Source of the DNA: a virus
DNA length: 39,292 bases
Virus record (IMG/VR): IMGVR_UViG_3300042321_001857
Span: 1 to 39,292 of that record
Direction: 5' to 3' (one strand)
In this document: positions 1-39,292 of the stretch, piece after piece
How the letters are laid out: the number at the start of each line of letters is the position of its first letter
Numbering within the stretch: the stretch's first letter is position 1
Translations under genes and position numbers: made by a program
Notes under the pieces: model-generated
The model's input: only the letters and a program-made list of their open reading frames with translations
Databases searched by the model: none
Told to the model about the DNA's origin: nothing

Positions 1-244
1 GCCGAGCGCGGGCACGTTGCCGGTGGAGGCCGAGAACGGCACCCACCACGTCTCGGTGCCGTCAACGCGAAGCTCGCCGTCGTTGACGTCGATGATGCCG
101 AGGACGGCGGCGTTCTGGGCCCAGCGCACGTCACTGTTGATCGTGACCACTCCGCCGGAGTTGATCGTGATGGTTTCGCCGTTCAGGAGCCCCAAGATCG
201 AGGCGTCGTCGTAGTTGACGGCGGTGGTGACGGTTTGGTTTGCC
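1..244 (-). CDS. GC-rich virion-associated protein, C-terminus cut by window edge
   Basis: A reading frame starts with ATG at 244 on the minus strand and stays open to base 1, giving 81 visible residues that begin MANQTVTTAVNYDD. The visible part is rich in beta-branched and small residues (TITINSGGVVTINSDVRW) and resembles the repetitive beta-structured N-termini of phage tail or fibre proteins; this family impression is from memory. By my count the 240 bases are about 65% GC, against about 30% GC in the 60 bases immediately upstream and about 40% for the rest of the window, and the composition changes right at the start codon. The Shine-Dalgarno is weak (AAAGA). It is the last gene seen of the operon that begins at the promoter near 1389. 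It may be a recently acquired structural gene; a chimeric assembly is the alternative. Confidence 0.7.
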
Positions 245-268
245 ATAATTTATCTTTAATAGTTATAT

Positions 269-718
269 TTAGCTATAAGTATAGTTAGCTCTCAGGCTCC
301 ATGTTTTATCAAACTGTGCTGTACCACCTGCCCAAGTCTCCGCTACGTCCCCATCACCAGCAATAACAATCTTTTTTATTCTCCAAGATGTAGAAGTTTC
401 TGCAGAGCCTACAGCAGCTTCGCCCTTATATAGTTCGTTTTCTGTGACAAAATCTATTCGTTTACTGTATGGCACGTCTTCTTCTCCTGAGACTCCTGGT
501 GGTCCTTGTGGTCCTTGTGGTCCCTGTATACCGCCCTGAACAATAACATCTTTGATCTGTTCTTCATGTACAACAGTGCCCAGATTATCAACAGAAATAA
601 TATCTATATTTTCCTGTTGAGACAGTATTCCGTAATTTTGTTCAGAAATAACAATTGTATCTTTTAAATCGTCAACAACTGTTATTGTTTGCTGAGTTTC
701 TATAACTGCTGTTTCCAT
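269..718 (-). CDS. Collagen-like short virion/tail protein
   Basis: 149 residues. The N-terminal 60 residues are acidic and beta-like. A short collagen-type Gly-X-Y run (GPQGPQGPPG) lies near residues 66-76, followed by a C-terminal domain ending WSLRANYTYS. Small phage proteins with a short collagen stretch and a closing segment of this type (WRIKKI..., then FDKTWSLRA) are common next to fibre genes and are thought to be virion-attached; this is family knowledge, not tested here. The start codon is one base downstream of the previous stop (718 against 720) with almost no Shine-Dalgarno, so translation is probably coupled to the BppU-like gene. Collagen-like triplets form trimers, so a trimeric fibre linker is a reasonable inference. 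No enzyme motif is visible. Confidence 0.75.
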   Translation of the reverse strand: METAVIETQQTITVVDDLKDTIVISEQNYGILSQQENIDIISVDNLGTVVHEEQIKDVIVQGGIQGPQGPQGPPGVSGEEDVPYSKRIDFVTENELYKGEAAVGSAETSTSWRIKKIVIAGDGDVAETWAGGTAQFDKTWSLRANYTYS

Positions 719-719
719 A

Positions 720-1307
720 TTATCTTGTTACTTCTTTAACTAAGGAAACTGTACCGCCAATAAAGGGTGTTACTTCACTGCCATTTACCAATTCCAAACT
801 ATAAACCGCAGACTGAAAGTTTAGAGCGGCTGTAACATTGGCTGGAATAGTTAAAGTTATAGTTTTTAGTGTATTATCTATCAAAATTCTGTTGTTTTCT
901 GTTGTTAATTCAGTTAGTACTGTTAAATCCTCGAGTTTTGATCTGATCTGCATACGAGCAGTATAGCCGGTCAAGTCGACAGGTTGATTGTACTCCAGGA
1001 CTCCACCACCTGTATAGGTTGTATAGTTCAGTGCATTGACTGAGTTAAAAGTCGCTGTGTTGGCAGCAACTTCACTGGCAACTAAGTAGTTGTCACCAGT
1101 ATTGGCTTCTTTCATGCCAAGGGCACCACTGATCTTGGTTCTCCAGCCCACTGGTACTCCATGGTTAGCGGCAGTGACCACCATGGGCGCAGTTTTTGAG
1201 ATATTGCTAATAGGTGCGTATACTTTTAAGGCACTTTCCCAACGTAAGGTTTCACGAAAGGTACTGCCCTGATATATTTTAAGATTTAACTTTGTCGGAC
1301 TAGCCAT
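720..1307 (-). CDS. BppU-like baseplate/fibre protein with inserted FCCH-like domain
   Basis: 195 residues. The opening (LNLKIYQGSTFRETLRWE) and the closing half (VDLTGYTARMQIRSK, then YSLELVNG) match the pattern of the phage BppU N-terminal family, a beta-sandwich that attaches receptor-binding proteins to baseplates. Between them, roughly residues 35-105, is an inserted segment (VVTAANHGVPVGWRTKISGALGM...YTGGGVLEY) that looks like the small FCCH-type beta domain often shuffled among phage tail proteins. The start is supported by a good Shine-Dalgarno (AAAGGAG) 7 bases upstream. It is the first gene after the promoter at 1366-1394 and so starts its own transcription unit just after the bilin gene terminator. 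A second BppU-like gene at 16110-16532 lacks this insert. Confidence 0.75.
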   Translation of the reverse strand: MASPTKLNLKIYQGSTFRETLRWESALKVYAPISNISKTAPMVVTAANHGVPVGWRTKISGALGMKEANTGDNYLVASEVAANTATFNSVNALNYTTYTGGGVLEYNQPVDLTGYTARMQIRSKLEDLTVLTELTTENNRILIDNTLKTITLTIPANVTAALNFQSAVYSLELVNGSEVTPFIGGTVSLVKEVTR

Positions 1308-1365
1308 TGGGCACTCCTTTATTATATAGAGCTGTAATTTTTAAAGCTCTTGTCATTTTGGTACT

Positions 1366-1394
1366 ATTATACCACAAGGGCATCGTAGGGTCAA
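1366..1394 (-). promoter_or_regulatory. Sigma70-type promoter (P3) upstream of the BppU-like gene
   Basis: On the minus strand, TTGACC (1389-1394) and TATAAT (1366-1371) are separated by exactly 17 bases, and TGG precedes the -10. It lies in a 122-base intergenic gap directly after the terminator of the bilin genes and points to the gene starting at 1307. The same terminator-then-promoter arrangement recurs at 16589-16653 and 32838-32914. Confidence 0.85.
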
Positions 1395-1397
1395 GCG

Positions 1398-1431
1398 AAA
1401 AAATACCCAGCTTTGTGGGCTGGGTATTTTT
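1398..1431 (-). terminator. Rho-independent terminator after the bilin reductase gene
   Basis: A perfect 10-bp stem (AATACCCAGC, 1402-1411, with its complement at 1419-1428) closes a 7-base loop and is followed on the minus strand by six T (1398-1403). It begins at the stop codon of the reductase gene (1430), so it ends the long fibre and bilin transcript. The flanking A and T runs also make it plausible in the reverse direction, but there is no plus-strand gene to end. Its sequence is closely related to the terminator at 16621-16653. Confidence 0.9.
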
Positions 1432-2113
1432 ATAGCTGTGGAAATAAACAGTGATTAATAAACTGTGCGATCTTGTCCTCTTCAAAACCCAGGCTTTTTA
1501 ACACTCTAGGCGTGTGTGGGTTTTGCTTTTGTTGAATACAGTAGTGATTTTGTTTGTCTGTGTAATTGTACTGCTTTATTTGGTCGTCAAAAGTTACTGC
1601 TGGACGATAGTTTTCTATATTATCTAAGTAGTATGTCAAGCACTTTTTGTTGAGGTCTAACAACTCCAACAATTCAAACTCGGTGTTTATATTTCCAGCC
1701 GCTATGATGTTATCACTAAAAATAGATTTGGCCCAGTCCGGCAGCTCTCTGGGCTTGGACCAGCTGTGACGCTCTGCTTCACCTTTAAACCAATCGCACA
1801 ATTTGTGGTCAGGATTTACTGGGCTAAGGTCTAAAAACGCTCCTGTTATTTTGTTGGCTCCAGCTATAATGTCAAAACCATAGATGGGCGCTCCATCGTA
1901 AACATGTGGAAAGATGCACAGGTGCATCATCCACAGCTTTTTAGTTTCTGTGGCATCTATTACATCAATGTTTCCTCTTCTAAACCAAGCACTATTATAG
2001 GTTTGGCTTAGGTGAGCTAGTTCAGTGCTTTCTGGAATCAAAAAAGCACGGGATTGTAGTATGGTTTGCAATTCTTTTGCATGAGTTTTTAATCTGTCAA
2101 ATATTATACTCAT
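1430..2113 (-). CDS. pcyX: Ferredoxin-dependent bilin reductase (PcyX/PebS/PcyA superfamily)
   Basis: 227 residues from the ATG at 2113. This family reduces biliverdin IXalpha with ferredoxin electrons to phycobilins. The core motif runs from His64 (MMHLCIFPHVYDG) to Asp81 (IYGFDIIAG), followed by ITGAFLDLSP and KPRELPDWAKSIFSDN. His64 and Asp81 are 17 residues apart, exactly as His88 and Asp105 of Synechocystis PcyA. The C-terminal signature (NHYCIQQKQN..TPRVL) is also family-typical. The PcyA Glu76 position aligns with a non-Glu residue, which argues against a true PcyA and for a PcyX- or PebS-like enzyme making phycoerythrobilin; the subfamily is my inference and needs a tree. An upstream in-frame start at 2167 has no Shine-Dalgarno, whereas 2113 has AGGA six bases away. 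The start overlaps the heme oxygenase end by 17 bases. A terminator follows at once. Confidence 0.9.
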   Translation of the reverse strand: MSIIFDRLKTHAKELQTILQSRAFLIPESTELAHLSQTYNSAWFRRGNIDVIDATETKKLWMMHLCIFPHVYDGAPIYGFDIIAGANKITGAFLDLSPVNPDHKLCDWFKGEAERHSWSKPRELPDWAKSIFSDNIIAAGNINTEFELLELLDLNKKCLTYYLDNIENYRPAVTFDDQIKQYNYTDKQNHYCIQQKQNPHTPRVLKSLGFEEDKIAQFINHCLFPQL

Positions 2114-2618
2114 CTGCAATCCTGTCAAAAAGCTGCAATGTAAATTCAAAACAACTGTTGGCTTCATCAGCCATGGAAACGTCCAGTTTGCTTCTTAAGT
2201 CATGGATCAATTTCTGACGGTTTTGGAAATTGTACATACTACCAGCGCCAGGAACTTTGGTCTTGATTAACTGACCACCATAGAGGTCGCCCATGTGTTT
2301 GGTGTAGATGTGAGCCCACAGTTTGTGTGGGTTTAGACCTTTAACATGGTTACAGTACTGGGCTGTGGTGTCAAATAACACCACAGGTTGTTTCAACTCC
2401 AACAAGTCCTGCAATATGAGTTCACTGCGACTAAGGCCTGGTAGATAACCCAACAGGTCCGCGCTGCAGTGCTCTAACACTTGGTACTGTAGCAACTGAT
2501 TGGCTAAATAAGTGGCATAGATGTTGGGGAACATTTTGCCACTTAATAACAACTTGGTAAAAGAGTGTTCTTCAGCCAGGCTGTGGTTGTGTTGTGTTAG
2601 TTCTTTGAGTGTTGTCAT
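2097..2618 (-). CDS. ho1: Heme oxygenase (biliverdin-forming), compact phage form
   Basis: 173 residues. Heme oxygenase opens heme to biliverdin IXalpha, iron and CO using reduced ferredoxin. The N-terminus (LKELTQHNHSLAEEHSFTKL) matches the proximal-helix signature, with His12 as the likely heme iron ligand. The distal helix is seen as HMGDLYGGQLIK (Gly110, Asp111, Gly114, Gly115), and Asp111 matches the catalytic Asp140 of human HO-1. A conserved PGAGSMYNF follows. It is well below the usual 220-240 residues of cyanobacterial and cyanophage HO1, but both helices are intact and the reading frame is clean. Its ATG overlaps the stop of the preceding fibre chaperone gene (ATGA) and has no clear Shine-Dalgarno, so it is probably translated by coupling. 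The next gene consumes its product, which supports the assignment. Confidence 0.9.
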   Translation of the reverse strand: MTTLKELTQHNHSLAEEHSFTKLLLSGKMFPNIYATYLANQLLQYQVLEHCSADLLGYLPGLSRSELILQDLLELKQPVVLFDTTAQYCNHVKGLNPHKLWAHIYTKHMGDLYGGQLIKTKVPGAGSMYNFQNRQKLIHDLRSKLDVSMADEANSCFEFTLQLFDRIADEYNI

Positions 2619-2986
2619 TCACTTGCGTTAGTAGGAGCTGTTGGTGGAACCACATCAAGAAAATTGGTAACATCTTTAAAAGTTTCAGGCATATCCCGTA
2701 ACTGTTGTCGATATGTTGCCCACTGTGATTTCTGTGTTTGAGTTAGTGGACTGTCTGGTAACTGGGTCCAATCACTTTGTTGTAGTAGATAATTTCGCAT
2801 ATTGCGAATACCCGTTTCAATCTGCTCTTTAGTCAGTTGAGGTGTTTCAGGAACTGGCATGTCTTCAATCCACCCAAGTTCAGTTAGGCCTACTTGATCT
2901 CTTAGACCAGTTCTGCTCAATACATCTGGATAGGCAATAGGGCCCTCTACAACCACACCATCAACTACATAATTATAGTACACCAT
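2615..2986 (-). CDS. Tail fibre assembly chaperone-like protein
   Basis: 123 residues starting MVYYNYVVDG at 2986, preceded by AGGAGA. A longer reading from 3049 would run back into the glycine-rich gene and has no ribosome site. The C-terminal half contains RNYLLQQSDWTQLPDSPLT, then WATYRQQLRDMP; this Leu-x-x-Ser/Thr-Asp-Trp...Pro-Asp-Ser pattern, with W..YRQ.LRD, is typical of phage tail fibre or tail assembly chaperones (Pfam Phage_tail_APC-like). Its start overlaps the stop of the glycine-rich adhesin (TAATG), the same pairing as other fibre and fibre-chaperone genes, so it probably helps fold or attach that adhesin. It is also joined by ATGA to the heme oxygenase gene. Confidence 0.8.
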   Translation of the reverse strand: MVYYNYVVDGVVVEGPIAYPDVLSRTGLRDQVGLTELGWIEDMPVPETPQLTKEQIETGIRNMRNYLLQQSDWTQLPDSPLTQTQKSQWATYRQQLRDMPETFKDVTNFLDVVPPTAPTNASE

Positions 2987-3801
2987 TACATATCTCCTGT
3001 GCCGGTTGAGGGAAAGAATCGGCCGGGTCCCCAAATAATTCTGACACAACCGCGGCCGCCACGTTGTAGTCCGATACCGATCGTACTACTACTACCAGGA
3101 CCGCCAGCACCACCACCGTATAGACCCCCTGGTCGGTGACCGTGGCCATAACTGTAGTTACCATTTTCACCAGCTGAACCATCTTCTCCACCACTGCCAC
3201 CTTGGCCACCACCACCATTGCTGAACGAAATACCACTAGCACCTTGGCCAAACGGCCCAACACCGCCACCGCCACCGCTACCATATGTTGAACTATAGCT
3301 CGAGGACCCACCGCCACCGCCGCCTTGGCCGTTAACATCTTGGCCTCCACCGTTACCGGTATAACCGCCGGCGCCACCGCCGGCATGCTGGCCGGCGGTG
3401 CCCCCATTGCCTCCACCATCACCAACCCAAGTTCCACCACCAGCGCCACTACCACCAAAACCAGCTACAGTACTACTATTAATAAACCAACTGTCTCCGC
3501 CGGACTGACCGCCGCTGCCCCCAGGATCACCACCTCTTCCTACCTGTACTGTATAGTTTTGGCCTGGTGTTACAGGAATATTATTTTTCCAACCCAATCC
3601 GCCGCCGGGGCCGCCGCCGGCGGCCCAGTTCGAGCCTCTACTACCGCCACCCCCACCAATACATACCGCACAAACACTGGTTACTCCAGGAGGACAAGTC
3701 CAAGTATAGGTACCATTACCAGAACCATAAAAAGCTTGACCTATTGGTGGTGATGCAGAAGTAGTAGTTGCTGATCTATTAATATCAAGAATTCTGGCCA
3801 T
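2986..3801 (-). CDS. Glycine-rich tail-tip adhesin
   Basis: 271 residues. Residues from about 47 to 245 are dominated by Gly runs (GGGGGSRG, GGGPGGGLG and many more) broken by short Ser, Asn or Tyr segments. The C-terminus (RGGRGCVRIIWGPGRFFPSTG) is the usual end of phage glycine-rich tail proteins. Such Gly blocks can pack as polyglycine-II helices, as in the gp38 adhesins that sit on the tip of T4-like long tail fibres; gp38-like function is inferred from composition and position. The Shine-Dalgarno is GAGGAGAA, and the start overlaps the previous stop. The local GC rise at 3300-3650 is explained by Gly codons. Predicted receptor-binding role; the target is unknown. Confidence 0.75.
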   Translation of the reverse strand: MARILDINRSATTTSASPPIGQAFYGSGNGTYTWTCPPGVTSVCAVCIGGGGGSRGSNWAAGGGPGGGLGWKNNIPVTPGQNYTVQVGRGGDPGGSGGQSGGDSWFINSSTVAGFGGSGAGGGTWVGDGGGNGGTAGQHAGGGAGGYTGNGGGQDVNGQGGGGGGSSSYSSTYGSGGGGGVGPFGQGASGISFSNGGGGQGGSGGEDGSAGENGNYSYGHGHRPGGLYGGGAGGPGSSSTIGIGLQRGGRGCVRIIWGPGRFFPSTGTGDM

Positions 3802-5357
3802 TAGGTGTTCTCCTCGTATCCAAATACTTGAGCTCTTACACCATTGATGTTGCTGTGGACAACCACTGAACTGTTGGCATTCAATATTAATCCTGTATTG
3901 GACAGTATGGCTCCAGGACTGAGACTGGTGTTAAACTCCAGTAGGTCGCCGGGGGCTGTTGCCAGTGCTTGATCCATGTGGCAAAAGTTTCGACGGTATC
4001 CTGCAACACTCTGTTCCATGACCATCCAACTTTTTGCACCCTCTGTAAACGTACCAATGGGTGCATACTTAAAATTAACACCACTTGCAGGCAATCCTGT
4101 TGTAATTGTGTTCAATAAAAATGCTCTGTTGGTTTGGTCACATTTGTACCAAGTATCTCCTGCGGGGTTGGTGTGCCATAGGTTGCCACTGGTATCGAAC
4201 CAGTAACCAATACCATTTTTGTCTTCAACTATTGCCCAGTTGCTAACCATTGTACCGGCAGCACCAAAAACACTGGTTACGTCGTCCCAAGTTGTTGTAT
4301 TGCTAATCCAACCAGTAATTGGTCTACGGTACACACGGCCGTTGCCGCTGTAGCCATAAACAAAGTTGCCAACAGGACGCACCCAACGTGCACCGCTACT
4401 GGAGCTGGGCCAGCTGGCCGCCCAGACTTGATAGCTGTTATTACTGCCACCCCAACCACCTGAGTTAACAATTCTGTCGTAGAAATGTACTCCAAAACCA
4501 ATGGTAGAGCTACTGTGACCCATACCTACAAAGTAAAACTGGTTGTCTCGACCTTGACCAAGCCTTGTGGTTGGTAACACTGACAAGTTAAAATTACTGG
4601 TGCTAATGCTGTAACCCAAGGATCCACCAGCTAGGTAATAAAATGAATTGTCGCTGTTGGTTGTACGATCTTCGTTGAAGAATCCACTACGACCAATGGT
4701 TTTAGTAACATATCCGCTGTTGTCATAGCTCAAATAAACGTTTCTAAAACCTATGCCTCCAGCAGTATAGTAGTTTCTTGTACTACCAGTATAACTACCA
4801 CTCATGTCGCCACTGTTCCAACCGGGCTTGGACAGTGGGTGGCTTGTAGGGCATGCCAAGTACCTTGAGCTACCAGCAAACCAGTAGTCATTGTCGTTGT
4901 AGAACCCACTGATTTGAAAGCTGGCATTCATGTTGTTATGATTGTTACCAGTTGTAAGTGGGTGCTCTACTGCATTATCACCAGTTACAGGGTTTGTATA
5001 GGTAAAACCCGTTAAAAGTGTGCGGTCTGTGGGGTTTACCCAGCGGGGGGTATAATTCCCGCTGGTGTTGTTGCGATAAAGATTTGAATTTATTTCATTG
5101 TTAAACACACCATAACCGTAGTTACCTGCATGAAAGGTGTCTGTATACCAATCACCAGAAGCAGTTACAGAACTTGTGGTACTGTACTCTGTGGCACTCA
5201 AGGTGGCGTCGGTTGCCACCATAGATACTTGTGCGATGAATGGTGTTTGATTTCTAAAAGTTACGTTTGTGCTTGATGTCTTACCCGCTGGAACAGTATA
5301 TACTCTATTATCAGTATTTGCTGTTAGTAAGGCTGATCCAAGTTTTCCTGATGGCAT
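3801..5357 (-). CDS. Putative receptor-binding virion protein: split jelly-roll-like domain with propeller-like insert
   Basis: 518 residues. Residues 1-60 (KLGSALLTANTDNRVYTVPAGK, then NVTFRNQTPFIAQVSMVATD) look like the first half of a small phage beta-sandwich. Residues from about 470 to the end (LLEFNTSLSPGAILSNTGLILNA, then VVVHSNINGVRAQVFGYEE) look like the second half of the same domain. The roughly 400 residues between are rich in Trp, Tyr, Gly, Asn and Ser, and carry loosely repeated blades of the kind NDNDYWFAGSS, DNSFYYLAGGS, RDNQFYFVGMG and GIGYWFDTSG, which suggest a beta-propeller. This is inference from pattern. The protein at 11522-11842 looks like an uninterrupted version of the terminal domain. 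The Shine-Dalgarno is AAAGGAAC. No enzyme motif is visible; adhesion is the likely role. Confidence 0.65.
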   Translation of the reverse strand: MPSGKLGSALLTANTDNRVYTVPAGKTSSTNVTFRNQTPFIAQVSMVATDATLSATEYSTTSSVTASGDWYTDTFHAGNYGYGVFNNEINSNLYRNNTSGNYTPRWVNPTDRTLLTGFTYTNPVTGDNAVEHPLTTGNNHNNMNASFQISGFYNDNDYWFAGSSRYLACPTSHPLSKPGWNSGDMSGSYTGSTRNYYTAGGIGFRNVYLSYDNSGYVTKTIGRSGFFNEDRTTNSDNSFYYLAGGSLGYSISTSNFNLSVLPTTRLGQGRDNQFYFVGMGHSSSTIGFGVHFYDRIVNSGGWGGSNNSYQVWAASWPSSSSGARWVRPVGNFVYGYSGNGRVYRRPITGWISNTTTWDDVTSVFGAAGTMVSNWAIVEDKNGIGYWFDTSGNLWHTNPAGDTWYKCDQTNRAFLLNTITTGLPASGVNFKYAPIGTFTEGAKSWMVMEQSVAGYRRNFCHMDQALATAPGDLLEFNTSLSPGAILSNTGLILNANSSVVVHSNINGVRAQVFGYEENT

Positions 5358-5374
5358 AATACTTGTTCCTTTAA

Positions 5375-8300
5375 TTAAAATGTTGCTGAAAACAGCACTA
5401 ATCCACGTTTTGGAGCACGAATGTTTATCTGGTTATCTATATAGGTTCTTACAGCAGCCTCTGTTGGCACAGCCACGTTGCTGTTACCGCTCATGGTGCC
5501 ATCACTGGAGAACTCGTTGATGGTTTCGCCCAACTGAGCACCAATACTACCCAAACGTAAGCTTGTCAAACCAGCCAAGTCAAACGCATTGGCGTTTAGA
5601 GTAGCACGTCCAGTTGCCTGATCAATACGGAAGTATTCGCCTACACGGAAGTTGCCATCTTGGTCTGTACTAACATAGAACACACGTCCTGGGTACACCT
5701 CGTTGGTTTCGTTGCCTTGTGCAGGCGGCTGGGTTGGAGTGCCTGGATAGTTAGTAGTAGATATACCACCTGTACCAATGTTTAAGAAGTCGTGGCCAGT
5801 TAGTCGGATCTGCGAGTATTCACTACGCAGTGTGACTGCTGTGCCGGTTGCACTGCCTGTGGGCTTTTCTTGTGCCAGTATAATCACTATTTCACTGCTA
5901 GTATTGGTATAGGTGCCAGTAAAGCTCTGTACAACGTAGGCAACACTATCTCCTGCAAGTTGAATACTCTGACCAGGTTTGGGTGCTGCTGTCAAGTTGT
6001 TTAGTACAAGTACAAAACCTTTTTGATCTTCCAATGCTCCTGCACTAACAGTTCCTGTGCCACCATCACTAAACGTCAGGGTATCGCCCAGTGTGAAACT
6101 TCCGCTTGTGTTGCGTAAGTATACTTTGTTCGCACTATACTGTACATTTGTTACTATACCAGTTCCACCGCCACTGCTTGTACAGGTATTGCCCACATTG
6201 ATTGTGCCGCCCTGATAAACAAAGTTTAACTGGCGTCCAAGTAGAGTTCCGGTAACAGCGGCTTCGTCAGTTTTAAAGCCCTGACTTACTGCACCCCAAG
6301 TACCGTAACTGTTGTTACCGTTTAGGGCTCTGATATGTCCACCGCCTGTACTTGCATAACCAAAATAGCAATAGTAAGTAAAACAGCTAACAATTTCTGC
6401 TTTACCGCCGTCTTTCATCCAATAACCAACACCGTTATCACTGATAACTGTAAATCCATGGAAAATCATGGATTTTGCACCGGTAGTGTGTACACTGCCG
6501 TCGACCAAGGCACCAATCAAACCGCTGCCAATAGCACTGCACTCCAACACATAGGGTGATTTTGTGGTAATAGGACTGGAGGGGTTTAGTCTTGCTACAA
6601 CACCGCGAATAGTACTGGTTTCAATATTTTCAGGAGTTGTGCCTGGAGTCCAACCAGTCATGCCTACAAAAGTCATCTTGTTCAAGATACTGCCGTTGCT
6701 CATCAACCACATTGTAGACTGATTGTTTGGTGTTACACCATCATCACTGTTACCAGAACGTGGTTGTACAATAGTAGTGCGTTGGTTGTCGCCGACAATA
6801 GCCACATTGGCAGGTACTGTAATGGGTAGTTGTTCGCTGTAGGTACCAGTTTTAACAAAGATCGTGCTTCCTGCTTCCGCCTGCTGGCAAGCATATTTAA
6901 TACTTGCAAACGGTGTAGCCAAGTTGCTGCCGTTTACTACAGTATCCACCCCATGTGGGGCGACATAGTAAACTTTAGAAGATTCTGTAGCACCCAACCA
7001 CAATGCGGCAGTACCTGCTGAAGATATAGTAGGAGATCTACCTACCTTAGTACCACCAGCGTTTAGTGGTTCAGCATTTACTTGACCTGCTAACAAGTCG
7101 TAGTACAGTATATTATTGCCCTGATTTGTACTGGGCACCGCAACTACTTCACCACTATTGTTCAATACTGAGAACCCTAAAAACTCAAAACTGTTGTAGG
7201 GCAATCCATAGTCTCGTAGTTCTTTGATTTCTTGAGTAGCGTACTGAAAAGCTTCGCGAACAGTATCAAAAATATAACTACTAGGTATTTTTACTACTCT
7301 GTCAGTGCTATTTGTAGCAACAAAGTAAACATTAATAAACTTATTTGTGGGAATGTTATTTAAATCATAACCAGCAACTAGGACATAGTTATTGTACTGT
7401 GGAACTGGTGTTAGTGTGGTTGTTGAAGTAAAGCCTGTTGCACCACCTGTGTCTGTAACAACAATATTTGCAAAACTATAGTGCTTGCCTGGATTGACGA
7501 CTGTAACACCTAAAATACCGCTTGGTGTTGCATTAACAGCAAAAGTAGCACCTGTGCCCGGAGTACTGCTGGTTACAGTTGCTGATGCATATGTATAGTT
7601 AGTGCCTGCATTTGTCAATGTAACAGCAGAAATACTATTGCCAGCTGCAAGAGTTAAACTTATTGCACCGTTTTGAGCATGCTGGTTGGCTGTGAGTTGC
7701 ACAGTAGGGGTACTAGTGTAGTCTCTACCGGGATTGGTTACCGACACGCTACCTATTGGGTAACCGCTCAAAATAGCATCTGCTGTAGCACCTGTACCAC
7801 CGCCGCCAGTAATTGTTAGTGTGGCAGTAGTATATCCATAACCTGGATTGACAATAGTCAAGTCAGTTACACCACCAGCAGTTACTTGTGCAGTTACTAC
7901 AGCTCCAAAACCGTCGCCGTTAACTGTTACTGTTGGATTGCTGGTATACCCAGAACCTACGTTAGTGATCTGATAGCTTTCAATTGTGCTCTTACGAACA
8001 AATGCTGTTGCCAAAGCACCTGTGCCATTGCCTGTAATATTTACGTTTGCAAAAGTGTAGCCACTACCGGGGTTTACTATGTTAATATCAGTAACTGCTC
8101 CAGCCACAATGGTAGCTGTTGCAGTAGCACCTGTTCCGTCACCAGTAATAGTTGCAGTAGCATTAGTGTATCCAGTGCCCAAGCTATTCATTACTACAGC
8201 AGCCACTGGGGTACCAGTATTCAAAGTAATGGCTACTGTGGCACCGGTGCCACCACCTCCAGTTACTGTTCCACTAACACTTGTATAACGGCTGCCAGCA

Positions 8301-11290
8301 TTTGTAATTGCTGCACTAGCAACGTTGGCTCCAGCTGGTACTGTCAAGGTTGCTGTTGCACCTGTTCCATCACCATTTAAAGTAATAGTTGAGTTGTTTG
8401 CGTAGTTATAACCACCATTTGTAAGTGTAACACTTTGTAGCGGCGCACCTTCTAGTACGGGTGTAACAACCGCTCCAGTACCGTCACCTTGAACACTTAA
8501 ACTAGTAGTTAAACCACTGTATCCACTACCTTGACTTGTAACGGTTACTGCACTCAATACACCCAGTTTATAACTAAATTGACTGTCTTCGGAATCTGCA
8601 AGTCTCCAACCTGAACCTCTTCTAGTTAAGAATTTGTTACTTGTTTTTACAGGCGCTGTAAATGTCAAGTCCGCGTCCATTAATTCACCAGTTTTGGTAT
8701 TTGTATAAGTGGACGATCCTGCTGAGGTTGTGGTTAAACCATATCCAGTTATTACTTTTGCTTTTTCTGCTCTTTTTAATCTTACTATGGTAGCCCCATC
8801 CATGGAGATACCGTGTCGCTGATCTTCTACACTAAGGGCTCTACTGTCTATACTGCTGCCATTAACCGCGGCCACATTGGCCATCATAGTTAGTGTGGAA
8901 TCTGTACGAAAAGTGGAACTGGTCAGTGTTCCGCCATTAAAAAAGAAGTAGTTATAATCGGCAATACTAGGGCTTTGAACGGATACTAGTGTTGTCTTTT
9001 CATACCGTACGCCACTAACCCAATACACAAACCTAGTTTGACCTGGGGCAGGGAATACTACAAGAGTTCTTGGTACAGCACTTGTGGAGTAGGCTGTGTC
9101 ACTAGCAAATACGCCATTTTCTCTGGTAGTTACATTACCATTTATATCGATACTGTAAATACGTGTACCATTGTCGCTATATTCTACTACCCCCCTGGTG
9201 CTGGGGTGCTGGTTGTCGAAACCGGTAGGATCATCTGTGGTGTTAGTAAGAGTAGAACCACCAATAACGTCCAATACGCCATCAACGGTTACATTGCTCT
9301 TCAATGTAGTAAGTGCACCGGTCTTGCCCAGATTTAGATTATCAGTACCACTAAATCCAGTCACTGCTGTTAGGTTCTGGTTGGCAATATTGAGGGTAGT
9401 ACCACTAACTGTGATATCCCCGCCATCAACATTGAGGTCACCGTCTACATCTAAGTTATTTTTTACCCGAGTAGTGCCAGTTGTAGCACCTATAGTAATA
9501 GTAGTAGCTGCTCCAAAAGCGTTAACACTTGTAGCATTAGTATTAGCTATATTTAGATTAGCGCCACTAACTGTGATATCGCCACCATCAATATTGAGAT
9601 CGCCGTCTACATCTAGATCACCACTAACACGAGTATTGGCAAGGGTAGAAGTGCCGTCAGTGGTAATAGTAGAACCGTTTGTAAGATTTAAACTACCACC
9701 AATAATGTTAATTACTGCTCCACTTTGTGCAGTATAAGTTGCAGATGAACCACTGGCAACTACAGGTCCAGTAATGGTACCACCGCTAGTCCTATTCAAA
9801 AATCCATCTACGTATTGCTTGGTTGCAGCGTGTAGGGCGTCTGTGGGATTTGCAAACAGTGTAAGCATGCCCAGCATTGCGTCTCCGTCTTTCGACAAGA
9901 AACCTTCTGCTCCAGTTGCAAAACTACTCCAATTTGCGTTTGTACCACCCGCTGGATTGCTGCCACCAATTGTATCAGCCGCAGCAATAAATGAACTAGA
10001 ACCTGCCTTTACGACGTCGTCTTTGAAGTATTGCGTGGTACTAACCCAAGCACCTCTCCAGCGAATACCACTATTAAATTTTTGCCACTTATTATCTGCT
10101 AGATCTGAGGCAAAAGTTGTAGAAGCATGGGGCGTTATAGATATGTATGTATTGCCACCATAACTAACTACTTCATCGGTAGCATATTGTGTAGCAGTTG
10201 TCCAATCACCTCGAGCTTTGATGCCAGGAACTACCTTATCCCATACAGATGTATTTGTTGGGTTGGTGTCACTATTGTCAGACTTAGCGCGGTACAGTGA
10301 CCCACCATAGTTTACTATTTGATTGATCTTGTATGCAATTACACTAGACCATATACCTTCGTAAGCAAATCCAGAATTGTACACTTGCCATCTGGATGTA
10401 TCTGTGGGCAAGTTACCTGTAGTTACACCAAGTGCAATATATACATTGCCACCATAGTTAACAATGTCACCTTGAAAGTAACCAGTAGAATTATTGTATA
10501 TACCCTTGTAACTATTACCAGAAGTTAAAAGTTCCCAATTAGCAGAAACTGTAGGCAGAGTATTAGACTGTGTTAGCCTGGAACGATAAAGATTATTGCC
10601 ATAAACTACAATATCATTAACAAAGTACTCAGTTACGCTGCTGTAGGTACCAGTAAATTTAATGCCACCAACATACAACTCCCAAAAAGTAGTATTGTTT
10701 GGTTTGTTGCCAGTAGTTTCTGTTTTTGCACGATAAATATTGGCACCGTAGGCTACCAAGTCATTTGGAACATACGCTGTTGCATCGTTGTATACGCTCT
10801 TTGGACTTACACCTTCTACAAATCTATCCCAAAAGGTAGTATTTGTGGGTAGGTTGTTAGTGGTATCTTGCTTGGCAACATAAATACTGCCACCGTATTT
10901 AACAACGTCATTTTTCTGATATATACCAGTGTTGGAGTACTCTCCCTCATACTGAATACCGTCTAAAAATCTAGACCAATATACAGGGTTTGGAGGGGTA
11001 ATGTTGATAGAATCCCTAATGGATACATAAACAACACCACCATGTGCTATGCCATCACCAATTTTGTAGTTTGTGCTGGTACTAAAAACACCTTGGAAGT
11101 TAAAACCCTCAATCATCAAGGCCCAGTGCGATGCTTCTGTTGGTAGCACTCCTGCGGTTTTTAGTGCATATGTGTACACATATACATTGCCGCCATACTT
11201 AACGATATCGTTAGACTCATATGTGGTGCTAGAACTCCAGTTTCCAGCAAAGTGGAAGCGTAATTTTCCTAGATCGATTAATTGACTCAT
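5375..11290 (-). CDS. Giant multi-repeat tail fibre/adhesin
   Basis: 1971 residues. Residues about 13-463 hold nine tandem repeats of about 49 residues (pattern W/Y-S-x-x-x-x-Y..NDIVxYGGxxYxA...P......W), resembling the small chitin- or cellulose-binding modules of family 5/12 type. Next comes DAMLGMLTLFANPTDALHAATKQYVDG (about 467-495), a classic phage fibre motif. A stretch of repeated DVDGDLNIDGGDITVSG units follows. Residues about 915-1275 contain about ten Gly-rich repeats ending in GSGYT or PGYGYT. From about 1430 there is a pectate-lyase-like right-handed beta-helix opening (KVYYVAPHGVDT, FASIKYACQQAEAGSTIFV, TYSEQLPI). The C-terminus contains VPTEAAVRTYID. I see no S74 chaperone domain. 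The start is two bases after the upstream stop with a poor Shine-Dalgarno, suggesting coupling. Likely a polysaccharide-binding side or tip fibre. Confidence 0.8.
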   Translation of the reverse strand: MSQLIDLGKLRFHFAGNWSSSTTYESNDIVKYGGNVYVYTYALKTAGVLPTEASHWALMIEGFNFQGVFSTSTNYKIGDGIAHGGVVYVSIRDSINITPPNPVYWSRFLDGIQYEGEYSNTGIYQKNDVVKYGGSIYVAKQDTTNNLPTNTTFWDRFVEGVSPKSVYNDATAYVPNDLVAYGANIYRAKTETTGNKPNNTTFWELYVGGIKFTGTYSSVTEYFVNDIVVYGNNLYRSRLTQSNTLPTVSANWELLTSGNSYKGIYNNSTGYFQGDIVNYGGNVYIALGVTTGNLPTDTSRWQVYNSGFAYEGIWSSVIAYKINQIVNYGGSLYRAKSDNSDTNPTNTSVWDKVVPGIKARGDWTTATQYATDEVVSYGGNTYISITPHASTTFASDLADNKWQKFNSGIRWRGAWVSTTQYFKDDVVKAGSSSFIAAADTIGGSNPAGGTNANWSSFATGAEGFLSKDGDAMLGMLTLFANPTDALHAATKQYVDGFLNRTSGGTITGPVVASGSSATYTAQSGAVINIIGGSLNLTNGSTITTDGTSTLANTRVSGDLDVDGDLNIDGGDITVSGANLNIANTNATSVNAFGAATTITIGATTGTTRVKNNLDVDGDLNVDGGDITVSGTTLNIANQNLTAVTGFSGTDNLNLGKTGALTTLKSNVTVDGVLDVIGGSTLTNTTDDPTGFDNQHPSTRGVVEYSDNGTRIYSIDINGNVTTRENGVFASDTAYSTSAVPRTLVVFPAPGQTRFVYWVSGVRYEKTTLVSVQSPSIADYNYFFFNGGTLTSSTFRTDSTLTMMANVAAVNGSSIDSRALSVEDQRHGISMDGATIVRLKRAEKAKVITGYGLTTTSAGSSTYTNTKTGELMDADLTFTAPVKTSNKFLTRRGSGWRLADSEDSQFSYKLGVLSAVTVTSQGSGYSGLTTSLSVQGDGTGAVVTPVLEGAPLQSVTLTNGGYNYANNSTITLNGDGTGATATLTVPAGANVASAAITNAGSRYTSVSGTVTGGGGTGATVAITLNTGTPVAAVVMNSLGTGYTNATATITGDGTGATATATIVAGAVTDINIVNPGSGYTFANVNITGNGTGALATAFVRKSTIESYQITNVGSGYTSNPTVTVNGDGFGAVVTAQVTAGGVTDLTIVNPGYGYTTATLTITGGGGTGATADAILSGYPIGSVSVTNPGRDYTSTPTVQLTANQHAQNGAISLTLAAGNSISAVTLTNAGTNYTYASATVTSSTPGTGATFAVNATPSGILGVTVVNPGKHYSFANIVVTDTGGATGFTSTTTLTPVPQYNNYVLVAGYDLNNIPTNKFINVYFVATNSTDRVVKIPSSYIFDTVREAFQYATQEIKELRDYGLPYNSFEFLGFSVLNNSGEVVAVPSTNQGNNILYYDLLAGQVNAEPLNAGGTKVGRSPTISSAGTAALWLGATESSKVYYVAPHGVDTVVNGSNLATPFASIKYACQQAEAGSTIFVKTGTYSEQLPITVPANVAIVGDNQRTTIVQPRSGNSDDGVTPNNQSTMWLMSNGSILNKMTFVGMTGWTPGTTPENIETSTIRGVVARLNPSSPITTKSPYVLECSAIGSGLIGALVDGSVHTTGAKSMIFHGFTVISDNGVGYWMKDGGKAEIVSCFTYYCYFGYASTGGGHIRALNGNNSYGTWGAVSQGFKTDEAAVTGTLLGRQLNFVYQGGTINVGNTCTSSGGGTGIVTNVQYSANKVYLRNTSGSFTLGDTLTFSDGGTGTVSAGALEDQKGFVLVLNNLTAAPKPGQSIQLAGDSVAYVVQSFTGTYTNTSSEIVIILAQEKPTGSATGTAVTLRSEYSQIRLTGHDFLNIGTGGISTTNYPGTPTQPPAQGNETNEVYPGRVFYVSTDQDGNFRVGEYFRIDQATGRATLNANAFDLAGLTSLRLGSIGAQLGETINEFSSDGTMSGNSNVAVPTEAAVRTYIDNQINIRAPKRGLVLFSATF

Positions 11291-11291
11291 A

Positions 11292-11525
11292 TTATACTAA
11301 CCTCATCAATAAGTGTCCCTTGTTGCCCCACTCAAACCCTATAGTGTCTGTACTCCATACCCACTGTTTGTAGTCGTATTTATCTATCATATTATCCTCT
11401 GGTAATGAGACCGGAGTATCTCCGTCCAACACTTCTATGTTTAAATTTCCAGTATCCGGATCCAGTCTAAAACCGTAGAATACTTTATCAGCCAAGTCGC
11501 TGCCTGTATAAAATCCGCCCATCAT
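11292..11525 (-). CDS. Small conserved-type virion protein, unknown role
   Basis: 77 residues, MMGGFYTGSDLADKVFYGFRLD and onward, acidic and aromatic with no membrane segment. It overlaps the preceding gene by ATGA and ends one base before the start of the giant fibre, so it is almost certainly translated together with them. The second Met at 11522 is an alternative start. I do not recognise a family. From its place between two virion proteins it may be a fibre adaptor or small structural protein. Confidence 0.6.
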   Translation of the reverse strand: MMGGFYTGSDLADKVFYGFRLDPDTGNLNIEVLDGDTPVSLPEDNMIDKYDYKQWVWSTDTIGFEWGNKGHLLMRLV

Positions 11526-11842
11526 GTTACTCCTTGTAGTATTGAAAGTACGATATCTATACTGTTATCAACTTTTGCTGATGCTATTATTTTGTCTCCA
11601 GCATCCAGTATTAATTTGTTGCCCTTTGACATTTCAAAGGCATCACCGCCAGCTATCCTTTTATCTTTATAAAAGTGGGTATCTGTACTGCCTTTACGTA
11701 CTTTAATAGACACAGGCACAGTAGACGCTATCAGATTTGTTATATTTCCACCTATAACTATAGATTTCTGAGAAGCATTAAATACTATTACTTCTGTAGT
11801 ACCTATATTTCTATAAGTTGCATTGACGAATGATGTTGCCAT
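11522..11842 (-). CDS. Small beta-sandwich virion protein
   Basis: 106 residues. The pattern IGTTEVIVFNASQKSIVIGGNITN, then VPVSIKVRKG, and finally KLILDAGDKIIAS and NSIDIVLSIL is that of a compact all-beta phage domain in which a strand-rich N-half and a KLILxxGD-type C-half form one sandwich. Proteins of this look occur in many marine phages as virion or decoration proteins (recalled family knowledge). It appears to be the undivided counterpart of the two terminal segments of the 518-residue protein at 3801-5357. The ATG is preceded by GGGGTAA, and the gene follows the upstream stop by a few bases. Confidence 0.65.
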   Translation of the reverse strand: MATSFVNATYRNIGTTEVIVFNASQKSIVIGGNITNLIASTVPVSIKVRKGSTDTHFYKDKRIAGGDAFEMSKGNKLILDAGDKIIASAKVDNSIDIVLSILQGVT

Positions 11843-11845
11843 AAA

Positions 11846-12157
11846 TTACCCCAGAGCAATGGCCATAGTAATTGAAAGATCAGTTACTCCAAGATCTTCA
11901 ATTGCGGTCCAACTACTGTTTGTGCCGTTAGTGCTGAGTACATAACCGGATTTATTTGTTTGAGACGGCAACACTTTTATTTCACTAATTGAATTTATCC
12001 AACTAGGATTGGAGTAGGATACACTAATATCTACTTTATTATCGTTAAGAGATCTAAAGTTGCCATCCAGCTCTAAGTTTGTAAGAGGAGTACCTTTGGC
12101 AACTGTGCTAGTAGGTATATCAGGAGTTACCGACTGTCTAAAAATAATATTTGCCAT
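11846..12157 (-). CDS. Small fibre-associated protein
   Basis: 103 residues. It contains TNLELDGNFRSLNDNKVDIS, which fits the widespread phage fibre motif in which an N-terminal linker is followed by an N-x-x-F-x-x-L-N-x-x-K helix, and then SYSNPSWINSISEIKVL, also a common fibre segment. The C-terminus is hydrophobic and short. The Shine-Dalgarno is GGAGAC. It may be a short trimeric connector for the adjacent adhesins; that role is inferred from motif and neighbours only. Confidence 0.6.
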   Translation of the reverse strand: MANIIFRQSVTPDIPTSTVAKGTPLTNLELDGNFRSLNDNKVDISVSYSNPSWINSISEIKVLPSQTNKSGYVLSTNGTNSSWTAIEDLGVTDLSITMAIALG

Positions 12158-12186
12158 TTTGTCTCCAGTACCCGGTTACGTTTATA

Positions 12187-12918
12187 TTATGCTACTGTGA
12201 TCTTCCAGGTTATTTGCAAGCTGTCGTTTACACCCTTGTTAATAACACCGATACTACCACCACCAAAAACTGTACGACACAACATGATACCACCACCACT
12301 TGGGGAGCCGCTAACGCCAGCATTAAATATGCCTGCTTCGTTTAGGGCTCCATAATTTTCTCCTGCAGCCCAAGATGCTACATATTGAATAGCATCGTTA
12401 GTTACAGTGGTTGTTGTACGTGTAGGAACTACGCTTTTTCTCATAGGAGCAGTAATGCCTGTGGTTTCGGCTACCAGAGAAGTAAGTGTGGCATCTGCCG
12501 GCAGTGTATTGCCAGTACCAACAGCCATAACTACCATGCTTCTGGTGTGATGACGATATGTCATGGGCGCTGTACCAGTAATGGAGATTGCTGAACCTCC
12601 TAAAGTGGCAGATACTTGGAAAGTATTAGAGGCTACACCAACTATAAAGTACAGGGTATTGAGTGTAACACCTGTATTACCACCCAGATTAGTAAAAATT
12701 ACTTCGTCGCCATCAGCATAAGTATGTCCAGTTTGTGTAATGGTTGAACCACTTACTGAAGTTGTTGTGTAAGTAAAGTCATTCATACCATAGGCAATAT
12801 ATGCCTTACCCACATTGGTAATATAATTATCGTACGTTTTGTCGATTCTTATTTTACCATTAATATCTTTTAGTAGAATATTTACTCTACCAGATAGTTT
12901 AAATTTGTCATTTAACAT
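12187..12918 (-). CDS. Tail/baseplate protein with FCCH-like insert
   Basis: 243 residues. The flanking parts (LSGRVNILLKDINGKIRIDKTYDNYITNVGKAYIAY at the start, and NYGALNEAGIFNAG with NDSLQITWKITVA at the end) look like one phage tail protein in which the C-terminal strand returns to the N-terminal domain. Residues about 52-118 (TITQTGHTYADGDEVIFTNLGG, then TLYFIVGVASNTFQVSATLGG) are a clear FCCH-like module of the sort inserted in many phage tail proteins. The Shine-Dalgarno is weak (CAGGG). It sits between the repetitive 1025-residue protein and the small fibre proteins, and a structural role is likely. Confidence 0.7.
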   Translation of the reverse strand: MLNDKFKLSGRVNILLKDINGKIRIDKTYDNYITNVGKAYIAYGMNDFTYTTTSVSGSTITQTGHTYADGDEVIFTNLGGNTGVTLNTLYFIVGVASNTFQVSATLGGSAISITGTAPMTYRHHTRSMVVMAVGTGNTLPADATLTSLVAETTGITAPMRKSVVPTRTTTTVTNDAIQYVASWAAGENYGALNEAGIFNAGVSGSPSGGGIMLCRTVFGGGSIGVINKGVNDSLQITWKITVA

Positions 12919-12921
12919 GTA

Positions 12922-15900
12922 TTACCCTGCTTCCTCTAAGATTATTGAACCTGTGTATCCCAAATCTACATAATCTCCTAGAGTGTAGTCATGAGATAGA
13001 ACTTGTATGTATCCACTAACAGCTATAAAATCGGGGGCCGACTTACCAACACCAGCTGTGGATATGTCTGATAGCGATATACTATCAATAGTTGATTTAT
13101 CTGTTTTCACTAACATACTGTCTACAAGTGTAGCAGTATCGTAATAGAATAGTGTAGTAAGTAAAAACGGTATTATTGTGTCTGATATTGTTGCTGTTTC
13201 TAAAACTGTTGATGAGTAATCAGATATTGTATTTACATTGTCTAATATACCTATTGCATCAAGTATAGATTTGCCTACAAATGCTATTTGATCGTCATCT
13301 ATATTAGCTAAACCATAGTAATCATCTGTTGTTGTAACTGTATCTTGTGTATTAAATATGTAGTCGGAAAATATACTTATTTGATCTGTTATACTTGTTT
13401 GATCTATAACTGTTGGTTCTATATAGAAGTATGCAGTATCATTACCAGTTACAACATCGGCAATATCTTTTAAATAGTTGTTTAGTATTGTTACACTATC
13501 AGTTGTAGTTAAACTATCTGTACTAATACCAATAAACAAACTTAATGTATCTATACTATCAGTAATGCCCACATTATCTGTATTGCTTCTTGAGTAAAGT
13601 TTTAGTGTGCTTACAACATCAGTTGTAAAAAATGCATCTGATGTATTCAAGTAATACTGATTTTCTGCTGATACCAAATCGTCAAGTGTAGCTACATTGT
13701 CTATAACTTCAGGATTATAACTACTTAATCTTGATATAGAATCATTGATTAGAGCAGTATCAGTAAATACCGGTATATAGTTACTAGTAGTATTTATATT
13801 GTCTGTAATACTAACAGTATCGTAATAGAATAATAGAATACTTAAAGACGGTATTATTACGTCTGATATTGTTGCTGCTGTTTCTAAAACCGTTGATGAG
13901 TAATCAGATATTGTATTTACATTGTCTAATATACCTATTGTATCAAGTATAGATTTGCCTACAAATGCTATTTGATCGTCATCTATATTAGCTAAACCAT
14001 AGTAATCATCTGTTGTTGTAACTGTATCTTGTGTATTAAATATGTAATAGGAGACTATATTTATTTGATCTGTTATACTTGTTTGATCTATAACTGTTGG
14101 TTCTATATAGAAGTATGCAGTATCATTACCAGTTACAACATCGGCAATATCTTTTAAATAGTTGTTTAGTATTGTTACACTATCAGTTGTAGTTAAACTA
14201 TCTGTACTAATACCAATAAACAAACTTAATGTATCTATACTATCAGTAATGCCCACATTATCTGTATTGCTTCTTGAGTAAAGTTTTAGTGTGCTTACAA
14301 CATCAGTTGTAAAAAATGCATCTGATGTATTCAAGTAATACTGATTTTCTGCTGATACCAAATCGTCAAGTGTAGCTACATTGTCTATAACTTCAGGATT
14401 ATAACTACTTAATCTTGATATAGAATCATTGATTAGAGCAGTATCAGTAAATACCGGTATATAGTTACTAGTAGTATTTATATTGTCTGTAATACTAACA
14501 GTATCGTAATAGAATAATAGAATACTTAAAGACGGTATTATTACGTCTGATATTGTTGCTGCTGTTTCTAAAACCGTTGATGAGTAATCAGATATTGTAT
14601 TTACATTGTCTAATATACCTATTGTATCAAGTATAGATTTGCCTACAAATGCTATTTGATCGTCATCTATATTAGCTAAACCATAGTAATCATCTGTTGT
14701 TGTAACTGTATCTTGTGTATTAAATATGTAGTCGGAAAATATATTTATTTGATCTGTTATACTTGTTTGATCTATAACTATTGGTTCTATATAGAAGTAT
14801 GCACTATCATTACTAGTTACAATATCAGATGTATTTTTTATGACTGATGTTGCTACACTATCAGTTGTACTTAAATTATCTATACTATTAACAATAAATG
14901 AACTTGATGTATCTATACTATCTGCAATGTCGACAGTATCTATATTACTACGTGAGTAAAGTTTTAGCGTATTTACAACATCAGTTATAAAAAATGCATC
15001 TGATGTATTCAAGTAATACTGATTTTCTGCTGATACCAAATCGTCAAGTGTAGCTACATTATCTATAACTTCACGATTGTAGCTGTTTAATACTGATACA
15101 GAATCACCTATCAAGGCCGTATCAGTAAATACTGTAGTATAGTTACTAATAGTATTTATACTATCTGTAATACTGACGGTATCAAATACATTATTACCTA
15201 TTAGCGCTACTTGATCGTCATCTACACTGGTTATGCCATCAAAATCATCTGTAGGAGTTATAAAGTCTGTAGTATTATAGTTATAACCAGAAGTAATAGA
15301 TACTGACTCAAATATATAACTAGTATCATTTATTCTTGATCCGGCTATTATTGATACGGAGTCAGAAGTAATTGTACTATCTATAGTTACTCTATCGTAA
15401 CCAGATAGTACGTCTATTCTATCTGATACACCTACTTCCTCACCAAGATTTTTGGCGAATTGCAGTATTATTCTTTCTACTGCTAAAACTGCGTCTTGTT
15501 GTATTCTGCCCCAAGCTATTATAAAGGCTCCAAGAATATAGGTTGCTTTTAGCTTACTTAAATAATTAAATTCTAGTGCAGTTTTACGAGTACTAATATC
15601 TAGTGCAGTTTTCTTATATGATAGTTGTAATACTGCTTTTCCAGGCTGTACTATATTGAATAGTTTTGTTTGTTTTACGTAATCTACTGCTGCAGCTAAT
15701 TTACTTCTAGCAATAGCCTTGATGGCTATTTTGTTAGTTTCAGTAAAAAATACACCAAGAGAATAAGCTGTTTTTAATTTGGTAGTTTGTACTAAATCAC
15801 TTAATTTTGTTTTATTACTTGCCAAGGTTACCAAACTACTACTAATAGTTGTTTGTAGCTTTGTCCTACTTTTATATGCTAAATCGTCTAATTTTAGTTT

Positions 15901-15999
15901 TGTAGTATTTGTGTTAGATACAGCCAGTTTAGAAATATTTATAACACTGGTTTTAATACTAGAAACTGCATTAACTAATACCCTTGTAACTGTTGCCAT
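12922..15999 (-). CDS. Highly repetitive Asp/Ser/Thr-rich tail protein
   Basis: 1025 residues from the ATG at 15999, which has AAGGAG upstream; the longer reading from a GTG at 16026 lacks a site as good. Residues 1-200 are Lys/Thr/Leu-rich and rather basic, with a repeated feel (KLSDLVQTTKLKTAYSLG). The rest is a long array of units of about 20 residues built on DTVSITDSINTISNY-type sequence, roughly 35 to 40 units, strongly acidic. On top of this are two near-identical 228-residue super-repeats and a third partial one. Regular Asp every unit suggests a calcium-stabilised beta-solenoid or stalk, by analogy with other acidic repeat adhesins; this is inference. I do not recognise a named family. 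It follows the BppU-like gene, which points to a baseplate-attached fibre or stalk. Confidence 0.75.
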   Translation of the reverse strand: MATVTRVLVNAVSSIKTSVINISKLAVSNTNTTKLKLDDLAYKSRTKLQTTISSSLVTLASNKTKLSDLVQTTKLKTAYSLGVFFTETNKIAIKAIARSKLAAAVDYVKQTKLFNIVQPGKAVLQLSYKKTALDISTRKTALEFNYLSKLKATYILGAFIIAWGRIQQDAVLAVERIILQFAKNLGEEVGVSDRIDVLSGYDRVTIDSTITSDSVSIIAGSRINDTSYIFESVSITSGYNYNTTDFITPTDDFDGITSVDDDQVALIGNNVFDTVSITDSINTISNYTTVFTDTALIGDSVSVLNSYNREVIDNVATLDDLVSAENQYYLNTSDAFFITDVVNTLKLYSRSNIDTVDIADSIDTSSSFIVNSIDNLSTTDSVATSVIKNTSDIVTSNDSAYFYIEPIVIDQTSITDQINIFSDYIFNTQDTVTTTDDYYGLANIDDDQIAFVGKSILDTIGILDNVNTISDYSSTVLETAATISDVIIPSLSILLFYYDTVSITDNINTTSNYIPVFTDTALINDSISRLSSYNPEVIDNVATLDDLVSAENQYYLNTSDAFFTTDVVSTLKLYSRSNTDNVGITDSIDTLSLFIGISTDSLTTTDSVTILNNYLKDIADVVTGNDTAYFYIEPTVIDQTSITDQINIVSYYIFNTQDTVTTTDDYYGLANIDDDQIAFVGKSILDTIGILDNVNTISDYSSTVLETAATISDVIIPSLSILLFYYDTVSITDNINTTSNYIPVFTDTALINDSISRLSSYNPEVIDNVATLDDLVSAENQYYLNTSDAFFTTDVVSTLKLYSRSNTDNVGITDSIDTLSLFIGISTDSLTTTDSVTILNNYLKDIADVVTGNDTAYFYIEPTVIDQTSITDQISIFSDYIFNTQDTVTTTDDYYGLANIDDDQIAFVGKSILDAIGILDNVNTISDYSSTVLETATISDTIIPFLLTTLFYYDTATLVDSMLVKTDKSTIDSISLSDISTAGVGKSAPDFIAVSGYIQVLSHDYTLGDYVDLGYTGSIILEEAG
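13211..14790 (-). repeat. 684-bp tandem DNA repeats (two full, one partial copy)
   Basis: The block starting gatgagtaatcagat occurs at 13211, 13895 and 14579, exactly 684 bases apart each time (228 codons). The first two copies differ by scattered substitutions (for example around 13255 and around 14045). The third copy matches over its first 200 or so bases and then diverges into older repeat units. The period is a multiple of three, so the repeats add or remove whole protein blocks. Confidence 0.9.
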
Positions 16000-16109
16000 T
16001 GACAACTCCTTGGCCTGCTCCACCACCTTTTAGTAAGGTGAGTAACATAATTTAATCCTACCAGTATGTTAACACAACACTGCTAATACAGTACCATGGA
16101 TCAGTATTA

Positions 16110-16532
16110 TTAACTACCGTTGCCTCCGTCATAAGGTGGAGTTGAGGGTGCAGGTGCAGGGTATGGCGATCCAATGTCTGCAATATCTTCGCGAATTACA
16201 ATTGTAAATACTTCGTATACAGTTTCGCGAGTTGGTGGAGACACAGAGCTATCATAAATCTCTATTTCTGCTGTATATGTTCCAGCTGGACGATTTAAGT
16301 CTCCGTCTAACCACTGTATATAGGCAATGCCACCCAGCTTGTCGGCAACAGCCGTGGCGGAAGGCCAAGTTGCCTGTCTTGAAAATTTAATACCAGTACC
16401 AGTACTGGGTTTAGCATGTAGCGACACAGTCTTATTTGTTAAATCTTTTGGAGCGTTGGTTACTTCGTCTGTGAGAGTTAACTTGATCTGTGGTAGTGTA
16501 TCTGACTGCACAAAGTAGAGTGTGGTTGCCAT
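16110..16532 (-). CDS. BppU-like baseplate upper protein
   Basis: 140 residues. The sequence TLYFVQSDTLPQIKLTLTDE, then PKDLTNKTVSLHAKPSTG and AGTYTAEIEIYD, and finally REDIADIG has the arrangement of the phage BppU N-terminal domain (a beta-sandwich that ties receptor-binding proteins to the baseplate). The C-terminal 20 residues are Pro/Gly-rich (PYPAPAPSTPPYDGG) and probably a flexible linker. The Shine-Dalgarno is AAGGAG. It is the first gene after the promoter at 16589-16617 and heads the 15-kb adhesin and bilin transcript. It resembles the gene at 720-1307, which also directly follows a promoter. Confidence 0.75.
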   Translation of the reverse strand: MATTLYFVQSDTLPQIKLTLTDEVTNAPKDLTNKTVSLHAKPSTGTGIKFSRQATWPSATAVADKLGGIAYIQWLDGDLNRPAGTYTAEIEIYDSSVSPPTRETVYEVFTIVIREDIADIGSPYPAPAPSTPPYDGGNGS

Positions 16533-16588
16533 GGAGTACTCCTTATTGATAAATACATTACCCAGTAATGCATTTTTATTTTGTACCC

Positions 16589-16617
16589 ATTATATCATAA
16601 GGGCAGGGTTATTGCAA
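16589..16617 (-). promoter_or_regulatory. Sigma70-type promoter (P2) for the adhesin and bilin operon
   Basis: On the minus strand, TTGCAA (16612-16617) and TATAAT (16589-16594) are 17 bases apart. The site lies immediately after the terminator at 16621-16653 and 57 bases before the BppU-like start. No other convincing promoter or terminator is seen until 1431, so this probably drives everything from 16532 to 1430, including heme oxygenase and bilin reductase. Confidence 0.82.
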
Positions 16618-16620
16618 GTG

Positions 16621-16653
16621 AAAAAATACCCACCTTGTGGGTGGGTATTTTTT
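16621..16653 (-). terminator. Rho-independent terminator after the tail-tip gene block
   Basis: A perfect 10-bp stem (AATACCCACC at 16625-16634, complement at 16640-16649), a 5-base loop and six T on the minus strand (16621-16626). It starts at the stop codon of the 313-residue protein. Stem and flanks are nearly the same as the terminator at 1398-1431. Confidence 0.9.
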
Positions 16654-17593
16654 ATACTTCCTCTAATTCTAGAGGTATTGAATACATGAATGGATTGTTA
16701 TAGGTTATCTGTGAAAGTTGAGATAGTTTACCATATATTTGATGTGCTCGTTCTCTTTCATATTCTTCTGTGGTAGTACCGTCTGGAAATAGGCTGATTA
16801 ACAGTGGTCTACTCATGCCATTGATGGTTAGTATTTTAGCCATTTCTTGTCTATCACTATCACTTAACCACTCCAGATTAAAGTTGACACACTGGTACAT
16901 AGGGCCACGAGTTGTAAGCAGGTCTCCACTCTGGGTTCTGGTGTGCTCACTCATATCTTTTATACCAGCAGATACTCCGTATCCAGCATTATACTTGGGA
17001 CTCCAGTATTTACCAATAATTAGCTTGGAAACTTCTATATATCTGCCAGTGCTACTGGTAGTGTAATAATCGGTTACTTCTATACTCAAGTATCTAACAA
17101 GTGTGGCGGCTTGAGCTGTGTTTAACCATACTCTGGCATATGTGCCACCACCATAACTGTAGTTTGAAGAGCCCACCGGATTAGTGCCCCAGTCCGAGAT
17201 ATCCATAGTGTTCCAAGGGCAGCAAACAATATTACCTGTATCAACTACGCTAGTACCATTTACAATTGGGAAATTAATACTGTCGGAGCCTGATGAACTA
17301 CTGTGTGCTGGTGGCGATGTGTATCCTCTTACCCTTATAGTAGCACTACTACTATTCAGGTTGGTAAACGCTAAGACTACTCCTCCCACTGTTTTTAAAG
17401 AACCTAAATCCACTATTAAGTCACCTTTTACCTGTGTACTACTAATAGTGGTTGGAGAGGTTCTCCAAACCTGACTTTTAGTATCCAACTTTAGATTGCT
17501 AACAGTGGTTGATGCAGATTGATTAGTTGAAGAAGTTATTGTGGTTGTGGACAAGTCCGCCTGATTTTGATAGATTATTCTCAGAGTGGGCAT
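16652..17593 (-). CDS. Minor tail protein with discoidin-like N-terminal region
   Basis: 313 residues. Residues about 40-110 (SQVWRTSPTTISSTQVKGDLIVDLG, then VVLAFTNLNSSSATIRVRGY) resemble a galactose-binding or discoidin-like beta-sandwich. The C-terminal third (YQCVNFNLEWLSDSDRQEMAKIL, then RPLLISLFPDG and PFMYSIPLELEEV) looks like a siphophage minor or distal tail domain. The gene follows the previous stop by one base and ends at a strong terminator, closing the tail-tip block that starts with the tape measure gene. A distal tail or baseplate wedge role is likely; the exact component cannot be named. Confidence 0.65.
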   Translation of the reverse strand: MPTLRIIYQNQADLSTTTITSSTNQSASTTVSNLKLDTKSQVWRTSPTTISSTQVKGDLIVDLGSLKTVGGVVLAFTNLNSSSATIRVRGYTSPPAHSSSSGSDSINFPIVNGTSVVDTGNIVCCPWNTMDISDWGTNPVGSSNYSYGGGTYARVWLNTAQAATLVRYLSIEVTDYYTTSSTGRYIEVSKLIIGKYWSPKYNAGYGVSAGIKDMSEHTRTQSGDLLTTRGPMYQCVNFNLEWLSDSDRQEMAKILTINGMSRPLLISLFPDGTTTEEYERERAHQIYGKLSQLSQITYNNPFMYSIPLELEEV

Positions 17594-17594
17594 A

Positions 17595-17921
17595 CTAACC
17601 TCTGGATCTGATTAAGTCAACAAAGTACCACAAGTCATCTTTTCGAAAAACTCCAACAGGTTTTGTGGGAGCCCAAGCGGGGTTTGCGCTCATTAATTCT
17701 GTGTAGTCCGTTATATCAGTCCTGGTGCCGTCTTCGTTGACGATGCCGCCTGGTATGTCTGCTATAACGACTGTTTCAAGATTTTGACTTGGTAGTAGTT
17801 CGAACTTTCCATCGGTTACGGTTCCATTTCCTATCATTAACCTAACAAAACCACCTAAATTGTGGTCTATGTTTACAATGTCCTCTACAACAGTCTGTTG
17901 TGGAATTGTTTGTGTTCTCAT
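17595..17921 (-). CDS. Small tail-tip protein, unknown family
   Basis: 108 residues starting MRTQTIPQQTVVEDI at 17921, with AAAGGA upstream. An upstream in-frame start at 18011 would overlap the fibre gene by 77 bases and is unlikely. The protein has a beta-rich first half (IDHNLGGFVRLMIGNG) and ends WYFVDLIRSRG. It contains no membrane segment and no enzyme motif. It lies between the large fibre and the minor tail protein, so a small tail-tip component is the best guess. Confidence 0.65.
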   Translation of the reverse strand: MRTQTIPQQTVVEDIVNIDHNLGGFVRLMIGNGTVTDGKFELLPSQNLETVVIADIPGGIVNEDGTRTDITDYTELMSANPAWAPTKPVGVFRKDDLWYFVDLIRSRG

Positions 17922-17934
17922 GTCGTCCTTTCGA

Positions 17935-20900
17935 TTATGCTGGCCAGATTGGTATATACCAGTCAGCACCATTAATACGTATTTGTAACCAACTATTTGT
18001 AGTTGCAGCACCTGGTTTGACCCCCGAATACGTTGCAGTAGCTGTTCCTGTTACTGCTGCATTAACAAAAGCATACTTGTTGGTGCCCCAACCAAGCTGT
18101 CCTGCTATTAAACCAGGATTGAGAATGTCGTTGTTAATAGGTATTTGGTTAGTGCCTGTGCCTACATGTCGGCCATCTACCATGTCTGCATTCAGATTAG
18201 TGACCAGGTTAGTACTGGTAATTGCCATTGAACCGCCGACATACAGTGCAGTAGCAGTACCTGCAGACTGCGTACGTATAGCTATATAGGTATTACTATA
18301 TGCATCTATACCAATTCCGCTTGTGCCCGGAGTAGCAAACCCGTATACACCTACTGAGTTTACTCCCCCATTTGAACTTCCAGTGACGCCGTAGCCAGTA
18401 GACGTGCTGTTAGAAGTTCCTCTTACTCCCGTTCCACCGTTGCTTGTAGTACTTCCCACAATTGCAAAAATGGTAGCATCTCCTCCAACATTTAAACCCC
18501 AAGTAGCACTACTATTGGCACTAATTTGCATTACTGAACCAAATATAGAACCTGCGCCTGTTTGTACAATACCGAAAGAATTACTAGATGAAAGATTTCC
18601 TCGGATAGTTAGTGAGGAATTGTTCCATACAATATTATTGGTAGTATTTCCGACTGCAAAGTTACCTGTACTAGTAATTAAGGCACCTGCTCCGCTTGAA
18701 ATGGTTGTTCCAGTAATTGTTGGAATTGTACTGCCAACACTCACTGTACCACTAAAAGTGGCATCACCCCCAGTGGTTATCTGAAAAGTTGTTGCACCGC
18801 TCTTTTTGGCCAAAAGTCCGTTAGCAGCACTAAGATAAACCCCATCATTTGCGGTTCCTACTAAAAGTGTTCCTGCTGTTTGTAGTGTAATTGTAGAAAT
18901 CAATGTATCGTTTGCGGCTCTACTTAGCTTGGCACTCAGCCCAGTACTGGCGTTGTTTACAGCACTTAGTGCGCTAGCACCATCTGCTGCTCCAGACTGA
19001 ACAGTACTGGCTGCAACGTTATTAATATTACCAGTATAGTTAGCTGTATTGGTAGTTATTGAACTGCTAGTTGTTATTGCAGTACCTACCAGTCCACTCT
19101 CTGTTCTTCTTACTGCTTGAATACCAAAAGTGTAGGTAGTGCCTGGTTTTAGTGTAAATGTAATATAACCACCAACAGCATTGGTAATAAAAGCCGGATC
19201 TGCTGCTACTACAGTACCGCCACCTTCTCTGTAGAACAGTATCAGAGAGTCGGCTATATTAGCACCCTGAGTATAGGTATAGTTTACTGTTACTACAACA
19301 TTACCATCAGCAGTATTGGCTTGAGTTATACTACCAAAAACTCCATTATTAGTAGGAGCACTATTAGTTCTGTAAGCAGTTGTACCTGTAAAAGCTGTAG
19401 CACCATCTGCTGCTCCAGACTGAACAGTACTGGCTGCAACGTTATTAATATTACCAGTATAGTTAGCTGTATTGGTAGTTATTGAACTGCTAGTTGTTAT
19501 TGCAGTACCTACCAGTCCACTCTCTGTTCTTCTTACTGCTTGAATACCAAAAGTGTAGGTAGTGCCTGGTTTTAGTGTAAATGTAATATAACCACCAACA
19601 GCATTGGTAATAAAAGCCGGATCTGCTGCTACTACAGTACCGCCACCTTCTCTGTAGAACAGTATCAGAGAGTCGGCTATATTAGCACCCTGAGTATAGG
19701 TATAGTTTACTGTTACTACAACATTACCATCAGCAGTATTGGCTTGAGTTATACTACCAAAAACTCCATTATTAGTAGGAGCACTATTAGTTCTGTAAGC
19801 AGTTGTACCTGTAAAAGCTGTAGCACCGTTACCTGCATTAGTAACTACAGTACCTACAGGACTGCTATTAAGTGTACCAGTAACATCGCCACTGTGAGTT
19901 ACGGTGGACGGTATAGTTCCGGTTATATTAACAGCAGGCACAGTTAGTGTAGTTCCATCAAATCTTAGTGAATTTGGACCAGTACCAACACTAAAACTTC
20001 CACTACTGCCTAAAAAGAATCCTGTTCCAGTATTATAAGCTGTTTGACCTCCTAAAATGTCAACACCTTTTATTTGAGCATTTCCTCCTGAATCAAACTG
20101 AAAAAGTTTGCTTCTATCACTATTACTTAATTCAAATTTATAAGCAGTACTGTCATATCCTAAAAAGAAACCTGCAGATGTGTCTCCGTAATTTCTACTA
20201 AGAGTTTTAACATATCCCAAACTACTACCCGAAGCTCCTATGTTAACCAACCCCAAGTTGGAGTTGATTGCACTGAGATTTGTGGTAGTAATTCGATTTG
20301 CGTTTACAGTACCTGTGGTAATATTTGCCCCATCAATTGTAGTACTACCTGGAGTACTTAAACTGGTAAAGGTTACCAAATTAGTAAAACTGGTTCCCAG
20401 TAACGTGGTACCTAAAGTTACTACTTGTGTACCCGTGTCACTTTGGGAAATTGTTATCAGTTTGTACCAGTAATTATTTGAGCTAGTACCTGCTTGATAG
20501 GTTGGTGGCGTTTGAGCCCAACCATTTGCAGATAAGAATGTAAGAGCACCAGTACTAAAATTGTAAGGACTAGAAGAACTCAGGGTAAAAGTGGGGTCAC
20601 TAATCCCGGTACTTGTTGCTTGGGCTGTTTGGTAGTATATATAAGTGGTGGCATTTTTTACACTTGTACCTATAGTACCATCTTGTCTAAATCCTATTGA
20701 ATTAGATGCTGCTCCACTAAATGTTATTCCTGTTGTTTGTGTTGCTTCGCCATTTGACTCAGTTACTAATTTAACTATTTCATACAGGGTTTGATTATTT
20801 GCACTTGGCGCAATGGCAGTAAAACTCCAGTTATTGTTTAAACTTGAGGGATTTTTTGTGCCGTTGCTCCAAGTATAATCAAAACTAGTTGTTGGTAGAG

Positions 20901-23703
20901 TGGGCAATCCTGTGCTAGACCACTGGTATGCACTTATTTGAACTGTTTTAGCTCCAGTACTGCCTGTTCTATTTATAGCAATAGGAATTGTACGAGTAAC
21001 ACTAACGCCTGCATAAACCGTTGTACACTGTACAAAAGTATTACTATTAGCTACAAATGCACCAGCTACTGTAGGTGTAAAGGTAGCTCCGGCACCAGTA
21101 CTAGTGAGTTGGCCCCCAGTAGTCCAAGTATAGCTACTAGGGGTTACTGCAACACCATCTTCTGTTAGTGTAACTGAGTAGGAGGTTGCTGATGGAGAAG
21201 GATTAGCTCCTGCTTGATCATAAGTAAAGGACCTTATACCGCCCGTAATAGTTAACTCATAAGTTTTTCCATTATTACCATTAGTACCACCAATACCAAT
21301 TACAGCAGCAGTTGAAAAACTTGTTGCTGTTATAGTAGTTTGGGAAGTATTACTTGATGCTGTAGCATACCTAGCCCACAAATACTCACCATTGGTAATA
21401 GCAGGAGCACTAGTACTCCAGCCATTAAGTGTACCACCACTAAGGGTGGAATTAGTAAAGTCATAAGTAAATGTTCCTGAAAAAGCACTAGGAGCAACAG
21501 ATGAACTTGTATTTTTAGCATAGAGTGCAACCGTGGCAGTATTGATACCAGCGGTACCTGTGTCGCCTTTACGGCTCAAACTATAGCTTATTCTTCTAGT
21601 AATAGTACTGGCCAGTGCTACTCCTGCTGCATCTCTTATTGTTAACGTAACATCAGTGTATGCAGTATCAGTACTCATAGCAGTGGGTGCTGGTACAGAG
21701 TAACTATTAACACCAGCAGTACCCGTAGCTACTGTAGCTCCTGTAGCTAACTGGGAAACACTAAAGGTGTTAGCTCCTGTAGTGTTATAGGTAAGCTGCA
21801 CAGTGCCTAGATAGGCTGTAACTGTACAGTCACCACCTGTAAATATAATACCACTATAACCACTCAGGGGGCTAGGAAATGTTACATTTTCATTACTCAA
21901 TACGACCGTTGGAGAGTTGGTACCATCGTCCAACCTGGGAATTGTTATAGAGTCGGTAAGTGTTTGACCTGCTACTCCATTAATAGTTCCTGTAACAGTA
22001 CAGACATATGTGTTAGTATTAACAGAACTGTAATCACTTGTTGGTACTACATAGCTCTCACTAGTGGCACCACTTATAACATTACCATTTTTTCGCCACA
22101 CATAGCTGCTGCCGGTAAAGTTACTTGTACTAGTAGTTAGTGTTATACCACCACTAGGAGATATAACTCCTGCTTTGTCTTTAGCAAAAGTTACGGCTGC
22201 GTTGTCAATACTAAATCTAGTGGCTGAGTTACCCTTAAATACAACTCTTGCTTGTTCTGTGTCTAGTATAGCTGTTGCATCAATGCGCGCTTGATTAAAT
22301 GAAGGATTAGTATCATCCATCAAATTTACTACATAGTACTCTGCGTCAGAGGCTGCGTTTGGCGTCTGGTCGTACTGTTGATACATATACCCAGGAGTAC
22401 CAGCCGTAGCACCTATATATGGAGTTATTCTTAACCAACCATATAGAGACTTAGTATCTCCAACATACTTATAACCACTTACTTTTATAGGTGATGTAGT
22501 ACCGGGTATAGATCTATTTGCAGAATCTTTATATACTACTGGAGTACTTATTTCTACGCCGTACCAACCAGCGGAAACTCCACCATTATTTCTACTAAAA
22601 GTCTGAGTTTTTACAACTGTAAAACTGTTGTTACTTAAACTTCTTCCAGTAATTGTAAAAGTAATGCTTCCAGTGGGTGCAGTCATTCCAGTAAGATTAC
22701 TCAATCTGGCAAATGTACCCTGATCAGTAAAACTGCCTGCTGTTACACCTGATGTACCTGTTATAGAAATGGCCCAAGTACCAGTTGAATTACCTACTCC
22801 ATTATACTCAAGCTGTGTGCTGCCATCATAAACATAAATATCTGTACCGCTACCTGTTAAAACAGGATTGGATCCGTCGCTATCTGCTGGTACTGCATGA
22901 GTGTCGTTTGTTAACTCTACACTTAAACCTGCAAAACCTGGTCTATTTTTAACAAACTTTTGAGTGGTATTAACCACAGACCTGGCTGTACCATTGGCAT
23001 TACGCATAGTTATTGGAAATGTAACCAATACCTCGTCCGCAGTAATAGCTGTAATATTAGCGTAGCTGTAGGATAACCCATCTCCCGAAGCGCTGCCAGT
23101 TCCCAAGGTAAGACTATTTGGACTTATTGTAGGTGTTCCTATGCTCCATGTATTGGCTCCCGTAGTACCATAGGTTAAAACTTTGCCGTTTCTGGTTACC
23201 TGCAGTTTAATAGAAGTATTAGCAAGTGTGTTAGGAGTACCATCAACACTACACCCAATTATTACATTGGGCGAAGAGTTGGAGATAATAATACTGTCTG
23301 CTGTTTCATCGCTGTAAGTAATTACCTGAGTAGCAGTGCTAGTTAGTACATCTACATTTATACTATCTTTGCACGTTACTCTAAAACTTACCTGAGTAGC
23401 CACTGAACCTCTATATGTACTAAAGGCAGTACTGGTTATATTTAAAGAACTGTTGGTTCCTCCGCTTACTGCTGTCCAACTAGTAACACTTGGATCGTTA
23501 TTTTTATATTCCCATAGATAAGTGGGATTAATAATATTGTAAGCTATCGCATCTAAAGTAATTGAAGCTGGCGCTATATTTCCAGTTGCTTCTAGTTTGA
23601 TAAACTCAGTACTTGCAGGAGTATTTATAACTACCTCTGAGACAGTAGTTCTAAAAATACTACTCTCCAACATTAACTGTCTTGTATGGATAGTTTGTGC
23701 CAT
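17935..23703 (-). CDS. Large Ig/FnIII tail-tip fibre protein
   Basis: 1922 residues. The first 1100 or so residues are serial Ig-like beta domains, recognisable by repeated cores such as YLWEYKNNDPSVTSW, SYVWRKNGNVIS, and several TTGANTWSI/TTGANTFSV motifs. Residues about 1292-1574 contain two identical FnIII domains (VVVTVNYTYTQ, SLILFYREGGG, LKPGTTYTFGIQAVRR). After that come fibre motifs (SLRFDGTTLTVPAVNITG) and a C-terminus with LNADMVDGRHVG, the common phage-fibre NADxxDG motif, ending in GADWYIPIWPA. The start overlaps the hub gene stop (TAATG). Its position right after the hub fits a central tail-tip or host-specificity fibre analogous in place to lambda gpJ, although I see no gpJ-type N-terminal domain. 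The two identical FnIII domains show very recent duplication. Confidence 0.8.
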   Translation of the reverse strand: MAQTIHTRQLMLESSIFRTTVSEVVINTPASTEFIKLEATGNIAPASITLDAIAYNIINPTYLWEYKNNDPSVTSWTAVSGGTNSSLNITSTAFSTYRGSVATQVSFRVTCKDSINVDVLTSTATQVITYSDETADSIIISNSSPNVIIGCSVDGTPNTLANTSIKLQVTRNGKVLTYGTTGANTWSIGTPTISPNSLTLGTGSASGDGLSYSYANITAITADEVLVTFPITMRNANGTARSVVNTTQKFVKNRPGFAGLSVELTNDTHAVPADSDGSNPVLTGSGTDIYVYDGSTQLEYNGVGNSTGTWAISITGTSGVTAGSFTDQGTFARLSNLTGMTAPTGSITFTITGRSLSNNSFTVVKTQTFSRNNGGVSAGWYGVEISTPVVYKDSANRSIPGTTSPIKVSGYKYVGDTKSLYGWLRITPYIGATAGTPGYMYQQYDQTPNAASDAEYYVVNLMDDTNPSFNQARIDATAILDTEQARVVFKGNSATRFSIDNAAVTFAKDKAGVISPSGGITLTTSTSNFTGSSYVWRKNGNVISGATSESYVVPTSDYSSVNTNTYVCTVTGTINGVAGQTLTDSITIPRLDDGTNSPTVVLSNENVTFPSPLSGYSGIIFTGGDCTVTAYLGTVQLTYNTTGANTFSVSQLATGATVATGTAGVNSYSVPAPTAMSTDTAYTDVTLTIRDAAGVALASTITRRISYSLSRKGDTGTAGINTATVALYAKNTSSSVAPSAFSGTFTYDFTNSTLSGGTLNGWSTSAPAITNGEYLWARYATASSNTSQTTITATSFSTAAVIGIGGTNGNNGKTYELTITGGIRSFTYDQAGANPSPSATSYSVTLTEDGVAVTPSSYTWTTGGQLTSTGAGATFTPTVAGAFVANSNTFVQCTTVYAGVSVTRTIPIAINRTGSTGAKTVQISAYQWSSTGLPTLPTTSFDYTWSNGTKNPSSLNNNWSFTAIAPSANNQTLYEIVKLVTESNGEATQTTGITFSGAASNSIGFRQDGTIGTSVKNATTYIYYQTAQATSTGISDPTFTLSSSSPYNFSTGALTFLSANGWAQTPPTYQAGTSSNNYWYKLITISQSDTGTQVVTLGTTLLGTSFTNLVTFTSLSTPGSTTIDGANITTGTVNANRITTTNLSAINSNLGLVNIGASGSSLGYVKTLSRNYGDTSAGFFLGYDSTAYKFELSNSDRSKLFQFDSGGNAQIKGVDILGGQTAYNTGTGFFLGSSGSFSVGTGPNSLRFDGTTLTVPAVNITGTIPSTVTHSGDVTGTLNSSPVGTVVTNAGNGATAFTGTTAYRTNSAPTNNGVFGSITQANTADGNVVVTVNYTYTQGANIADSLILFYREGGGTVVAADPAFITNAVGGYITFTLKPGTTYTFGIQAVRRTESGLVGTAITTSSSITTNTANYTGNINNVAASTVQSGAADGATAFTGTTAYRTNSAPTNNGVFGSITQANTADGNVVVTVNYTYTQGANIADSLILFYREGGGTVVAADPAFITNAVGGYITFTLKPGTTYTFGIQAVRRTESGLVGTAITTSSSITTNTANYTGNINNVAASTVQSGAADGASALSAVNNASTGLSAKLSRAANDTLISTITLQTAGTLLVGTANDGVYLSAANGLLAKKSGATTFQITTGGDATFSGTVSVGSTIPTITGTTISSGAGALITSTGNFAVGNTTNNIVWNNSSLTIRGNLSSSNSFGIVQTGAGSIFGSVMQISANSSATWGLNVGGDATIFAIVGSTTSNGGTGVRGTSNSTSTGYGVTGSSNGGVNSVGVYGFATPGTSGIGIDAYSNTYIAIRTQSAGTATALYVGGSMAITSTNLVTNLNADMVDGRHVGTGTNQIPINNDILNPGLIAGQLGWGTNKYAFVNAAVTGTATATYSGVKPGAATTNSWLQIRINGADWYIPIWPA
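18978..19826 (-). repeat. Perfect 423-bp tandem duplication inside the tail-tip fibre gene
   Basis: Two adjacent copies (about 18978-19400 and 19401-19823), 423 bases apart, are identical wherever I compared them base by base. The unit encodes 141 residues: an FnIII domain plus a linker. Identity at silent positions means the duplication is recent or maintained by recombination. Confidence 0.93.
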
Positions 23704-25487
23704 TATACAATAACCTCTACTTCAACTGTTCCAGACAACCAGTCTGGAGTTAGGGATATTACTTGACCGAATTTACTTATACCAAGATCAAATCTGGGAT
23801 AAGTTAATTTTATAGTACTACCCAGGTTAAGACCAAGCAATTTAGACTTACCAGTAAACCTGTACACCATTCTCACAGACTTGTAATAAGTCAATAATCT
23901 GCCCGCCTCGGTAGTGGCGTCGGTATCGCTAATAAACAGTGTTTCTTTTTGTAATGGGTCACTGTCTAGCTTATAGTTGGTTTTAACTGTACCATCAACT
24001 GCAGTAACAGTCAGCCACTCAGTAGATAAATTGTCTTTGTTATTATTAGGTATAGCAGTTAATAAATTTGCTTGTACTGTGTAATTTTTAGCAAAGGCCA
24101 ACTTTACACCGGCCTGAGCAGTATACCTGTTGCTGATACTCAAACTGTTAAAAATAATATCGTCCGGTCCCACTTCTGTAAACACGGACTGTGAGGTGGT
24201 TCCAAATTTATAAATTTGTAGCTTGCCAGTTCTAGACATTACTATTTGGCTACCAATACTACTGGCTAATTGCTGACAGGCTATTAACACATTTTCTTGG
24301 GTGTCCAAGTACAGCCCAACTTCTTGGGTGTTGTTCGCAGTATTAAAACTGTTGAAATTGGTCCAGTCCACATCTGAGGCACCCAACCGTGTTGAGGTTT
24401 TTCCAAACTGTGTGACAATGGTGGCTATAATATTGGCTACAGTATTGACATAGGTTGTTTGAGCTGCACCAGTGGTTAGGTCAGTAGACTTTTTTACACC
24501 CTGTACGCTGGCAGTTATAACTCCAGCCGGTGGTGCTTTTAGTTTAAAGGTTCCTGTGTTTGTGGGATCAACCACTGGGGTTGAAGACACAACTCCTGAG
24601 GTAGCAATTGTATCAACAATGGTTGCTGTACCAGTACCACTGCTGTTGCCTGTGGCTTTGAATGACACACCCACAGTGTTAGAACTTGCGCCAATAGCAG
24701 TCCAATTTGTGGTTCCTACAGTCAATATCTTATAACTTGCACCTTTTATTATACTGGGGGCACCAACGATTCCATAAATAGGTATACCATTGTCACGAAT
24801 TTCTATGATTCTTTCACAAATGTCACCCTCACCAGTTAAACCGGTGAGTTGAGTGGCTGAGCCTGTGGTAACCATGTATTCCTGAGTTATAGGATCAATT
24901 AACAGTGGTGTAACGTTGAACACTTCTCCAAAGATAATCGGACGCATCTGGTCTTGATTTTTTTGACCAGCAGTACCCCAACTACTGGTGGCATAAACGC
25001 CCAGCTTGTTTTCACTGATGGGGGCGTTGAGTCTCTCCAACTTATCTCTCAACTTTAGGTTGAACGACCTTAAGTTTCTGCTATCTGCATCGTCGACTAT
25101 ACCATCAAATATGGTTAAGAATTCTGTGGACAGGTTACTTAAAGTAGAAGTCCAGCCTGGATCCCCGTAGTATATCTTTATGCTCTTATTGCTCCAGATA
25201 TAACGGGTACTGTCCAAGTAAGGATCCATTTCACCATTTAGGTTATGTACCTCAATATCACCAAAGGTCATACCCACAGAACCCCCGTCTTTTGACAGGG
25301 ATTCTGTGAGAGTTAGTTTGTTGGCAATAATTGGAAGAAAGGTCGCAGCACCGTCTGTGGTAACGTATCCACCTGTTGATAGATACAGATTAATATCTTG
25401 ACTAGCCACAATGTCATAGACAGTTGCGACTACAAGAATTACTCTCATTGCAGATGGATTTTCTAACCAAGATTGGCTATACGGCAT
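23703..25487 (-). CDS. Baseplate hub-like tail protein
   Basis: 594 residues. The N-terminus (RVILVVATVYDIVAS, then NLYLSTGGYVT, and MTFGDIEVHNLNGEMD) matches siphophage tail-hub proteins that begin with a short beta-domain. The C-terminal third (ISNRYTAQAGVKLAFAKNYTVQ, then DATTEAGRLLTYYKSVRMVYRFTG) fits the gp27/gp44-like hub fold. Between them, about residues 245-300, is an inserted shuffled module (SYKILTVGTTNWTAIGASS...GTGTATIV). The Shine-Dalgarno is AAGGAGAG. It is placed directly after the tape measure gene, where Dit/Tal-type proteins normally lie. The assignment rests on position and sequence style. Confidence 0.75.
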   Translation of the reverse strand: MPYSQSWLENPSAMRVILVVATVYDIVASQDINLYLSTGGYVTTDGAATFLPIIANKLTLTESLSKDGGSVGMTFGDIEVHNLNGEMDPYLDSTRYIWSNKSIKIYYGDPGWTSTLSNLSTEFLTIFDGIVDDADSRNLRSFNLKLRDKLERLNAPISENKLGVYATSSWGTAGQKNQDQMRPIIFGEVFNVTPLLIDPITQEYMVTTGSATQLTGLTGEGDICERIIEIRDNGIPIYGIVGAPSIIKGASYKILTVGTTNWTAIGASSNTVGVSFKATGNSSGTGTATIVDTIATSGVVSSTPVVDPTNTGTFKLKAPPAGVITASVQGVKKSTDLTTGAAQTTYVNTVANIIATIVTQFGKTSTRLGASDVDWTNFNSFNTANNTQEVGLYLDTQENVLIACQQLASSIGSQIVMSRTGKLQIYKFGTTSQSVFTEVGPDDIIFNSLSISNRYTAQAGVKLAFAKNYTVQANLLTAIPNNNKDNLSTEWLTVTAVDGTVKTNYKLDSDPLQKETLFISDTDATTEAGRLLTYYKSVRMVYRFTGKSKLLGLNLGSTIKLTYPRFDLGISKFGQVISLTPDWLSGTVEVEVIV

Positions 25488-25508
25488 TTTCTCTCCTTTT
25501 GTTTGTGG

Positions 25509-28500
25509 TTAGAGCTGCGCGGTAAGCGGAGCAGTGTTATTATTGAATATAGTAATAATTTGAGATGTTTTGGCAGCGATCCAATCATCTCGCGATACCT
25601 GAGTTGAAACTCTGTTTACGGCTCCCTCTACTGTTGCACTGCCTGTAAGAGTTGCTGATACAAGTGCGGCGGTTTGGGCAGCCACAACTGTATTTCCGTT
25701 ATTTACAGCAGTTGTGGTAGCACCAACAGCAGTTGTGGTAGCACCAACAGCAGCGATTAGAGTAGTAGTGCTTGGAGCGTTTTCTCCCACTAGTGCTGTT
25801 TTGATACTGGGAATACCGTCTCTGCCCATCATGGCGTCCTTGAAGTCCTTGAACTCTCTTGCCATAGTTTCAAGGGCTTGCTTTACGTCACCAGTTTGAG
25901 CGGCGGTATTTTGAGCTATTCTATCAAAAGCAGTATTTCTGTTTGTTTGAGCAGTATTAAAGTCCTTTATTAGATCGGCTGTAGATCTGGAGCTATCGGC
26001 TATATCTTCTAGAGCTATGCCATTTTCTTTAAGGACGTCCAACTGATGAACTTGAATGTCTTCCCGAACTTCTTTTAGTTTGTCTGCGCTTTGGTCTAGT
26101 GCTTTACTAACAGCTTGGAAGTCGCTAACATAAGCACCGCTGCTTGCATTAACCACTCTAGAAGCTTGTAAGTAGGCGTCTGCTACTTGAGGTAGCTTGC
26201 TGACTGCCTCCAACTGTGCTTTTGCTTGTGCTTCTGTTTCAGGATTTATGTTAATAGCAGTTAATAATTCTTCAAACTGTGTTTTGGCTAGGTTGTATTT
26301 ATCTATTGGTAGTAGTGTAGACAGATCTCCGGCTAACAGAGTGTTCTTGTAGTTAGTTAGGTTATCTATGGCTTTAGTGAAATCATTGAAAACCGACTTC
26401 AGTAAATCTCTGCGTTTAATCAGCTTATCTTTTGCTGAAAGTTCGTCCTCTAGAGCGTATAGGTATCTTTGGTTTGAAACTAATATATCCTTTTGAACTC
26501 CTGAATATTTATCAAACTCTTTTAGTTCTTTGGCTCGCTGTGCATCTCGTACTGCTGCAGTCATTGTTTCTGATCGCGTGATTTCAGCATATAGCTGTAA
26601 TGCCCTAATTCGTGTGTCATTAATTTTAGCAACAAACTCATCTGTGGTTAGGGAAACTATTTTTTCGGCTTCTTTGTATACCATAGCAAAAGCTGGAGCT
26701 AGCTCCATAAGAGACGTATAAAGCTCTCTGCCTGCTGGAGTGGTAATGTCAAGTGCATTGACAATGTTTTTAAACTCGCCACGAGTTTTTATTAAGGCCA
26801 AGTCTGTTTTACCGTGTTCAATGGCTAGGTCACCCAGTCGCTTAGTAACTGACTCCTGTATAGGAGTCAATCTCTCGGCTTCAGTTAAAAAGTTATCTGC
26901 ATAAAACTTCTGGTTGTCTAGGAATTTGTCCAGTCCTCCGGCTAGAGTGGCTAGTGCTTCTGTAATTTCTATGCTTTTTTCTTTTAACTCTGCGTCTGTG
27001 GCTGCTCTGGTTACAGTTCTTGTACTACCATACCAAGTTCTGACAGTTTCCGTAATAGTGCCAAAACTTTCTTTTACAAGCTGATTAATGGTTTTTCCGC
27101 CCTGAGCTAGAAATGACTGAGAAATTTTTTCATTTGTATCTAAAACACGAACAACAGTCTCTGCCATTCCTTCGCCAAAATTACGGAACTTTTCTAAGCT
27201 TTTAAAAGCAATAGTGGCCGCATCATCTAAAGCGCTAGAAATTACATTTCCTAACTCCTTTTGTAACTCTTCGCCTTGTAGACCTCTCAATGAAGCAAAT
27301 TTTCCTGTTAGGTCAACTTGAGCCAGAGATGCAAATATGTCGTCTTGGGTTTTACCCAAATTGCCACCCAGTTCAACAAATAAGGCACCCGCATTACTAA
27401 ATATTTTAGTAATTTCTGCAGCAGCTTTTTGATCAACACTAGCCAAGTCTCTTTCAAGAGTTGCGTCTGTAGTCCTTGTGCTTCCACCAATACCTAAAAA
27501 TCCGCTACTTTTCTTTGTGGTTCTAGTAGTTTCATACTGTTGAACAGATCCTGCTTTGCCTGATAGTACATCCAGGAATGAACCCGCAAACTTTATACCA
27601 GAGTCTATTATTTCTTTAGTTGTCCTACTGCCAAATAGTCCTTGTATACCACTGCTGGTTGTACCCTCTTTGGTACCAAATCCAGTGCCCATGCGTAGGC
27701 CTAGTACACCGTATAAAGATTTTGCCGCTCCGCCTATAGAACGATCAATGCTCTCCAACAATTTAACAGTTCTGTTTTGATAGGTTAAACCTTCAACACT
27801 GGTATTACCTATTAGATTTAAAGAATTTTTAATGCTGTCTGATTTTGCCTCTGAGTCTCCAAAAACTCCACCACCAGTTTCTACTTTCTTGCCATCTTTC
27901 CAAGTCATACCAGTTCCCTGGGTTTCTTGACGTTCTGAGGCTGTAGAACCTGCTACGGGTGCTGAGCTCTTTTTACCAAAAACACTTAAACCTATTGCTG
28001 CAACTATAGCTGCTGCGACTGGTGGTCCAAAGATACCAAGTTGTGCAGATATTTTAGCAAATATTTCTGTTACGTATAGTCCGGCTCTAGCAAAGAAACC
28101 TGCCCCAGTTGCGGCTGTTTGTGCTGTTTCACCTGCAACGCTTCCAGCAACCTTTGCTTTGTCTACGAATAGTGAAGTTGCTAACTCTTTAAAGTCCATT
28201 GCAATTCTGGCAATGTGTAGAGCTTTTTCTACACCGCTCAAAATTTTGTAAGCAGCTGTTTTCTCTTTGAATAAGGTTTTAGCGCTGCCCATTAATCTGG
28301 CATTATCTGAAATCTCATCCTTTGCCTTCTTCCGCTCCAAATCACCCAAGTCTTTGGTTGCCTTTGTTCTTTTTTGTATTTGGTCGTATGTAAGGTCACC
28401 AGTACCCTCTTCAGCTTTTTTAATGTCAGCCAAGATACCTACATACTTGGCTTTATCAGTGTTATACTTTTCTTGGCCTGCAGATATATCTCCAAAAGTT

Positions 28501-31500
28501 TTTACAAGATTACCTAAAACAGCACCTGTTTTACCAAATGCTTGGGCTAGAGTGTCTGCAATGCCTTCGAAAAGTCCTAGGATCTCTGCTTGCTTTTTGA
28601 GTTCTTCATTTTGTTTGGCTGTTTCTATAGCTTGTGATCTAGTCAATTGAATTGCAGTTACTCTTGAAGAATTAGCCCTATCTTGAGCTAAAGCTTGTGC
28701 GTCAAAAGCACTTGCAAGATCCATCATTTGTTTAATAGTAGCTGAATTGTCTTCTCCACGCATCGCTTGTCGATTTGCTTTTGCGGCTAATTCACCTATT
28801 GCTGTGCTTCTTTGATTAGTTAAGTTTTGACGCTCTTTTTCAAATGATAATTCTTGTTTGGTTAATTCAATTTGTGCTCGGCTATTTGCTATAAATTCTT
28901 CACTAAATATTTTTTGCTGTTCAGCAATACTTAACCTGGTTTCTGCTAATCCAAGTTCTGATTCTTTTATAGACAGCGTAGCGTTTTTTCTAGTTTGCTC
29001 ATTTTGTCTTTCAGAGTCTGCTATTTCTTTTAACTTTGACTGTTGTCTGTCATAAACGGACAATCTCTCTTTTGCAATATTGGTTTCTATCTGCGATCTT
29101 CTATTAAATTCTTCTCTGGTAGCCAGCTGCTCGGCTTGAAGCCTATTGGACTCGGCATTTTGATAAACCATTTCGGCATCTTGTGCACTACCTAAAGCTA
29201 CCAATCCATTACGAATAACTAACTGTTTATTGTAATCACTTTTTGCCTTTAGTTTTTTATCTTCAAACTCTAAAGATGCTTGTTCGATCTGTGCTATTCT
29301 TAGTTTTTCAAGTGTTTCAATTTCGGTTTCTTTATTAGAGGGTAGCTGAAGTTGTAAACTTTCTCTTGTAGCGCTATTTTCTCTAATTTTAGCATCTAAT
29401 ATATCTTTTTCTTTTTTATAGCGCGAGTCTTCTTCTGCTAAAGGCTTTTCTATTTTTTTGATCAATTCTTGTTGCTGAGCTATATCTTGTAAGGACTTTA
29501 TGAAACCAGCATTTGATTGAGCAGCATTTACTATTTCTTGAGCGTAACCACTAGCACCCTCTGCATTGCTTACTAAAGCCTTATTTAGATCTGCGAGTGC
29601 TGCTAGTGGATTTATAGCAGCCCGTCTCAATAACTTTAACTTTTCTTCTGCATTTTGTACATCTTTATCTGTAGTAGCGACTCTTTGGCCTGCTGTTTCT
29701 GCTTCTCTTAATGTTTTAGCGGAACCTAGTTGTTCTCTTGCAGACTTATTAGACTCTAAGGCATTGCTTAATGCGGTTTCGGCTGTTAGTAACGTTATTC
29801 TGTTTGCTAATTCTTGCTGAATTCTTATTAATCTTGCCTGTCCGTCTAATTCTTTGATCTTTAAATCAAATTGACGTCCTGCTAGCTCAGGAATATTATC
29901 TATTCTTGAGTACAGAGACTGAAGTAGCTGTGTTGAACCTTTGGCTAGTTCTGCCTGAATACGGCCGGCTATTAAACCTACAGACTCAGACAGTCCTGTA
30001 TTAATACTATTTCTAATCTTTAGCGCGGCACCTTCTGCTGTAGACTCTGCCTGAGCTCTGGCATTTCTAGCTCTATCTATTTCAGATTTCAGTCGTGCAA
30101 TTTCTTTGTTTACAATTTCTTTTTCTACGCCCGGTCTATCTCTGGCTGTTGTACTATCAATACTTCCTGCGGCTGCAAATAAATCTTTTTCTGCCAGCTT
30201 TTGTAAATCTTTTAGCTTCTGTTCTAGATTTTGTGCGTCTTGTTCACTTTGTACCATTAATTTTTGAGCCTTATTTAACTCAATATTTAATTTGGCTACT
30301 TCTATTGAACTAGAGCCAAATATAGGTGACTTGTTTAGTTCGTCGGAAGCCTTGATCAAGTTTGATATAGACTCACTGATAGGGCCACTTAAATTTTTAT
30401 CAAGAGCAGTTAAAGCTGCTATACTGGTATTGGCCCATTTAACTGTGCTATCACTTACTTCAAATTCTTTGGATACCTGTCTAAAAGCTTCCTTTGAAGC
30501 TTCAAAAGCAGAAACAAACTCTCTGGCTCTGCTGGCGGCTATACCAGCATCATTGGAAGCTCCTTTAATAGCTCTTCGGATTTCTTCTACTATACCAGAA
30601 GTAGGGGCTAGTCCTTTTAAGGCTTTTTCTACCTGTTTAAAGTTTGTTACATCTTCTATATTTAACAAACCACCAAGTTTACTCTTTAATTCGTCAGCAA
30701 TCTTTTTATTATCTATGCCCTCAACAGCTGCAACTATACCTTGGCCAAAACTTTCTGAAAAACTAGATTGAACGTCTAAATTAAAAATTCCTTTTATAGT
30801 ATTCTTGAACTTGTCCCATCCAGAGTCCTGTAGTGCTCTCAATGCTTTTTGAGCATTTTTTGCTAACTCGTCCATGCTGCTAGAAAACTCTAACAAGGCA
30901 TTGGACTGTGCTTCCATGCTCTGTACACTAAAAGGATTTGTTTGACGTATTGTATCAAATGTATTTGTTAGGTTTTTTGTAGAACCCTCGACACGACCAA
31001 CACTACCACTAAAAGCATCAATTTCTTTTGAAGCTTTTGAAAATATGCCATCTATTAAGGACACAGATGCGGCTACTAGGCCTATTACCATGAAGAAACC
31101 ATTCAAGGCATTCATGGCGGTACTTATCATACCACCAAATGCTGCTATTGCTCCACGAGCAGTTAACATTGCCGCACTAAAGCCTGTGATATTATTACGT
31201 GCTATTTCTTCTCTTAGTAAGGCAAAAGATCCCCTTAGTCCTATAAGACTACCATTGTATGCTGCATTACTTATAATTGAAGATCTAATAGCTGCGTCTT
31301 GTGCTCTCTGTCCTGCTCTTACAGACAGGCCATAAGTACCCCAACTTTGTGCATCTCTTTCTACTTGTTCAGTAAGTCTCTGTCTAGTAGCTATTAGATC
31401 TGTTTCTGCTGTAATTTGAGAACGTATTGCTGTTACTACATCTCTGTACGCAGAGGCTTCTGCACTGCGACCACGTCTTTCCATGGCTCCAGCTGCTCTT

Positions 31501-32786
31501 TCTACTCTTTGTAGATCTTGCTCTGTTATGTCTTGTAAATCTCGGGATAGTAGTCGGAAAGCAGCACTTCTTCTATTTAAATTACCTTGCTGTAATTGTT
31601 GTATTCTAGCTTCTGCGGCTTCTACAGCTCTTAGTTCTCTGTCTGCACGGGATTCTACTTCATCAATTATTCTTTGATTTATAAGTTGTCTGGCCTGCTG
31701 TGCTTCTTGTGCTTTTTGTTGGGCCAATTGTCCTGCTCTTTGGGCAGTCTGTTCTAAACCCTGTCTAAATTCACCTATAGCTGGAAGAGCTTGTTTAACT
31801 AATATAGCTGCTAATGCTCCAATACCTGTTAACAAGGCAGTAGGGCTCTGACTAAAAAAGTTAGCCACTGGTGCTACGACCTTGTTTACAAACTCTAAAA
31901 TGTTTTGTGAGGCGTCGCGAATAGAGGCAGACAATTTTGTGTAGGGATTTGCGTCAATTTTGATACTGCTAAACTTTTGTTCGCCCTCTGCTAACACAGC
32001 ATTAGCAAATGCGGCTCTTCTTTCAAAATCTGTTAGTTCGCTGACGCTCTTATTAACAGATTTAGCATATTCTTTTACTGCTGGATCAAGTTTGGTAAAT
32101 ATACCCAGTTCGTCCAATAGTTCGGGTTCTAGCTTAGTAATACCACGAGTTAGGCGACTGATGGCATCCCCCATATCCACACCGAGAGCTTGAGATGCTT
32201 GTTTTGCTACATTTCCAAGCCTTAATACATCTTGGCTGTTCATACCACTAGATACAGCTTTAGTGGTTGCTTCCATGGCTTCGCGCAGACTGATGGCTCC
32301 GTCTGTTGCAGCTACAAGTCTCTTGCTTAAACTACCCAGTGCTACACCACTTGCAGCCCCCAACTGATCAAGACCTTTGACCATATTGGTAGTATCCATG
32401 GCACGGCTTAAAGCGCCAAACGCAGCTGTTAGTGCAAAGGTATTAGCTGCAACAGTTGCATACAGACGTACCAACCCGCCAAGCCCACGAGCTTGGTCTG
32501 CAAAGTCACGAGCGGTACCGCCTGCAGCACCGGACGCACCTCTGGCCCGATTGTAGTTTTCTACCTCTTGGCCAGTAAAAACTCCAGCAGATGCTCCTGC
32601 GTTGCCGGTAGGCCGAGCTGCTGCGCTACTGGCAAATCTACGACTACTACCACTGCCACTGACATTTTGTGCCGCTTGTTGTGCTTGTTGTAAGTTGTCT
32701 CTTATTGTCTGACTCTGTTGTTGAGCCTGATCCATACCCTGAGTTCTAAGTCTCAGGGTAAATGTACTTGTATTATTAGCTGCCAT
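25509..32786 (-). CDS. Tail tape measure protein
   Basis: 2425 residues starting MAANNTSTFTLRLRTQ at 32786 (AGGAGAA five bases upstream); a TTG at 32828 lies in the promoter leader and is not used. The tape measure protein sets tail length and is ejected with the DNA. Evidence: huge size, Ala/Gln/Glu/Lys-rich coiled coil over most of the length (notably about 340-520 and 790-1500), hydrophobic stretches near 314-339, 549-582 (FFMVIGLVAASVSLIDGIF) and 1584-1604 (FGPPVAAAIVAAIGLSVFG), and a position after the chaperone pair. At about 1.5 A per residue the tail would be near 360 nm. I see no clear peptidoglycan hydrolase motif. It is the first gene after a consensus promoter. Confidence 0.95.
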   Translation of the reverse strand: MAANNTSTFTLRLRTQGMDQAQQQSQTIRDNLQQAQQAAQNVSGSGSSRRFASSAAARPTGNAGASAGVFTGQEVENYNRARGASGAAGGTARDFADQARGLGGLVRLYATVAANTFALTAAFGALSRAMDTTNMVKGLDQLGAASGVALGSLSKRLVAATDGAISLREAMEATTKAVSSGMNSQDVLRLGNVAKQASQALGVDMGDAISRLTRGITKLEPELLDELGIFTKLDPAVKEYAKSVNKSVSELTDFERRAAFANAVLAEGEQKFSSIKIDANPYTKLSASIRDASQNILEFVNKVVAPVANFFSQSPTALLTGIGALAAILVKQALPAIGEFRQGLEQTAQRAGQLAQQKAQEAQQARQLINQRIIDEVESRADRELRAVEAAEARIQQLQQGNLNRRSAAFRLLSRDLQDITEQDLQRVERAAGAMERRGRSAEASAYRDVVTAIRSQITAETDLIATRQRLTEQVERDAQSWGTYGLSVRAGQRAQDAAIRSSIISNAAYNGSLIGLRGSFALLREEIARNNITGFSAAMLTARGAIAAFGGMISTAMNALNGFFMVIGLVAASVSLIDGIFSKASKEIDAFSGSVGRVEGSTKNLTNTFDTIRQTNPFSVQSMEAQSNALLEFSSSMDELAKNAQKALRALQDSGWDKFKNTIKGIFNLDVQSSFSESFGQGIVAAVEGIDNKKIADELKSKLGGLLNIEDVTNFKQVEKALKGLAPTSGIVEEIRRAIKGASNDAGIAASRAREFVSAFEASKEAFRQVSKEFEVSDSTVKWANTSIAALTALDKNLSGPISESISNLIKASDELNKSPIFGSSSIEVAKLNIELNKAQKLMVQSEQDAQNLEQKLKDLQKLAEKDLFAAAGSIDSTTARDRPGVEKEIVNKEIARLKSEIDRARNARAQAESTAEGAALKIRNSINTGLSESVGLIAGRIQAELAKGSTQLLQSLYSRIDNIPELAGRQFDLKIKELDGQARLIRIQQELANRITLLTAETALSNALESNKSAREQLGSAKTLREAETAGQRVATTDKDVQNAEEKLKLLRRAAINPLAALADLNKALVSNAEGASGYAQEIVNAAQSNAGFIKSLQDIAQQQELIKKIEKPLAEEDSRYKKEKDILDAKIRENSATRESLQLQLPSNKETEIETLEKLRIAQIEQASLEFEDKKLKAKSDYNKQLVIRNGLVALGSAQDAEMVYQNAESNRLQAEQLATREEFNRRSQIETNIAKERLSVYDRQQSKLKEIADSERQNEQTRKNATLSIKESELGLAETRLSIAEQQKIFSEEFIANSRAQIELTKQELSFEKERQNLTNQRSTAIGELAAKANRQAMRGEDNSATIKQMMDLASAFDAQALAQDRANSSRVTAIQLTRSQAIETAKQNEELKKQAEILGLFEGIADTLAQAFGKTGAVLGNLVKTFGDISAGQEKYNTDKAKYVGILADIKKAEEGTGDLTYDQIQKRTKATKDLGDLERKKAKDEISDNARLMGSAKTLFKEKTAAYKILSGVEKALHIARIAMDFKELATSLFVDKAKVAGSVAGETAQTAATGAGFFARAGLYVTEIFAKISAQLGIFGPPVAAAIVAAIGLSVFGKKSSAPVAGSTASERQETQGTGMTWKDGKKVETGGGVFGDSEAKSDSIKNSLNLIGNTSVEGLTYQNRTVKLLESIDRSIGGAAKSLYGVLGLRMGTGFGTKEGTTSSGIQGLFGSRTTKEIIDSGIKFAGSFLDVLSGKAGSVQQYETTRTTKKSSGFLGIGGSTRTTDATLERDLASVDQKAAAEITKIFSNAGALFVELGGNLGKTQDDIFASLAQVDLTGKFASLRGLQGEELQKELGNVISSALDDAATIAFKSLEKFRNFGEGMAETVVRVLDTNEKISQSFLAQGGKTINQLVKESFGTITETVRTWYGSTRTVTRAATDAELKEKSIEITEALATLAGGLDKFLDNQKFYADNFLTEAERLTPIQESVTKRLGDLAIEHGKTDLALIKTRGEFKNIVNALDITTPAGRELYTSLMELAPAFAMVYKEAEKIVSLTTDEFVAKINDTRIRALQLYAEITRSETMTAAVRDAQRAKELKEFDKYSGVQKDILVSNQRYLYALEDELSAKDKLIKRRDLLKSVFNDFTKAIDNLTNYKNTLLAGDLSTLLPIDKYNLAKTQFEELLTAININPETEAQAKAQLEAVSKLPQVADAYLQASRVVNASSGAYVSDFQAVSKALDQSADKLKEVREDIQVHQLDVLKENGIALEDIADSSRSTADLIKDFNTAQTNRNTAFDRIAQNTAAQTGDVKQALETMAREFKDFKDAMMGRDGIPSIKTALVGENAPSTTTLIAAVGATTTAVGATTTAVNNGNTVVAAQTAALVSATLTGSATVEGAVNRVSTQVSRDDWIAAKTSQIITIFNNNTAPLTAQL

Positions 32787-32837
32787 AAGTTCTCCTGGCA
32801 ATAAAAAATTTGAGCGCTCTATACTCAAGACCTACAA

Positions 32838-32866
32838 ATTATACCACTGTGGGGGTCTTTTGTCAA
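32838..32866 (-). promoter_or_regulatory. Perfect-consensus sigma70 promoter (P1) for the tape measure block
   Basis: On the minus strand, TTGACA (32861-32866) and TATAAT (32838-32843) are 17 bases apart, so both hexamers and the spacer match the textbook optimum; TGG precedes the -10. It lies between the terminator at 32890-32914 and the tape measure start at 32786. Confidence 0.9.
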
Positions 32867-32889
32867 GCAGTAATTTTTTCTATGCAAAC

Positions 32890-32914
32890 AAAAAAGCCCG
32901 CTATGGGCGGGCTT
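32890..32914 (-). terminator. Rho-independent terminator after the tail assembly chaperone genes
   Basis: An 8-bp perfect stem (AAGCCCGC, 32907-32914 read on the minus strand, with its complement at 32894-32901), a 5-base loop, then six T (32890-32895 on plus as A). It overlaps the stop codon of the T-part gene at 32913. Confidence 0.9.
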
Positions 32915-33230
32915 AATTGGTCTTTGGTTTGCTATCTTGTATCTTTTTAGATCTGATGCTGTCTATCAACAACAATAGGTCCAGGTAGACTTTGTGTAAT
33001 TCTGGTTCGATGTTGTTTATACGAAACACAGTTTCTATATAGTTAAAATTTTTTCCTATATAGTTGCCACCCATATAATCCCAACAATCTTGCAGGGTGT
33101 TATATATCTGAAACGCTTCCTGAACCTCCAACACTAAATCAGAGAACTCTAACGGTATTTCAGACTCCAGTGGCTCTGTGTTCATCATGTCGCACATGTC
33201 CAAGTAGTGTTCCTTGGTCATGCCCAACAT
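32913..33230 (-). CDS. Tail assembly chaperone T part, probably made only as G-T fusion by -1 frameshift
   Basis: As a free-standing frame it is 105 residues (MLGMTKEHYLDMCDMMN...), acidic and helical, with no Shine-Dalgarno before the ATG at 33230. The same frame is open without stop back through the slippery heptamer at 33290-33296 in the G gene, where it reads LSERQYEEVKDSIGRYFENS before the ATG. A -1 slip there gives a fusion of 264 residues spanning 33706 to 32913. This is the G/G-T arrangement known from lambda and many siphophages, in which T recruits the tail tube to the tape measure. It precedes the tape measure gene, as expected. The independent start is unlikely to be used. Confidence 0.85.
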   Translation of the reverse strand: MLGMTKEHYLDMCDMMNTEPLESEIPLEFSDLVLEVQEAFQIYNTLQDCWDYMGGNYIGKNFNYIETVFRINNIEPELHKVYLDLLLLIDSIRSKKIQDSKPKTN

Positions 33231-33262
33231 GGAGTTTTCAAAGTACCGACCAATACTATCTT

Positions 33263-33706
33263 TTACTTCTTCGTACTGGCGCTCTGAAAGTTTCCCAGGT
33301 CACTTACTGTTTCTGAAACCCAAGCATCAAAATTTGAACTGTTTCTCATCAAGAAAAGCGCATTTTCTTCACTGAATCCCAACTCACTGTTCATGTCTTG
33401 ACCACTGAGTTCTACGGGTGCTAGTTGCTCTAGGTAGGTAAGTTTAAAACCGGTCCAGCCCTTGACAGCCGATTGTACATAGAGTTGTAAAAATAGGTCG
33501 TCATTGAGCTCTTCGGATGCTTGACGATTCTTAAAAACATTCTTTGTAGCCTTTTTACGGATAGAGACTAGGGTTTCTCTGCTTAAAAAGCCCAGAGTAA
33601 CTTTAAATCCTGCGTATCCGGGCATTTCAGCTTCTACGGTTTTACTAGGTACCAATAGGCTCTTTAGTGATAGGTTTACTTGAGAACCACTTGCGTTTTC
33701 TGTCAT
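33263..33706 (-). CDS. Tail assembly chaperone G
   Basis: 147 residues. Phage tail assembly chaperones bind the tape measure protein and feed tail tube subunits. The central part (GFLSRETLVSIRKKATKNVF, then LFLQLYVQSAVKGWTGFKLTYL) with the VKGWTGFK core is typical of this family. It ends ...DLGNFQSASTKK in the zero frame, and the slip site GGGAAAC is nine codons before the stop, consistent with a minority -1 fusion with the T frame. It lies between the major tail protein and the tape measure gene, the standard place. A hairpin at 33726-33751 just ahead may reduce its expression relative to the major tail protein. Confidence 0.9.
   Translation of the reverse strand: MTENASGSQVNLSLKSLLVPSKTVEAEMPGYAGFKVTLGFLSRETLVSIRKKATKNVFKNRQASEELNDDLFLQLYVQSAVKGWTGFKLTYLEQLAPVELSGQDMNSELGFSEENALFLMRNSSNFDAWVSETVSDLGNFQSASTKK
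33290..33296 (-). other. Programmed -1 ribosomal frameshift site (GGGAAAC)
   Basis: On the minus strand the G gene reads CTG GGA AAC, so G-GGA-AAC is a zero-frame X-XXY-YYZ heptamer, one base different from the lambda GGGAAAG site. The -1 frame continues open for 20 codons into the T frame. The pairing with tail chaperone genes makes the function clear; efficiency cannot be judged from sequence. Confidence 0.88.
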
Positions 33707-33725
33707 GAATTGTCCTTGTTGTAGT

Positions 33726-33751
33726 GAGTAGGGTGGATCACCACCCTACTC
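33726..33751 (-). promoter_or_regulatory. Strong hairpin between major tail protein and chaperone genes
   Basis: A perfect 11-bp stem (GAGTAGGGTGG with its complement) closes a 4-base loop. No T run follows on the minus strand, so it is not a standard terminator. It may protect the 3' end of the major tail protein message or partly attenuate reading into the chaperone genes; both are inference. Confidence 0.7.
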
Positions 33752-33760
33752 TGTTAGAGA

Positions 33761-35026
33761 TTAAACTGCGGGAGAAGAGTAGTAAGTAATAGTAGCTTCG
33801 TTGTTTTGCTCAATATCATAGGTTCCGGAGGCTGCGCCTTGAGCTGTAAAGTTGATGCTAGTAGAAATTACTTGCTCTGTACTGATCTGAGGAATCTGCA
33901 ACATGGCTGATGGTAGTTCAAAGATTACCTTGTTTTCCATGGTTGTAGAAGTAGGAACTGCCACACTTCCGCCCATACCGAGTTTGACGTTAAACTGGTT
34001 TTGGTCATAGGTGTTGGCCTGTGTAAGCAGAGTACTCAATAGTTGCGCGGTGTTTGTACTACCGGTTCTCAGATACGCTGTTAAACTGCCGCTCACAGCT
34101 CTGGTACCTACGAAATAGTCAATAGGCTTGTTAACTGTGCCCATTACTGCTGGTGTTAGATAAGTAACGTTGTTGGCAAAAGTAATATTACCACCAGTAA
34201 TAGCAAAGGTATAAGTAACAGCACTTTGACCGTACTTGGCAGCTGTAGATGCCAATTCTACAGTACTCAAACGGTTTGTGATGTACTTACATGTGGCATC
34301 TTTGGGCTTGTAGGCACCACTCATTAGGCCGCCAAAGCTACCTGATAAAGTGGGACTGGTACCAGTGGTTGTTGCTGTTGTTGTGGTTGTAGAAACTTCA
34401 ATTTCTGCAACTTTGCCTGTCCAAGCAATAGTACCAATTTGATCGATACCAAAGTCAACTGAGGCTTGGTCAATAACACAGTTGTGTAGCAACACAGTTG
34501 TGTCGTCAAACACAATAATCAAGCCAAAACGTAGCAATTGATTTCTGTTACTCTGTGTTAGACGGACTTGAGCTGAAGGAACAGTAGTGCCGTTTGGCGC
34601 AGCTGTTTCGGTATATGCTTGTCCAGCTGTAGTTGTAAGAGCGGAAGCACTGCTCAAGTCTACGTTGGTATAACCAAACATAGCATTCCACAGGCAGGCT
34701 TCTTCGGGTCGCACAAAGTCACCAATGTCAAGTCCGGCAGCTACTGCTCCGCCTTCAAACATCTTGGGACGTACATAGGTAGAAATACTCCAATCACCTG
34801 CTTCTAGAGCAGTTGCAAAGCTTCTCTGGCCGCGGCTAGGTGTGCTGCCAGCCTCATTTAAAGTAACTGTGTCTAGAGTGGTATTTTGGCTAAAGCTCAT
34901 ACCGTCTAGAGGTTGTAGTTCGAATGTGTCAGCGGCAGAGCGGGCTGTAGCTGGGGCGATTCTGTTGTCTCCGTCTAGTGCTGTAGTAAAGAATACTCTA
35001 GCACCTCTAATTAAATTAACTGCCAT
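33761..35026 (-). CDS. Major tail (tube) protein
   Basis: 421 residues, MAVNLIRGARVFFTTALDGDNRI, then MSFSQNTTLDTVTLNEAGSTPSRGQRSFATALEAGDWSIS. This opening, with a bound-strand region followed by an RGQRSFxTALxxGDWSxSTYVRP-type segment, is that of siphophage tail tube proteins. The size, the Thr-rich flexible stretch near residue 215-225, and a predicted beta-rich C-terminus agree. The context is also standard: tail terminator before, chaperones G and G-T after. The Shine-Dalgarno is AAAGGAAA. As a protein needed in hundreds of copies it should be among the most highly expressed; a hairpin follows it. Confidence 0.88.
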   Translation of the reverse strand: MAVNLIRGARVFFTTALDGDNRIAPATARSAADTFELQPLDGMSFSQNTTLDTVTLNEAGSTPSRGQRSFATALEAGDWSISTYVRPKMFEGGAVAAGLDIGDFVRPEEACLWNAMFGYTNVDLSSASALTTTAGQAYTETAAPNGTTVPSAQVRLTQSNRNQLLRFGLIIVFDDTTVLLHNCVIDQASVDFGIDQIGTIAWTGKVAEIEVSTTTTTATTTGTSPTLSGSFGGLMSGAYKPKDATCKYITNRLSTVELASTAAKYGQSAVTYTFAITGGNITFANNVTYLTPAVMGTVNKPIDYFVGTRAVSGSLTAYLRTGSTNTAQLLSTLLTQANTYDQNQFNVKLGMGGSVAVPTSTTMENKVIFELPSAMLQIPQISTEQVISTSINFTAQGAASGTYDIEQNNEATITYYSSPAV

Positions 35027-35104
35027 AATTTTTTCCTTTAAGGCTGTGTGTTGTTATCACCTTAACTAGATCTTTATCTGTTGTTGGTGAATAGAACACT
35101 GATT

Positions 35105-35533
35105 CTACACGACCTGGTACCGGACTTGTAGATTGATTTCTCCGACTGCGTACGGAGCTAGCAAACCTTCGTCTGTGGTTATACTAGTGATTAGGATCTC
35201 TGTGGTCTCGCTCAAACCTTCGTATATTAACTGACGATTGAGGTCAATACAGAGTTCAACATCTTCTAAAAGCTTCTCCAACTGGTCTTGGCTATCATCG
35301 CCCTTGCAGTACAGTTTGATGGAGACGGATAAGTAGCCCCACTTGAACTCTCCTGGTAAGTACTCACGAACCTCTGAACCGGGTGTAAGGTAGATGCAAG
35401 GAAAGTCTGTGACCTCATCCCAGAACTTGAGATAGGGATAACTGTTGTCGAATATGTTTATCTGGTAGGGTGCAGCACCGTTGATGAGCTTGAACTTGTC
35501 TGCAAGAGCTGTAACTATTGATTTTCTACTCAT
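35105..35533 (-). CDS. Tail terminator protein
   Basis: 142 residues. The pattern FPCIYLTPGSEVREYLPGEFKWGYLSVSIKLYCKGDDSQDQLEKLLEDVELCIDLN followed by ITSITTDEGLLAPYAVGEINLQVRYQV is the clear signature of siphophage tail terminators (lambda gpU-like fold), which cap the finished tail tube and form the joining surface for the head. It overlaps the neck gene stop by ATGA and precedes the major tail protein, the usual order. The 78 bases after it contain no gene and no convincing promoter. Confidence 0.87.
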   Translation of the reverse strand: MSRKSIVTALADKFKLINGAAPYQINIFDNSYPYLKFWDEVTDFPCIYLTPGSEVREYLPGEFKWGYLSVSIKLYCKGDDSQDQLEKLLEDVELCIDLNRQLIYEGLSETTEILITSITTDEGLLAPYAVGEINLQVRYQVV

Positions 35534-37203
35534 ACTAATACAGCCCTCATACGATTGGCCACTTGAGCTCCCGCAAGTTCGCGGATACTTTTGGAAATCA
35601 ACAATTTAGGATCGCGGGTGTAGGGTCTATCCTGACGTCCGCCGCGGCTAAAAGTTGCATAGGGATTTTTCATGTAACTGTAGAATGCAGTTATCATACC
35701 TTGACGGCTTTCGCTGAGTCGTTCTACTTTTGCGGATTCAGCAAATCTACCAGAGCGGTAGTTCAATACATCTTTGCGAGTGCCTGTACCCATGTTTTTC
35801 TTGATTTGATCATGCAGATTAGCATTGATTAAATTCTGTAGAGATATAATGCTAGATACTTTTGTAATAGCTCCTTGAGAAGCCCTTACTTGAACTTGCT
35901 TTTTCTTTATTGGGGCTATTACTACAGTTTGCTTAGGCCTACCTTTTGCTTTTACCTGAGAAACAGCTTTATCTTTGGATCCAGATACTTGTTTATTTGG
36001 TATTTTTTTACCATCAAATATACTGCCAATAGTTTTAATTATAGAAGTCAGTGCAGGGTCAGAACCTTCTGTAGATAACAACCTTTGTACAGTAATATTA
36101 TCGCTTAGAATATCATCAACTACTTTTTGCACATTAGCAGGGATCTGTACATCTGAGTTTTTTAAAGTTTGAGCTAAGATATTAACTTCGTCTGCTAGAG
36201 GTTTTAAGGAAGTTAAAAACTTTTGCATCTCTTTACCAGCAGTAACGGCATCGGCTCTAACTGCTGTAGTTTTTGCTGCATCTAATAACTGATTAAGATA
36301 TCTGGAACTTGCTGCTAGTTTTCTACCTATTTCTTGATTTGACAAAGACAGTTGGGTTTCAACTGAGACTTTTGGTCCGTCTTTGTCATATATTATTTTC
36401 GTAGTATTTGAAAATAATTCCAAATTTAACTTTATATTACTAGATAGATAATCTGCATCTGATATCAAAGTTACTATCTTTTGAAATATATCGTTTAATT
36501 CTTCGTTTGTGTCGCTGAAAGTTACTGCCATAGATCTGTAATTAGATCTATTGGTCTGTTGTACTTTTAATCCGAATATTCTTTGTAGTCTGATATTAAA
36601 AACACCACTAAGGTGTCCGGTGTCTATATTTTCTTTAATGAAGTCTACTAGTTCTGTTGTAGCTGTGGTTTGTGTTCTCAAAAACTCTACAAAGTATTCA
36701 TTAAATTTTCCGTGACTGATATTATTTACTAGAACTACGTCTTTGAAACTTTCTTCTCGGTTTTTGGCAGTTGCCAATTTAGCCGTAGTATCTATTTCAT
36801 TTTCTCTTACGCCAGTATATTTAAAAGCACCGCTTCTACTTCGTATACTTGCCGCGTTTTCTTGTTTATTTACTTTTTGTAAAAGAAAATTACTTAATTC
36901 GTCAAATATATTATCTCTACCCAATAAAGCTACTGCATCTGCTGCTAAAACACTTTTTTCAGTTAGTAACTTAAAAGTATTTGCTAGCTGCTTTAAACCG
37001 CCTCTGCTTACGCTGGCCTCTTGATTGAGGTTAGTTTCTTTACGTATTTGTTCTAGAGAAAATCCAACTTCTGGATTAAATATTTCTTTTCCTTTTTTGT
37101 CAAAAATTTTCAGTTTGGTACCACTTAGGAACTTATCTGCCTGACTACGAACTCTTTTTAAAATGTGTGCTTGTACAGTTGCACTAAGGGCTGATTTACT
37201 CAT
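35530..37203 (-). CDS. Neck / head-closure-region protein with long N-terminal extension
   Basis: 557 residues. The position between the gp6-like connector and the tail terminator is normally held by HK97 gp10-type neck proteins of about 100-190 residues. Here only the C-terminal 100 or so residues (RKDVLNYRSGRFAESAKVERL, then FYSYMKNPYATFSRGGRQ and TRDPKLLISKSIRELAG) look like such a domain. The first 400 residues are helical and Lys/Glu/Asn-rich (coiled-coil-like), and a basic linker near 395-425 (SKDKAVSQVKAKGRPKQ) joins the two parts. The extension may be a separate domain that projects from the neck or acts in maturation; this is inference. The start overlaps the connector stop closely, with no good Shine-Dalgarno. 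Confidence 0.7.
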   Translation of the reverse strand: MSKSALSATVQAHILKRVRSQADKFLSGTKLKIFDKKGKEIFNPEVGFSLEQIRKETNLNQEASVSRGGLKQLANTFKLLTEKSVLAADAVALLGRDNIFDELSNFLLQKVNKQENAASIRSRSGAFKYTGVRENEIDTTAKLATAKNREESFKDVVLVNNISHGKFNEYFVEFLRTQTTATTELVDFIKENIDTGHLSGVFNIRLQRIFGLKVQQTNRSNYRSMAVTFSDTNEELNDIFQKIVTLISDADYLSSNIKLNLELFSNTTKIIYDKDGPKVSVETQLSLSNQEIGRKLAASSRYLNQLLDAAKTTAVRADAVTAGKEMQKFLTSLKPLADEVNILAQTLKNSDVQIPANVQKVVDDILSDNITVQRLLSTEGSDPALTSIIKTIGSIFDGKKIPNKQVSGSKDKAVSQVKAKGRPKQTVVIAPIKKKQVQVRASQGAITKVSSIISLQNLINANLHDQIKKNMGTGTRKDVLNYRSGRFAESAKVERLSESRQGMITAFYSYMKNPYATFSRGGRQDRPYTRDPKLLISKSIRELAGAQVANRMRAVLV

Positions 37204-37204
37204 A

Positions 37205-37774
37205 TCAGTTGTAGTTCAAAACATAGAGGTCCAGGACCCGTTTAATATGCCCAGGCAGGTTGCTCTGGTTGAGGTACTGAACTTGAGCATTTCCTGTGGT
37301 AACCGCAATTTGACTCTGTACAGCACCTTGATTTTTCATGTAGTAGGTAACCAAGTCCAATACTGCTAACTTCAAGTCTTCTGGGATGGTCTCATAACCA
37401 GCTGTGTAGGTGACACGATAGCCGTTGATCAAGTAGGGAAACTCGGCTCTGTTAATGGGCAAGATCTGTTGATTCTGATTGTCCAGTACCCAGTCTGTGA
37501 ACTCTACCAAGTCAGTATAGCTCTGACCATAATTCTCACTCTTTTCGATGCTGGAGATAGCTATAATAGGCGCTTCACCTAATAACAAACAAGTACCGCC
37601 ATTCAGTACCTCAGTCTTGGCATCATCAACCCAGTCCACAAATGTACGACGGCAGATGCTTTTAACAAATTCTGAAACCTTTGGGATGATTGTTGCGATC
37701 TCTACATCTTGGGTGGTACTGGTGATACCTTCATAAGCTTTGTATTCTTGTAAGGTTATTAAGTTTGCACCCAT
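37205..37774 (-). CDS. Head-tail connector (gp6-like)
   Basis: 189 residues. It begins LITLQEYKAYEGI and continues with IIPKVSEFVKSICRRTFVD, then YRVTYTAGYETIPEDLKLAVLDLVTYYMKNQ, the characteristic pattern of HK97 gp6-like adaptors that dock under the portal ring. The gene directly follows the major capsid gene and has AAGGAG 5 bases upstream of its start. A terminator and a second inverted repeat lie between it and the capsid gene, so it is expressed by read-through or from an unseen promoter. Confidence 0.88.
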   Translation of the reverse strand: MGANLITLQEYKAYEGITSTTQDVEIATIIPKVSEFVKSICRRTFVDWVDDAKTEVLNGGTCLLLGEAPIIAISSIEKSENYGQSYTDLVEFTDWVLDNQNQQILPINRAEFPYLINGYRVTYTAGYETIPEDLKLAVLDLVTYYMKNQGAVQSQIAVTTGNAQVQYLNQSNLPGHIKRVLDLYVLNYN

Positions 37775-37789
37775 GACTTCTCCTTATAG

Positions 37790-37824
37790 TTTTTCCAAAA
37801 GACTGACACAGCCCTTTGGAAAAA
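37790..37824 (-). promoter_or_regulatory. Inverted repeat overlapping the capsid terminator T-run
   Basis: A perfect 10-base inverted repeat (TTTTTCCAAA at one arm, TTTGGAAAAA at the other; 37790-37799 and 37815-37824) encloses a 15-base loop. Its 5' arm on the minus strand is the T-run of the capsid terminator at 37820-37824, and it ends just before the connector ribosome site. It could act as an alternative fold that modulates read-through; this is inference. Confidence 0.6.
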
Positions 37825-37851
37825 CCGGGGACTAAAAAGTCCCCAGTTTTA
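37820..37851 (-). terminator. Rho-independent terminator after the major capsid gene
   Basis: On the minus strand an 11-bp stem with one G-T wobble (AACTGGGGACT paired with AGTCCCCGGTT) closes a 5-base loop and runs into TTTTT. It lies 7 bases after the capsid stop codon, so it should give the capsid gene its own abundant 3' end while downstream genes receive partial read-through. Confidence 0.85.
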
Positions 37852-37857
37852 TTAATA

Positions 37858-39258
37858 TCAGGTCGCTCCGTTGACGTAACGTAGGGTGCTTACTGCAGGT
37901 CCTAGGTTAGTTGTCAGCTGAGTTAGACCAGTACGTAGTGAAGCCACTAGTACACGGCTCTGACGCTCTGTTAGTGTGTCTGTGTCAACACGTAGACCAC
38001 GCTGGTTGCCTACCAAGAAGTTGGCAGGTGCAAAGCAGAAGGCTGCAATGTTAGTACTTGCGCCGTCGGCTGCTTCAGCGATTGCTGGGAACTCGCCACT
38101 TACAACCACTGGTGTGTTGGCAATACTACCAATCTGACCAGTTAACAACGTAGCACGATCACCGACCTTGTCCATTGTCTGGAATGTGGTGTCGTCCAAT
38201 AGGTTGTAGTATGTTTCTGTGTTAACTACATAAACCAACTCTGAAGGCTCTAGACCCCAAGCTCCCAAGTCCTTGCGAAGGGCTCTCATCTTGGCGACAG
38301 TTACAGCGTTCGCGCTGTCGATTTGAACAGCACTTGCACTGTCGTACATTGCAACACCCTTGACTGGGTCGCTGCCACTGCCAGCACCGTTGATCATGGC
38401 TGAATCTACAGCACGTGCAACACGGCGTAGCATAGCATCACGAACGATAGGTAGTAACACTAGGATTGAATCCTCTTCTTCTTCAAGAGCCATGTATTCA
38501 CGTGTGGCAACCTTGAAGGCGTTTAGAGTGATTTCTTTTAACACATGAGTGTCTGTGCTACCAGAACTGTTGTTGTTACTATTACCAAAATCACTGTTGA
38601 TAACCCATGTAGCCTTGCCAGCTTCTGGGTTTAAGGGCATTCTCATCACGTTGGTCTGCATTGCAACGTTGCGAAGTAGTGGAGCCATCACTAAACGGCG
38701 ACGTACTTCGTCTTCCATGGTTGTAGAAACTTCAGTTTCCCATAGAGAAGCAGGAGCAGTGATGATACCAGTTGTATTGCTGCCACCGCCAAGGTGACCA
38801 CCGGCCTTTTCAACTACCATCTTACCATAACGTGTAGACTCAAGAGACTTGCCAGTTACCTTGCTCAGCAACACGGCCATTTCACGCTCCTTGTAGGAGG
38901 TGCTGTCGCCCTTTGACTTGTCGCCAAAAGCCATCTTTGAAGTCTGTAGAGCCTTCAACTCATCGGCCTTTTCCTTTAGAACAGCTTCTAGACCTTCTAG
39001 AGCGCTCTTTTGAGCAGCACGCTCAGTCTCAAAACGCTTTTCAACTTCGGCTAACAGCTTTTCTGTGCCGCTCTGACCAACTTGGATCTGAGCTTCTACA
39101 GCAGCCTTAACGATGCCATTGATTTCAGCCTGACGGGCTGTTTCTTGTGCTTTGGCATCTGCCAGAGCTTTTTGACGGGCTTCTAGGGCCACGGTAGCTT
39201 GTTCGGCAGCTTCACGAGCAGCTTGGGCAAGCATTTGCTTGATTTCTTCTGGATTCAT
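37858..39258 (-). CDS. Major capsid protein (HK97 fold) with N-terminal scaffolding domain
   Basis: 466 residues. Residues 1-110 are an Ala/Glu/Lys/Gln-rich coiled coil (AAREAAEQATVALEARQKALADA...), the delta or scaffolding domain of HK97-type capsid proteins, normally removed by the prohead protease. The fold proper follows: N-arm, then TTGIITAPASLWETEVSTTMEDE, MRMPLNPEAGKATWV, the spine helix (DSILVLLPIVRDAMLRRVARAVDSAMINGAG), PVKGVAMYD, and LVYVVNTETYYNLLD, all in the usual order. The start has AAAGGAAT upstream. The gene ends at a terminator. The protease and portal genes would lie just outside the window at higher coordinates. Confidence 0.93.
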   Translation of the reverse strand: MNPEEIKQMLAQAAREAAEQATVALEARQKALADAKAQETARQAEINGIVKAAVEAQIQVGQSGTEKLLAEVEKRFETERAAQKSALEGLEAVLKEKADELKALQTSKMAFGDKSKGDSTSYKEREMAVLLSKVTGKSLESTRYGKMVVEKAGGHLGGGSNTTGIITAPASLWETEVSTTMEDEVRRRLVMAPLLRNVAMQTNVMRMPLNPEAGKATWVINSDFGNSNNNSSGSTDTHVLKEITLNAFKVATREYMALEEEEDSILVLLPIVRDAMLRRVARAVDSAMINGAGSGSDPVKGVAMYDSASAVQIDSANAVTVAKMRALRKDLGAWGLEPSELVYVVNTETYYNLLDDTTFQTMDKVGDRATLLTGQIGSIANTPVVVSGEFPAIAEAADGASTNIAAFCFAPANFLVGNQRGLRVDTDTLTERQSRVLVASLRTGLTQLTTNLGPAVSTLRYVNGAT

Positions 39259-39292
39259 ATTCCATTCCTTTTTAATGTCGCGATCTGACTCT

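Follow-up and report, generated by a model that had tools for sequence, protein, structure and literature searches.

A predicted heme-to-phycoerythrobilin cassette at the end of a tail-fibre operon in a T5-like aquatic siphophage

Phycoerythrobilin (PEB) is a pink pigment of cyanobacteria, and the ho1, pcyA and pebS genes of cyanophages follow the logic of converting heme to biliverdin and biliverdin to a phycobilin. These cyanophages are T4-like cyanomyoviruses, and in the two that we examined the heme oxygenase (HO) and reductase genes lie apart. Outside the cyanophages, the hemO-pcyX pair has been published from marine phages and from the Pelagibacter phage Mosig EXVC030M, and hemO-pcyA/X(-valaS) cassettes from pelagimyophages and the freshwater phage CB_2; the CB_2 enzyme is a PcyA, produces PCB and lacks Asp55 (PMC11480375). 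The activity of related enzymes has likewise been published (PMC11480375, PMC6755814, PMC13197396), and the making of phycobilins by phages of non-photosynthetic bacteria has been called enigmatic (PMC11480375). The hemO-pcyA-alaS island of Bradyrhizobium ORS278 also places an HO gene beside a ferredoxin-dependent bilin reductase (FDBR) gene in a non-cyanobacterial setting, as in the locus described here, but is chromosomal and accompanied by a phytochrome, whereas the present pair is phage-borne (PMC11480375, PMC10151467).

This pair lies on the minus strand of a 39,292-base IMG/VR virus record, referred to here as the window (Table 1). We interpret it, with a probability of roughly 70%, as a two-enzyme auxiliary metabolic cassette that forms the last two genes of the fibre operon of a T5-like aquatic siphophage and would convert heme, via biliverdin, to PEB late in infection. 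Mosig shares both genes, their order and a similar overlap, and its reductase is 42% identical to the window reductase over the full length; however, the cassette of the T4-like Mosig lies between 2OG oxygenase/ferrochelatase and neck genes, whereas that of the T5-like window closes the fibre operon. Just upstream of hemO-pcyX, Mosig has one ferrochelatase gene and four genes for 2OG-Fe(II) oxygenases (L007 1599-5454), and genes for heme synthesis and heme breakdown thus adjoin. The published hemO-pcyA/X(-valaS) cassettes of aquatic phages resemble the window in pairing a phage HO with a PcyX- or PcyA-like reductase outside the cyanophages, in fresh water too, but the marine hemO-pcyA/X-valaS contigs were assigned to myophages (PMC11480375). 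Pfam and PHROG searches showed no AlaS gene beside the window cassette, and none was found in its T5-like kin; AlaS was therefore rejected as a third cassette gene in the T5-like carriers. Of the 40 carriers searched for it, 4 had the gene, and none of these was T5-like. The preliminary description, made from the sequence alone, had considered the setting unlike a typical cyanophage gene block, which holds for the location at a fibre-operon end but not for its isolation, since the pair is that of the published phage hemO-pcyX cassette.

Table 1. Coordinates of the predicted cassette, its operon and neighbouring phage genes in the window
Feature	Position	Strand	Basis
Predicted heme oxygenase (HemO/HO-1 type), 173 aa	2097..2618	-	PF01126, predicted fold, H12 + GDLYGG
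Predicted PcyX-like ferredoxin-dependent bilin reductase, 227 aa, start MSIIF	1430..2113	-	PF05996, 5OWG match, D50/H64/D81, FDBR fold
Tail-fibre assembly chaperone, directly before cassette	2615..2986	-	PF16778, 60.4 bits; PHROG tail fiber assembly
Glycine-rich tail protein	2986..3801	-	PF21722, phrog_4474
Putative tail fibre/adhesin protein, same operon	3801..5357	-	Position and overlap
Large tail fibre protein, 1971 aa	5375..11290	-	phrog_9851 tail fiber, E=2.5e-224; C-terminal part marks cassette-carrying phages
Two small genes accompanying the fibre, including on unrelated phage backbones	11292..11842	-	
Intrinsic terminator straight after the reductase stop codon	1399..1431	-	-17.4 kcal/mol, z -7.55
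Sigma-70-type promoter-like site of the next operon	1366..1394	-	Extended -10; TTGACC-17-TATAAT
First gene of next operon, adjoining the fibre-assembly gene in cassette-free relatives	720..1307	-	phrog_1084
Collagen-like, weakly tail-fibre-like protein	269..718	-	phrog_5073, E=2e-4
T5-type tail/head genes: tail chaperones, tail tube, tail terminator, p143-like, head completion, major capsid	32913..39291	-	

The first cassette gene is predicted to encode an HO-1-type heme oxygenase, to which the family match, the fold, the proximal His and the GDxxGG motif of the distal helix all point. Its product matches PF01126 at 58.9 bits (cut-off 23), and the AlphaFold model (pLDDT 96) displays a heme oxygenase fold, with heme oxygenases accounting for all of its 50 best PDB matches. 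The proximal His (H12) and the G-D-G-G positions of the distal-helix motif (GDLYGG, 110-115) are invariant in 16 homologues. The start of the HO gene overlaps the stop of the preceding fibre-assembly gene by 4 bases (ATGA), while HO and FDBR overlap by 17 bases, a figure that follows from placing the reductase start at 2113; both overlaps suggest translational coupling. This start is the most likely one, as homologues share the MSIIF beginning, and an upstream ATG at 2167 was rejected because it is not conserved. Furthermore, HO lies directly upstream of FDBR in nearly all of about 85 related loci, and dN/dS values well below 1 for both HO (0.06-0.37) and the reductase (0.04-0.18) indicate purifying selection; they were estimated from those T5-like relatives that have diverged least from one another, comparisons that include the window being mostly saturated. 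The adjacency and the low dN/dS together indicate that the pairing is not due to chance. At four loci (L012, L013, L016 and L021), the reductases are about 90% identical and their partner heme oxygenases only 50-64% (except L016/L021). The histories of HO and FDBR appear to be partly uncoupled. No Rfam match was found in positions 1-6000 of the window.

The reductase matches PF05996 at 75.7 bits (cut-off 31), and its model (pLDDT 94) displays the FDBR fold, matching PcyA, PcyX, PebA, PebB, HY2 and PebS. By sequence, the closest solved relative is PcyX EBK42635 (5OWG, E=8.6e-52), followed by PcyA (3.7e-14). Residues D50, H64 and D81 correspond to the active-site set Asp55, His69 and Asp86 of PcyX, shared with both 5OWG and Mosig, and H64 and D81 are also the equivalents of PcyA His88 and Asp105. 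Asp50, like PcyX Asp55, stands where PcyA has Glu76, a residue that PcyA requires (PMC10151467), and this position is Asp in all viral relatives of the PcyX-like group but one (L006), which has Asn. In the genome with this exceptional residue (G002; L006 4546-12750), GroES/GroEL-, Hsp20-, ClpS- and ClpP-like proteins surround the HO-FDBR pair. The preliminary description had claimed two adjacent, overlapping genes, an HO with its proximal His and GDxxGG motif and an FDBR-family reductase with equivalents of PcyA His88 and Asp105; the two family matches above cut-off, the predicted folds and the residues listed above bear out each of these points.

In a maximum-likelihood tree of the reductases, PebA/PebB/PebS split off, followed by cyanobacterial and cyanophage PcyA. 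The window groups with 5OWG and Mosig in a set of 89 sequences with 96/96 support, in a tree whose references are partly fragments and whose bootstrap is not settled; the inner forks of this PcyX-like group are mostly unresolved. Both the tree and the active-site residues place the window reductase outside the cyanobacterial PcyA and PebA/PebS clades, and on this sequence evidence it is assigned to the phage PcyX enzymes. Cyanophage reductases fall in other clades; their PcyA is 24-30% identical to the window enzyme, and their PebS is not matched. A search of 385 genomes for alphaproteobacterial reference reductases returned, apart from the G092 bin, only divergent FDBR-like genes, so the tree holds no alphaproteobacterial PcyA. 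The affinity to PcyX and the Asp in place of PcyA Glu76 lead to PEB as the predicted product. Related reductases are encoded on more than 560 IMG/VR stretches.

The phage that carries the cassette is, as identified by its gene matches, a T5-like aquatic siphophage. Its capsid, head-completion, tail-terminator, tail-tube, p143-like and tape-measure genes match those of T5-type phages, in agreement with the earlier proposal of a long-tailed phage with an HK97 capsid, and the best sequenced relatives, at about 30% identity, are T5-like phages of Vibrio, Salmonella, Escherichia, Klebsiella and Aeromonas. T5-like (Demerecviridae-type) phages have genomes of about 105-120 kb with a tRNA cluster and terminal repeats; the window spans 39 kb, and a relative with the same cassette and a 62% identical capsid protein (G001) spans 102 kb and encodes 20 tRNA genes and replication genes. 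The cassette is present in at least eight T5-like contigs, counting the window. In G001 an Rz1-like lysis gene follows the cassette, and a gene like it occupies this place in several other T5-like carriers. Since the backbone is T5-like and G001 possesses this Rz1-like gene, a non-cyanobacterial, Gram-negative host is likely; a scan of genome contigs made to assign the host matched only five metagenome-bin contigs, too few to be of use. Upstream of the bilin cassette, G001 also encodes two unusually cysteine-rich, glycine-rich tail proteins (L002 1-1543), cysteines being the residues to which bilins are attached in phycobiliproteins. Sugar genes (carbamoyltransferase, cytidylyltransferase-like, PfkB kinase, cupin and epimerase) lie between its fibres and the cassette (L002 2095-7508). 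In the window, two proteins of 1034 and 1922 aa (12922-16026 and 17935-23703) have no PHROG match, and parts of them recur in cassette-free T5-like relatives.

The terminator begins at the FDBR stop codon itself, and just past it an extended -10 promoter-like site precedes the next gene; relatives have comparable hexamers in the corresponding position. The proposed location at the end of an adhesin operon is thus confirmed, with the fibre-assembly chaperone gene overlapping HO and the terminator following FDBR. The cassette had also been described as lying inside the operon, with fibre genes on both sides; the terminator and promoter cut off the downstream genes, and the cassette therefore ends one operon and does not lie inside it. 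In the cassette-free T5-like relative G045 (97 kb, capsid 67% identical), no gene intervenes between the fibre-assembly gene and a terminator that has the window's stem (ATACCCAGC...GCTGGGTAT); after it come a promoter-like site and the counterpart of the window's next gene (62% identical), and G036 shows the same gene order at its empty site. As the fibre-assembly gene and terminator adjoin in both relatives, HO-FDBR sits exactly between them, and the comparison identifies the cassette as an insertion flanked by the stop codon of the final fibre-operon gene on one side and the terminator on the other. Other T5-like carriers repeat the arrangement of fibre, Gly-rich protein, assembly gene, HO and FDBR. 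Another contig, L199, is 98.7% identical to window positions 1-1431 (L199 11692-13122), with a sharp break at the FDBR stop/terminator, and upstream of the terminator it carries other fibre genes and no cassette; six further contigs share window positions 946-1431 only. The terminator seems to delimit a fibre module that can be exchanged. Within the operon, the putative adhesin gene next to the large fibre has no family match in Pfam or PHROG searches.

The C-terminal region of the large fibre, used as a query, matched 55 loci. HO and/or FDBR lay within 9 kb in 35 of the 40 with enough downstream DNA, and in two more (L207 and L248) the cassette lay just beyond the fibre contig stretch (L008 and L009), for a total of 37/40; the remaining three were not scored either way. 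Among T5-like contigs, the fibre was present in 8/8 capsid-bearing carriers and absent from 11/11 cassette-free contigs, which were found by their capsid and for some of which a few terminal kilobases were left out (Fisher 1.3e-5). The capsid tree requires at least five switches between presence and absence of the cassette, and only four independent pairs bear on the association (p=0.125), so it amounts to a strong association and not to proof. Among the carriers that lack a T5-like capsid match are G492, with an N4-like-type single-subunit RNA polymerase and a different capsid and portal, and G484, with lambda-J-like tail genes. Co-inheritance of fibre and cassette as one block is not supported, as fibre and FDBR identities correlate poorly (r=0.21, p=0.10) and FDBR follows the capsid (FDBR/MCP r=0.77, p=0.004); the link is therefore one of presence and not of a single shared history. 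Moreover, 47 of 66 FDBR loci lack such a fibre in about 6 kb upstream, and the distribution of the cassette is wider than that of the fibre type. The cassette could, although we regard this as unlikely, be functionally part of a fibre (host-recognition) module re-used by unrelated phages, so that any phage acquiring the fibre would carry HemO-PcyX as well, the reason being that the fibre's host uses or is weakened by PEB-type bilins, or that the bilin acts in adsorption or release. If so, a cassette co-expressed with the adhesin would be a host-specific pigment tool or signal and not a photosynthesis aid.

In the mechanism that we propose, HO-FDBR would be transcribed late in infection together with the fibre genes, as its place before the fibre-operon terminator suggests, and transcription would stop at that terminator. 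HemO would open the heme ring, yielding biliverdin IX-alpha together with iron and CO, and the PcyX-type reductase would then use four electrons to convert biliverdin, via 15,16-dihydrobiliverdin, to PEB. A host ferredoxin (or flavodoxin) probably supplies the electrons, since no Fer2-family ferredoxin gene was found in 13 carriers, most of them partial. Phycobiliprotein genes were also absent from the same carriers, and neither protein was retained as a phage-encoded component. The purpose would most likely be the control of heme, iron and bilins in a non-cyanobacterial Gram-negative host, whether to manage iron and heme or to supply a bilin to a host receptor or globin, and a role in phycobilisome repair is unlikely.

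Several other explanations can be set against this reading. The cassette may serve mainly to break down heme and release iron, with the reductase only removing the HO product or detoxifying biliverdin. Iron supply has indeed been proposed for such cassettes (PMC11480375), the inferred late co-transcription with structural genes would fit a need other than light harvest, and the Mosig cassette is embedded among genes for ferrochelatase and 2OG-Fe(II) oxygenases. However, both catalytic residues of the reductase and the PcyX-specific Asp are kept under purifying selection, so the specific bilin product seems to matter, and iron loading of HxH motifs in the fibres was discarded because such motifs are essentially absent from the fibre proteins; we hold this explanation to be possible but doubtful. 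It is quite unlikely that the reductase has PcyA activity and makes PCB, which would provide a phytochrome or bilin-binding globin of the host with its chromophore. Although the window enzyme also aligns with PcyA, and CB_2, with the same type of cassette, encodes a true PcyA (PMC11480375), PcyX is the best match by a wide margin, Asp50 replaces the Glu that PcyA needs, and the CB_2 enzyme is without the Asp55 whose equivalent the window reductase possesses.

A cyanobacterial host, whose phycobilisomes the cassette would keep supplied as proposed for cyanophage ho1/pebS/pcyA, might be suspected from PEB being a cyanobacterial pigment and from the fibre, whose best sequenced-phage matches are cyanophage fibres (about 40% over part of its length). 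This is very unlikely, given the T5-like capsid, tail and replication genes, the gammaproteobacterial hosts of the sequenced relatives, the lack of ferredoxin and phycobiliprotein genes in the 13 carriers, and the distance of HO and FDBR from the cyanophage versions. An assembly chimera, with the cassette wrongly joined to a phage contig, would account for the window's own HO/FDBR junction being in no second contig and for a GC content of up to 64% at about positions 1-250 against 41% for the window. Nevertheless, it is extremely improbable: the empty-site comparison, in which the cassette-flanking genes adjoin with the same terminator and promoter, and L199, in which the high-GC end is present, speak against it, and the order Gly-rich, chaperone, HO and FDBR recurs in more than 10 other contigs. 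The high-GC end (positions 1-246) codes for the N-terminus of an uncharacterised protein with one weak phage relative (MW202577).

The enzyme pair is already known from other phages, while its carriage by T5-like phages and its close tie to a single type of tail fibre seem to be new; no T5-like carrier, fibre-operon insertion or fibre linkage was found in the literature searched, which consisted mostly of papers free of subscription. Taken together, these findings extend the range of the cassette beyond T4-like phages to T5-like siphophages and other phage types, and they present it as an exchangeable unit at the end of the fibre operon, tied to one tail-fibre type. The question of its purpose thereby becomes testable through the host of this fibre and that host's use of PEB.
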